A stretch of 64,000 nt of DNA from Pisolithus tinctorius (lineage: Eukaryota > Basidiomycota > Agaricomycetes > Boletales > Pisolithaceae): assembly GCA_024663395.1 (NCBI GenBank), contig JANFAH010000041.1, positions 310,001-374,000 of the forward strand. Direction: 5' to 3'. The notes below the pieces were generated by a model. It was not told where the DNA came from, did not search any database, and worked only from the letters and a program-made list of their open reading frames with translations. Position numbers and translations under genes: made by a program. How positions within the stretch are numbered: the stretch's first letter is position 1; each line of letters opens with the position of its first letter. Shown here one piece after another: positions 1 to 64,000 of the stretch.

Positions 1-1
1 T

Positions 2-538
2 GTATTAGGTGGACGTGTCCTGTCTGCGCTGACGTTTCAACAACAGCGAACAGATGTTGCAGGATTCCTGGAGGAATCGCTTGGAGTGCTCGAGGCTGCG
101 CGTGAGACGGCTGGAAGTCGGGGTGCTACTAAGGACCTGTGGCAACTCGAAATCATCATTTCTGATGGAATCTGTCAGGAGCATGAACGACTACGCCGTG
201 CGCTCCGCCGTGCAAGAAGTATGCGAGTGCTGGTGGTATTCATCGTGCTTGACGCGTTGAACGAAGGAGGCAGCACATCGGCGGCTGGAGCCAGCAACAC
301 CACCTCAACTGTAAATTCTGCGGCGTCTACATCCTCGGGCTCCCAGTCCTCGATCTTGGCTCTCAATCAGGTGTCGTACCGACAGTCGCCGACAACGGGA
401 CAAATGGAGCTAACGATGGAGCGGTATCTCGATTCGTTTCCCTTCGAGTACTATGTCGTGTTGAGGGATGTGGAGGCTTTACCAAGGGTGCTTGCAGATA
501 CTCTCAGGGAATTCTTTGAGAAGGTCAATGAAGAGTAA
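2..538 (+). CDS. MDN1: Midasin (Rea1/MDN1), C-terminal end, partial
   Basis: The frame is open from the left edge and ends with TAA at 536-538, so only the last 178 residues are present. It encodes the end of the VWA/MIDAS domain of midasin, the giant AAA+ ATPase that removes assembly factors from pre-60S ribosomal particles in the nucleus. Visible family marks are the FTFQQ-like segment (LTFQQQRTDVAGFL), the VWA strand LEIIISDGICQEHE, the strand MRVLVVFIVLD, and the family-specific tail with FPFEYYVVLRDVEALP and LADTLREFFEKV. A Ser/Thr/Ala-rich insertion (about residues 85-115) replaces a loop that is short in other species. The gene continues to the left, where the six AAA modules and the acidic region should lie. 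No intron is needed in this part. Confidence 0.9.
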   Translation, partial: VLGGRVLSALTFQQQRTDVAGFLEESLGVLEAARETAGSRGATKDLWQLEIIISDGICQEHERLRRALRRARSMRVLVVFIVLDALNEGGSTSAAGASNTTSTVNSAASTSSGSQSSILALNQVSYRQSPTTGQMELTMERYLDSFPFEYYVVLRDVEALPRVLADTLREFFEKVNEE

Positions 539-1295
539 ATGGATTGCGACATTGTTATTATTGTGGTGTGCATATGATACTAATACAACTGTGGGTCGTA
601 GCGCAGAATACATTGGGTGCTAATTGAAGACATGTGCAGTAAGTCGGAGTGGCAAGATTCTCCCTCCAGTACAACATCAGCACCGCGAGAAAGTTCGAAG
701 GTTGGGACGCGTCAAGTTAGCGATTAGCATTCTTCGAGCCTATCTACTTGTCATACCCTACTCAATGGCGGCTCGACTTGAAGCAACGCCAGATTCACAG
801 TAGGACTGGCGCGGATTAATTCGAAGGCGACATTAATGATCGGACCTGTGTTTACATAAGTACACGCGATGGTATTACGAGGAAAGGATTAGCCTCATCT
901 TACATACGGCCGTCGCCTTGCAAATCGATGCAAGACGACTTCTGTGCAACATCGCTGTACATTCTTTCGGCGAGTCGCCCGGTGCCTCGTGTGATGCACG
1001 TGTTGGATATGACATTCCATCACGTGACTCACACTGTCTTGTACGCGTTATTGACATTTGTTTGTTCAGTGTTCGACTTACCACATTAATCCGCCGACGA
1101 GACTGGGGAACTGCAGTCAACCCCCGACAGCAACGACGACCGAAGTGCAGCTGACTGACCCGTGTCTGGTCTCGTTTCTTCAATCTCTTGGCTTGTCTTC
1201 CTGTCTGCTGTGTACTTTTACAAAAACACATTCCTAAGCATCCTAACCACACACCTCTCTTCACCAGACGAACATCCAGCCCTGACGCAATAACG
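539..1295. other. Intergenic region, midasin to kinase
   Basis: About 760 bp without a supported gene. It should hold the midasin 3' end and the promoter of the downstream kinase. A C/T-rich stretch lies just before the kinase start (1195-1290), as is common upstream of fungal start codons. Short open frames here have no recognisable content. Confidence 0.5.
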
Positions 1296-4200
1296 ATGGA
1301 TTCACCCCCAGACACGAACGACGTATTCTCACTCTCTGACCAACTCCTCGCCGAGCGACTTCACTTTGTTAAAGAGGTATCCTTATCTTATTCGCTTCTC
1401 GTGCGAGCAACCCCCTTACTGACGCTGCACCTCTCAAGATCGGTTTCGGTAACTGGGGCAGCGTATGGCTCTGTCGTCCAAAGTCTTCGTCTGCAAAGCA
1501 GAGAGACGTAGAGGTAGCAGTCAAGCTAGTGCACCGCTCGAAAACGCCCACCACAGCCGCGAGAGTGCGCTCTCTGTACGTCATCCATTCCTAACGCATA
1601 TATACCCCAGCATTGACGGCAAGTTCGCATAGATGGAATGAGATGAAGATAGTTCGGTCGTTCAAGCATGATCCTCATCCCTCTATCATTCCCTTTCATT
1701 CGTTCATCATAACGCCATCCTACGCACTCATCACCATGTACGTGATGTCGTCGGCATATGCGTCCCACGCTAACGCGTTTTTGTTGTTAAGGGCCTACCT
1801 CCCCACTCTAGTTCCGGTCGAAGTCTCTGAACCACGCGCAAAAGAGTGGTTCCGATCTCTTCTCTCAGGTGTACATTTCCTGCATACGCGTGGCGTCGTT
1901 CACAATGATATCAAGTATGCACACCGTCTCTCCAGTCTATATGCACTTCTAATATATACATCCCAGACCCGCCAACATACTCCTCTCTCAAGCGAACGTT
2001 CCCGTCCTGGTCGACTTCGGATTCGCGGAAAAATACGACATGCAATCACCAAAGGCCTTCCACAGCAATTTGACATACGGCACCCCCGAAGTACGTGTCC
2101 ATTTTGTCACTGTGCGCTACATGATGATTCACTTATCATTTGGATAGTATCTATCTCCCGAGCGAGCTCGTGGCATGCCTCACGATACGCGAAAATCCGA
2201 TGTCTGGTCTCTTGGCATAACCTTTTTCGAAATATTGGTGGGACGCACACCCTTCGAGTACGAGGAGGGCGAAGTGTTTGAAAAAAAGGAAGACCTCGAG
2301 AAGTACTGGGACCGCACGGTAAGTCGGTCGTGCACCGGTACAGCTCGTCATAGACTTACCCTGCGAAGATGCGAGGTAAATGGGTGGGCAGCTACTCCGT
2401 CTCCAATGCAGTGGAACGGTTCCTGAAGCGTATGATCGTCCCCAATGCCGATTTGCGGTGTACCACCACCGAGTTGTTGCTTGATGGTTATTGGGAGAAT
2501 CCGTCTCCTATGATCAACGGAAAGGCTGGTCATAGTGAGTGCCCTTTCAATGATGTGGATCCAAAATTGACGATCCGCACGGCTACCCAGAGAAATCCGC
2601 CTCCACTGGACTCCCAGCTACTCGCTCTCATGTACGCACCCCCACCTTATTGGCGGCGTTACGGGATGTCTCCAAAGACAAAGTCAAGGACAAGGATACA
2701 TCCATGTCTCGTCTCCTCGACATATCGCTTCCGTGGTCTGGATCCAGATCTGCATCCCGATCCGCTTCTCGTGCCGAGTCTCGCACAGCTTCTCAGAGCA
2801 CATCGAGGGCGGAGACCGCTACGCCGACGTCAGCCACGCGTTCCAGGGTTCCCTCGCGCGGTAGTGACGACTTTGCGCAATTTACGAAAGGGAGTGCTCA
2901 TGAGCGATCCCATGCACTTCTGCCATCTAGGTCGAAGTCTCAGCCTAGGCTTCGTACGCTTCCTGGTACGACCACCCGAGGCCAGATACCGGGCCAAGGG
3001 CGTAAGCTGTCGACTGTACAGGGGTCTCCTGTTGTGAAGCCCGTCAAACGGGTCGATATGGAGAATGTTGACCAGGATGTTGTTGCAGACAAGGAGAATA
3101 TCGCGTACGCGCATTATTCGAACAAATCCATGAACGCCAAGTCCCCGAGACTTGTTTCCCTTACTAGGTCAGTGTCATCGCTTAGGAAACCTCTTGGGCC
3201 GCGTCAGCCGTCGCCACGATCGGGTGCGGGAGCACCGTCCCCCCCAGCAGTTCCACCATTGGGCACAGCAGAGAAAGTACGCAGACAACCTCTTAGACAG
3301 TTGTCACATTCCCCGGACAGGCGCCTAGTCAAGGACGACCCCTTGGACGGCGTAGCAGCTACAAGGAATGTGTCACCCGTTCATGCGGCGTTGTTCCCGT
3401 CCACACCGACAACGACTTCCTCCGTTGCCACCACCTTTGCTTCCAAACAACTCTCTGGAAAGCCTCCTCGTTCGCGTGCGCATGCGCTAGTGGATCTTAC
3501 GGGTTTCGCGCGGAACGTTGATCTCAGTGCGCATGGTGTCGGTATGGGTGCTGCTTCGAAACGGCCACCCAAGGTGAAAGGTGGGAGAGCTAGAGATGAG
3601 GGAGCACAAGGCAAGCGCGGTATTGGTGCTGGGAATGAGAGTGCTGTCGCTTCGCACACGAACATGAGAGGGCGTGTAGTGACGAGGAAGGATGACGATA
3701 AGGAAAATCTACCGCGCGTCGCACCGTCTAGCATCCATTCACGTGGAAGGATGTTGAGCGACAGGGTCGAGTCGAGGACACCGTTTGGCATACCTGACGC
3801 GCAGAATCAGAATCAGTCTCAGTCTCAATCGTCGTTCCAGCCCCTCGCAAAGTCGACGCCGAAGGATCATGGTGTGACGGATGTTTCTGTCTCGCTTTCT
3901 GCTTTGGCTAACTTATCTATCGGGACGAACGTGACGAAGGGTAGCGTGAGAGATCGAATGATGGACTGGGAGAGGGAGAGAGCGCGATTGAGGGAGATGA
4001 ATAGGGCATCGACTGTCCTTAGCGGATCCTATTCTGGTTCCGCGACGACTTCGGGATCCAGCGATGTCAACGATGCCGAAGATTTGGACTCGGAAGTGGA
4101 GGCGGAGGTTGAGGCTGAAGCTCAGGGCCACACCGCTGTTAATCAGCGTAAACCAGAACCAGAAGTCCAGATACCCGATGAAGCGGTGAACATTAGGGTT

Positions 4201-6088
4201 TCGCACAATAACCCCGAACTCGTCGGGCGGAAATCGGTGCAAACGATGCACACGACAACGACCGTCGTTTCTTCCGCGTCTGGGTTGGCCACTTCGACTC
4301 TGACCGGCGGGTCTGGACCCCCGAATGCCGAGAAGGGTCAGATCGAGGTTGCCACGATCGCCGTGAGAGCGTCCGCACAGATTTTGTCGTCTCGTAATGG
4401 ACCGTTAACGTTGGATCAGAAGACCCTTGGCCCGGACCACCACCAGCGGGCACGCAAGTCCGAAGAAGTGTTGAAGAGTGTTGATGGTAAGTCCAATCTC
4501 CCATGTATTCGTATGGGTGTACCCGTGCTGATGTGGGACAGACAACGGGTTACCTGTTGAAGTGCGCCGAACGAGCGAGTCGGCGTTAAGTGGGTTTAAG
4601 CATAGCATCAAGGCTTCTATAGGTGCGACTCCAGCTTTTCTGAGGTTTTGCGGTTGATTGATATCCTAGTGTACAGACAAAGGAGTTCGTCTTTACAAGT
4701 CTTCGACACTAGCTCAGTTGACTGGCCGTACGACCCCAGTATGGTGTCCCTCTCCTGAGCCGATTGAGATCGATTTCGAGTCTCGTCGGTCGGGCGAAGG
4801 ACGATTTAGCTGGGAGAATATTCGGTCCGAGGAGGAGATCGCCATGGACAGAATGAATCTATGGATACAAAGTGTCGAGAGTGAGTCCGAGCGGCATTAT
4901 TTTTCGTGCGAGGTGTGACTGTTGTGTTGTGGAACACAGGGGTCGTCGAGGAGACACGTCAGAACTTCGCGTCGACAAGTATTGCTGAGCCTACGGCTCT
5001 CCCTCTCGTACCTGTCTCCCGCTCGTCTTCTCAAAACAACCACCTTCGTCAATCCCAGCACAATAATAATAGTAATACGACTCGTTCCTCTCGTCTCCCT
5101 CGCCGACACCTACCTGCGAACCAAATATTCGCCGAGATGACTGATCCTAATGCACCTCTATCACCTGCACGCGGAGATCAGAGCATGTCATTTTCTTACA
5201 TCGATGCTCCCGAGTCTTCTTGCCCCGTTCTTCCGACGCTGAGTGTGCTTGGCCAAACGCCTCCGCGTCAACGACGCGCGACAATTTCGACGCGGTCCCC
5301 TGCGCAAGAAAAGGACAAGTCCGGGGAAGATGACATGTTGAGTATAGGAACTCCATCGAAGAGAAGAGAGAAGAGCCGTTCGTATGGGAATCTGGATCGA
5401 CACATCAGGGACGTGGCCAAGTTGGAGATGGAACTCAATGCAGGTGAGTATATCTCCCCCACTTCAATGCTTTTTCTTTCTTTCGAAGTCTGACTTGGGA
5501 ACCACAGGTACTCCAGCGAAGCCAACCGCACCACGTTTGTCTGCCGTCCTCGACAGGAGCTTGTTCGTTGCGACGCCGATATCTCCGAGGTTGGTAGAAA
5601 ATTTGAACGATGACTTGACGGCATCGCCGTATCACGTTGAGCCCTATCCACCCCGCGAGTCCGGCGAACTCCAGAACCTGCCACCTTCCCCTGAGAGGCG
5701 TCGTTTGGAGGGTGTTTACGACCGTTTTTTGATGGCCACTACTGGTGTAAAACGTGTTGGCAAGGGATACCAATCCGATAATTTCAGACCCCTCCAGAAT
5801 ACCGCTCCTTTGGAGGCCGGCAAGTTACCCGCAGGCCATTCTCGTACATTCGGCGTCTTCGGCACTAGCAAACGTCAAATGCCCCCTCCTGTATCCAGCG
5901 ATGATGTTTGGTGCCGAGCATCCATCGACGAGCTTGGCTTCACCACCTGCAGTAATGCAATCCGCTCCACGCCACGCACGTCCAAGGATGATAACAAGAA
6001 CACCGCTGCGCTGGTCCGACGCGCGATCAAGGCGATAGTGCCTGGCAAGACGGTCTCCAGAAGGTTGTCCCGCACCTTGATCGCCTAG
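1296..6088 (+). CDS. Serine/threonine protein kinase with long Ser-rich C-terminal tail
   Basis: Twelve exons fit: 1296-1376, 1439-1575, 1633-1737, 1792-1914, 1967-2090, 2148-2318, 2369-2534, 2591-4486, 4542-4622, 4677-4880, 4940-5443, 5508-6088 (1390 aa). The kinase domain occupies about residues 25-300: glycine loop [16 protein letters not shown] lysine, alpha-[10 protein letters not shown], catalytic loop HNDIKPANIL (an N replaces the usual R of HRD), DFG as [19 protein letters not shown] activation segment, SDVWSLG. The rest is a low-complexity Ser/Pro/Arg-rich tail of about 1090 residues, most of it in one 1896-nt exon. It contains a coiled-coil-like stretch near [16 protein letters not shown] and several KENL/KENI-type sequences that resemble KEN degradation boxes. 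This suggests a cell-cycle or morphogenesis kinase with a regulated tail. The exact family is not recognised; no orthologue is claimed. Confidence 0.82.
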
Positions 6089-6808
6089 ATTCCATGTTCT
6101 TCCCTAGCTTTCGTTCTACCTCGGCTCTTCTTTTCTGCTTCATTGGACGACCTCACTAGTTCTCCTGGCTGGTCCTTGCTCTCACCTTTTGCTCTCATTA
6201 TATACATTGTCATCTGTCTTTTCTTGGCTCCTGGAGATATGGATCCGCTATACATACCCCATACTTTCATTCCTCTGATTCCGTCGTCTGCTGCCGTTCC
6301 CCCTTGCTGTTATCTATTGCTATCGACATCCGTTAAAGCATACTAAGCTCAACCATTCTTCCTCATCCTCAACCTGTCATTTTTTACACTTACACCACAT
6401 TATACTAGTTGGCAACGAACCCTCATGCATTTACGTCCTGTTATCACTTCTTTTTCCTTTCAGCCCCCTGTTTTCTGGTTACGCTGTCTCGTGACGTCTT
6501 GCAACGCTGTCCTGGTCATGACATCCTGCTCGCGTAGTTTACATAAGTTGACTCTGTTTATCCTCAGATAAATCTTATATTTGTTCTCAGTATCTAGTAT
6601 GTTAGATGCATGAGGTCAACGTGAGGTAAAGCAACTGTGATGTTTCGCATCTTGGGCGTTCTGAGCGTGTTGACTTGCCCCCTGCAATGACGGCGTATTC
6701 ACGTACATATTCATTGCATTTGACTACTGTCAATCTCTCGTAGATAAGATAACGCGTTGTAGCGGGGTCCAGGGTCTCGCACGGCCCCACTCAACCACCA
6801 CCATCACC
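6089..6808. other. Intergenic region, kinase to sirtuin
   Basis: About 720 bp with no supported gene. It is pyrimidine-rich just after the kinase stop and contains a short TATATACATT tract near 6199. It is the probable kinase 3' UTR and sirtuin promoter. Confidence 0.45.
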
Positions 6809-8376
6809 ATGTGCTTCAACCCCATATCAACGTCTGGCAGTCAGAAGAAACGCTTACATGGAAATGATCTCAAGGCACTGGCCAACTACATGAAATCTGA
6901 CCAGTGTCAGAAGGTCTTCCTCATGGTAATGTTACATTGCTGTTCCTTCATATGCGTGGCATTTGGCTTCACTGGTCTTGATCGTAGCTAGGAGCAGGTA
7001 AGACACACATCTCCCGGACCCACTTGGATTTGAACGTGGCACCCTTCGTGCAGGCATCAGTACTGCAGCTGGCATTCCGGACTTCCGTTCCCCAAAGACT
7101 GGTAAGCATGCCCTCCAGGGCTATACCCTTCAGGGTCCACGAACGTTCAAACATCACGACAGGTCTATATGTGAGCAGTCAAGCTTGCAATCTCTGTGCC
7201 ACATCACGTTATGTATATACGATAACCCTGCCCACATAGGCTAACCTTGCCCGGCTGAACCTTCCATACCCAGAGGCAGTCTTCCAAATATCCTTCTTCC
7301 GAAATAACCCTGTTCCCTGTACGCTCCGCCCTCTAATTCCAGCCTATCCTTATCTTGCCTACTCACATAACATCTGATATGCTATTGTGATTCACAATGC
7401 TTCGCTGTCACCACCACTGTTGTTACCAACAAAGTTTACACCCTAGCCAAAGAGATTTACCCGGAACGGTACCGACCGACTTTGACCCACTCGTTCATCA
7501 AACTCCTCCATTCTCGCGGACTTCTACACACATGTTTCACCCAAAACATCGATACGCTCGAACGGAAAGCGGGTGTCCCAGAACACAAAATCGTCGAAGC
7601 CCACGGAAGCTTCGCGACGCAGCGCTGTATAGATTGCAAGGCACCATATGAGGATGAGAAGATGAAAAAGGCTATTAGGGAAGAGGAGATCCCGAGATGC
7701 GAGAGGTGTGGAGGGTTGGCTAAGCCTGGTATTGTATTTTTTGGGGAATCGGTCCGTTCCATTTCATGATGTTCCGTTCCATTCCAATCTATTAACGTTC
7801 CCTCCTCGCCGTCGGCGTGGACGGACCTTGGTGGCACAGTTACCAAACAAATTCCACAGCTCGATTCCATTGCTTCAAGAAGCGGACCTGCTGATTGTCA
7901 TTGGCACGTCATTGACCGTGTATCCGTTCGCCTCGCTTGTCGACTGCGTTCCAGAAGACTGTCCGCGGGTACTCATCAATCTGGTCGAAGTAGGCGATTT
8001 CGATAAACCGGATGATCTGGTGTTTACCGGGAAATGTGACGAAATCGTGAGGGCGTTGTGTCAGGAGTTGGGGTGGGAGGACGAACTCGATGAGACATGG
8101 GCAGAAACAGCTATGGGTGCCGAGGGGGTCGAAGTGGCTGGTAGCTCCGACGAAGCGGCAGAGGAGAAAATAGAGAGCGAGTTGGAGCAGGTTAGGAAGG
8201 ATTTGGAGAACGTTCTGAACGTGTCAGAGCCGAAGGCTGGTACCGAAGTTCCAATTGGCGTAGAGGCGATACCTGCAATAGTCGAGGATGAAGAGGAAAG
8301 TTGTACCAGGCAGGTAAACGACGTGGATAAGGAGAAAGATGGTGGCAAGCGTGAGCTTTCAGAAGGGAAGTTGTAG
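6809..8376 (+). CDS. Class I sirtuin (SIRT2/Hst2-like NAD-dependent deacetylase)
   Basis: Seven exons give 371 aa: 6809-6925, 6988-6997, 7054-7101, 7163-7170, 7240-7318, 7435-7751, 7840-8376. Two are micro-exons of 10 and 8 nt. They are accepted because they rebuild the invariant NAD-binding motif GAGISTAAGIPDFRSP and the following GLYANL segment with phases intact. Other marks are TQNIDTLERKAG, the catalytic His in EAHGSF, a Cys4 zinc site (CIDC and CERC), GIVFFGE, and IGTSLTVYPFASL for NAD/acyl-lysine binding. Length and motif spacing match cytosolic Hst2/SIRT2 enzymes, which deacetylate histone H4K16 and other proteins. The last 100 residues are an acidic, Glu-rich tail without known domain. 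M at 6809 is the first in-frame start before the Rossmann fold. Confidence 0.9.
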
Positions 8377-9544
8377 AGATGATATTATGATCACATTACT
8401 ACCATGCTCGTTTGCGACGATATCCTCATGTGAAGAACAGGCCTTTCCAGTTGGCAGCTTAATTAATCTCCAGGCCCGGCTATTATAGGCATCCCACAAC
8501 GCAACAAGTTGTCATCTTAACCGACCTCGTTCTGATCTGTATCTCCTATCACTGAGAGTCACAGAGTCTCATGCATTCTTCAAGTTTATCACCTTCGACC
8601 CCCTGGAAGACCTCCGGGATCTTGCAAAGAGTAACTGCCACCGACTCCGTCTTGGGTTAGAACCACTTCGGTTTCTCAGGCCGTGGTGGGGCGTGGTTGA
8701 GGGCATGGCTACAGCGGGACAAATGTTGATATTGAATGGTACCTCCCTCAATCAGCGTCCTTAGGCCCTGATGCATATGTCAATCAGCAACTTGATTTCC
8801 GGACCATTATGTAGTAGGGTCCAGTAAGGACTAGCTCCAGCAATATATTTTCTCTCATCTCCGAAGGGGGCGTTTTCATTCACATCTATGTACCACTGTG
8901 TAATACATTGGCAGTTTGTGGCCCACGGATTCGCCCACTGTACTAGTAGAAACATTATCATCTCACCAGGAGATTCTCCTGCGATCCGACGTTTGCCGCA
9001 GCGGAAAACAGGTCCGTTGATCCTAACTATTATGTAAGCAGCCTGTCGGACAGTACGTGAACCCGTCTGCCGCCGTCTTATTATGTGTATACGGTCTATT
9101 AACAGTTCATTTAACCGAAGTGTGTAACAAGTGTTGGCCAATGGCGAATATGCCAAGAGGGCCGACAGCATGATGAGGTTCCCAGGTGGGCCTCACTCTG
9201 ACAGGATTGCCCGAAAATCTCCTGACGCCGCACGTCCGGTCGGAGCTGCAAAAAATTTCCTGACTCACATATAATCTTGACCTTGTTCCCTCCATTCGTT
9301 TCTCCTCAGCTCAACGCTTTCCAACAGATGGGAGTTTTTGTACGCCTGTACCTTCGCCTTTGTTCGTCCATTCTCCTCACCGTAGGCTCGGTTGCACAAG
9401 AGCTGATGATGCTCTCGATTTCTCCAGTCTGCACAGTGCCGCAGGTAACCCACCCTTGAACGCTTTCATTATCTGAGAAAAAAGGTAGCTCGGATAGGAA
9501 AATTTTATCTGATTATCCACTTATGGCATTCAGGTACCACAAGA
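8377..9544. other. Intergenic region, sirtuin to Mg2+ ATPase
   Basis: About 1170 bp. Open frames exist on both strands, the longest being 136 codons at 8761-9171 on the minus strand. None shows domain content, splice-site support or codon use like the neighbours. A degenerate gene cannot be excluded, but nothing can be named. Confidence 0.4.
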
Positions 9545-12500
9545 ATGACGTTTGTTGATACTATTTTTACATCCCGTCTCCTTTCCTTCCGCCGCCCGCC
9601 AAACATATCTGGGCCCGACACCCCGACGGCCGACCACGTGACACACGAGCAGCTCGCGACGTCTAAATTAGCTCGATTCGCGCAGATACCCGCTTCGGAA
9701 ATCTTCGCGTGAGTTTGTGTATGAGGGGTATGACGTCTTGTGATAATTTGCTGAAATTTTGTACGGTAGCCTTGAACCAACTTGGAGTCCCCTCGGGTTG
9801 ACGGAGGAAAGTGCTGCGGAAATTCTCAAGCAACATGGTCCGAATATTCCTGTGGCCGAACGCCCCTTGGCTGCCTTGTCCATCCTGTGGACTGCCCTCT
9901 GGAACCCATTCAATGTCCTGTTGGTCGTCCTCGCGTGTGTCAATATCGCCACGCAAGATGTTGCCACGTTTGTCGTCATGATGGCCATGGTCGTCGCTTC
10001 TACCGGCCTGCGGTACTGGCAGGAAATGAAGTCTATGGTCCAGGCCCTCGAATTAGTTAGATCGATTGTCACTAGAGTTCGCGTCGTTCGGCGTGTCAAT
10101 GGAATCGCCCAAGAATTGGAGATCGACCAGAAGCTTGTCGTCCCCGGCGATGTGATCGCTGTAGCCAGTCAGTCTCACATCTTTGTTTTTCATTGACTGG
10201 CTTGCTAACGATGTTTCTTAGGCGGCGACGTTTTTCCCGGGGATTGTGTTCTGATATCATCTGAGGCTTTGGCCGTCGCACAGGCCTCTCTCACGGGTGA
10301 ACTGATGCCGGTCGATAAGACGCTTCGTCTGATTGCTGCGCCTGAATCTGAGGCGTTCCACCTCTTGAACAACGACAACGTATGCCTGTCCGGAACGTCT
10401 GCGTCTGCTGGGAATGGACGTGCTGTCGTTATCTCGACCGGGAAAGATACGTATATGGCTGGTATCGCTGAAGAGCTGAATAGAAAGAGACCGGAGAATG
10501 CAATACAGATTGGGATTAGAAAAGTCAGTTACGTTTTGATGGGTTTTATGGCCGTAAGTGGGACAATTAGTACTCCCTTGGGAAGTGATAACGGGGCACT
10601 GACGCTTCCTAGGTTATGGCACCCATTGTATTCATAGTGCAGGGAGCTGTCAGCCGTGACTGGAAGGGTGCTGTCATGTTCGCCATTGCCATTGCAGTTG
10701 GCATTACGCCCGAGATGCTTCCCATGATTGTGGTACGTCCCCTTTCGTCACCGTTTCGCGTACACTAAGCAATGTCTGGAAGACGTCCAATCTTGCGCTC
10801 TCCGCCGTCCGTATCGCTAAGAAAAATGTCATTGTCAAGCGCTTCGACGCCATCCAAAATTTGGGTGCTGTCAGGGTTCTATGTTCAGACAAAACAGGCA
10901 CGTTGACCATCGACTTGGTCAGCGTCTCCACCTCTGTTTCCAGCAATGGCGAACACTCAGAGCTCCCCATCAAGCTCGCATACATCAATTCCCTCTTGCA
11001 GACCGGAACCCGTAGCCCAATAGACCGTGCTATCGTGGAGTATGTGCACGCGAACGAAAAGGGGCCTGCCCCTGGAGACGGTCATCAAGATAGCTGGCAC
11101 AAGCATGGCGAAGTTCCTTTTGATTCCACGCGCCGACTTCTCTCTGTTCTTGTGTCTCGTCCTTCCGCAGATGGAGAGGGTCTTTTCATCACGAAAGGCG
11201 CCGTCGAAGAGGTACTGGAGAGGTGTGTTTCTATGTATCGGCAACAGCAGCAGTCGTTCTCGCCATCCCTGTCCGATTTCAAGCTTGAACGCACAGCGTA
11301 TACCACATTGACAGAGGACGATCGCCGTGCCATCCTCGACACATCCAAGAGGTTGAATGAGGAGGGCTTACGGCTCGTTGCTGTGGCTTGCAAATGTGCC
11401 GCGGTCAAGACGTTCATGACTATCAGCACAGCAGACGAAGAGGATCTTGTCTTCATCGGTTTCGTGAGCCTCTTGGATCCACTCAAACCGGATGCGGCAG
11501 ATGCTATCAAAGAATTATCCAAACTTAACGTCCAGGTCCGTATCCTTACGGGTGACGCGCCAGCGGTGGCCGGAAAAGTCGCACGCGACCTTGGTCTATT
11601 GAATGCACGCAACGTGATGCTAAAGTCGGCGAAGGGGGACGAAGAGGCCGTCGGTACCATTAGCGAGGCCGATCTGATCGTGACGGGCCCTCAACTCGCC
11701 GAACTCTCCAAGGATAAGGACGCATTTGCAGAAGCCGTCGAGCGAGCTGTCATTTTTGCGAAGCTTTCACCGTATCAGAAGCTTGAGGTCGTGAAAGCGT
11801 TACGTGCCGGGGACGGCGGCCGAGCAGTCGCATTTCTGGGTGACGGTGTGAATGATGCGCTCGCGATTCGTGGTGCGGATGTTGGGATTTCTGTGGATTC
11901 AGGGACGGAGATTGCGAAGGAAGCTGCAGACGTGATTTTGCTCGAGAAGAGTTTGGGTGTAGTGGCGCTCGGCGTGGTGCAGGGCCGGATCACGTATGTT
12001 TCTTTATGTCTTCCGTGCCTCGGTACGATTGGTGGGCTGACTTGGTGTGTCATGCGGCTAGGCTCCTGAACACCGTCAAATACATCAAAATGGCGTGTTC
12101 GTCGAACTTCGGAAACGTTTTCTCGGTGTTGGGTACGTTCGATGTGGCAGGGATGAGCAGTGACTGGTCATGAATATTAATATTTGTTCTATCTCCAGTT
12201 GCGTCCGCGTGGTTGCCTTACCAGCCAATGCTTCCACTGCAGCTCCTGACCCAGAACCTGCTGTATGATTTCTCTCAGGGATCTATCCCTTGGTATGTCC
12301 ATGCCGTTGGCTTGTGTCGTGTCGGGTTCTGATCATGTGGGTATATGCAGGGATAACGTCGATCCTGAGTACTTGGAAACTCCTAGAACCTGGAGCGCAC
12401 TCTCCATTATCAGGTTCATGGTTTGTCTTGGGCCGTTCTCCAGCCCTTTTGATATCACGACTTTCTGTATCAACTGGTACGTGCGATTTGTCTTCCCTTT

Positions 12501-12952
12501 CGAAGTTGGATTCGAAGTTGACGATGTGGGATGGACAAAAATGGACAGGTTCCATTATGGGATCAGGACGGCTGATTCGCCTTTGGTACCGCTTGCGCAG
12601 ACGAACTGGTTCTTGGAGGGATCATTGACGCAGGTCCGCCTCTTTTCCCCCTCGCATATCTCATCTCATCTTACCCCAAAATACTTGTTAGCTCTTCATC
12701 ATCCAATTTCTCCGAACTGGTAAAATCCCCTTCATCCAATCCCGCGCCTCACTGCCCCTCGTGCTGGTCACCTTCGGGATGGCCTGTATATCCATGGCGA
12801 TTCCTTACGTTCCCAAAGTGAATTCGGCGTTGCAGATGAGGCCACCCCATCCCGAGTTTTATGCGTACCTCGTCGGCATCATTGCGGCGTATGCGTGTGT
12901 GGTGCACGCGGTGAAGGTGTTATATCAGATGAGATTTAAGGAGTGGCTTTGA
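9545..12952 (+). CDS. Magnesium-translocating P-type ATPase (P3B, MgtA-like)
   Basis: Ten exons give 953 aa: 9545-9708, 9770-10167, 10222-10553, 10613-10732, 10783-11993, 12062-12132, 12199-12292, 12351-12476, 12549-12633, 12692-12952. P-type landmarks in order are LTGE in the actuator domain (near 10290), phosphorylation motif DKTGTLT (near 10888), nucleotide-binding KGA, and hinge GDGVNDALA (near 11838). MgtA-type signatures are ITPEMLPMIV in M4, NTVKYIKM and SSNFGNVFSV after the P domain, and LLTQNLLYD in M6. These separate it from the plasma-membrane H+ pump and Ca2+ pumps. The expected role is ATP-driven Mg2+ uptake across a membrane. This family is bacterial by origin and patchy in eukaryotes. 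Nine introns and host-like composition show it is long settled in this genome. Confidence 0.88.
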
Positions 12953-13171
12953 GTGTTGGGATTCGGGGCGCAGTAGGAACGGGCTCCTTAGACTTGAAAG
13001 TACATAAGATCTAGATGCAATTCGACAGCTGGACGTTTGTGAGAACTTGATCACTCATCGACTCCTGAGTGTGTGCGGGAATTTGTCCGATCTGGCATGT
13101 CTCGGATGTCATGGAAGGGAGCAGTAAGCATAAAAGTACGTATCCTGTCGTAATGCACAACACACCCGACG

Positions 13172-14576
13172 ATGACCTCAGTGGGCGAAGAAGCTATCGA
13201 CAGCACCGATCCGATTAGTTGCACCAGACTAATCGATGTTGCTTCCGTGACAGAGGTTTGTGCATATCTACTATTAACACGTTACTACGTGGAGGTTTAC
13301 GATCACTTACTCTTCAACGCTCGATCGTGTTTCATTGGTGCGTACAGGGAGAAACGGTACTCTATCTGGGATGCGACACTGGATCTGGGGTTCTCTACAT
13401 CGCGAAGAGGATAGGTGACAAGGGTCAAGTTATAGGCATCGACGAGCGCTTGGTACGTTTCAATGGAAAACGTATTTGCTCGTGGACATAGCATACTTAA
13501 GCCCTCGCTCGATTACTGCAAGGACGCCATCGCCCAAGCCAGACGCACTGCTACCGCAAGGGGTCTAAGACCACCTCGAGTCGCATTCGTACATGTCTTA
13601 CAGACGGATGAGTTACCTGTCTTATCGGACTCTGTGGACTGCGTCGTATCGATGTGGTCTTTCCGATCTGATTCCGAACGGCAGGAGGAAGAGAAGTTAG
13701 GTAACGAGATCTGGAGAGTGGTCAAGCCAGGAGGGCGTGTCGTTCTCAGTATGAAAGATGTGAGTATTTTCCTTTCGGACACCGGGATCACTTCTGGATA
13801 GGGGCTCTGGTTCACAGATCCCCGAGAGCCTGCGCTCGAGGCTGGTCGTCGATGCTGTGTATAATCATGGTAGCCAACCGGAAGTGGCGATGAATGGTGC
13901 GTACGTCTTCGATGCTCTTCGATGGGACAAGCACTCGATTGCGAAGCAGATAACAAAATATTCTATCGTCTGCACGCCGTGAAACCACCTCGCAAGGAAG
14001 AAGACGGATATCTTCCCCTCGAATCGGCCCTAAGAGACTGGTGGATCGCATATCCAGCACCAGTATCCGAAGTTCAGCACTTGGATTGCGGGGACGTGGC
14101 AAATATGATGAGGAATGGAAGTGAGAAGCAAGGCGACTATGTCGTAATCGATGTCAGGAGGAAAGATCATGCGGTGCGCTGGTTTTCTTTTCTTGTGTCT
14201 CGTTGCGGTTTGGATTTACGAAACCTTCATGTATGGACAGGGTGGGCACGTACGAGGAAGTGTGCAGTGTCCTGCTCAGACGTTCTACGACGATCTTCCG
14301 AGTTTCTACGAGAGGTTTGGAGAGAAGAAACAGGTGGTGTTTTACTGTGGAAGCTCGCACGGAAGAGGCCCGAGATGTGCAAGATGGTGCGTATCTCTTA
14401 CCCTCATTGTGGTCGAACTACATGGAGGAGACAAATGGATCCGTTGTAGGTACCAAGATTACTTGAATGCCAAGGGCGATACGAGATCGGAGGCACTTGT
14501 GATGAGAGGTGGGGTTAAGGAATGGAAGGAGAGGTTTGGGGGGGACGATGGCTTGACAGATAGGGATGCGGACTGA
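13172..14576 (+). CDS. SAM-dependent methyltransferase fused to an Acr2/CDC25-like rhodanese
   Basis: Seven exons give 341 aa: 13172-13255, 13348-13452, 13502-13759, 13818-13896, 13947-14173, 14241-14386, 14450-14576. The N-terminal half is a class I methyltransferase: motif I VLYLGCDTGSG, acidic GIDE after strand 2, DCVVS, and the late motif EIWRVVKPGG. It most resembles arsenite methyltransferases, but the expected arsenic-binding Cys pairs are not evident. The C-terminal half has DYVVIDVRRKDHA, GHVRGSVQCP and a phosphatase/reductase loop YCGSSHGRGPRCA (CX5R), like the HCX5R loop of Acr2 arsenate reductases and CDC25. The fusion depends on the 50-nt intron 13897-13946; reading through it would end the first protein near 13981. 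The first intron (13256-13347) is the least certain. The pair suggests arsenic or other metalloid detoxification, which is an inference. Confidence 0.7.
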
Positions 14577-15495
14577 CGAGGATAGATGAAGGAGGGGTGC
14601 GGCCGGGATGTGCTTGTACAGAGACATCGCCAGGCTCATTGGGACCGTCCCTTGCATATCGAATCGTGGTATTATTGTGTACGCGAAAGCCAAAGCAAGT
14701 GGTGCTCGCTAAGTACTTTACCATGTCGCTTTTGGATTGCAACGGCATGATCCAGAGATTGGTGAAATGGTTCAACGTCGGCATCGCTGTAGCCGTGGAG
14801 AAACGAAAAGAGGATGCGAACATCTTCTGGTACAAATGTAGACGCAAGTTCCATCCTCAAGTGATACGGTCAACACGATGTCCTCTCCCAGGTCTGCGCA
14901 GGGGTTTTGGTAGAGCCTCAAGAGGTCATTCTAGTATACAAAACTACAGGGATACAGCGTCGGGCCGACAGAATCTGATGGTCCCCTCCGAGGCCCGCGC
15001 TTGCGATCTTGACTTGGAGGAGGCCATCGGATTGTGTCGCGACACACACTTCGTTTGTCGCATTGCTCAGTGGCGCTGGATGAGTGTAGCGAATAATTGC
15101 TGGATTTGATGGAGTCTGGGGTAGTTCCTACCGTATTCTTGTGCATTGTAGTCGTGATTCCAGTGAGACTGAAGATTTACGGGGAGAAGAGAGGAAGCTA
15201 ACCTGATAGCCAGATGTTGATACACGAAAAGCTATCGTACACATCCTGGTAAGATTGTTCATCTGCGTCATAGTTAGTACAGCGAAAGCAACGACGGATG
15301 TGGATTGGATGACGGTTTGTGGGTTATCGGGAGGTCTAAAGGTGGAATGGAAGGATTGAAGGGTCCATAAAGGTTGCCACCTCGTGAGTATGAACTTCCT
15401 TGCTTGTCTTGACCTACCCTCACGACGTCTCGATATTGGAACTCAATACACAGATTACTTGTACAAAAGTTAATCCCCCATCTACGACGTGATCA
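14577..15495. other. Intergenic region without supported gene
   Basis: About 920 bp. A 170-codon plus-strand frame (14597-15109) and overlapping minus-strand frames are present. None has a recognisable motif, and their amino-acid composition looks like non-coding sequence. Confidence 0.4.
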
Positions 15496-17026
15496 ATGCC
15501 AGCAGGACGAGGTCAACGAGGGCGTGGGCGTGGCCAGGTGCCTGCCCAACCTGGTCCCAAGAACTCCAGCGATCCTCCAGCACGGGGTCGGGCTCGTGGA
15601 CGTGCTGGAGGTAGAGGAGGCGAGAGTAGGTGGTGCCCGCCTCGGACGAGCGTCATGACGTCCCGTCAAGCAAGTCAAATGGACTACATTCCCTCTGTTA
15701 GCCGGAGTAGTGGCATAGACAAAGACGGTGACTCGTGAGCACAATGCGGGTATGGTTGATTGGTTGAGGTTCACTGACAGATTCGAGCCTGTAGGTTGAA
15801 GGACTTTCGCGTGCAGGAAGCTTATCGGGAGTTTATTGATGGGAAGGTGTGTGATTAGGGGAAAACGGTATGTTGATGGTGCTGACTGCATCCATCTCTG
15901 GATTATAGCTGACCGTGTTTTGGGAAGAGTGCCTGAGCGAACCGGTGTGTCAGAATGAGTCTGCAAAGAGAAAAAGAGTGGAGAGTCAGACGAATATTCT
16001 TATTCTTTTTCGTACGTCTTTCCGGTAACTTTTTTGGGTGCTCGGTGCTCATCCTCATCTTGGTCGAACTGCTGTAGGTAAACTTCGCGAAGGACTCCTA
16101 TCCTCAGGCCGCAACGACCAATTCGCATTGGAAGGTTCGTCATGTCAATGGGTGATATTCCAGCTACCCTCTCTCTCTCTCTATCCTGTGCGTTTACTGA
16201 AATGGACATCTCCATTTTGAATGCAGTGTACGAAACGTCGCTTTATTTATCGATCATGTTTGAGTCGTCGGTGGGTATGTTGGATACGACGTCCATACTT
16301 GCGCGACTTGTTCCGGGAATGTACACCACCATTGTTCGACCTCTCCAGTCGTCCCAATCCCAATCCCCATCTCAGTCCTCCGCCTCATTAACAGCGATAC
16401 TAATGCTCCTCCATACCCTCATTATCACATACCCCTCTCAACGAGCCTACTTCGACACTTTGAAAAGCATCCCGGAGTGCATACTAGACAGAAAATCAGA
16501 GACGTATGTATGGGTAAGAGCCGTCGCGAGGTGTCTTGGGGGATGCGATTTCGTGGAGTTTGAGAAGTTGACTAGGGGGAGCAGTGTGTTTGACTTGGTG
16601 GCGTCAGTAGGCGAGGATTCCAAGCGGGACTCGAACATACACGTTCATTCGACATCCGTTTCCAACTCTCACTCACGCAAGACAGCCCCAAACGCACAGG
16701 CGATACCGTCCCGACACACCCTAGACCTAGCACGAACAGCTCTCCGAGTGCTCTTGTCCCGCCTCCGTGCTAAAGCACGTGACCGCGCGTGGGTCGTATT
16801 TCGCAGTGCATACCGGGAAATTTCAGAGGGGGATGAGGTGAAGAGGTGGTTGGAACGGTATTTGGCGTTGGAGAGTGTTGAAGGCGTTGCTTTGGAGGGG
16901 ACGGAGAGTGTTCCGGGGACGGGAAAGATCCCGTTTGATGAATGGATAAGGGAGAGGGAGAGGGATGGTCATGTTGGAAGGAAGGAGGGAGCAGTTGGAA
17001 AGTGGGTAGTGTGCAAGTTGCGATAG
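15496..17026 (+). CDS. Uncharacterised helical protein with RG-rich N-terminus
   Basis: Five exons give 416 aa: 15496-15734, 15795-15846, 15909-16011, 16078-16134, 16227-17026. The start is followed by an Arg-Gly-rich segment (MPAGRGQRGRGRGQ, then GRARGRAGGRGG), usual in RNA-binding or arginine-methylated proteins. The remainder is predicted mainly helical: KDFRVQEAYREFIDGKLTVF, then VYETSLYLSIMF and LLSRLRAKARDRAWVVFRSAY. The pattern of paired helices followed by VYETSLYLS loosely recalls the SAC3/GANP/THP3 group that acts in mRNA export, but the likeness is weak and no function is asserted. The gene converges on RanGAP, leaving 147 bp between the stops. Confidence 0.65.
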
Positions 17027-17173
17027 GCTATCGCAGCAGTCCTAAGTCCTTAGTGGACCTTCCAATTAGATGTAGTATGGTATATACATGTCCTCTGCGC
17101 CTGCAGTGTTCAATACTTGGTTGTATTCTACAGTACCATCCATCTACCGCAACCCCGTGGTATATCAAGGGGA

Positions 17174-18469
17174 TCACTGTATATGTACTTTACCCATCAG
17201 ATTAGCAAGTTCGTCGGCCTCTTTCTCGAGGGCCACCTCCACTTCGGTGGGTGCTGCCGCTGCTTTCTCTTCCTCCTCTTCCTCCTCTTCCTTGGCTGCT
17301 TCTATTGCTGCCCTTTCTTCTTCTTCATCCTCTTCTGTGACAAGAAGCCTTCCTCCACGCTCTGTAAGTGCCTCCCGAAGGGTATCATATACTTCGTCGT
17401 CTTCGTCTGCATCGTTATCCTGGAGATCCAGACGCTTTAAGCTTGAGAGGTGGGTAGAGATGGCGTCAGCCAGGACCGTGACAGACGATACATCCAGATT
17501 GTTGTTTTGTAGTTGCAGGTCGACAAGCCTCTTATTTGATCCGGAAGCGAGTTTCTGCAGAACGGATGGGACCTCTCCGTCATGAGATAGCACGCAATCC
17601 GAGAGATTGAGCGTTCCAAGCGCAGGCAAGCTTGCTAGTGTCTCCGCCCACGCGTCAACAGCCATCAGGCCTTCGTCGGTGTCATCTGTGAACGTGTTAT
17701 CCTGAAGGTCGAGGTATCTGAGGTTCGGATTTTTCTTCAATCCTCTCGCTAGCTCTCGTATGCCAGCCATCCATATTCCATTTTGGGGCATCCTCACTTC
17801 TTCTAATGTTCCATGTTCTTCAAACGCTGCAGCCCACGCAGAAGCCGATCCATTTTCCAGCCTGTTCTGTCCGCATATGACCGTTCTCAAATTTGATACC
17901 TTTCCTTCCGCTTTTGTCAACTTTGCAGATTCGCGAAGTGCGTTCGCGATCTGTATTCCAGCTGCAGGCCCTAGCCCGTTATTCTTGAGACGAAGGGTTT
18001 GGAAACGGTTGTGTGTGAGTAGAGGAAGGAGCGGGGCTATGGAGCGTTCTCCGAATGCGTTATCGCTGAGATCGATAAGGGTTAGGGTTTGTTTTGGGAG
18101 AAGTGAGGTGCAGAGGTGAGTGAGTGCGAGAGGGATTTCGGAGATGAGACGACCAATGAAGATGCTGGAGAGATCGGCGATCTGGATATTGCGAAGGAGG
18201 GGCGTAGGATGCGGTAGTGGCGAGATGAAGTGAGTGGATTTATGAAAGACAGGATAAGAGAGATGACGATGACTTACGCGTAGAGACTCTGTCTTGTCGA
18301 TGAACGCAGCAAACGCTTTTGAAGCATCCACACCGATCGTGTTTCCGCCGAGATAGATTTCTTCGATGTACTTGGGGTCGTAACCCTTCAAGAGGGGCTC
18401 GACGTCCGCTTCTGTCTCGAGTTTGAGAGACTGGCCCCGGATGTCGAATATGCGTGGGTTGGGGGACAT
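17174..18469 (-). CDS. RNA1: Ran GTPase-activating protein (RanGAP/Rna1)
   Basis: Two exons on the minus strand, 18278-18469 and 17174-18181, give 399 aa. The 96-nt intron starts GTAAGTC and ends CCAG. The start MSPNPRIFDI is chosen because RanGAP proteins begin just before the segment that runs into YIEEIYLGGNTIG. The body is a chain of leucine-rich repeats of the ribonuclease-inhibitor type (LTLIDLSDNAFGE, FQTLRLKNNGLGPAAG, LRTVICGQNRLENG, LEEVRMPQNGI, LRYLDLQDNTF, LGTLNLSDCVL, LVDLQLQNNNLD, LKRLDLQDNDAD). The catalytic Arg and the Asn finger fall in the early repeats. An acidic Glu-rich tail follows, as in yeast Rna1. RanGAP triggers GTP hydrolysis by Ran on the cytoplasmic side and so drives nuclear transport. 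The cis-prenyltransferase stop is 216 bp upstream, on the same strand. Confidence 0.93.
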   Translation of the reverse strand: MSPNPRIFDIRGQSLKLETEADVEPLLKGYDPKYIEEIYLGGNTIGVDASKAFAAFIDKTESLRVSHRHLSYPVFHKSTHFISPLPHPTPLLRNIQIADLSSIFIGRLISEIPLALTHLCTSLLPKQTLTLIDLSDNAFGERSIAPLLPLLTHNRFQTLRLKNNGLGPAAGIQIANALRESAKLTKAEGKVSNLRTVICGQNRLENGSASAWAAAFEEHGTLEEVRMPQNGIWMAGIRELARGLKKNPNLRYLDLQDNTFTDDTDEGLMAVDAWAETLASLPALGTLNLSDCVLSHDGEVPSVLQKLASGSNKRLVDLQLQNNNLDVSSVTVLADAISTHLSSLKRLDLQDNDADEDDEVYDTLREALTERGGRLLVTEEDEEEERAAIEAAKEEEEEEEEKAAAAPTEVEVALEKEADELANLMGKVHIQ

Positions 18470-18685
18470 CGGTGGTGGTGTTGGATGTTGATGGACGGCT
18501 GTCGTCGATAGGCAATGATAAAACACATGTCACATGATCAGACACAAGTCACAAATTATCATTCTAACCATTCCGTCGTAGAATGTACAGTACTGTAATA
18601 GGTTAGCTTGAACTCGTTAAAGGTCCATTTGAAAGCTCTGCCTGCAACCCTGGAAATGTGCACTCTTGCAACATACAAACACTCT

Positions 18686-19937
18686 TCACATCGAATGGGA
18701 GGCACCCTGCTCCGAGCTCCAGACCTTACGTTGGTATTGGAGAAGGATGGGTATGAAGTCGCGAAGGCCAAAATCAGGCCAATAGGTATCGACCATGTGG
18801 ATTTGAGTGTTTTCATTGCACTTCAAGAAGGGATTGGTGCAGCGGGGCGTGGATGACAACAATCAGCGTCGATATGAGGGAAGCGGGGTGGGGAAGTATA
18901 GATGAGTGCAAGACGGCATGCGTACCTGCCATGTCAGGAATGCACTCAATCGTTTCACGCCACTAGTGCGGACAAACACGTCAAGAGGTGGACTGCCTAC
19001 AAGACTAGTGGAGAGCTGAGCCTCGATGGTATCTTCGGTGATCGTGCTGAGGGTAGGAACAGTAAGCGGATGGGGCAGAAGTGTATGGATTGCGAACGTA
19101 AGACGCAAGGCTGAAACCAGGTGCATAAACAGAGTAGCAGAGGCGGAAGGAGCAGGAAGTAAAGGAGCAAGAATATGTACCTTCCGTCCATGTCCCCGCT
19201 CTCTAGGGCCTCTCGCACCGCACTCTCGACAGCAGTCGTGATTTCGTGCTTGGAAGAATACGGCGCACAGACATTCAAGATGGCACTGGTCGTCGTAAGA
19301 CAAAGGACATTGAGCATACGGATGCTGAATAGACGAGCATATAGACACATACGCTTTGTTGTGACGCGTCATGTACTCTGCTTTCTCGATAGCAACCTGT
19401 ACATTTGGAGGGAGTAGGGAGCGCTTTCCGAGGACGTTGAGACGAACGCCGTATCGATCCAACAAATGCCTAGGGGAGTTCCAGTAAGACGGCACAAGCA
19501 CGAATGAATACACGACGCACCCCTTCTCCGCAATCTCGACGAGTCTCATTTCGGCCATCTCCATAAGAGCATCGACCTCGTCTTTCTGGCGGTTGAAGTT
19601 GTCGATAGCGAACGCATACACGGTAACGCAGTGAATGCGGAGACGCAGGCAAAGTTCAAGAACCTTGGAGATAGTTTAGAACGCGTAAACTACGAGAATA
19701 GAATACACTGACCCTCAGCAATGCTCGAAAGCCGTCTCCGTGACCCTGCTTGCCCTCCTTGCCCAACCTCCTCGCGTACCTGCGGTTGCCGTCCATCTCG
19801 AAGGCTATGTGCCTCGGAACTGGTCCCGTAGCGATGATGGAAAGAAGTAAATAAGTCAGCTGTCGTCGTACATAGTCGAATGGGAGTCGAACGAGTGCAA
19901 CGAGCGCAAGCAACGGCCAAGACAGGTAGTACGACAT
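18686..19937 (-). CDS. RER2: Cis-prenyltransferase (dehydrodolichyl diphosphate synthase)
   Basis: Six exons on the minus strand: 19713-19937, 19521-19663, 19353-19469, 19181-19285, 18926-19046, 18686-18820 (281 aa). The protein extends farnesyl diphosphate with isopentenyl diphosphate to make dehydrodolichyl diphosphate for protein glycosylation at the ER. Marks are catalytic HIAFEMDGNRRYARRLG, GHGDGFRALL, VTVYAFAIDNFNR, LNVLGKRSLLP, LNVCAPYSSKHEI, the RTSGVKRLSAFLTWQ loop that binds isopentenyl diphosphate, and the end NTQIHMVDTYWPDFG. The N-terminal segment YYLSWPLLALVALVRLPF is hydrophobic and suits membrane attachment. MSYYLSW at 19937 is chosen as start; a longer open frame upstream would overlap the divergent gene. 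It lacks a C-terminal RxG as in the Nus1-type subunit, so it is the Rer2/DHDDS-type subunit. Confidence 0.92.
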
Positions 19938-20021
19938 GGAGGGGATGAGTTCATAGAACAGCACAGCCACACCTACTATATAGGACCACTCAGCGGGACC
20001 CAGCCAGTCAACTTGTGCGAC
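19938..20021. promoter_or_regulatory. Very short divergent promoter
   Basis: Only 84 bp separate the start codons of the cis-prenyltransferase (minus) and the nucleotide pyrophosphatase (plus). Both promoters and 5' leaders must share this space or overlap the neighbouring coding sequence. A CACCTACTATATAGGACC stretch near 19970-19987 contains a TATA-like core readable in both directions. Confidence 0.55.
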
Positions 20022-22461
20022 ATGCACGACACGTCGACTGCCAACGACGACCAGGAAACACGTCGTCTGCTCGCCAACGTCGACGTCGACGTCGAAGAAC
20101 AAGTTAAGAGCAATACCAAGGCCGAGCCAAGTCAACGCAAGTGGAAGAAGCCCGCCCTCGTTTCTCTCGCTTCGTTAGGGCTGCTCCTCCTTGGCGGGGT
20201 CTCCTACCTCTCTCATCAAACGAGTGCATCAGGAGGAGGCCCAAGGGAAGGCTATCTGTGGAACGGAACACACGAATTTAAACGCACTGTCATACTCGTT
20301 TCGATAGATGGATTGCGGTAAGCATGTACATATCCTCGACGCACAACCCTGACAGTCACGCACGGTGACGTGTAGAGCGGATTACTTAGATAGAGGCCTA
20401 ACGCCTCACCTGCTCGACATTAGCAAGCAGGGAATGCGCGCGAAATTTATGAAGCCCGTCTTCCCCGTGCGTCCTGTCCACAGCCATTCGTTGCATTTAC
20501 ACCATTCACTTCTTACGCCATGCAGACTCTGACTTTTCCGTGAGTTTTGTACTTTCACCTGGGGAACAAACCTGTTAATTCAATTGCTGGAACAGCAATC
20601 ATTGGTCCCTCATGTATGTCCTCTCTACATACGTTTAGACACCCCTAATCTTGTATTCGTGTAGGACGGGACTTTACCCCGAATCTCATGGGATAGTCGC
20701 AAACGTATGTATCCGTCTTTACTATCCTATTTCCTCCTAGCCAACACTCCGAACAGTCATTCTGGGATCCCGTTTCGAACTCCATGTTTGTATATAACCA
20801 CCCAGAAACATCATTGAACGCGTCATGGTGGCTCGGTGAACCGGTACGTCTACGTCTGACTCTCGACGTGCATTTATGTAAAGCGAAAATATAAACATAA
20901 TAGATGTGGGAGACTGCCGAGCAAGCAGGGTTGAAGACTGCCAATCTTATGTGGCCAGGTCCACCCGTCACGTCGACTGGTTCTTCCCCGACTTACTATG
21001 TGCCATGGAGAGACAAGGTTCCATTAAAGGAGAAGCTTGATCAGATCTTTCAGTGGGTAGACATGGATGTAGAAGGCCGTCCGGAGCTGATTTTGGGTGA
21101 GTGTTGGCGCGGCGTTTCCAGAGTTTGTTGTCAGCCCGCCGATGAGGATCTGACATTTGTCCTCTTGTCCAATACTCCGTGTCATAACGATGCACCGTCT
21201 CCGAACGCCTCCCACCACCAGCATATGAACCTTCGCTTGATCAAGCAGGACACGCCCACGGACCAATGTCCAAAGAGGTCAATGTAAGCCCTTGCTCCGC
21301 CCTTTCCATATCACTAGCCTAACTTGCAACCGGTCTTGATTCCTGACACCGATGCGAATCCAGGAAACACTCCGGTCTGTCGACAAATTTGCGCACTCAT
21401 TACACCATGAAGTCCTCGCCCGGAATTTATCCGATATCGCGGACGTTATATTCGTAAGTGACCATGGCATGGCAGATACAAGGGTTATGGAGTGGATATT
21501 GGTGGATGATGAGAGCATACTTGGTACGTACGTGCATCTTTCCGCGCCTCCCTCCGTCCCGGTCCACGTACCATCCAAGCGCTGTTCTAAAACTGATCCA
21601 ACTGCAGGTTCACCCGGCGATGACGAACCAACGTGGGAAGTGGTCACTCACACAGATGGATGGCCCAACATGGGTTTAAGATTCCGAGCAGGGACAGATC
21701 AGAGGGCCGTATTAAGCAAGTTGATGCGAGCAACGAGGGATCCGAGGCATATTGGGAAGTTTGATGTATTCGTGACAGCGGCGTACACCGGTAGATCGGG
21801 CTTAGGTGATTTTTTTCTCTTGGGGGCGTATTGATGCGTAGATTGGGTAACTGATACGTTGATTGGTGCCCTGCTCTTCCGCCTCCGCTGCGGGTATCTA
21901 TAGGGGATGGCGAGGAAGACGTGGCGATACCCATGCCAGAACGATACCACTTCTCCGCTAGCGAGCGAATTGCCCCGATTTGGATTGTGCCACGACTTGG
22001 ATATGCGTTAACGACCAAGGCATTTGGCAAGGGTGAAAGCCACGGGGTGCGTCTGGATTCCATTCCCTTTCCAGATTCGTTATTTCTTCTTTTACCCCAT
22101 TCATTCGCCTTCCCATAATGTCATGCGCTAACGCATCGACGCCATGAAGGACCACGGATACGACAATGACGAGCCGTCGATGCGTGCGATCTTCGTAGCG
22201 CACGGTCCGTTTTCGACAGGTGCGAAAGGGATCGCTTCGCGTGCGTTGTCTTCGCGTACGCTGGATACCGGGGAGCCTGAGACGGTGCGGGCTGAGGAAG
22301 GGGAAGTGAACGGGTGGCACTCGATAGCGAACGACGAGCACGTCATGCAGGGCTTCCGGAATGTCGAGATATATAACCTTGTGATGCGCTTGTTGGACGT
22401 TGACAATGTTGCGGCCACGAACGGGACAGTTGGGTTTTGGGATGGATATCTGGAGGTATAG
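20022..22461 (+). CDS. Ecto-nucleotide pyrophosphatase/phosphodiesterase (ENPP family), type II membrane
   Basis: Twelve exons give 537 aa: 20022-20317, 20376-20466, 20526-20539, 20596-20613, 20665-20704, 20757-20843, 20904-21096, 21222-21283, 21364-21523, 21608-21805, 21904-22046, 22150-22461. A short cytoplasmic N-terminus, a single membrane anchor (PALVSLASLGLLLLGGVSYL) and an alkaline-phosphatase-fold domain follow. Two-zinc active site: Asp in VILVSIDGLR, nucleophile Thr in TLTFPNHW, SLDQAGHAHGP (D and H), FVSDHGMAD (D and H), and HGYDND (H). ENPP enzymes split pyrophosphate or phosphodiester bonds in extracellular nucleotides. Exons 3 and 4 are only 14 and 18 nt but rebuild TLTFPNHWSLM exactly. 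The donor of the intron 21806-21903 is uncertain; 21791 would also fit. Confidence 0.87.
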
Positions 22462-22760
22462 GTTGTGGAATGTTGTTAACTTCGTTGCCCGGGCCGACAC
22501 GTAGGCTTTTAATCAAGGCGTACGATGCTTGCCGTGATATCTATTGCACCCTTCATTGTGAACTTATGTCCTACATTAATGCGGAAGGTTGCGTCCAAGT
22601 GTTCTGTTGCGGGATTCCAATCATTTCCCAACGGCAGCAGACAGTTCCTAACACAATATGCAGCAATACATGATGTCACGTAGAAGTTAGTGTCCATGGA
22701 CTTTGCGAAAGGATACATACAGATCCCTCCATGTGCTGTGTACGGATACCTTACTGGCAT

Positions 22761-23024
22761 CTAGTTATACCAGGGAAGCCCCTCTGCGTTTCGGGCCATT
22801 TTGTGCACCGAGGACGAAGAGGTGTACCGCAACCCATGTGAAGACCAGTCGTCAGTGACTTCGCGAGACCTCATATCCAATGCGTGAATCTCATAAACGT
22901 AACAAGGGGGGCTGGTTGAATTTCTTAACACTTTGACGGACATGATTCTGTATACAATACCAGGCAACACAAGCCTGCGACTGATCAGCCGCAGGTTTGG
23001 GCAACTTGTCAGCGCACTTCCCAC
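22761..23024 (-). pseudogene. Remnant of a second HET-type protein C-terminus
   Basis: The minus-strand reading contains LVLPGIVYRIMSVKVL and CYVYEIHAL. These align with VLLLPSIIHQINVVKL and YVYEVHASG in the adjacent HET pseudogene (near 23440-23540). The copy lacks the HET core and any start. It is read as the tail of a tandem or rearranged duplicate. It lies between the ENPP stop and the larger HET pseudogene. Confidence 0.5.
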
Positions 23025-23129
23025 GTGTTCTGGAGATCAACAGCACCGTCTGGAAGTCGGCACGAAGCACCTGTGGAACAACGATGTATTTCTATTGCCA
23101 AGAGAAGTTCATGAGCATAGAGGCATGGT

Positions 23130-26100
23130 TTATACAATATCCAACATCTGGAGTTCACTATCAATAACACTAGTCAGATCCCGGACACGAGCAGTAATCG
23201 TGCAATCAGCGGCAATTCTCTTGTACTGTTTGCCACGCAATTTCACTAGTAGGAGTGCGTTGAATGGTTGCCCAAGTTGCTCTAGTAACTTCCAGGGTGC
23301 ATCTGTGTCGTCACCCACCAGCAGATCAAGCAATTTGGCATGCCAAGGACGAACAAGAATATATGATAATTTGGCATCGGAACCCTCCTGGAGGCTGAAC
23401 GACAGCCTGAGCTCCAGAGGCATCAGACCTGATGCATGGACCTCATACACGTAGGGCAGGGGTTTCGACGCCCCTGTTAATTTGACCACATTTATTTGAT
23501 GAATGATGGAAGGCAACAGGAGAACGTGATTGTTGAATCGAGGTAATGGTAACTCGGCAAGGGCACTGCATAGCTTCTGTGCACTCTCTAGGCTCACTCC
23601 CTCCCGAGTGGGAGGGCTATTCTGAGAAGAATGTACGCAGGGCATTGTCCGGTATGGTGTGAGGTCGATAGGGAGGTAGCTGTGGGATGACGATGCCTGC
23701 CCGACCCAGTCTAAAATCGAGACATCTCCCGACTGTGAAATGATTTCTAGCAAGAGACGTCCAAGGGCTTTGTCCGCAGACTCTCCATACAGGACTGGCA
23801 AGTGAAGATCAAAAATGCCAAAAAGCGAGTAGGCAATATCTTCTGCCCGGGTGGTACTACGAGTCGATGCCCACTGGAGCCTCGACCGCGCATCGACTGT
23901 GCCAGGCTGAAAGTTCTGAAGATGCCATTCTCCTATCCCTGTTGCCTTTTCGAGCTCTTTGAGCACGACACCATTTGTTTTGTGGTCTGAGGATTCACAG
24001 TTCATGTATGGCGACCAGTCCTGCGTGAAAAACAAGACCCTGTGGGGAGCCAACAATTCCTGTAGGGTCCAACCCCGTTTGAACCAAATACTATCAACGA
24101 GTGACGCTGAATTGGAAACGTCGGAAAGATGGACGATCGTAATGGCCGACTGACGATACCATGCAAACATACATCCGATAGCCTCGAGCAATTCCGCACT
24201 GCTTTCTTTATCAATGCAGCACGTATCGCTCCACGCCCATGCACAATCACGTTTCAGAGCATGGAGGCAAAATTTTTGAAGTTTTGCAAGGCCGGCTTTA
24301 CCAACCAGGTCGTAAACACTTACACCTTCAACGTCGCATAGCAGAGGCTCGTCGTCCCCCCACTTGTGAGATAAGGAGGCATATTGAAAGAAGGCAGTGA
24401 CCATTTCACGAATCCACGCCTCTAGTTGCTGACCGTCGCGCGTGGAGGCCTGAGAGAGCAGCTGGCTGTACTGAGGGCTATCCCTGAAATGAGATAGCTG
24501 GGCGACGCGATTACACAGCACTCCGGTGTGTGTGTTCAACAATCGCAAAGGAATGGTCTTCAAGACATCATTAACAACACTCCAGATCATTTTGCTGATA
24601 TTAGACGAGCAGGCGCTTGAGTCAATGGATCCCGTTCTGTGAACTAGTGAAATCCAATCCTGGATTTTCAGGTCGATACAACTAGCAAGACAATCACGAG
24701 ACTGCTGATAATATTCTGGAGGACAGTTCTGCAATGCACCACGAGCGCATAAGATGGCTTCATCCAAATCGTCTTGCACACCACCTTTCTGGTAGTTTTC
24801 ACGAAGGCAGACCGCGAGATTGATTTGAAACATGAATCGATCGGAAGGTGCTGAGGGAGTGCATTGACATGCTCTTCGTCGAAGAGAGATAATCTCGTCT
24901 AAGTTAGCCAGGGTGTCGTCCCGTTTGATCTGAACTCGCGAGGTTGACGAGAGATGCCAAGTGCTCGGGGTGCTCCGCAGGAGTAAGTTCCAAAGCAGCA
25001 CGTCGGAGAGGTCAAAAGGTGCGCATCTCCTTCTCTCCTGAATTGCTGGTCCAGACAATCTGCGAGGCTGACAAGGGTCCCAAGGCGCTCCGGATGGTCT
25101 AGTGCGAGTTTCAGCGCAGCACGTCGGTGGGTGATGGCTTCCATCAAATCTTCCATGGAGGCCTCTCTCCTAAATCGCTGATCCAGACAATTTGAGAAAT
25201 TAACAAGGGACAGGAAGTGAGCCGGGTGCCCTAGAGGAGTAAGTGCCAACGCAGCACGTCGCAGGGTGATGATTTCCGTTAAGTACTCCACGACACCCTC
25301 CCTCCTGAATTGCTGGTCTAGACAATTCCCAAGGTTGACAAGACGCATGAGGCGCTCTGGATGCCCTGGGGGTGTGAGTTCCAACGCCTCATCCGGTGGG
25401 TGATAATCTCTGTTAAATCTTCCACTGAATCATCCCTCTTCAATCGTTCCTCCAGGCAATCTGCCAGGTTGACAAGAGATGCAAAGTGTTCCAGTTGACC
25501 TGAGGGAGTGAACTCCAAGATAGCACGTCGAAGGGTGATGATTTCTGTCAAGTCTTCCATACCACCCCTCTTCCTGAATCGTCCGTCCAGGAGTTTCACG
25601 AGCGTGTCCAGATATGCAAGGCGTTCCGAATGCTCCGGAGGAGTGAGTTTCAATGCGGCATGCCAGAGGGTGATTACGTCATTGAAATCAGCCTCGACCC
25701 CTTCTGTCTGGAACCGTCCATGCAGGACGTCAGCGAGACAGATGAGAGCCGAGCAGTCGTTTTGTTGTGTTAACGGAGCGCCCTCTAATGCAGATCGCCT
25801 CAGGATGACTTTGCATAAAGCCAACCAGTCCTCCTCCCTTCCCATTTCGTTTAGAAGTCCCTGCATAATCTCCTATGCGACCTCCGGCCGTCCGTCGAAC
25901 AGTGTCTTGCACATCGACACACCTATATTATCTGCCTGACGTTGCAGTTGTGTTACCAAGGTTGTAGTCCCCTCGGTCGAGAAGTTTGCCTCATAAGCCA
26001 CGGTCGGAACGACGTGAATGGCACTGGGAGCAAAATGTCGAGGGGTACGCCCAAAGGCTTCAAGATGCTTAGATAGCTCCAAATTCGCATTAAATGGGTC

Positions 26101-26664
26101 CGATGTGGTGTTATGCGTGTACAAAATTCCAACTGCCTTGTACGGCTCCACACGGCTGACAAGGTAGGTTATCCACTTGCGTAGAAGGAAAAATAATATG
26201 GCTTACTGCGAAGTCATCCACTTTTGCAAAGTTGCCTCTCCATCTGTGCTGGTGGAGGTGCAAAAAGATGGTGTGTCTACAAGGATAATGTTACCCTGTA
26301 TTCCTTTAAAACGACATCTTTCTACATAAACCCCTGTGGTGCCGGACTCTTGGCCCTCACTGACCGGAATGTGAATGTCTGCAATTTGTAGAAGAATGCG
26401 CAGAAGCTGGAGTGATACAAACAAATACAGGATAAGCGATAGTGTGGAGTGGGATACGCATTGGTTTTACCCAGCTCTTCCCCGAGTAAGAAGGGCCTAC
26501 GACACTGGTTACCCTGTTAATGTTACCGTGTCACCGAATATGTACCAGTGCACTCACAACACTAGAGTATCGGTCGGAAGAATGTCAGTCGTGCTAGGTT
26601 GGAGTGGCGTCACAGGGTAGAACGGTGTCCTAGGTTGGAATGGGGTCCCAGGTTGGAATGGCAT
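23130..26664 (-). pseudogene. Decayed NLR-like gene: P-loop domain, TPR repeats, HET domain
   Basis: Read 26664 to 23130. Exons 26558-26664, 26471-26513, 26207-26406 and 26155 leftwards rebuild a P-loop NTPase with Walker A GPSYSGKSW and a B/G3-like ILVDTPSF. Then come repeats of about 42 residues with core LTEIITLRRA.L.LTP.GH and LVNLA.CLDQ.FRREG, a TPR-like array. The C-terminal half (24900-23130) is a HET domain: YASLSHKWGDDEP, WAWSDTCCIDKES, FKRGWTLQELLAP. HET and NLR proteins act in heterokaryon incompatibility and programmed cell death. The gene is broken: an in-frame TAG at 25873-25875 between the P-loop and TPR parts, a frameshift near 25395, and further shifts near 24960-25010, where the TPR consensus continues in other frames. 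The HET half alone stays open for 642 codons and might still be expressed. Confidence 0.72.
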
Positions 26665-27204
26665 CCCATGTTGTGATTGCGAGAGTGATACCCCGGGCTA
26701 TGCCTCACAGTGGTCGAGTCCCAGGAAGCTGGGATAATGGAAATACGTGAGCTGACTGAAAGATACATACCATGCGAGACTTGCCTGGGGATGCATAAAA
26801 GAACGTTGACGACAGAGAGGGATGCCTTGACATAACTACTGCTGGCCCAGGGCGTTGCTTGTCGCTACGGACCCAGCGCTAGATATCATGATATGGACAG
26901 CTTGGATAAGTTTGCACAAATATTAGTACGTATTTGTCTCACTTACTGAAAACAACACTTCGGATTATGAATTGCCGACAGCGGGCTCATTTCGAGTCCG
27001 CAACAGTAATTACCTTGCTTGCAAGGTCTTTACCAGGGTCATAATTGCATGGGAACCAACTCACCACTGAAAGTCCTTCCTTTTCAGGTGTCACCAAAAA
27101 CTTTTCCATTTCAGGCTCAGAGTTAGAATGAGGACACAGCCCTGCAAAATGAGTAACATAGCATAGTGTGTAGTTACTGTGTCCTACTCTGACATTGTTG
27201 TAAT
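26665..27204. other. Transition from host DNA to transposon island
   Basis: About 540 bp without a gene. Near 26560-26660 the plus strand carries short repeated phrases of the form GTCCTAGGTTGGAATGG and GTCCCAGGTTGGAATGG. From about 26900 rightwards CpG becomes rare. No Helitron terminal hairpin could be fixed here by eye. Confidence 0.4.
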
Positions 27205-29970
27205 CTAGTCCATCATGAGATCATCTTCCATTGTCATCATGTCCTGCCACCATTGCCTTGTTTGGCTGTCAAGGCACTCTAGACAATCATCCTCTGCCAA
27301 AAGTTTGGGAGAATGTGTTACTTTGAAGAGTTTTTCATCAAAATCATGGAGTAATCTGATCATGCCATGCCCTGAACTTCTTGACAGCACAACATATAGA
27401 TTGAACAGATTCAGACCACCTGTGGGAGGAGTTGTGATATCAACAAGCACACAGGGAATTGTCTGGCCCTGTGTTCTGTAGTCTGTAAATGCATACACAG
27501 TGATCATAGGGTACTGTTGATGCTTCACCACATGCATCATCATATGGCCATCAGGTGCTTTGCATTCGATGTGAATGGTTTTTTCTACAGGTTCTACCAG
27601 AATAACTGCAGCATCCAACCTGGGAAGTTTGGAGGTGAACATGCAATCAAGTTTCATGAGAATGTATGGAGGGGGGTATGTGAGTTTCACAAGACTACCC
27701 TTGTTGGAAATCTGGGGTTCATCTGCATGTAGCTTTATCTGCATGATGGTGCCACACACTCTGTTGGTGATGTTGAGGTTGGTCTGCACATTTTGTGTGA
27801 CCATGACCTTCATGCCCACTGAGATATCTATGTTGTCTGGTAGCTCACTTCTCCATTGTTGTGTCTGATTGCCCCCTGCAGTCCCTTGTGTGGCATGAGC
27901 ATAGTGTTCAGCCAGTGTCAGCAGTTGACCTTTGATAGTGTCTGTTGCAGTACTTGTGAATATGTATCTGTTTTTTTCCTGAGCATGATTTAGAACTGCA
28001 ATCTCATTCCAGAGCTGTTGAATGCTGTGACAGGGTGTAACCAGAGATGTGTCAGTCCAAGGCACCAAGGAGAAATCAGTCAGAGTACATCATGGGTTAG
28101 TGAGGACAAGAGAGTGCAACATCTCAATGTGATGTGCTTGGACTCAGCTGTAGTGCAAGTGTTGTAGAAAGTCATGCCAGATGGCATCTGTCACCCAGAT
28201 CTGCTCTTGAAGAACCACTACTGTTTGAAATTCTTCATGAATTGCACATCCAGGGTTGGGGAGAGTATGGTCACACTGGGTAGTTGTAGGAAAATAGAGA
28301 GCTTAGGTGGGTCCTGCAGTGATGGGGGGGAATTGATGGAAATCTCCACACATGACAACACTGACACCATGAAATGAGTGATTGCTGGTGCATTGTCTGA
28401 CCACCATTTTTCCTATACCAATGTTACATGACAGTTGTGCAAGGAATGTTTTTCCTAACATCGACATTTCATCCAAAATGAGGTATTCATACATGCTCCA
28501 GAACTGTTGCAAATTCACTCTAGTCTGAGCACTCAGCAGCATGGCTCTAGACTGTGACATCATGCTGATTGTGTGCATTTTCTTGCTGTTGATGAGAGAT
28601 GCCATTATGCCAGTGTAAGCAACCTTTATCAGCATATGTCATGCCCCATGGTGTGTGAAATATTGTGTAATGGATTGAATCACCTTTGACTTCCCCATTC
28701 TGCCTTCACTGTGAACGAGCATGCACAAAGGAAGTGGCTTGTGACCACATAAGGACTGGTCAAGATGCCAGGTCACTATATCATACACATGACACTGGTC
28801 TACTTTGAGCATCAATGGATCCACCCCAGCTAATGGGCTCTCTGCTAACTCAGTGCTGTCTGAGTGTGAGTGGATCTCAGGCAGCTTGTGCTCATCCAAG
28901 GGAATGACACTCAGTGGTATATCAGTGGTGCTTGATGAAGAACTTCCAATGTCTGCCACCACATTCTGACATTGAACATCACATGCCATGAGATACTTCC
29001 ACATTAACAAGTTCTGAAAGTCCTCTTCACCAGTGTGACATACCCCCAACATTGATGGTTCCACTAGTACATTGTCACTAAGACTCCCTCTGTTCATCCA
29101 TGTTGGCATGACACTGTCAGGAAAGACTCTTGCCAGTTTGGCAGATTCTACAGCAAGACATCCATGTAACTCTTCCTGCCATGGCATTTGACTTGCAATA
29201 ACGGCTGCTAAGCCCTGTTTGGTCAGCAAGTGATCCTGCACATGCTCTGTGTATCTGCTGTCCTCCTCCAAATCTTCTCCTCCATAGGAATTCTCACAGA
29301 TCTCATGGTGAGGGTCTTGTGTATCCTGCCCTTGTTGATCATGAGCAGATGTCTCACAGTGATGGAAGTATTGGATGCCAGAGATGATATGGTGTATTCA
29401 GGTGGGTGCAGATGCCAAAAACCTTGTCAGTACTGCCTCCCATGTCTTGTCTGGACTTTTCAAGTCAGTGCAGATGTCCCACCATAGCTTTAACAGCAAA
29501 AGCATCAATGCACAGTAAAATGGGTGACAGTCAGGATCATCCTGCATGGGGAAGTAGTGACCAATGAAATTTGGCAGTGTGTGATGGCTGTTGGGATGAA
29601 GCACATGTTCTTTTTCCTTGAATCTTGGATGTAGCAACTGGTATTGTATATGTGCATGGCATGGTCAGCTACATGATCACAGAGGGGTGTTTGTGACAGC
29701 ATCAGTGGCCAGTGCAGGATGTGTACTCTGCTGTTTAACCCTCCTGCACTTGTATGTGTCCATAAAGAACTTTGAGACATTTTTGTGACCAAGATCATTG
29801 CCATGATAGACATAGTTGGTAACCTGACACTTTGGATAAAGGAATCCCTGTGGGTCAGCATCCAATGTGACAACATCTGGAGCATCTTCCTGTAGAACAT
29901 TTCAGATGGCTCTCAGGCAGAGCAGTGGACCTTGTTGGAGTGAAACAACCCCTGTCCATACTTGGACTTA
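27205..29970 (-). pseudogene. Helitron PIF1-type helicase, degenerate
   Basis: Read right to left, the pieces form one SF1 helicase of fungal Helitrons. 29398-29900 holds the conserved linker (LPNFIGHYFPMQDDPDCHPFYC, shortened here). 28639-29271 ends with Walker A (HSEGRMGKSKVIQ). 28303-28635 has Walker B and the following motif (LILDEMSMLG, CGDFHQFPP). 27205-28068 has late motifs, including VYAFTDYRTQGQT and LYVVLSRSSG. Walker A and Walker B segments lie in the same frame and are parted only by a TGA at 28639-28641, where Arg is expected. Other frames are mixed by indels, so no intact protein results. In rolling-circle transposons this helicase acts with the HUH replicase, whose counterpart here lies at 42825-44190. 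Confidence 0.8.
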
Positions 29971-32900
29971 GGCATGTGATCATGTTGCTTACATAAGCTG
30001 TTAGAACACACCCATACACTAGTAAAATTTACCTAGTCCCTCAGTAGCTTGACAGACTACTGAGGTTCCCTACAGATTCCTCTCTGGGTTTCCCTCTGCA
30101 ACCCCACAAACTTCTTCAGACCTATGGGAGATTGTACTTTGTCCATCAGCTGTGTTTGCTGAGATATTGGGGCAATGACATCACCAGCTGCATGCATCTG
30201 TCTGACACATGACAATGTGTGTGGTGTTATTGGTCAAGCAAACCAATGGATGCACAAAAAACCTACTTTGCAGAGTCATCTGATGTTTGGCTGAACAAGT
30301 TTGGATATGTTGCATCAGTAAATCACTTTGAGCTGTGGAGCTCTCCACAGTGCTCCATAATACACAGAGTCCCCTAGCTAGGTCCAGGCTGGACAGATGC
30401 ACCCAACAACACTTTTTGCTATGGCTAGTTGCCTGTTACTATGGAATGGTCACATTGTCATGGAACTTTGTCTGGTATCTTACTTACTATGGATTGCTAT
30501 GGAACTTTCATGCTTAGATATCACTGTACAAAACTGGCCAGACTGTATTCTCCTTGGGGTGTTGTCCAGTACTCCCCATCTCAATGTTTACTTTGCAAAC
30601 ATGTGATCACTCCACAACTAGGAACAGTTCACAGCAGGTATGACAGGAACAGGAGCATTGGCATCAATTGCATACTATGTGTAATGACAGGTATGACAGG
30701 AGTAGGTATTATGAAATCAATCAAGGACTGCCTGAATGTGCTGGTACCTCTCTACATTTGAATCAACCTCTTGCAGTGCAGCCCTGATGCAAGGAGTCAG
30801 CATGAGCATGTTGGCCACCCCAGTACTTACCATCCTTCCTTTGCCCACTGAGAAAGCTGATTGTGCAACCTCGCACTGTGATAGGGATTATGAAGGATGT
30901 CATTCAGCACCTTCATCATGCCATGGAAAATGGAATTGTAAGGCTTGCCAGAGAATTGAGGCATTGTCTTTCCTGTGCTGTTCTTCACAAATCTGTCCAA
31001 CACACAATGATACTGTGAGAAAAGTTTGAGTTGCAGCAACTCAGGGTGTAAGATAACTCACCATGGCTGCGATGAGAGCCAGACAGGAAAGGGGAACTGA
31101 ATTGTTGAAGGACTCAGGATGCTTATCCATGATTCAATAGGTGCTGGTATAGTAGAATTGTATGACAGCTTCCTTGAGGGCAGGGTGAGTGAAATTCCTG
31201 GTTTTTCCTTGATAAACCAATCCATTAGTAGTGCAGATAATGAACCACATGAATGTACATTCTCATTGAAACCATCTCACAGGAAAAGTGAGTTGTCAAG
31301 GAGCTTTGCAGCAGCAGTCTCTATCCATTGTACACAAACCTGTGGTGCAACATCAGAAGGAGGGATAAGGTTGAACACTGATGGCATGGTTGTCAGCATA
31401 ACTGACTTCAATTCTGAATGCCAGGTAGATATATCACCAAGGAGCTACCAGTGGTATGTCAGTAGCTGTAACCGAAAGATGGGACTACTTACAAGGTATG
31501 CCATATCTTGCTTGTGGTCAGGCCAGTAACCTATAAAGTTAGGATAATGAGACATGTATAAAGTGAAAATATTGTTACTCACCATCTTCAAATTGCACAC
31601 CATGTTGATTCCACTCAACAACAACAGTGATGAGCACCTCTGTTATGGAGAGGTTGAGGTTGTGAGATTTCCATGGGAATAGGTTAGAAAGTGCATGTGC
31701 AGCTCTGCATTCTCACTTAGCATCTTCAAGACAGTCCTTCCATACTGCCTTGTAAAATCTCAGTTGTGAAGGCAATGGGCCCTCATCCTTAGCTTTCTTG
31801 GAGTTACAAGGGGCTCTGGCATGCTGAGATACTTCATTGACTGAGTCATGTGCAAGGGTCAGAAGATCATGATTGGGAACAGAAGGTTGGCCATTAGTGT
31901 GATGGTGGCATTCAAGAACATTGATGACAGTGCCACGTTGGGAACCCTAAAATAACAATCTGAATAAATAAAGCTAGCAGGAATGGCATTTTTGTACCTC
32001 TGGCTGAGCCTTGTCCTTGGATTGTAAGCTTCGCAGAGCTGCATCATCATCCTCATTGCATGAGTACTGAAACTTGTGGTCAGGGGGTAAGGAATTGTGG
32101 CAAATAGGATTGCTTGTCATCATTTCTTGGGAGAAGCCTAACAAAGAATGTTGAGCCAATACATAATAACCTCTGACATGTACCAGGATGAGTTGATTGC
32201 CTAAGATTTGTTGCACCCCATCCAAATGCATTGTCCTCATCTTTGTCAGACTCATCACCAGAGACCTTTCCAGCCTCTGCATCTGATGGGTTATTACTCA
32301 AGGACTCCAACTCCTCTTCTGAGGAGCCCTCTGATGACAGCTTCTCCAAACTCTTGTGGCAAATGTCAATGGTTGCTGAAGTTTGTCTCAATGAGAGCAA
32401 GCTATCAAGGGAGGGGTCAATACAAGAGTCAGGGACAGTAGCAGGTGGCTGGTGGGGGATAAACCAAGACTGGTAGTTGGGCTGGGGTGTTGGCAGATGA
32501 GATGTATTACTGGGAACTTGGTCTCCCTGAATTGTGGCAATATAAGGATTATTGAGCACTTGAAGGTCAGGTTCCATCCCAGGAGGCATGATATGACCTG
32601 ACTGTTGAGCCAGAACACTGAAACCAAAGCGATGGGAGTCTGTGGGGCACTGATGGAAGACAGGTGTTGCTACTGCTGTTGAAGACTGAGGGACAGGATT
32701 CTGAAATGAACATTGTATATCAGTATGAAAAGGCACTCACTGGAGGCATATCAGCTGGGCTAGGACCATTCACAATGGGAGGCACATAGGGTGGTGGGGT
32801 GACATTGGACTTTGCAAGTGGTTAGCTTGATATTTGCAAATAACTAGAACTGACCTTTGGTTTTGCATTCTGGCCAGCACTGCAGCCCCCACCCTTTTTC

Positions 32901-33434
32901 TGCCAAGTGGGCAGAGGTGCAAGAGGATTTACAATGGAATTGTTGGGGAGATCCATCAACTTTCATGGCCATGTAGCTCAGCCTTCAAGGGCAGTACCAA
33001 TCCACTCCAATTGCTTGGCCCTTCCACCTGCCCCTGCTCCTGCCCTTCCACTATGATGGAGTCCTGCTGTGGCAACAGACTGAGACTCTTTGAGATTAAT
33101 GGGTGGGCTTCCTAGACACTTGTTTTTTGCAGGTTGAGTGCTTCTGTCAGCCTCTGGTCATCATTTGGTTTTTTTGCTATCCTTCTTTTTTGGCAGGGTT
33201 GTTCCAGATTGGGTGGTCATCTGAAGGTACAAGCAGTTAAGCAGAGAACAGTATAAGATGGAAGCCTGGGGACCATGACAAAATGACATTTTGTGAATCC
33301 ATATAAATGTTGACAGGTTCATCATGAGATGTAAAACAAAACGATGCACAGAGATGGTTACCTGCTGCAAATGAATTGAAACACTTTACATGTAACATAC
33401 AGAATGTGAACTAAACATAAAATTCATGCTAAGA
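29971..33434. other. Degenerate transposon-derived sequence
   Basis: CpG-poor DNA with short decayed frames. On the minus strand 30827-31039 reads as a small helical piece (NSIFHGMMKVLNDILHNPYHS) of the type seen in fungal repeat proteins. 32080-32736 reads as a Gln/Pro/Ser-rich segment with an acidic run (SSEGSSEEELESLSNNPSD). 31119-31529 on the plus strand has no recognised content. No domain can be named with confidence; a captured host gene or a second element is possible. Confidence 0.4.
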
Positions 33435-36400
33435 CTACATGCCTTTGAAGTGTTTATTGGGTATAGGAGGGTTATCCATGCTCCTTACCTCTTCACAAAG
33501 GCATTTAGAAGACATAGCATCCATATCATCCTCCTGACTCAGACACATGCTTGAATTAAGTGCTTTGTGCTGGGCAATGATCTGCTGGAATGCATTCATC
33601 ATCTCTGGTGGTTTCTTGTATGGCATACTGGCCAAGAAATGATCAAAAAGGGAGATAATGTCAGAGAACTGCACTGCAGTTCCACTCAGCAGGGACTGCC
33701 CAAGCAATATGTGCCACTCATTAGCCAGAGGGATTAGATCTTGAAAATATTGTGAGACCTCAGAATCCAGCCTTGATTCAGATGGATCATTAAGGAATGT
33801 GAACTTGGTGCATCTGGAAATTTCAAGATCTTTGGCCACCTTTTCACTCCACAAGCCAAGAAGTGTCTTTTCATGGCTGATATCTTGATGCTTGTGGCCA
33901 AGTGGCCCATCATAAAGGATGAGGATCCAGATGAAAATGTAGAACAGGGATTCAATATCATCTGCAAATGTATGGTGTATAGTAGTAGGGTGATCAATGA
34001 ATATGCAGGTGAGAGAGGCACTTTTCTGGATCAATGGGACATTAGTCTTTCCACTTTTAGTGGTGGCTTCCTTGAGTTGGCAAAGGATATTCACTGAAAG
34101 GAAGGGGACTGTCCCCTTTGCGTACTATCAGCTTTGAGTTCCAAAATGTTTTGTGTAGTACTTACTGTGCTGCCCAAGTCATATTCCCCCTGTAATGTGA
34201 CCTGTACAGCAAATTCCCAGTTGAGGAGAAAGCTGCATGACCCATTTGCAAAGTCCTTGATCATTGTGTTGTTGATGCTACAATCTCAATGGAGGACACC
34301 CCTCTTGAAACCTGCTGTTGGACTGTTAAAGCAATTAGTATTGATTTTACAAGTGGAAGAGGATACATACTTTGTAAAATATCTCAGATACATGAAATGA
34401 GTTCCTTTTTTGTCTTGAACATTACCATTGGCCTTGCACACAGCTTCATAGCCAATCACATGTGAGTTCTCCAAGACTTCATGCACAATCACCACTTCTC
34501 ATCATGATATCATTCAGTTTTATTGATAATGCCTGGCTTGACCTTGATGACCCAGTAGTGTTGCAACTTGGGAACTCTGTCAATGTCTTGGACCAGCTTC
34601 ATCATGTTGACTTCATGCAGGTCTGTCCTCTGCTCCAACTCCTCCACCCAATAATCCTTGATGACATAGTATTCCCCATTGTAGCATGCAAGGTAACAAA
34701 CAGTACCCCTTCCTAGACAGTGTCATGACCATGACACCAGCGTAAGCCCCTAACACCTACTCCGCCCTCTTCCGACATGTTCCCGTGCTTCTCCGCCCTC
34801 CTCCGACATGTTCCCACGCTCCTCTGACCCTCCCGACACATCTCCACACCTCTCCGAGGTCCCCCGTCCATGTTCTGACCAACTCTGCTCAACTCCGCCC
34901 TAAGGTTGGTCACGTGGGCTGTTGGACTTGCAGCCCTGCATTCTAGATAGGGTTCCGCCCTCATGTCGGTTTTCTCCATTCTTCCACTCCTTCGGTATTT
35001 ACCCTCTCTTCCTCGTTGTAGTAGTTTCCTTGTCTCAGTTAAGGTCCCCGTCATCCCTACCCTCTATCCCTTGTGTCGGAAGGACTCTAACCCACTATAC
35101 ACTTATTGGTTTACATTCCGTACTGCACCGCCCTTGACCTACATCATATATAAGGCCACGTAGTACTCCGATGTAATCAGTACGAATATCGAATAAAGTC
35201 CCCACCTTCGACTCCCTCTCAGTCCCCTCCGGAGTTTCGTCTCCACTTCCTCTGAGTCCGCTCCACCTCTGAAATACGAGGGCTGAGCTCGCGCAAGGGG
35301 GCAGCACACTAGCTGAACCCAACACCCTCTCATCCGACCTCCGACCTCTGACCTCCAGCTCCGACTCCGACCTCAGTCTCCGAAACTTTCCTTCATACCC
35401 CTCCGCTCACTGTTCGTTGAATATCTCGCCACCCAGTGGTCGGATTCACTTCAGACTTTGACTGCTGTACTCCGCAGCCCAACCCGCTCCAACTCCGCCC
35501 TAAGAAGGAGCCAGGGGTGTTGTCCGACCTTGACAGACAGCCTGTGCTTGAGAATAATACATCGAGCACCTCATAGAAGGTCTTGTTTACTTGGATCCTC
35601 CTGATTACTGGGATGTGTTCAGGTGATGCAGGAGTCAGGGGTGAGTTTGCACTGGGGAGGATGCCTGACTCCAAGTGAGGAGAAGGCATCATAGGAGAGG
35701 GGAAAGGGGGGAGAGGTATTGCAAGTGCTGTGCATTTGTGGCTGTGTGCAGGATGGGGGGATATCTCTATGGTTGAATCAAAGCCAAGGGTTGAGCAGGA
35801 ACTGAACACAACAGCACATACAATGTATATGAAGACTTCTGTGTCAGTGTGGATATTGATAGGGGGTGAGATTGCACCACCAGAGTGGTCATAAAAGTGA
35901 AGGTGAAGAAGTTTGCTATCAGAAATTGATAATCCAAGGACATAGTGCCTCCAGGGCTGGTCAACAAGGGTTAGATATGCCTTAGTGTCCATTGTCTTCC
36001 CAAGATGGGATGCTGGCTTGAAAGACTCCTTTGAGTACTTGGTGATGACTTTGGGACTTAACCACATAATCTCATTGAGGGATACTGGGGTGTTATTGAC
36101 AAGGATGAGGTCAGGCTTTTGGGAATAACCTGTAGAACCTCACAAGCTGGTTCTGCTCCAGTCCACCATCCATTGATGCTGGGGTTTTCTGGATAGACTG
36201 GGCATCATGGATTTGGCAGCAGTTCTGATAGCATTGAGAAACAGAGCAACTTGCTTTTCAAAGCAGAGCTTTTCTGATTCTACCAGCAGCTCTGAGGCAA
36301 GTGGCCCAGGTTGCTCAGGAGGTGAATCAGAGCCTGGGGTGGACAAAGCTCCCAGTTCCAGCACTTTCTATCATCATTGTATAGGCTGACCAGGCTGACC

Positions 36401-36624
36401 TCTGACAAGCCACCCTGGTTGAAGGAGGTGGAATAGCTACAGACACATGTGGGAATTGTTTTCAGAGGGACAATCAGGGACCTGGGAGCTATGGAGGTGA
36501 ATGTATCTCTGAAGGACTTGAAGATAATATTTGTAACATAACCAAGGCTCTGAGGAGAGCTAACTTGTATCTGTGGTTCATGGATGATGGTGCCCTCAAG
36601 TTCTGAAGCAGTGAACTTGTCCAT
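33435..36624 (-). pseudogene. FunK1-type fungal protein kinase pseudogene
   Basis: Read right to left. N-terminal pieces are at 36140-36624. The conserved N-lobe segment is at 35536-36067 (LTLVDQPWRHYVLGLSIS, LHFYDHSGGAIS). The kinase N-lobe resumes at about 34500-34715. The catalytic loop is near 34286 (KRGVLH, stop, then DCSINNTMI). The C-lobe is at 33435-34094 (HTFADDIESLFYIFIWIL). FunK1 kinases are large multicopy families of basidiomycetes, often found with transposons. The catalytic HRD is destroyed: codons read His, TGA (34286-34288), Asp, which is CGA to TGA. A solo LTR (34721-35535) is inserted in the N-lobe, and removing it with one target copy joins the reading frame exactly. Further stops and shifts are present. 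Confidence 0.8.
34721..35535. repeat. Solo LTR of a Ty3-type element, CpG-rich (LTR family A)
   Basis: An 815-bp unit starting TGTCATGACC and ending CCTTGACA, with a 5-bp target duplication GACAG at 34716-34720 and 35536-35540. TGTCA and TGACA form a perfect inverted terminus. It contains ATATATAAGG (near 35146), a likely TATA box for plus-strand transcription. It interrupts the FunK1 pseudogene. It is rich in CpG compared with its surroundings, so it is a recent arrival. No internal coding region remains, indicating LTR-LTR recombination. Confidence 0.88.
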
Positions 36625-38185
36625 AACATGAACTGTGTGGCCATGCTTGGGTGGGGGGAGAGAACTGATCAGCTTGTAGGTACCATCTATTGTTCAATAT
36701 CTGTTTTTGTTCAAGTCTTTGGACATTTCTGAGGGTTGTTGACAAGTAGGGTCACACATTTGAAAATGGTGCCACCACTCAAAATACTGATGCATTTCAA
36801 CATTAACATGTAATAAGCTCTGGTATATGGTAAGGTAACATGTATGTTGACTAGATGGGAGGAGAGTCTGAACAGCTTAGGGCAAAGTACGTATTTTTGT
36901 CAAAGTATTTGTTGAGATAGAATTTGGTAGAATGCTTGAAGGAGTTGTATGCTGTCAATCGATTATCTGCAGTTTGCCTGAAGCGAGGTATGAGATGTGC
37001 AAATGCCCAGACCTGACTGAGTGGGATGACATCACCAAGACATTGGCCATTTGCTCTCTTTGTGTGCCTAAGGATATGTAGGTGTGTCACATCTTCAGCT
37101 GCTATGTCAAAATGTTGTATGTAGACCAAAAAATGGTCTGTCCACAACCATCTTCCCCCCCTCTTGCCAAAAGGACACATCAGGAGATGGAGCTGGCCAA
37201 CAACATGACCTAAGATACTCTTGTGAGTGACACAGAAAAGTAGTGTGGACCATGAACCTTTCTGGCTGCTCTTTGGCCATTTGAAACAGGGGTCCACATT
37301 GATGATAGCTGCATCATAGCAGCCATGGGTCCAGGTCTTGCAAGGTGGAGAACAGAAGAGAGTCTGGGCAGGGAGGATGTCTGTGATATCATGTATCACC
37401 ATGTTCTGCAGCCACATCTTGTACCAAACCTGCAGATCAGTAAAAGGCAGGGTTGAAGAGCTTGATCCCTGATGTTACCTGCTTATAGTGTGCACAGAGC
37501 TTGGTCCATACACCTTCTCATGATTTAGAAAATCAACAAGGGCAGCTCAGAGGTCAAGTAGTCCAAACTTCTTGGCAGCACCATCAACGCTAATGTGTTG
37601 CAAGGGTGGGTCATAGGAAAGGTTGATTGCCATACCATCTGCAATAAAACTATGCAAGGGAAAGGGAATGGAGTCTGGATCCTGGGTCCTGAGGCATGCA
37701 GAGATGGTGAAGTAATTGGTGATGGGCTGTGCAGGACCTGGCATCTTGGAAACTAGATTTGCCTCCTTGCAATCACTGATCTCACTGTCACCATCATCAG
37801 AACTCCCATCCTCAACCTCCAAGGACTTTTCTTCCACACAACCATGGGAGTGAGTCTGTGATTCATATAATGATGTTGCAAGTTCAAATGTCCTACATTT
37901 TTCAGCATGATTGAGGTACCAGCAAATTTGAGGATTGTAGTTATTGTTATTGCTAGCTGATGCAGGTGTCTTGATCTCCAATACATGGGTGTGTTCAGTT
38001 ACATCAGCAGTCCATTGGATGGTGACCCTGACATGCTTCACACTTGGTATGATGCTCTGCATGAGTTCTAACTTGGGGATGTGCCAATTGTTGATGGGCT
38101 TGTTTCCCTTACTGCATCGTGCACCATGATTGAGTATTGACTGCTTGTGCACATGAAACTCATCCAGTGCAGAAGATATTATATG

Positions 38186-38450
38186 GTATCAGTGTAGAAA
38201 GAGTTTAAACGACTAGTCGAAGTCCTAAGCCTTCCCTACTTTAAGACGGAGTGTCTAAAACGGCCGGCGGGAACGGCGGACTGATGGGGGGTCTACGACC
38301 CTGCCATCAGGGCATTCACTCATTTGTAGGGAAAGGTGGGCCACAGGGGGCCCTATGTAGTTTTTAACACTCGCTAGAATAGTGCAACATAGGACAACTA
38401 CGTCCTCAAGCACTTTAATACAGAAAAAAAAAAAAAAAAAAAAAAAAAAA
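38186..38450 (+). repeat. SINE with poly(A) tail
   Basis: A 265-bp insertion ending in about 28 A (38423-38450). It is flanked by a 12-bp target duplication AGATATTATATG at 38174-38185 and 38451-38462. The head TGGTATCAGTG resembles a Pol III A box, and GTCGAAGTCC about 35 nt later resembles a B box, as in tRNA-derived SINEs. There is no open reading frame. It lies in the Plavaka coding region and restores that frame when removed. It is CpG-rich (GGCCGGCGGGAACGGCGG near 38261), unlike the host element, so it is young. Confidence 0.8.
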
Positions 38451-39829
38451 AGATATTATATGAAGATCATTGTTGTCAATGCAGTAAGCTTGGACTTGGT
38501 ATTGGAAGTCCATGAGCACATGAATAGCAGTAATAATTTTGGAAGGGGCTGCTCCAGCAATAACACTAATGATGTAATGTTGGACATCATGGTGCATGCA
38601 TCCAGTCACTTGCTTCAGCTTAGCAACACCACCTTTAAAGTGACAGAACCCCACAGTAGGCTGTAAAACTGAGAAGTGAAAGTCAATTTTGGCTTCACCA
38701 ACTGCATTTATGCACCACTTCATGTCATGGTCCCAAAATTCCTTGTGCAGGTGGTGAAGGGGCTCTAGAGTTATAAAAGTGCTTGGACAAGAAAGCAGAA
38801 TGTCCCTCCAAAATGGGTCACCAACTCTGCTGAGGTGAAAGCACTGTGCTTCATGAAAGAAGACTTGGATGTTTGTAGGGTGGACCTTGGATTTCACCAC
38901 TGCGAGCTGAGCCAAAGTGGTGGACATGGTTCATGGCTCATGTCAGAATGGGTCTCCAAACTGTTTGTACATCGCCATGGTGATCGGGGAAGTCTTTCCC
39001 CCAACAGCTGCAAGCATGGCAGCCTCAGGAGTGTCAGCAATATAACCCACAATTGGTGTGAAACAGTACTGCATGTGCCCCAGAGAATCCAGTAACATAA
39101 TGCCAAGCTTGGCAGCTTGCTTGATGGGTTCAAGTACGATATCCAGGCATTCATGAATGAGCCTATCTTCAAGGAGGCTGCACATATGCTTGTTCTTGTG
39201 CACAAACTTGGGGACAGGGAGGAGAGTGGTGAGCATAAATGAGTTGGATGACAATTTTAGGCACATGGACATCTTGATATTTGCTAGGCTGATGAGAAGT
39301 GGATGAGCAACTCTGCTACCACATAAAGTAGTAATATTTGTCTTATCTGAAGAAAGTATTGTGCCAAGAAGAGTTGCTCCACTTGGAAGCTGTGACTGGG
39401 GTACATCAATTGAATAAAAGGATCTATAACTCACAGTGGAAACATACCTGCATATGCCAAGCATCATCAGTGGTCATCTACTCTGTATACACCCTACAAA
39501 GCTTCTTGGGCATTTTGTATACATGCCTCAGAATGAAATCAAGCTGGTCAGAGAACAAAGGGTGGTTGAGGAGCCATGCAATGCATTCCAGGGGATCACA
39601 CCAGTACAAGTGCACAGGGTGTTTGGTTGGCTGCAAAGGAGTAATCTCCATTGAGCACCAGTGTGGCCCACCAGGGAGTAACTCAGCCAGCCCATGAAGT
39701 GCTCTGGCTGTATGAAAGGAAATATTTAGTAGCTGTATCTGGTGCATGTCAATAATGATCTTTGGAGAGAATAGGGACAGGCTTATGATTGACAATGACA
39801 AGAAAGAGTCTATAGCTCTCATGCTCAGG

Positions 39830-40353
39830 TGTCAAATTTGTGGATGTCCAGGTTGAAGCCAGACCGGAGACTGAAGTGGGTGCGAGGCCAAGGGGTTGGG
39901 ATCAAGAGGAGAGATGAGGATACAGATGGTTGGACTGTTTGGACTTAGTGACTGAGAATACAGTGCTATTCCCTTGCATGGGTCTCAGTCCAAGTCTGAG
40001 GCTGAGGTGGGATTATTAGAATAAACTTTGTTGATTTCAGACTGAGGGGTACAGGCTGAGTATCTATGAGTTTATATACCAGAAGTAACTATAGTATGGA
40101 GACCAGTAATGCCAGTCTTGCAAAGATTGCTAAGGTGATTGGTAAGACAAGTATTAGTAAGGTATGACAAATGTAACAGAGACTGGGACAGGTGGACCAG
40201 GGACAGGACCAGGCAGGACTTAACTGAAGTGACAGACACTGCTTTGCAGTGTCTTCTGCACTAGGACATCTGGGGATAGAGGACAGGTGAGGCCGAGGCC
40301 AGACCAGATGAGTGCAAGGCCAAGTCTGGCCAGGTTGAGGCATGACTATGACA
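39830..40353 (-). repeat. Solo LTR in Plavaka element (family related to A by termini)
   Basis: A 524-bp unit with ends TGTCA and TGACA and 5-bp target copies TCAGG at 39825-39829 and 40354-40358. The minus strand reads TGTCATAGTCATG at its start and has a TATATAAAC box (rc near 40070), so it is placed on the minus strand. It splits the Plavaka reading frame between LLHSGL and SMRAID. Only a few CpG remain, so it is older than the LTR at 34721. Confidence 0.85.
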
Positions 40354-40788
40354 TCAGGCCTGAATGAAGTAACCATGATGCCAGCTCCCATTCATTGTGG
40401 GAGTTGAAGGGGTAGTACAGATTTGATGCCCATAGGTTGCTGAACTGGTCACTGTTAAATTTGTCCATAAACATTGGGCCAAGTCCAAACATTTTAGCTG
40501 TGCCCCAAAGTTGTCTGAGGTTGGCCCCCATGTGTCAAATGCCATATGAACAAAATCTGGGTAATCATGAGTTGCATAGTCATCAGGGTCAGTGCTCATT
40601 GGGACATCTTCTAAGTGTGTTGGGTGTTGAGAGTTGTGAATGTTCAAGCTCAAAGGTTGGAGAGACTCATGAAGGTGGACTAAGTTATTGACCCAGGTAT
40701 TGCACCCAGAGGACAGCTGGCTCATGTGCATTGTGACAGCACTGTGACTCTGGAAGCCACCTTTCCCACAACTTGGACAGTGGGGCAT

Positions 40789-41836
40789 ACTCTAGATGGT
40801 CAGGCAGGCTGATTCCATGTTACATGATTATCACTTCAGTGCAAATCAGGACATTGTTCAGATCACTACAGAGTGTATTTCTCATATACTACCCAATCAC
40901 ATCCCATTTGCAAACATAGTCACTCATGTCTGTTTATAACCTCAATCACACACACCTTCATGCTGGGTCAACCATGCCCACAGTTGAGCATTGCCCAGGC
41001 AGCAAAGGACTGCCCCATAAGCCTCATGATGGCAGGTTCTCTTCCTGCAACAGCCCCTCTAGCAGTGCCAAGGTCAAAGCAGAGACAACTGGTGTCTTAG
41101 CTGAGATGTATGGAATATTGGAGTCATCCACTCACACAGTAAGTTCTTTTTTTCCTTCCTAATAACCACTCATTGATAGGTTTTCAATCTGCAGCATGAA
41201 TCAAAGAGTCAGCTGAATCATGAGGCACTTCTCCTTCTTGATGTAGTGTGCACACAACATGAAGTCTTTCATGCAGAACAAGCCCTGGCTGCATGCATTG
41301 CCCATGAATATGAATTGATGGCCAGTTTGTACAAGTACAAGGTGGGCAGCAGTGAGGTGAGAGTCCATGAAAAAGATATGGAGGTTGGCTCATTACATGT
41401 AGCAATGAAAAAACACAGACTGGGGGAGCCTATTTTCAACATTAGTGTTCTGGCCAGTGAGCTGCAGCCATCTCTCAAGTCTGATGGTATGCTATGCTCA
41501 CTCTTTTCTTTTGGGCTGCTATTTTACTTATGCTGGATCTTGATAGGCACAGTTATTGAGCATGCTGGTAGTCAAATACTCACCATTCATCTAGACTAGT
41601 ACTATCCATTACTTTCCTGTACTTATTGAAAAATGCTGTATGTTATGTCTGTGTGTTGTTGCCTTCATGCATAGGAACAAAGTTAGATCTACCAAGTTCT
41701 CTACTACAGTGGGAATCTAGGTTGCTGTATTAGCTAGATGTGTCTGTTCCCTTGTATGCTAGGTAGCTATTGGTCTTTGGATTGCTGGTATCACTGGTGT
41801 GGCTTACTCAGGTGCTATGAGTTGCTTGGATGCTGG
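40789..41836 (+). other. CpG-poor region with unassigned plus-strand frames
   Basis: Plus-strand readings at 40926-41162 and 41246-41599 could be two exons or a broken gene. They contain a cysteine- and serine-containing head (HCPGSKGLPHKPHDGRF) and a helical part (QALAACIAHEYELMASLYKY). No family is recognised. The strand is opposite to the adjoining Plavaka and Helitron parts. Confidence 0.35.
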
Positions 41837-42723
41837 TGTCATATCCATGACTCTCAGACTCAATCCCAGTCCAGTCTGGACCCCTAGCCCCTAACTCCAG
41901 TCAAGTCTGGTCCCAGTCCAGCCTAGAAAACCCAACTCCTGCCTAGAGAACACAACTCCAGTGCTAGATAACCCAACTCAGGCCTAAATAACTCAAGTCT
42001 GGTCTTTTACCCCTATCTTCGGTCCATTCTGGCCTCCCAGCCTTGCGCTGCCCCACCCTGGTCCTCCCAGGTCCATGTCTGGGTCACCCAGACATAACTC
42101 CAGTCTGTTTTCCCATGTTTGCACTATATTTAGTCTAGTCCTTTTGTCTGACTTTTGCTTACTGTATGAAACCTGTGTCTGACTCTGGTATGCTGGTCAC
42201 CTGGACTTAGACTATTAGTCTTGGCACAGCCTCTGTGGCTGTCCTCACCTTGCTAATCATCTCACTAATAGCTTATTAACAAGTCTGGCTTCATGTTCAT
42301 TACTCCAGACTGGCCTTGTGTATTTAACCCCTGTACATACTTCATAGCACTCCAGTCAGAATATCAACTAAGTATTACCCTCATCTCCATGTTACCCCTT
42401 GAGACTATTCTATAGCTAAGGCCAAGCCTTAAGCTATCCCCAGCCCCCATCCCAGACCTCTCCCCAGCTTGCATAAGGGTACAGCACATAAGCTGAGACC
42501 AAGGGAGGAAGATCCAACCCCAGACCAGCTCCCCCTGTGCACACCCCAAGACCAGTTGGCTTCCCATGCTCCCAGTCTTAAGTCCGGTCCTCCAGACTTA
42601 ACCCCTAACCTCTGGCCTTAACTCCAGTCCAACCAGACTTATCCCCTGTCTCCTGGCCTTGACTCTGGCCACCCGGACTAGCCCCTGTCACCCAGTCACC
42701 TGAGGGTAAACCCGTACTTGACA
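41837..42723 (+). repeat. Solo LTR, family A, CpG-depleted copy
   Basis: An 887-bp unit starting TGTCATATCCATGA and ending GTACTTGACA, with 5-bp target copies GCTGG at 41832-41836 and 42724-42728. Internal blocks match the LTR at 34721-35535: the stretch before and after the TATA-like GTATTTAACC, and GCATAAGGGTACAGCACA against CGCAAGGGGGCAGCACA. Where the young copy has CG this one often has CA or TG. Confidence 0.82.
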
Positions 42724-42824
42724 GCTGGCCACTACTTTGGGCAAGTCTGGTGTAGTCTACTCTGGCACTATGAGTTGCTAGGATGCTTGACATTGCTTTG
42801 GACTGATATGGAATTGTGCAAATA

Positions 42825-44190
42825 CTATGGGCAGCTATGAGTTACTAACACATTTTTGTGTTTTGCTGATGTGCAGATAATTTCCTTATGAAGCTTGACC
42901 AATAGATAGGCATATAGTGGTGCAAGTGGTATGTGTCCCCCCATCCCATTAAATAGGACATTACCATCAGTGTGGCCAGCTCCTGTTCTTGGTTTATGGC
43001 ATGTACCAGGCAAAAGAGTAGCAGGTGTTGTTGATTGCAGATATCTTCCAGATATGGTGTACATGCCTTGTGGTATGCTGACCCCTTGGTTAGGATTGCA
43101 GACAAGTTGTAATGTTTACCTTGTTTTTTGTTTGATAGGTGGTTATGTAAAATGACAGATTTGTGGTTGCCCTGGAGTTTGTAAGCAACTTCACATCATT
43201 GTTACACCAGGCATTGATTGCTAATGCTGGAACCCATCCATCAATGAATGGGTGCAAGCATTTCATTCCCCATTCACCCATCTCCAAGATGAAGTTGTCT
43301 TCCACTAGTGCAAATGGTGCCTGCCACTTGCACACCAGTGGCCCCTTCCTGCTGGGAATCAGACATCAACAAATTTCACAGGTGTGTAGTTGTTTTGCTC
43401 TTGCCACCCACTGCTCCATTCATGCTACCTGATTATCATAGTCCTCTGCATGTGGAATGGGTGGCCTTGGGTATGCTATGTCCACTTTGTTCAGGATCCT
43501 TCTGATCAACTCTGCTGACTCCAAACCTGGCACATATGCTTGCACATTGGCTTGAATAAAAGATTGCACCCACTCCTGAAATGTCACCTCCCTCAGCATC
43601 TGCTCCATGCCATCCATTGGTGGTGAATTTTTCAGCCATAGTAACATGTGAAGATGTAGTGACCCCCATCCCTGGGACTCCACCATGCCAAAGTATGCAC
43701 TCACATAACCAAAGATGCCCTTTTGACTCTACATGCTATAGGGACTTGCAGTAACATCAAAGAGGGTTTGTATGATTGTTTTGATCATGAAATGGAAGAA
43801 TTTTGTGGCAGCATATGGGTCTTCAGCAATGTTCACCACTTGCTTTTCTTTGGAAGGTCTGACAGTGGCAAGAAACTTATCCATGTCAATGTGTTCTCCT
43901 GTGAAGATCTGTGCAATGGGATCATGCAAATCATAAGGGTTGATTGTTAACCATAAGCTTGGTGGGTTCAACATGACAGATGTTGCCCATATCTGACTTC
44001 ACAATTGGTACCAGCTTTGGTCAGATCCCTGTACATGGCCAGCTGTGGCATAAAGATGCTTCCAAAGTAGTTGTATTGCTGGGTTGCTGATGTGTTGATG
44101 CTGTTCTTCCTGCCTCACAGCTTGCTGCATACTAGCCAGTGAAATAGTGGACAGGAGGTGTGTGTCCTTGTCAAAACTGTTGTGCTGCAT
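42825..44190 (-). pseudogene. Helitron replicase (HUH Rep) domain, degenerate
   Basis: Read right to left. 43999-44190 (VRQEEQHQHISNPAIQLLWKH), 43729-43974 (LWLTINPYDLHDPIAQIF), 43420-43704 (YFGMVESQGWGSLHLHMLLWL) and 42825-43335 (WCNNDVKLLTN, then YLMGWGDTYHLHHY). The HLH in GSLHLHMLLW is the HUH metal-binding motif of rolling-circle Rep proteins. The sequence order is that of the Helitron helicase-like domain of Agaricomycetes. Frameshifts and stops break it into four frames. The reading ends near 42825 where helicase sequence should follow; that sequence is found only at 29970 and below. Confidence 0.8.
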
Positions 44191-44427
44191 CTGTACTCAA
44201 GCAGAACCAAGTGCCTGCCCACATAATGTACCTACATTGTACTGTATGACAGGGCCAGCAGAGGCTGACAATTCACTGTGTCCCATGGGCCAGCAGAGGT
44301 TGAGCCCTACACTGAGTCATCCCCCTGCTGTATGGACCAGCCCAGCTTCAATTGTCAAATAACACATGAGTAGGCCACAATCAAATTGTCCCTGTAGTAT
44401 GTGGAGTAGCCTAGTGTGAGATGTCAC

Positions 44428-44821
44428 CTATCCAGTGGCATGCTGTGGCATGTGTAGATCAGCACTGGAAGTTGGCACAAGACCTTGGCATGCTTCAGGA
44501 TAGCTCACCAGTGTAGTGTTGTATGATTTCAGAGCACTCCAGGGCATACCATGGCCCTCTGGGGTGAGCTGTGGCAAGCCAGCCACTCTGGAGCAAATGG
44601 TGGAGCATGCCATTGTCCCCCAGGGTAAGCTGTGGCATGCCAACCACTCTGGAGCAAATTCCAGAGCACACTGTAGCACATGTGCCAGAGTATACCATAG
44701 CATGTGCCACAGCATGCCAGCCACTCCAGAGCAAATTCTGGGACACACTACAGCACATGTGCCAGAGAATACCATGGCATTCCAGACAACTCTGGAGCAG
44801 GCCATGGCCCTCTGGTGTCAC
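44428..44821. repeat. Imperfect minisatellite, left block
   Basis: Degenerate tandem units of roughly 60-100 bp built from phrases such as CTCTGGAGCAAATTC, GCACATGTGCCAGAG, ATACCATAGCAT and ATGGCCCTCTGG. Long open frames here are a by-product of the repeats. The same phrases recur at 46585-47030. The stretch 44191-44427 between this block and the Rep domain holds no supported gene. Confidence 0.7.
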
Positions 44822-44861
44822 ACACCAAAGGTGTTGTGGACATGGTTACAGCTGACTCTGC

Positions 44862-46452
44862 CTAACTCATTGACGAGTTGCGCACAATGCCCAGGCATGC
44901 AGATGAAGACTAAAGGCCTCATGTGTAGAAAGACTGTCGGACGTTAACAGTCATCCTTCACACAAGAATGAGTCGTCAGTGCTAAAGAGAAAAGAGGAAG
45001 CGAGTTAAGCGCACATTAAAGGTTTTTAGCGCCCGTGTATGGCATTCCAGTTTTCATCATATCTCCACCATTTCCAAAGATATCGACTCCATTCCCACAC
45101 TCGCTTAAAGTGCTCAGCCCCACGATTCTTCCTTCCAAATTTGGAGAGGATCCTCGCACCCTATGCGTTTCTACGGCACTCCATCCATCAGATGCTCATT
45201 TTGCTAAGTCCATCAATCATGGCCACCTCTTCATCGGTCGTCTCGCTTGTCTCATTTGCCAGAGACAGTGGCTACATATATCTGCCAGGCATTCCCACCA
45301 GCTTCCATCCTGAAGCCCCCTGGTTCATCCTGTCATTGTCAGCCCTGTCTCATCCCATGCAGCTTGGTCAGTGTGTTCTCCTTGTCAGTATGACTTCCAG
45401 AAGGACGTTCTTTGGTCGCCTCAGGTCTGTCACTTGGTTAGAAAGGTCTTATGTGGTCGTTTCAGTCTCCCCAGTTGATGAAGCATATGGATCATTCCTC
45501 CCTGCTCCCTGCACCGTCTTTATTCCAGTCTTGTCCATCATTCTTCCCACATTGCGACAGCTGCAGTATGGTCTACTGTCCTCCAGCCTCCCTGATCACA
45601 TTCATGATGAGTATGACATGCATCTTGCCTTCTTACTGCAAGATCCAGCAGAGGACATCCCCCCTTCTCCTCCTCCTCCGTCAGAGCCCCACAGACCCCC
45701 AATGCCCTAGCCCCCTTTGACACCTGACTCATGCCCTTCAATTCTGGAATTAATACTTCCCTATCTGGAAACACTGTCCATCTGTCATGCCATCTTTGGA
45801 TCTAGAGATGTCTCCACCGAGATCTAACTTGCATTGCCACCCCCTAATGTGATATCAGTGTGCTTACTCAGTTTCTGATTCTATTTGACTCATTTTGTGA
45901 TATTTTGACTATCCCTGACTTGTTTATTGCCAATACTTACCAATCCTCTTTGCTTGCTTACTTTTCATTTCTCACTTACTCATCATGATTACTCAGTCCT
46001 TACTCATTACTTACCAAGTGTTTGTGCCTTGTTTGTCACAAGCTGTGCTCCCCCCTCAGTATATAAACCCCCATGTACTTAGCTACAAAAAAAAAGCAAT
46101 CAGAAGTCACTCAGCAGTCAGTTCAGTGCCTATCTCGTCATCGACAGTTGAGGCTCATTCGGGAGAGTCTATCTGTCTTCATTCGTATCATTGGTAGTTG
46201 AGGCTCCATCAAGGGTCTATCTACCTTCATTCATTCATCTGAAGTATCATCTGCACTCTGTCAGCACACCTGCTTAGTCATCCATCCACTCCTGCATAAC
46301 TCGTCATTGACTTGTGCCAGGAGCACATCCAAAAGATCATCACACCAGAGTACTTTTGGCTGAATACCTTCACTCTATTCAGCATCCCCCATCTAGTCAT
46401 CACTTGCTTATCTACTCCTGCATAACTCGTCGATGACTTGTGCCAGGAGCAC
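44862..46452. other. CpG-rich insertion between the two minisatellite blocks
   Basis: About 1.6 kb with many CpG, in contrast to both flanks. The left end near 44862 reads AACTCATTGACGAGTTGCGC. The right end read as reverse complement has CATCGACGAGTTATGC, a partial inverted likeness. A TATATAAACCC box lies near 46061. A 223-codon plus-strand frame (45039-45710) is open but not recognised. It could be a non-autonomous DNA transposon or an LTR derivative; exact ends and target copies were not found. Confidence 0.5.
46288..46452. repeat. Direct repeat pair of 39 bp
   Basis: ACTCCTGCATAACTCGTC followed by GACTTGTGCCAGGAGCAC occurs at 46288-46326 and again at 46414-46452, with two base differences. 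The pair lies at the right end of the CpG-rich insertion. Confidence 0.75.
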
Positions 46453-46584
46453 TCTACTTGAAGTCCCTCCCCCCCACATCAGGTTTCCCTGCCCTCCAGG
46501 TTCCACGGAGGTAAACCACCACTTGCTCATATTTGTCTTTGGTGTTGGATTTGCTTGGTTTACACCAGCTTTCCACACTTTGAC

Positions 46585-47030
46585 TCACACCGGGGTGCAG
46601 TAAGGTTGGGCATATGTTCCAAAGCAAACTGCAGCATGCCAGCTGCTCCAGAGCAAATTCTGGAGTAAACTGCAGCACATGTGCTGGAGCATGGCACAGC
46701 CCTCTGGGATAAGCTGCGGCATTCCAGCAACTCCAGAGCAAATTCTGGAGTAAACTACAGGACATGTGCCAGAGCATACCATAGCATTCCAGAGAACCCC
46801 AGAGCAGGCAATGGCCCTCTGGTATAAGCTGCAGCATATGTTCCAAACCAAGGTGTGGCATGGCAGACACTCTAGAGCAAATTGCAAAGCAAACTGTGGC
46901 ACATGTGCCAGAGCATACCATAGCATGTCAGAGCACTTGGGAGCATGCAATGGCCCTCTGGGGTAAGCTTTGGCATATGTTCTGAAGCAAACTGCAGCAT
47001 GCCAGCCACTCTGGAGCAAATATTACCAGC
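46585..47030. repeat. Imperfect minisatellite, right block
   Basis: It carries the same phrases as the left block (CTCCAGAGCAAATTCTGGAG, CACATGTGCCAGAGC, ATGGCCCTCTGG). It is followed to about 47870 by CAGC/GGCA-rich, gene-free DNA. Confidence 0.7.
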
Positions 47031-47870
47031 ATACCCAGCATGCCTACCCTTGCAGATACTACCAGAATTGGCATAGCTTAAAAATTTGGCATTCAGTACC
47101 ACAAACTGGGATGCAGCACCATGTATTCAGAAGCAGTAGCAGCTGGCAGATATGGCATTCCACATTATGGCACATGGCAGCATGCAGCATAATTCATGGG
47201 GAAGTTGTGGCAAGATGCACTGTGGCACCTGGTGGCACCTGCTCCATAAGTCTCTGGAGGATTGTGGCAGCTGGCAGAGATTGCCCAGCACACACTGGCA
47301 ATGTGGCCAAGTCAGCTAGACTTGGTGGGATGCCTGGCAGCTGGCAGCATGGGCACAGAATACAGTGGCAAACACCTGACTGGCTTAGGATCCACATCAA
47401 GGCTTGGTGTGTGGCATGGATGGTTCTGCATACAGCAGCACATGGTTAGATGCAGAGGAATAAACTGGCAGTTCTCAGCAGCCAATGGCATTGACCCAAC
47501 ATACTGCAGCACACATCAGGATTGAGTAGGATTCATGTCAGCTGGTGGGATCCAGCATGGATAGTTCCATATGTGGCAGCACACAGCTAGGGTGCTATAG
47601 ATATGAACATGAAGCATAGCACGAATTGTTAGTATACTGCATATCTCACCACCAGTATAAGTTCATAACCTATACTTCATACCATCACAGAAGGGTGGCT
47701 AGTAATATTGCATTGATTTCATAGATTTCATTCAAACCAGGATTTTGCCAATCAAATACTGGACACCCAGGGCATTAAATAATGACCAATACAATACAAT
47801 ACAGGGTGCCATGGGTGATTTACATGCCTGTGAGAGCCTGCCACACCAACAGAATGCACATCCAATCACT
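47031..47870. other. Gene-free CpG-poor stretch
   Basis: About 840 bp with repeated GGCAGCTGGCAG-like phrases and a TACAATACAATACA run near 47790. Nothing coding is supported. Confidence 0.45.
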
Positions 47871-48152
47871 TCAAGGGACTCCAAGCCAGTTATGAATATT
47901 GTCCTGCATGTAGAATGCTAGTGAGCAATGGTTGCTGCTCACATCATTCACACCATGCTGCAAAAGCCAGCCAGAAAAGGCTACAACAGTGCCAGGCTGG
48001 TAATCGAATTGAAGACCAAGAGAGGGAATGTCAAGAATGCATTCAGAATAATTGCCAACACTGATGAGCATGTCATACCAGTCAGCATGGGATTGTGGGT
48101 CATGATGGAGGGGAGCTGACCAGTTAGCAATCATGGAGATGTTGGTATAAAC
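47871..48152 (-). pseudogene. TET/JBP-like 2OG-Fe(II) dioxygenase, C-terminal part
   Basis: The minus strand encodes the catalytic end of a fungal TET/JBP-type oxygenase: WSAPLHHDPQSHADWYDML, LDIPSLGLQFDYQPGTVVAF and GWLLQHGVNDVSS. The HxD iron ligands are His at 48105-48107 and Asp at 48099-48101; the distal His is at 47955-47957. These enzymes oxidise 5-methylcytosine using iron and 2-oxoglutarate. In mushroom fungi such genes are known to be carried with KDZ transposons, and a KDZ transposase lies at 57218-60666 on the same strand. The frame stops being host-coded at 48152, where the chromovirus LTR begins. The missing N-terminal side is at 54604 and above. Confidence 0.75.
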
Positions 48153-48551
48153 TGAAGCAACCAAAGATGAAGTCTTCTCAGCTATCACTTCAAACCAGAG
48201 AGTATTGGGAGTGGAACCCATTGATTGAGAAACAAGCTCAAAACGAACTAGATTGGAGAGAGTGACTATGACAAATGACAGGACTTATATACTGCCTTAC
48301 TTTTTGTACATATTGCCACAAGAGAATGTTCTGGAAAGAAGTAAACAAAAGAGAAAACTACACTATTGGTTGGATGCAAACATGTGTTAGTAATGAGGCA
48401 CAGCCTTACTAAGTATCATGTAAGCATGAAAGAGTAAACAAAAGGAAAAGTCCGAGATGACTAAGCATCCCTAAAGTGTAACCCTAACCAGAGGATGGAT
48501 ATATATGGGCAACTAGGAAGCACAGAAGTGAGAAGTCTTCTGGTCATTACA
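48153..48551 (-). repeat. Chromovirus LTR, downstream (3') copy
   Basis: Plus-strand ends are TGAAGCAACC and GTCATTACA. It has the same length as the upstream copy. Confidence 0.92.
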
Positions 48552-48567
48552 CTATCCCCTCCTAAGG
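48552..48567 (-). other. Polypurine tract of the chromovirus
   Basis: The minus strand reads AGGAGGGGATAG directly before the downstream LTR, the expected place for the plus-strand primer. Confidence 0.75.
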
Positions 48568-48690
48568 CTCGACTTCCAGGCGAGACCAAATAGAACGAAT
48601 GGTAGTAAACAGTTCTAGCACAGGTGTGAACAAGCTGTCAAAGCTTTCTGAGGAGAGGAGAGATAATTTATGGGGTGCCCCAGGGTGGGA

Positions 48691-49023
48691 TCAATAAAAA
48701 TCCTTGATCACCAACTGCGAATTCTTCAAGGCAGAGGCTGGCTCCCAAGTTTGATCTTCTTCAGGGTATCCCCTCCAATGCATGAGGAATTGAAGAGCTC
48801 CACATTTCAAACAGGAGTCAACAACATATTCAACCTCATATTCAACATCTCCTTCATCAGTAACCCTCTGCAGTCTGGGCCTGTTGACAGGCTGCCCATC
48901 AAGAGTGCCGAGATAGGGTTTGACCCATGAGACATTCACAACTGGGTGAATCCTCATGTTGCACAGCAACTTTAACTTAAGAGCATTCAGAAGTACCTCT
49001 AGAACTTCATACATATGGTCCAA
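48691..49023 (-). pseudogene. Chromodomain end of chromovirus integrase, out of frame
   Basis: The reading contains VEYEVEYVVDS and LMHWRGYPEEDQTWEPASAL, a chromodomain with its aromatic residues. In chromoviruses this module directs integration to methylated-histone chromatin. It is one frame away from the integrase because a TATG appears twice in tandem at the junction (around 49008-49016), a 4-bp duplication. Confidence 0.85.
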
Positions 49024-51709
49024 TCCACTTTTCAGAAAGTTTATGGCTCTGCCATTCTTTCAAGGACAGATGGTCTGTAGCTAGCCAGACCTGCGATCCA
49101 ATGGAGTAGGATGGAGCAGACAAGCAGTGTCTATCTGCTTGTTGCTTTTGCCAGGAATGTGCCTTGGCAAGGTTTGCTTTTATGTCCTCAAATACCTGGA
49201 ACCAGGATTTGGCAACTTCCTCTGCTGCTTCTACCTTCAAAGTTGTCAGTTTGATGCCCATCCTAGGTCTATAGGATTGAGTAACTTCAAAGGGGCACTT
49301 GCCAGTAGAAGAGGATGCAGAGTTGTTGTATGCAAACTGAGCCAAAGGTAGCCATTCCTCCCAATGAGCCTGTTGTTGGTTGGCGTACATCCATAAATAC
49401 TGTTGGATCTCGCAGTTCAACTGCTCTGTTTGTCTGTCCATCTGCAGGTGGAAAGCCATAGAAAGTTTTTTCTGTACTCCCAGCATTTTAAATAATTCCT
49501 TCATAAAAGAAGAGGCAAGCTGCAGGCCTCGGTCCAATATGATAGAATCCAGAAGTCCATGATGTTTCCAAACATGTGTCAGGTAAAGACGAGCTGTGCT
49601 AGCAGCTGTTTCTTCCACAGTGCAGGGAATGAACTCTGCTTCCTTAGAGAACCTATCAACAATGACTAGGACATGGGACTTCCCAGAAGATCCCTTAACT
49701 CCAAGGTCCATAAAGTCAGTCATTAACTCTCTCCAAGGCCTGTCAGGGACAGGTAAAGGTTTGAGTTCCCCTGCAGGCAGCCTATTTCCAGCCTTGCTGG
49801 CTTGGCATGTTTGACAATGCTTCATGTACTCTTCTACATCGGGTTTCAAGGTAGACCATGTAAACCAGCATGTGATCAACTCCTGAGTTCCTTTTATTCC
49901 ATGATGTCCCACTAGGGGAGAGTCATGTAGAGCATTAAGCAGCTTCTTTCTAAGTGCACCAGGCACCCAGATCTTTTCTCCATCATAATGAAGACCACCT
50001 TGGAGCTTGCATCCAGTGGGGACTCCTTCAGCTCTAGCAGACTCAATCCACAAATCTTCCATGAAGGGGTTTTCTAGTTTTACTGAGCAAACCTGACTTG
50101 GGTTTATAAATAGAGACTCTTCTGACTTTGCCCTTTCTTTTCCTCCTACAAAGTCCTCTCATCTCAACAGGGCATCTGGTCTTCCCATCATGACTCTGGG
50201 TTTGTGAACTAAAATACAGTTGAAATGACTTAAGTACTGTGCCCAATGTGCTTGGTGTGGCTGAAGCTTTTGTGCAGTCATAAACCATTTGAGGTTATGA
50301 TGGTCTGTCCAAATCTCAAACTGGTACAGGGTTGCCTCAAGGTAATGATGCCATTGCTCTAATGCATGGATAATGGCCAGCATTTCTTTGTCATGAACTG
50401 TATAATTAAGTTCAGCCCCAGATAGAGAGTGACTGGAGTAGGCAATGGGTCTCCAGAGACCATCATCACACTCTACCAAGAGCACTGCTCTGGTGGCATA
50501 GTCTGAAGCATCCGTTTCTAGCTGGAACTTCTGATCCTGGTCAGGGAACATAAGGATAGGTGCAGTAGTGAAGGCTTCTTTTAGCATGTCAAACACCATT
50601 TGACATTTGTCATCCCATATAAATGGAAGGTCCTTCTTTGTGAGGTTGTTCAGGGGTTTTGCAATCTGTGTGAAGTCCTTAATGAAGCATCAGTAAAAGT
50701 TTGCCAGGCCGAGAAAGCCATGAACTCCATGAATGTTGGTAGGTATGGGCCAATCTTGCACAGCAGAGATTTTGGTAGGGTCCATATGTACTCCATTAAT
50801 GCCAATGATCATTCCCAAAAAGTCTACCTCTTGTTGTCTGAAGATGCACTTCTGTGGTTTGACAAACAAGTCATTTATCTTCAACCTTCTAAGCACTTCC
50901 AGCATGATCTTGTCGTGCTCCTCCTGATTGTCTGTTTTCGTAAATATCATTAGGTCATTGATGTAGATGACAAGCACATCTTCCATATCACCAAAGATAT
51001 TGTTCATCATGTTCTGGAACATGGTGGGCAAGTTACAAAGCCCAAAGAACATGACCAGAGGCTTGAAAGCACTGTGATGGCATATGAAAGCAGCTTTCCA
51101 CTCATCACCTTCTTTGATCCTAACATTGTTGTAACCCCAGCAAAGATCCATCTTTGTGAAGAGTTTGCAACCTTTCAACTTGTCTACAAGCTGAGATATT
51201 AAAGGGAGAGGATATGAGTTTTTGACAGTATGCTCATTTAAATATCAATAGTCCTGGACCATATGCTTTTTGCCATCCTTTTTAGGGACAAAGAACACCA
51301 GAGAGGTTTGCAGTGATTTACTGGGCCAGATATAACCCTTCTTGAGCTGACCATCTATGAAGTCACTGACTTCTTTTTGCTCATCAGGGGAGAGAGGGAT
51401 CAACCTTCCCTTCTTTGGCACAAATGACTCCTTTAGTTCTATAGCATGGTCCCAAGGTTTCCTAAGTGGCATGTGCTCAGATTCCTTTTCAGAGAAGACC
51501 AATAAATATCCATGATATGCCTTCGGAACAAGTTCCTCAGGGGTTTTGTCTGTTTTTGGTTTGTCCATTCCTAGATTACAAATCCAGGTTACATAAGAGT
51601 CCATGGCTTCTCTCTCAAGTTTCTCGACCTTGTGTATGAATGAGGATTCAGGGGCTAACTGTTGGCATCTAGCCAGGCATCTTCCCATTTTGACTTCACT
51701 GGTTTCCAA
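49007..51709 (-). pseudogene. Chromovirus pol: RT, RNase H, integrase, broken by three TGA codons
   Basis: One frame throughout. RT (51709-50690) has FVPKKDGKKHMVQDY, TKMDLCWGYNN, GLCNLPTMFQNMM and the catalytic box YIND at about 50954-50965, where YIDD is expected. RNase H (50599-50159) has LETDASDYATRAVLL, EKMLAI-type and WTDHHNLKWF segments. Integrase (50062-49007) has the HHGIKGTQELI zinc module with CQTCQ, DFMDLG, ILDRGLQL and TEQLNCEIQQYL (D, D, E; the middle motif reads DRG for DRG/DNG). TGA codons at 51245-51247, 50690-50692 and 50159-50161 sit where Arg is expected (CGA to TGA). Confidence 0.88.
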
Positions 51710-52032
51710 TCTATCAGCAGGTTGTGCTGATGTAACCAGGTATGTCCCAGGATCATGGTACTACCTCCTAGATCAGTTATCTCAGCAAGAAGTTCCTTGT
51801 GATGATCAAGGTATGAGACTCGAAGGTGAGCCTGGTGCGTAATCCTTCCAGCGGAATTAGGTGACCCATCAACATTAAATATGTCCACTGCCCTTGGCAG
51901 TGCTATCTTTGGAATCTGGTTCCTTTTAACAAAGTTGTTATCTATAAATACTCCAGTAGTGCCACTATCAAGCAGCACATTCACCTTGAATGCCAAACCA
52001 GCATTCGTCCACAAGACCAAAGGGACCTCCAC
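51655..52032 (-). CDS. Chromovirus aspartic protease region
   Basis: It contains VNVLLDSGTTGVFIDNNF, the DSG active-site loop of retroelement proteases, followed by MILGHTWLHQHN, the ILG motif. The frame differs from pol and overlaps its start, so either a frameshift is used in expression or an indel has occurred. The 420-bp stretch to gag is A/T-rich linker. Confidence 0.8.
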   Translation of the reverse strand: MEVPLVLWTNAGLAFKVNVLLDSGTTGVFIDNNFVKRNQIPKIALPRAVDIFNVDGSPNSAGRITHQAHLRVSYLDHHKELLAEITDLGGSTMILGHTWLHQHNLLIDWKPVKSKWEDAWLDANS

Positions 52033-52452
52033 AGAATCCTTTAGGTTCAGTGTGTGTCGGGCTTCAGACCATACAGAGGTCTTTGCACTACTACCTTCCA
52101 GATCTGGGAGATCAAAAGAGACATTTTTTTTGTTTTTTATTGCAAGTGGAATTAAGCAGGCTTGGTTTTACATCTGGCCCCAAGCCCTTTTGGGACTCCA
52201 CTTCAGATGATGTAAAAGTAAGAGAAGAGGAAACAGATTCTGAACCATTAAATAACTCCTGTGGTTCTTCAATGTTAAGAAAAGAGAAATGATTGAAAGA
52301 AACTACTGGTACACTATTTTTTATTTTTTTATTTTTGACTTTTGTATTTTCTTTTGTATTTTTAAGTTCATAAGTAGAACAAAAACTGTAAAAAGAAGAA
52401 GAAGAAGAAATAGGAACAAATGTCCATATGCTAGAGTCTGCAGGACCCAATT

Positions 52453-53448
52453 TCACTGCAGCTCTGATTCTTTTAACTGGTTGATGTGAGCAATGATCTG
52501 CTTGAAGCTCATCCCCTCCATTGCTTGTAGGCAGGGGTCAGGTCCAGTGTCAGTATTTACAGCCCTGATGGGGCATCCTTGTGGTTGTGCCTGTTTAGGG
52601 CACTCGCTCCAGTAATGACCTTTGAGGCTGCATCTGAAACAGGTAATATGGGACTTGTCCTTAGGGGGTTCCTTCCCCTTTCCTTGCCATTGGGTGGCAC
52701 CTATATCCATGGGGGCACTGGCCCTGGGTTGCATTCCTGTGGCAGTGAAGCCACGAGGGTGATTTTGAGGCCATACCCTCGAAGAGGAGGCCATCATGTA
52801 TTGGTGGTTTTCAAAATTTCCAGCCACCAACTGGAGCTCCGTTATGTACTCTTTGTACATATCCTTTCTCTTCCCCAAATGATGCATGAGGTGGAGCACC
52901 TCAGGGTTTATGGCCTGTTCTAGGCACAGGATAGCCAAGTCATCAGAAGCACTTGCCATGAGCTTCCAACTATCAAATTCCACCGAGAAGGCATCCATTT
53001 GAGACTGTCCTTGCCTTGCCTTTTGCATTTTCTTCTGGGCCCAATCCCCATTGTTCATGGGCCAGAATCTGGAGTTGAGGTCAGCCACCACCTCATCAAT
53101 CATTGGCCAGTTTGCATTTGCCAAGTGGAAGTCCAACTTGGCCCAGGCATAGCTGCCAGTGATCAGACCAGTCATCCATGTCCAGAATGCCATGCAGTCC
53201 TGGCTTGTATAGCAGTGGATGGCCACTTTGCAGTAGGCCCTCATTTTGATGACCCACTCTTCATATTTGGCCATGGAACTGTTGAAAGTTCTGGGCTCAG
53301 TGACACCCCTCTTTGTGGGGTCAAAATTAGATGTTTGTGCTGCAGCTGGCACAGGCATGTACTGCTGCATGGCCTGAGCCATTGCTGCCACCATAGCTTG
53401 TACCATGGCATAATCAATGGGAGGTGGCTGGGGTTGGTTGGGGTTCAT
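52453..53448 (-). CDS. Chromovirus Gag with CCHC zinc knuckle
   Basis: A 331-aa intact frame. It has a Pro/Gln-rich N-terminus, then the capsid-like helical region with a retrotransposon Gag core (TWMTGLITGSYAWAKLDFH, FSVEFDSWKLMA), and near residue 275 a zinc knuckle CFRCSLKGHYWSEC (CX2CX4HX4C) that binds RNA. It is the only uninterrupted long protein left in this element. Confidence 0.87.
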   Translation of the reverse strand: MNPNQPQPPPIDYAMVQAMVAAMAQAMQQYMPVPAAAQTSNFDPTKRGVTEPRTFNSSMAKYEEWVIKMRAYCKVAIHCYTSQDCMAFWTWMTGLITGSYAWAKLDFHLANANWPMIDEVVADLNSRFWPMNNGDWAQKKMQKARQGQSQMDAFSVEFDSWKLMASASDDLAILCLEQAINPEVLHLMHHLGKRKDMYKEYITELQLVAGNFENHQYMMASSSRVWPQNHPRGFTATGMQPRASAPMDIGATQWQGKGKEPPKDKSHITCFRCSLKGHYWSECPKQAQPQGCPIRAVNTDTGPDPCLQAMEGMSFKQIIAHINQLKESELQ

Positions 53449-54204
53449 TTCTGCTTGTCAGTGGGACTGGTTTATGGAGGGGGTGGCAGATGGAATGGCA
53501 GTTCCAAAGGTTGTAGGGTTGGTTGAAGATGAACCCAAGTTCGTTCAGGTCAGGAGAGGGCAAAGGGTAAGTGAGCTCCAGAGTTACTTCATGGAAGAGC
53601 TCGAGAGGTGGAAGAGGAAGCAGGGTGAGCAGGGAAAGTGAGTGCAAGAGATGTGGAGTAGAGAGTTCCCTTTTATAAGGGAGGAATCTAAGAGGGAGAC
53701 AAAGCTCAACCTCTTCCTTCTTAATGGCGGGAATGGTGGTAAAAGTAAAGTAGGTGTACTACTCACTGATGGTGTTCAGGACCACTAAACATGTAGTCCA
53801 TTCGCTGTCACACACCTGATCAATCTCCTAGAAATAGGGAGAGACCAGCCTGGCACACTATGTGAACTACAGTGGGTATGAGAACGTCAACTACAGGTTT
53901 ACCTCTGCTGCCATGCAGGAACTACAACTAAGTATGGCTCAGCTGCTCTGGACCTTGTGGGCCCTCTTGATCAAGCGTCGCCCTTCGTACACCAAGCTTG
54001 ACCTCAGGATGGTGTATATATGTAGAACTAAAAAACTCCCTAAGACATTTGCCCAGCTGGCTCTGTTGCTTGGGCACTCTTGGTCACACTGATGGAAGCG
54101 AAAAGAATCTATGGGTGGAACTGCCCTCTACAAGTATTGTACTGCCATTGACCCTTGGTGCCAGGTATGAAGGGATAGGGGAGAAGTTATAAATCTAGTT
54201 CAAG

Positions 54205-54603
54205 TGAAGCAACCAAAGACAAAGTCTTCTCAGCTATCACTTCAAACCAGAGAGTATTGGGAGTGGAACCCATTGATTGAGAAACAAGCTCAAAATGAAC
54301 TAGATTGGAGAGAGTGACTATGACAAACAACAGGACTTATATACTGCCTTACTGTTTGTATGTACTGCCATGAGAGAATGTTCTGGAAAGAAGTAAACAA
54401 AAGAGAAAACTATGCTATTGGTCAGATGTGAACATGTGTTAGTAATGAGGCACAGCCTTACTAAGTATCATGTAAGCGTGAAAGAGTAAACAAAAGGAAA
54501 AGTCCGAGATGACTAAGCATCCCTAAAGTGTAACCCTAACCAGAGGATGGATATATACAGGCAACTAGGAAGTGCAGAAGTGAGAAGTCTACTGGTTGTT
54601 ACA
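54205..54603 (-). repeat. Chromovirus LTR, upstream (5') copy
   Basis: Plus-strand ends are TGAAGCAACC and GTTGTTACA; 399 bp. The internal sequence next to it (minus strand CTTGAACTAG) is not a classical TGG primer-binding site, so the primer is not identified. Confidence 0.92.
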
Positions 54604-54840
54604 TAAATTGTTGACCAGTGTTGGAGCACTGCCGACATTTTGGGATCATTCATGGCAGACCACTCAGTCAACTGCCACATGGCTTGGCAACCAGCATTGT
54701 ACAAAGGAGGGTGCATAATTGAAAGTGTAGCAGAGAGAATTGCCAATGGTGTTCAGATGGCATGGATCCATTGCCAAGCAGCTGGAGCCACAAGGTCAGC
54801 AGATATGGAAGGCTGGTGTGCCAGTGTCTACAACATTAGC
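54604..54840 (-). pseudogene. TET/JBP-like dioxygenase, part upstream of the chromovirus
   Basis: The minus-strand frame reads ADLVAPAAWQWIHAI, a TGA (Arg expected), TPLAILSATLSIMHPPLY and SAVLQHWSTI. Then it meets the LTR. Joined past the element, with one target copy removed, it runs directly into YTNISMIANWSAPLHHD at 48152. The segment order matches the helical part that precedes the HxD motif in fungal TET/JBP proteins. Confidence 0.68.
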
Positions 54841-57217
54841 AATGAGTATTTTCAGATAAAGCATGAGGATGACTCTCACAGCATGACCAAGTTGATGCTG
54901 GGCCGGTGAAAGCTCTAAGCAGCCTGCCAGCAAATGTTGATCCACCAGAAAGTAATCAGGTGATGTTTGCCAGGAACCATCAGATATGCTTCAAGTCAAC
55001 ATATTGTAAAGTGGGGGAATAGCTCCCACCATCTGGTCCTTGGTAGGGTTGTGAACTGAGGACAGCAGGATACATCACAATGCCTACCTGCATTGATTGG
55101 GACATTGCACTGGGTAGATACCACAAAGCAATTGCATCCCCATCACCCAGAATGATTGCAGGAACATCCAAATACCCACTCAGATATGGTGGGTGAGCAG
55201 AAAGGATGTGGGCCTTGTGGTTCAAATTGAAACCTGTTTCTCAAGGCAATAGGCTTTCTGACAGCCTGATTAATTCAATGCTGCAGGGAACTGCAATAAA
55301 TGTTAGCAGGATGTGCAGCAGCATGATTAAAATGGCATACAGGGATTACCATAGGCCTGGGCCAGTGTTGCCACCATTTGATTGAGCGCAATACATGTCT
55401 GGACCTTGAGGTCGAGAGGTTGTGGTGGGACAGCAGCAGTGCAAGGATGTGTCTCATGGAGAACTTGGTGGCACATGTACTCTGCAAGCTGGTCAGAAAG
55501 TAGATAGTTGGATGGGAATGTGCCGGTACCAGACATTTCTAATGCAATCAGGTTGGGGAAGTTCAGGGAATCCACCAGCAACAAGTGGGATATTGTCCAG
55601 AGATGCGAGCAACACATGCAGCATGGATCCCTCCAGCTGCGGCAATTGTGCGGCCAATATTGTCAGCAATGGTAGTTACTAATGTGGCAACATTGAACTA
55701 AATGCGGCATGGAAGCTCTCTGCAGCAATGTGGCCATAGCCTCATCAGCATTTTGGAATGCAGCCCAGCTGGAACACAACCTTGAACAGCTCTGAATGCT
55801 GCTGAAGTATACATTACAAAACATATTATCCCCTTCCACATGTTCCAATGGTGGTTTGCACATTTCTGATACTGCTGGCAACATGAATCAAGGTCTGGAT
55901 TACCAGCCTGTTTTGCTAGCAGCATCATTGAATGGGCAGTTGTGGAGCACTGTACTGGAGATGGTTCAATAGCACTGGCACATCAGGGATATCTGACTGT
56001 GAACCTGGTGGCTGGATGGCTTTATAGACTGCCAGCCCAAGAATGATGTTGACATAATTGGGGCCACAGGAAGAAGAGTACACAGAAGACCCAGTGATCA
56101 TGGGAATGCCCCTATAAATTTACTGGCATTGATTCTGATACAGTAAAGCTGCCAGCCTCAAAGGAAACTCATTATATATGGTAAATAATATGTACAGCAG
56201 CTGTATGTTCATTCCTGCACCTTCAACACCAACTCCACCCATGCAACCTGTAACGCAAGTTTAGATCAGGTAATGGCTTCCAGTGAGGACATCCACTCCT
56301 GTGAGTGTAAGATTAACTTGGAAAGATATGATAACTCCTGATCGATATCCTTCAAGCCTTCTGTACACATCACATGTAGTGCAGTGCATTCAGCAGTGGG
56401 GGATGGATGTGAATTAACAAGCAGTGGTAGCGAAATGCTGCCATTCTGATACCATGGGTGAGTTGGAAACGAGCAAAGGTGTGCTGCCACTTACCAATAC
56501 TCCTGTGAAAAATTCCGCAGCTTCCCCAATGATGTCCCTCAGCGGTCTCCTCTCATATCCCAATTCCACTGTGCTGCTGTCATTCTGCCACCATGCATGG
56601 GCCATGGTAGTGGCCAGTTTGACACAGCACTCCTTAATCCTTGTCATGCAGGGATTCAAGCATTTGATGAAAGCTAAAATGTCACAGGGACTCCATTTGC
56701 CATCATTCAGGTACATTAACAGCCTGTCAGCTGTGAGTGGCATGGTCAGGGTGATGGGATGGCAAGATGCCATGCCCATCAGCCACTCCATTGTACCCTG
56801 TACTACAATCAACCATTGCACCACCACAGGAACTGTTGCTTACCACTTCTGCCAGGAAATGTTGATACCAACTAGTGTGCCGGTATTCAGACCAATCCAG
56901 CTTCTTCATGGCAGCGACAAGGCAACAAAACCTCATTCCCATGTACTGTACAGCCATGGAGAGTTTGGCCATGGTGAACATTGACAACATGACTTACCAG
57001 CATGAAAGATGAGATGTCATAGTATATAAGCATTGGCCAACTCTCCCACAGCTTTGCATGGTGGCATGCATCTGCCATTAAGGCAGTACTCATTAGCAAA
57101 TGCTTACCTCACATTCAACTACACCAACCAATATACAATCAATAACCCTGGCATCATTTGGGAGATCTCAAGAATGATGTCATTGCAGATAGCTAGTGGT
57201 CTCTAGATGGAAATGGT
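54841..57217 (-). other. Degenerate interior between KDZ transposase and TET/JBP-like gene
   Basis: CpG-poor DNA with short broken minus-strand frames, for example 56414-56827 (LRDIIGEAAEFFTGVLVSG) and 55327-55617 (LNFPNLIALEMSGTG). These may be the N-terminal part of the TET/JBP-like protein or another element gene. No domain is recognised. Confidence 0.45.
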
Positions 57218-60200
57218 TCACAGAAGACATGCTAATCTGCCATACATCTGGCATTGCCATGCAGCATAGCATGCTGGCCTGGCCTGTCCCTGTGCCAATG
57301 CAGCAGCCTTTCTGCTGGTCCAAAATCTTACCTTGTTTTCAAAGAAGTCTTTAGTCCACTCCTGCTCGCATTTCAACAGCTGAACCTCCTCCTTCCATCT
57401 GTCCTGCAGCACTCTCATCCAGAGCCAATTGACCCTGTAAACTAGAGAAAATGATAAGTACATCTCAGATGCTGCTGCCATGTGATTGCTCCTCTCACAT
57501 TCTGACATCCAATCATTAGTGGCCATGTCCCTTGGTACATCCATGGTCCAGATCCAAGGTAGGGTATCGTCTCTGTGACCTCTGGCATTTGGGTCAGATA
57601 CTGCCACACCGATAGTTAGGTTGGAGTCATTCAATTCTTTGTATTGCTCCAGGATATCTGGCCTGGCCCCTAACCTGCCCAATTGAATGCGGCACCAGTG
57701 GTACACAGCAGCATGACATTGCATGGCTGCTTCAGCATTGGTGACCCTTCCCCAGGCATGCATGGCCATGTGGTAATTACTTCCATGGCAAATGTCAGTT
57801 TGAAAGATGACTGCCTTCTCTGCAAGCACAAGCTGCAGTTCATGAAGACAATCATTGGCCTGTCCTTGCTGCAGTTGCAGCTCCATTAGTGTCACATACC
57901 CCAGGCCAGATCATTCAAAATGATCTTTGCCAACATTGGATGGCAGCAGCAATGCAATGGTTTCTGGATCATGCGGGTGAGATGACTGGCACAGCTCGGC
58001 ATCCTTGAATCTGTCCCCAAATAGTTTTTTGGCAGTGTCAAAAATGCCATGTATATGGGACTGGAGATGATCATGGTGACATGCAATGGTGAGATTTTGA
58101 GCTTCCATTGCTCTTGAGGTGATGTGCCAGCATGCCACTGCAAGCTGGATTTGTGCTTCCTCTATCTTCAATGCCTTTGCAATCCAGGTCACCATACCCT
58201 GCGAATGCCCTGGCTGGGGGATGGCCAGTAAATCTATCTCAATTGCCTTTGCAGAGGGAGCTTCAATACCACTCAGCACCAATCCTGTCCAGGATAACCT
58301 TCAATACCTACCTTTCTGCAGCCTGACCTCATATATATCCATGGCCTGCAGCCTTGACAGCCTGTTGTCCAATGCCACTGCTGCCTCTTCCCCCCATGAT
58401 TGGCTGATTGCCAGTGGGATATTACCATTCAAATCAGCAAACCTGCCTTCAACCACTTAATAAGATTCCTCAGCAACCTTGAGTTTCCACTTGAGTCTCA
58501 TTGCTGTAGCTGGTTAGCCATGCAACCATGTCTGATACAAGCACTAGACTTATGCATTCTGACCATTTTCAGGAAACTGCTATCATTCATTTGGAAATCA
58601 AGTACCTCCTGCCAATGGGGAGTAGCCATGCCTCTAGCAGATGGGGAAATGATATTCAGGGAGGACCACAAGGTTTCCATGATCTCCCCATCCACCCGGC
58701 CAGCACCCACAATGAAATTGGGAGCATATCATGCAAAGCATTCTGTGTGGTGGCCATGAACATGCCACAACCCAATGCCAGGGCAGATCTGCCTGCCATC
58801 TGGCATGGATATATAGGCATTGGCATGTAGCCGTTGTTCTAAACCTTTGCTATACTGGCAGTTAATATCATAGAAATGTATCACTTGCTGGCCAGGGACT
58901 GTACCATGCCTGATGGCATGCACAAGTGCATAGTCCATGTTAACCTGCCTGTGATGTCAATGTCAATATTGTCATACATTGTTACAAGGTTATTCATACT
59001 GTTCGCCCTTCTGGAAGTTGACCATTGCATGTGGCACAAAACAGCCATGCCACACACAGGCACATCCACCTATTCAGATGCAAGCTGCTGCCGGTTGGCA
59101 TTTGCTTGATTAACTGCATGATGATTGCTGCAATCCAAGATCTTGTAGTGTGATCAGTCCATCAGGTAATACATTCCTGCACATCACCCACCTCAACCAC
59201 ATTTTTAGTGCTGCTCAAATATTCCTTGTATGGCTGTGATGTGACCATGTACCCCTTTCCATCCATCAACCAAGCTTCACTGCCAGCATCCTTTGGATGC
59301 ATATGCTCTGCCTTGAAATTCCCATCCATGACCAAGCATCTTGCCAGTGTCCAACTGGATTACACAGTGTATAAATGGCTAGTGGTGTTCATGGTATCAC
59401 TCACTGGGAATAATACATTGCATCTTCCAGAATGTTGATGCTGGGTTGGGGACATGCCGGACAGAATAACACTAATTCCCTGGGGCCAGCATCTTCTGTG
59501 CTCATGTGGGATCCCTGCCATTTCAGTAGTTTCAGGAGCCACCACATCCTAGCAACTCTCAGCAGTTCCCTGTACCTATCCTATCATCCAGCTAAGAGTT
59601 GTGTTGCAGTGATACAATTCAAAAAATAGGACCCACTGGCACCAGATGAGGAAAGGCATTGGAGGTTATGCAGCAAAGTTTGCTGTAGAAATTCATCACT
59701 GAGGTACCACATTCCACATTGTCCTGAACGAAGTCATCAAGTACTTGGAAGGTAAATGCAGTCCTTGTGGCCTTTGTGGTAGCAGGAAACATCCCAGCCT
59801 GCATCAGCTGTATGTGTGAATCATCTGCCCCAGGGCATCTACAATACTGCACATTGCAGTAGTGTATTCCATTGGTGTGCACAACAATTAGACAGCTTCA
59901 GTTCTTTGGGGCCTGCAGATTTGGTGGACAACCATCTTGATCCACATCCTCCCAATCACCTTCTTCCTCAGTTGTGACTTCATCGTTTGAACAACCACTG
60001 GCTGGGCAGTGCTTCCCACCATGCCCAACATGCAGTACCAAACTGGCCTGCATGGTAAATACAGGAACAACCCTCATGATTCAGCTGCTTACCAGCTGCA
60101 GGGATGATTCCTCAAAGAATGTTCCATTCCATTGTTCCACCCTGTGGAATGGCCAGTGCTTGTGTTCTGCCCAGCAACACATGGTGCAGAAGACCAGCCA

Positions 60201-60666
60201 ATGGGCACACTCAGTGCACTGGAAAATTCCATCCACTCCACACAGGACACAATCCCTTGGCTCAGGTGGGGCCTCCATGTCCAACAGGATGGCTAGATAA
60301 TGCCATTGGTGTGGCAACCACTGCTGCAGATAACTATTCTATAATTGTGTGACACTGTCATTGCAGGTTTGTTGGGCAATGTGGCATTCCACACACCTGA
60401 CTTTTCCAAGGTTTAGAAGGTGTTGCAGGCAATACATCATTATTGGAAGGCAGTTGTGCACCCACATCCTCCAACAGGCAGTCCAGGTGATCCAGGATAA
60501 CAGAGCCAGATGGCACTGGAGGCTGAGTTGCATGGCCTGGCACCTGCTTTCTGGGTGCTACTTTTACCATCTTATCCCTATATCCTTGGGTGGTTTTCAC
60601 TCTTTGCCAGGTCACCTGGGTCACTCTTGTAGTGGGTCCCACTGGTGCAATCTTTGACTTCCCCAT
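57218..60666 (-). pseudogene. KDZ (Kyakuja-Dileera-Zisupton) transposase, degenerate
   Basis: Read right to left. The N-terminus is at 60358-60666 (MGKSKIAPVG). A CxC2-type cysteine cluster lies at 60081-60317 (PRDCVLCGVDGIFQCTEC, CTMCCWAEHKHWPFHR) and at 59619-59882 (NVQYCRCPGADDSHIQLM). The catalytic core is at 58498-59069 (DYALVHAI, HFYDINCQYSKGLE, PGIGLWHVHGHHTECF, AGRVDGEIMETLWSSLN). The C-terminal helical region is at 57218-58282 (YRVNWLWMRVLQDRWKEE). KDZ elements are cut-and-paste transposons of fungi that often carry TET/JBP genes. Stops and shifts in every segment show it is inactive; the cysteine clusters and the D/H residues of the core can still be read. Confidence 0.85.
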
Positions 60667-61355
60667 GATGAATGTTGCAATGCAGAAGGGTTTTGTTCAC
60701 AACAAATACATGCAGCTGACACATGCTAGCAAGGTCTAACCACCAACTATGGTAATGCTGTCTTAGGATCTGGCACCTGCACATTGCCTAGAGATCAATG
60801 CAATGAATGAGCACTTGCAAAAAGCCTTCTCCTACATCATGCCCATAGTGCCTATACCATCCACAGCATCTCAATGCACATTGTCCAATTACCAAACATT
60901 TTGGATCCATGAAGTCTGAGAGGCACTGCCTTTCCATGTGGCTCAGGGATGGAAATCTCATGATTGACTAACAACCTTAGCCATCTTGGGAAACTTTCTG
61001 ATTAACTGGCATGCAAGAATGGACCAGACACTGGAATGTAACCTTCATTGACATGGGAGAATGCCAGAAAAGTCTATTCTCTTCAACAGACATCATACTA
61101 GCTGTCCCCTGAAAAATTGTGCACAAGCACCTCCATCCTCAATGGCATCAAGTGACTATGAAAGTGACTCATTCTCCAACAACACCAAACCCTCCCTGCC
61201 ACAAAAGGGGACCAGTCTTCAGCTGGCCAAAATTGAGATTCTTGAGGCCAAGCTAGAGTCATGGAAAAATGCTGACTGAAACAAGAGGAGCTCCATCATG
61301 TTAACCCTCAGAAACAAGATAAAGAACCTTGATGCAAATGTGACACTGAAAACAC

Positions 61356-61888
61356 ATGGATGGGTTCAGAAGAAGGTGTGCCACACCTTCCATTGATTAC
61401 CTGGCATATCCTTACCATTTCCAGGCAATTCAGACTTGGTTGTACAACCATGGCTGGAGCCACAGTCAACAGGCTCTGATCAAATATGGTGGTGGTTGGA
61501 CACTGAGGAAGGTGGTCATGCACCATCAAAAGAAATCAATCAACAAAGTGTTGGAAGAAGCCAGGGTCAAACCAGGATCCACAGAAATGATCAAGTCTTA
61601 TCAGAAGGCTGTCAACACCATCATGAAGTCCCTTACTGCCAAGGAAATACAGGAGGCCAAGGCATTGGCCACAGAATGGAATGAGTGGCAGCCACCTCAG
61701 GATGTTCAGTCAGAGTACATACCATTTGGCAATGTTGCCTGTCACTCACAAGAAACAGAACTGCAGAGAAGAAAGGCTGGAAATATACTGAGGAATTTGC
61801 TAAGGAAATGTGGAAGCATTGTGGTGCCAGGGTGGTAGTGATGGCAGCATGGGAAGATGCTGATGGAGAGGTGATAGTTGGAGTGTGA
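61356..61888 (+). pseudogene. Repeat-associated ORF, frameshifted
   Basis: The plus-strand frame 61356-61838 (YGGGWTLRKVVMHHQKK, AKALATEWNEWQPPQDVQ) continues in another frame at about 61765-61888 (KYTEEFAKEMWKHCGARV, then VMAAWEDADGEVIVG). A possible upstream exon is 61061-61279. The protein type recurs in transposon-rich mushroom genomes as far as recalled, but its function is unknown. It is divergent from the KDZ gene. Confidence 0.5.
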
Positions 61889-61910
61889 GGAATTTGTTCT
61901 TTGTGCAGAT

Positions 61911-62430
61911 TGTTACGTTTCACCCCTAACTTTTCCTTTCTGTTGTACATTTACTTTACTTTTGATCCGTTGGACTCAGTTTCCTTTTAGAGCCGTCTTC
62001 TCTTTGGTCTGATGGCTCTCTATTTCCACCACTGGCATTGTTACCTCATTACACGCTTAGGACATGTGTCGTCATTGTTCAACCAATGGTGTAGTTACCT
62101 CGAGTACATGAGGACGCCTCATGGTCCTCCTCTTGTAGTATTTAGACTGCCGGCTCAAGTCCTGGAAACCCAGACTTGAGCTGCTCAATTATACGCAGCG
62201 TTCTCAGAACTTTGCCCTCAGTATCCCTACCAGGATCACTCTTACCGGCGTTGCTTAAATCCTCTGTCGTTTACAGAGGTTACTGCAGCTGTTGCTCAGT
62301 AGAAACCATAGTCTGCAATTGAGCTCTCCCTACATCTAGACTTTGATCGAGCGTAACAAAAGCTCAAGTCTACCAGCCTTTGGCCGAATCGGTCACTGCT
62401 TAGTGCACCACCACGAACCCCTGAAACAAC
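61911..62430 (+). repeat. Probable 5' LTR of a second Ty3-type element
   Basis: It starts TGTTACGTTT just after CpG-poor DNA and ends near CTGAAACA/ACCA at about 62426-62432. TTGGGTGCTGTTGCG follows, a plausible primer-binding site, and then gag. No second copy is in the window, so the right boundary is approximate. It is richer in CpG than the island. Confidence 0.65.
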
Positions 62431-62439
62431 CAACGTTGG

Positions 62440-63558
62440 GTGCTGTTGCGACCCACTCGTGAAGAATCATCATCTGACGAAGAACAGGAGAGCACTGTCA
62501 CAGACACCTCCTCCAACGAACCCGAACAACCGGATAGAGGCTTTACCTCTGGTATCCTCTCGAACCTTTTCACTCACTCCCTCGCTTCACTCGGTACCCC
62601 AATCCCACCGGTACCAGCCACACTTCCTACACTCCCAACCCCACCACAGAATACGATGTCCGGTTCATCATCGAAGGGAATGACTGCCATCACAGGAGTC
62701 AAACCCACTGAATTGAAGATTGGTGCTCCCTCGGATTTTGATGGAGACCAGAAGAATGCCATGAGCTGGCTGTACTCCGTACAGACCTATCTCTTGGTCA
62801 ACGAGGAACTGTACGACACTGACACCAAAAAGGTGGTCTATGCCTTGTTGTACATGAAGAAAGGAGTTGCCCGTTCCTGGGCAGCCACCTACCAGAAAAT
62901 AGCTCTGGAGAAAACTAATCCGAGCTTTGGAACCTTCACTGATTTTGTGAAGAATTTTAAAGAATTGTTCACCTCTGCAGACACCGCTGGAACTGCAATC
63001 GCCAAATTGCGAACCCTAAAGCAAAAAGAATCGGTGGAACAGTATATCACCGATTTCCGAACAGCCGCCGCCGATTCTACCATCACGGAAGATGTCACCT
63101 TGATCAAGTTCTTCTCACAAGGACTCAAACCTTTCATCGTGAACTGAATCCACATGATGGAAACCACTCCCACTAAAATTACTGAGTGGTACACCCAAGT
63201 GCAGAAGTTCGACGCCAAGTGGAGAAAGGTGAATGAATTCTCCACAAAAAAAGAAAAGAAGACGTTCCACCCAAGGAACAATTTTGCCAAAGAAAAAGAT
63301 CCAAACGCTATGGACATGGATGGAGTGAGACTCTCCAAAGAAGAATGAGATCGTCACATCAAAGAAGGAAGATGTTTCGGTTGCAGAAACAAAGGACACC
63401 TCTCTTGAGAGTGTCCAGACAAGGGGAAAACTCCCCAAAAGAAAGTCAAGAAAATCCGCAAAATTGTGGAAGTAGAAGAAAGCGATGATGAAGAAAAAGT
63501 CGCTGGTCCATCTATCGCTCTAGTTAACATCGCTAGAGCCCTAGGAAAAGATTTTTGA
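62440..63558 (+). pseudogene. Gag of the second Ty3-type element, interrupted by TGA codons
   Basis: One frame, first ATG at 62656, though coding-like sequence extends upstream to about 62458. The capsid-like part has FDGDQKNAMSWLYSVQTYL and FGTFTDFVKNFKELF. A zinc knuckle follows at 63370-63411 (CFGCRNKGHLS, stop, EC). Stops at 63145-63147, 63346-63348, 63406-63408 and 63556-63558 are all TGA in the gag frame; the knuckle one replaces Arg of the usual LSRECP. Otherwise the protein reads without frameshift. Confidence 0.8.
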
Positions 63559-63659
63559 ATGGGAACTCTGTGTTGATGCCAGATATTCCCAAAACTAAGG
63601 ACAGTCTAGTTTCTGTTGCACCTGTACTCGTAACGTCTACACTGGAACATACTATGCAG

Positions 63660-64000
63660 ATTCCCATTTCCCTCTATGCATCAGAAACTACCCTGAAAGT
63701 CGTCAACACTACCGCTCTGGTTGACTCCGGAGCAGAAATTTCTTGTATTGACTGGGGTTTTGTACGAAAGCACCAAATCCTCACTCAATGCCTCACCGAA
63801 CCTATCCTCGCCAAAAATGCCAATGGAACCCAAAATTCCAAAGGAAAAATATTGTTTTCTGCCACTCTTTACTTCAAGATTAAAGGACTCGTCCACCAGT
63901 CCTTTTTTCATGTCATCAATTGCAGAGCAGAAAATGTCATTTTAGGTCTCCCCTGGCTCCAGGAAAACAACCCTGTCGTGGACTGGAGGATGGGCATGTT
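63660..64000 (+). CDS. Aspartic protease start of the second Ty3-type element, partial
   Basis: The frame with GTT at 63720 reads LVDSGAEISCIDWGFVRKH, then NVILGLPWLQENNPVVDW. This is a retroelement protease with DSG and ILG motifs. It runs off the right edge, where RT should follow. The frame differs from gag. Confidence 0.78.
   Translation, partial: MPISLYASETTLKVVNTTALVDSGAEISCIDWGFVRKHQILTQCLTEPILAKNANGTQNSKGKILFSATLYFKIKGLVHQSFFHVINCRAENVILGLPWLQENNPVVDWRMGM

What the first reader, a model, noticed from the sequence alone, without database searches (positions are those of the whole stretch)
47871..54840. TET/JBP-like 5-methylcytosine dioxygenase gene cut in two by a chromovirus
The catalytic end (HxD and distal His) lies at 47871-48152 and the preceding helical part at 54604-54840, both minus strand. 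Between them is a 6451-bp chromodomain retroelement with target copies TAAAC/TAAAT. Across the insertion the frame joins exactly (..HWSTI, then YTNISM..). A KDZ transposase sits upstream on the same strand, the known partnership of fungal TET/JBP genes. A DNA-demethylation gene carried by one transposon was thus disabled by another that targets heterochromatin.
Basis: partly seen in the sequence, partly recalled or inferred. Interest (0 to 1): 0.85.

Follow-up and report, generated by a model that had tools for sequence, protein, structure and literature searches.

The report
Decayed transposon TET gene, retroelement inside
In a pine-root fungus, one decayed copy of a DNA-demethylase-like gene carried by a jumping gene was split by a second jumping gene; the nest is ordinary, but the way such copies rot at methylation-type sites is informative.

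Summary
A Tet_JBP (PF12851) catalytic end lies at 47871-48152 (-), its preceding part at 54604-54827 (-), and between them a 6451-bp chromodomain Ty3-type LTR element with TAAAC/TAAAT target copies. All 15 fetched sister loci in the genome (Pisolithus tinctorius, inferred) are uninterrupted exactly there. The carrier is a KDZ DNA transposon with TET/JBP.

The story is only partly right. The insertion probably did not disable a working gene. At the positions of three arginines important in CcTet (R321, R385, R393) this copy reads W, H, Q, and it has two premature TGAs, one of them the '47871 end'; all five are CpG-type changes. The closest empty-site copy shares four of the five. The insertion is younger than the split from that copy. 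Parallel decay is common, so the order is likely, not proven. The other haplotype has only a solo LTR, so the gene is cut in both. Of 52 best-scoring TET loci, 35 keep all four checked residues and an open stretch.

More interesting: between near-identical TET-bearing copies CpG sites change roughly 100-600 times faster than other sites in most pairs (42 of 60 printed). Whether TET cargo protects its own element could only be tested weakly; no clear protection was seen.

The parts
47871..48152 (-). catalytic end of TET/JBP (HxD, distal His kept; 2OG-Arg position reads His); ends at a premature TGA (47873-47871)
   Evidence: PF12851 E 6.6e-11; CcTet alignment; reading against 15 copies
47820..47870 (-). 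rest of the last exon beyond the premature TGA, to the probable family stop TAA at 47822-47820
   Evidence: frame followed by eye; copies read through the TGA place; C29a frame printed
54604..54827 (-). upstream part of the same last exon, one in-frame TGA at 54755-54753
55100..55160 (-). probable earlier exon (..ILGDGDAIALWYLP.. before a GT donor)
   Evidence: read by eye; the like motif of relative P0005 opposite CcTet is only a sub-threshold stretch; inference
48148..48152 (.). target-site copy TAAAC
54604..54608 (.). target-site copy TAAAT
48153..48551 (-). 3' LTR of the chromodomain element (399 bp)
54205..54603 (-). 5' LTR (399 bp)
52453..53457 (-). gag-like ORF with weak zinc knuckle match (below cut-off)
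49007..52167 (-). pol region (protease, RT, RNase H, integrase) now cut into several abutting or overlapping ORFs
48691..49059 (-). integrase tail with chromodomain (PF00385 E 4.7e-12)
   Evidence: in the genome search the window copy is the only listed match at 100%, the next best is 92%; 150 of 1357 candidates scored
58576..58956 (-). KDZ transposase domain piece, one in-frame stop
44220..61910 (-). extent of the TET-bearing KDZ transposon copy in the window (3' end 44220 ..TGTG; upstream cut off at 61910, where C3 and C61 continue alike)
44816..46625 (.). second insertion in the tandem-repeat part of the same transposon copy
   Evidence: in most relatives the match runs on from 46626 to 44815

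Best explanation
A nest of three layers in a transposon block of Pisolithus tinctorius. Layer 1 (shown): a KDZ DNA transposon copy with a TET/JBP gene whose sequence decayed at CpG sites until active-site arginines and the reading frame were lost (states shown; CpG methylation as the cause is inferred). Layer 2 (shown): a chromodomain LTR retroelement inserted into the last exon with a 5-bp duplication. That decay came largely before insertion is inferred from dating and from lesions shared with the closest empty-site copy. Layer 3 (shown): the other haplotype has only one LTR at the same place; recombination between the two LTRs is the inferred cause. The retroelement thus probably hit an already dying gene, one of very many, and no loss of demethylase function needs to follow.
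For: Empty site in 15 of 15 fetched sister loci. Haplotype C80 has flank + one LTR + flank with the same target copies; its LTR matches the 54205 LTR over most of its length and the 48153 LTR at one doublet near its start. Two window genes recur at 100% once more, on C81, so C81/C80 is taken as the other haplotype (about 99% identity over the overlap). Positions R321, R385, R393 read W, H, Q, with TGA at two more arginine sites, in both haplotypes; the empty-site copy C34 shares four of the five states; C66 keeps all five arginines. CcTet R385A has no activity, R321 changes nearly eliminate it and R393H drastically reduces it (passages of PMC11040006). Insertion age / age of split from C34 = 0.26 (95% CI 0.05-0.79) on non-CpG sites (0.35, 0.09-0.92, with three more flank columns). 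Of CpGs in the LTRs 0.91 (0.79-0.97) decayed since insertion, so the earlier, probably longer interval should have removed most CpGs of the gene too. CpG observed/expected is 0.06 in the transposon, 0.12-0.13 in the retroelement, 0.84-1.14 in the 13 bins of the gene half.
Against: CpG decay repeats itself at the same sites in separate copies: WIN-C34 agree at 100 of 149 doubly decayed sites (0.67), but 12 other relatives give 0.55-0.79, and four of them (C3b, C66, C3a, C96) equal or exceed C34. The four shared lesions may therefore be partly parallel (chance of 4 or more of 5 at one half each is 0.19, my arithmetic). The upper end of the age ratio (0.79) would leave only about half of the CpGs decayed before insertion. 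LTR age rests on three non-CpG differences. The crossover in the C80 LTR rests on one CpG-type doublet.
Confidence: 0.75

Rival explanations
1. One reading: a functional TET/JBP gene was inactivated by the chromovirus, and CpG decay followed.
For: The insertion is real and cuts the catalytic domain. Parallel CpG decay leaves the order formally open; agreement with C34 is not above that with four other relatives.
Against: The insertion postdates the split from C34, which shares four of five lesions without it; the point estimate puts it at about a quarter of that age.
Confidence: 0.21
2. The retroelement family is attracted to TET-bearing KDZ copies (by its chromodomain, or by a local hot spot).
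For: A second, separate insertion of the same LTR family lies 64 bp away in the exon of copy C53, in the other orientation to the gene, with its own target copies AGCAT/GGCAT, now a solo LTR. Chromodomain present.
Against: Two events, noticed after the fact; the two target sites share no evident motif; other nested insertions occur in these copies too. No genome-wide test was made: the LTR searches scored 40 of 173 and 40 of 175 candidates.
Confidence: 0.15
3. Assembly artefact or chimera.
For: Repeats are prone to misassembly.
Against: Target copies, divergent LTRs, and a solo LTR at the same place on another contig.
Confidence: 0.02

Closest known systems
TET+ Kyakuja (KDZ) transposons of Agaricomycetes, AG type (PMC12730594: abstract, passages, and sections 3.2.1 and 4.2 read)
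   Same: KDZ transposase and TET/JBP on one strand; Boletales reported to hold only TET+ Kyakuja; 3' end ..TG
   Different: 7-bp target copies not found here and 5' end not reached; [quoted passage not shown]
CcTet of Coprinopsis cinerea (PDB 7VPN, 8JKK; PMC11040006 passages)
   Same: ungapped alignment over the catalytic end, Fe ligands H326, D328, H376 kept
   Different: positions R321, R385, R393 read W, H, Q; two premature stops; insertion
Fungal chromodomain Ty3/gypsy elements (chromoviruses; name recalled)
   Same: protease, RT, RNase H, integrase, chromodomain; TG..CA LTRs; 5-bp target copies
   Different: gag matched only weakly; the pol frame is broken in this copy
CpG-biased hypermutation of repeats in Tricholoma matsutake (PMC6980582, passages)
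   Same: C-to-T at CpG in repeats of an ectomycorrhizal agaricomycete
   Different: here measured between near-identical TET-bearing copies

Membership tests
TET/JBP 2OG dioxygenase | PF12851 match over cut-off | tested here: met
   42.2 and 45.8 bits against 34.9
TET/JBP 2OG dioxygenase | Fe(II) ligands HxD and distal His | tested here: met
   positions of CcTet 326, 328, 376
TET/JBP 2OG dioxygenase (working enzyme) | 2OG-binding Arg (CcTet R385) | tested here: not met
   reads His in both haplotypes
TET/JBP 2OG dioxygenase (working enzyme) | uninterrupted reading frame | tested here: not met
   two premature TGAs and the insertion
TET+ KDZ (Kyakuja) transposon | KDZ transposase and TET/JBP as one unit | tested here: met
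   KDZ at 58576-58956; window 54603-61910 collinear with copy C3; eight KDZ-TET pairs taken from the lists (C96, C18, C66, C3, C16 twice, C27, C50) lie about 4.2-4.35 kb apart; other pairs were not tallied
TET+ KDZ (Kyakuja) transposon | 5'-CA..TG-3' ends and 7-bp target copies | tested here: inconclusive
   3' end ..TGTG with differing flanks in three copies; 5' end not reached, no target copy found in window or C3
TET+ KDZ (Kyakuja) transposon | Kyakuja rather than Zisupton by transposase tree | not tested
   only the shared KDZ domain was used
Chromovirus | Ty3 domain order with chromodomain after integrase | tested here: met
Chromovirus | LTRs TG..CA and short target copies | tested here: met
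   5 bp, one mismatch
Chromovirus | chromodomain guides insertion to heterochromatin | not testable with these tools
   no chromatin data
RIP-like hypermutation | large excess of change at one dinucleotide in repeats | tested here: met
   CpG:other ratio 104-240 in 7 of 9 pairs, 29 and 43 in two; 42 of 60 printed pairs at 100-600, 4 above, 7 at 15-97, 1 with CpG changes only, 6 identical
RIP-like hypermutation | strand-clustered runs of change | tested here: not met
   runs test: 12 of 13 copies not clustered at 0.05; window copy P 0.035, not corrected

The most novel reading that the evidence does not exclude
In Pisolithus an active, CpG-directed, RIP-like process destroys TET-bearing KDZ transposons through the CpG-containing arginine codons of their own catalytic site. 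TET cargo gives no protection in cis, and TET oxidation of 5mC may even speed the change. This would be a real genome defence in a group said to lack one, not passive deamination.
Probability: 0.3. Interest if true: 0.7.

Novelty: new member of a known kind. Interest (0 to 1): 0.4.

Why it matters
The nest itself is ordinary for a repeat block. It matters as a test case for the idea (PMC12730594) that transposon TET genes counter methylation and C-to-T decay. The subfamily loses the 2OG-binding arginine, which the enzyme cannot spare, because it is written with a CpG, while the metal ligands survive. Between haplotypes 0.23 (0.14-0.34) of CpGs changed in the TET-bearing element and 0.30 (0.25-0.36) in other sequence of the block. 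That comparison is weak: this TET is dead, and non-CpG change was higher in the element (14 of 9343 against 5 of 7791), so a normalised comparison would favour it.

Tried and rejected
Element boundary at 61910: rejected, because C3 and C61 run on alike beyond it. A 7-bp target copy of Kyakuja type: not found in the window or C3. Strand-clustered RIP tracks: not found. Test of insertion preference for KDZ/TET: not done, lists capped. Inverted repeats as transposon ends: 251 pairs, the 25 longest shown, none convincing. Pfam scan of ten ORFs around the site: only the gag ORF at 62425-63147 matched over cut-off. Three of 15 copies (C15, C14, C29a) hold non-homologous stretches that inflate their branches; they stayed in the tree and as references (C14 and C29a not compared pairwise with the window there), and are not among the nine pairs. 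One search counted 375 pairs of TET loci, many sharing loci, and printed the 60 least divergent; pairs under 1500 aligned bases or with fewer than 20 CpG sites were dropped. Its ratio is per CpG dinucleotide with a likelihood correction, that per CpG cytosine without. Structure prediction was not used.

Full report
Source. The window is G000:C41:310001-374000 of a 92.5-Mb genome in 221 contigs. Lengths of C41, C2, C12 and C16 equal those of contigs that bear Pisolithus tinctorius proteins (BKA82DRAFT), so the organism is inferred to be that ectomycorrhizal fungus of the Boletales (taxonomy).

What is there. The catalytic end of a TET/JBP dioxygenase lies at 47871-48152 on the minus strand (PF12851; CcTet 312-403). 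The preceding exon part ends at 54604. Between them is a 6451-bp element with 399-bp LTRs, target copies TAAAC/TAAAT, and protease, RT, RNase H, integrase and chromodomain matches. Its pol region is split into abutting or overlapping ORFs, so this copy looks dead. Two further subfamily hits are C53, cut by its own LTR, and C2:6305168, not examined.

The carrier. The gene belongs to a KDZ transposon. A KDZ domain piece lies at 58576-58956, same strand, with one stop. Copy C3 is collinear with window 54603-61910 at 90.7%. The 3' end is at 44220 (..TGTG), where window, C3 and C61 flanks differ. A second insertion occupies 44816-46625. The genome gave 150 Tet_JBP matches (149 over the cut-off, 186 candidates) and 160 KDZ matches (463 candidates); both are lower bounds and count both haplotypes.

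The other haplotype. C80 carries the same locus at about 99% identity but only one LTR, with the same two target copies. This LTR follows the 54205 LTR from alignment column 104 on, with a few differences of its own, and agrees with the 48153 LTR at one doublet before that. This is what LTR-LTR recombination would leave, but the crossover rests on one CpG-type doublet. Two genes of the window's left half occur once more at 100%, on C81, so C81 and C80 are taken as the other haplotype. None of the 150 listed chromodomain matches lies on C80. The TET frame is thus cut in both haplotypes, by a full element in one and a solo LTR in the other.

Was it alive when hit? In CcTet, H326, D328 and H376 hold the metal; R385 binds the 2OG carboxylate and R385A abolishes activity; R321 changes nearly eliminate activity and R393H drastically reduces it (passages of PMC11040006). 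In the window copy the metal ligands are kept, the three arginine positions read W, H and Q, and TGA stands at two further arginine sites. C80 is the same. The empty-site copy C34 shares four of the five; C66 keeps all five. In C66 all five are CpG-containing codons, so the visible HxD and His say little about activity. R321 is not a sharp criterion: some open-frame copies of another subfamily read W there. Of 52 TET loci, HxD His and distal His are kept in 52 and Asp in 51, but the Arg in 36; 35 have all four and no stop in the stretch. These are the best-scoring loci (60 fetched, 8 dropped as the same place; window and C80 included), so they lean towards intact ones.

Order of events. In an unrooted tree of non-CpG columns C34 groups next to window + C80 (supports 99 and 100). 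The LTR pair differs at 25 sites: ten TG/CA doublets, two single CpG changes, three others in 373 columns. Against the window-C34 difference (88 of 2855) the insertion age is 0.26 (CI 0.05-0.79). Since insertion 0.91 (0.79-0.97) of LTR CpGs decayed. If the rate was steady, the earlier interval would have removed nearly all CpGs of the gene at the point estimate and about half at the upper limit (my arithmetic). Against this: agreement of decayed states between window and C34 is 100 of 149, while 12 other relatives give 0.55-0.79, four of them (C3b, C66, C3a, C96) as high or higher, so parallel decay is common and the shared lesions alone do not settle the order. C80 agrees at 131 of 131.

Decay. 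CpG observed/expected is 0.84-1.14 in the 13 bins of 1-26000 and 0.01-0.21 in 16 of the 17 bins of 28001-62000, with 0.39 at 34001-36000. Between near-identical TET-bearing copies CpG change exceeds other change 104-240-fold in seven of nine pairs and 29- and 43-fold in two strongly decayed pairs. Of 375 pairs the 60 least divergent were printed: 6 identical, 1 with 18 CpG changes and no other, 42 at 100-600, 4 above, 7 at 15-97. The two calls define the ratio differently, and pairs share loci. Strand runs are not clustered in 12 of 13 copies; the window copy gives P 0.035, uncorrected. The excess is far above the roughly tenfold one of passive 5mC deamination in mammals (recalled), but the lack of clustering leaves the mechanism open. 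Three cytosine methyltransferase (PF00145) matches exist, at C6, C3 and C59. [quoted passage not shown] Kojima 2025 states that hypermutation is not detected in Agaricomycotina (section read), while the T. matsutake paper reports CpG hypermutation (passages).

Does TET cargo protect its carrier? Between haplotypes 0.23 (0.14-0.34) of CpGs changed in the element and 0.30 (0.25-0.36) in other sequence of the block; non-CpG change was 14 of 9343 and 5 of 7791. The intervals overlap; normalised by other change the element would look slower, on small counts. This TET is dead, so the test is weak. C66, which keeps all five arginines, also differs from its near twins C3a and C96 mostly at CpGs (49 and 48 CpG-type sites against 2 other changes each).

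A second hit. In copy C53 a solo LTR of the same family (390 bp, opposite orientation to the gene, AGCAT/GGCAT) interrupts the same exon 64 bp away. It is suggestive, but was noticed after the fact.

Verdict. Observation confirmed; interpretation partly supported. A transposon nest, new member of a known kind, with a useful lesson on CpG decay of TET-bearing elements. Paper searches on TET/JBP, KDZ and Pisolithus listed nothing on this locus in the titles and abstract starts shown; no search was made for the locus itself.

Noticed in passing
window 1-26000 against 28001-62000: Sharp border between a gene half (CpG observed/expected 0.84-1.14) and a repeat block (0.01-0.21 in 16 of 17 bins).
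   Followed up: partly
C53:217947-218337 (L077): Separate solo LTR of the same family in another TET copy, 64 bp from the window's site in copy coordinates.
   Followed up: yes
window 44816-46625: Unidentified 1.8-kb insertion inside the tandem-repeat part (units about 139 bp) of the KDZ copy.
   Followed up: no
window 62425-63147 (+): Gag/Ty3-capsid ORF of another LTR element, in a bin with CpG observed/expected 0.63, so perhaps younger.
   Followed up: no
window 23133-25169 (-): HET-domain (heterokaryon incompatibility) protein at the edge of the repeat block.
   Followed up: no
window 35396-36139 (-): Fungal protein kinase fragment inside the repeat block, near a bin with less CpG decay (0.39).
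   Followed up: no
L069 (C34:283001-293000): Copy C34 has its own insertion of about 5.5 kb at the point matching window 56713-56720.
   Followed up: no
184-aa frame family (C1:1888491 and others): 18 TET loci listed with the same score and open frame, perhaps a recent burst.
   Followed up: no
C4:48853-56122 and C27:830919-838184: The same LTR-family arrangement, with an extra LTR piece, on two contigs, probably haplotypes.
   Followed up: no
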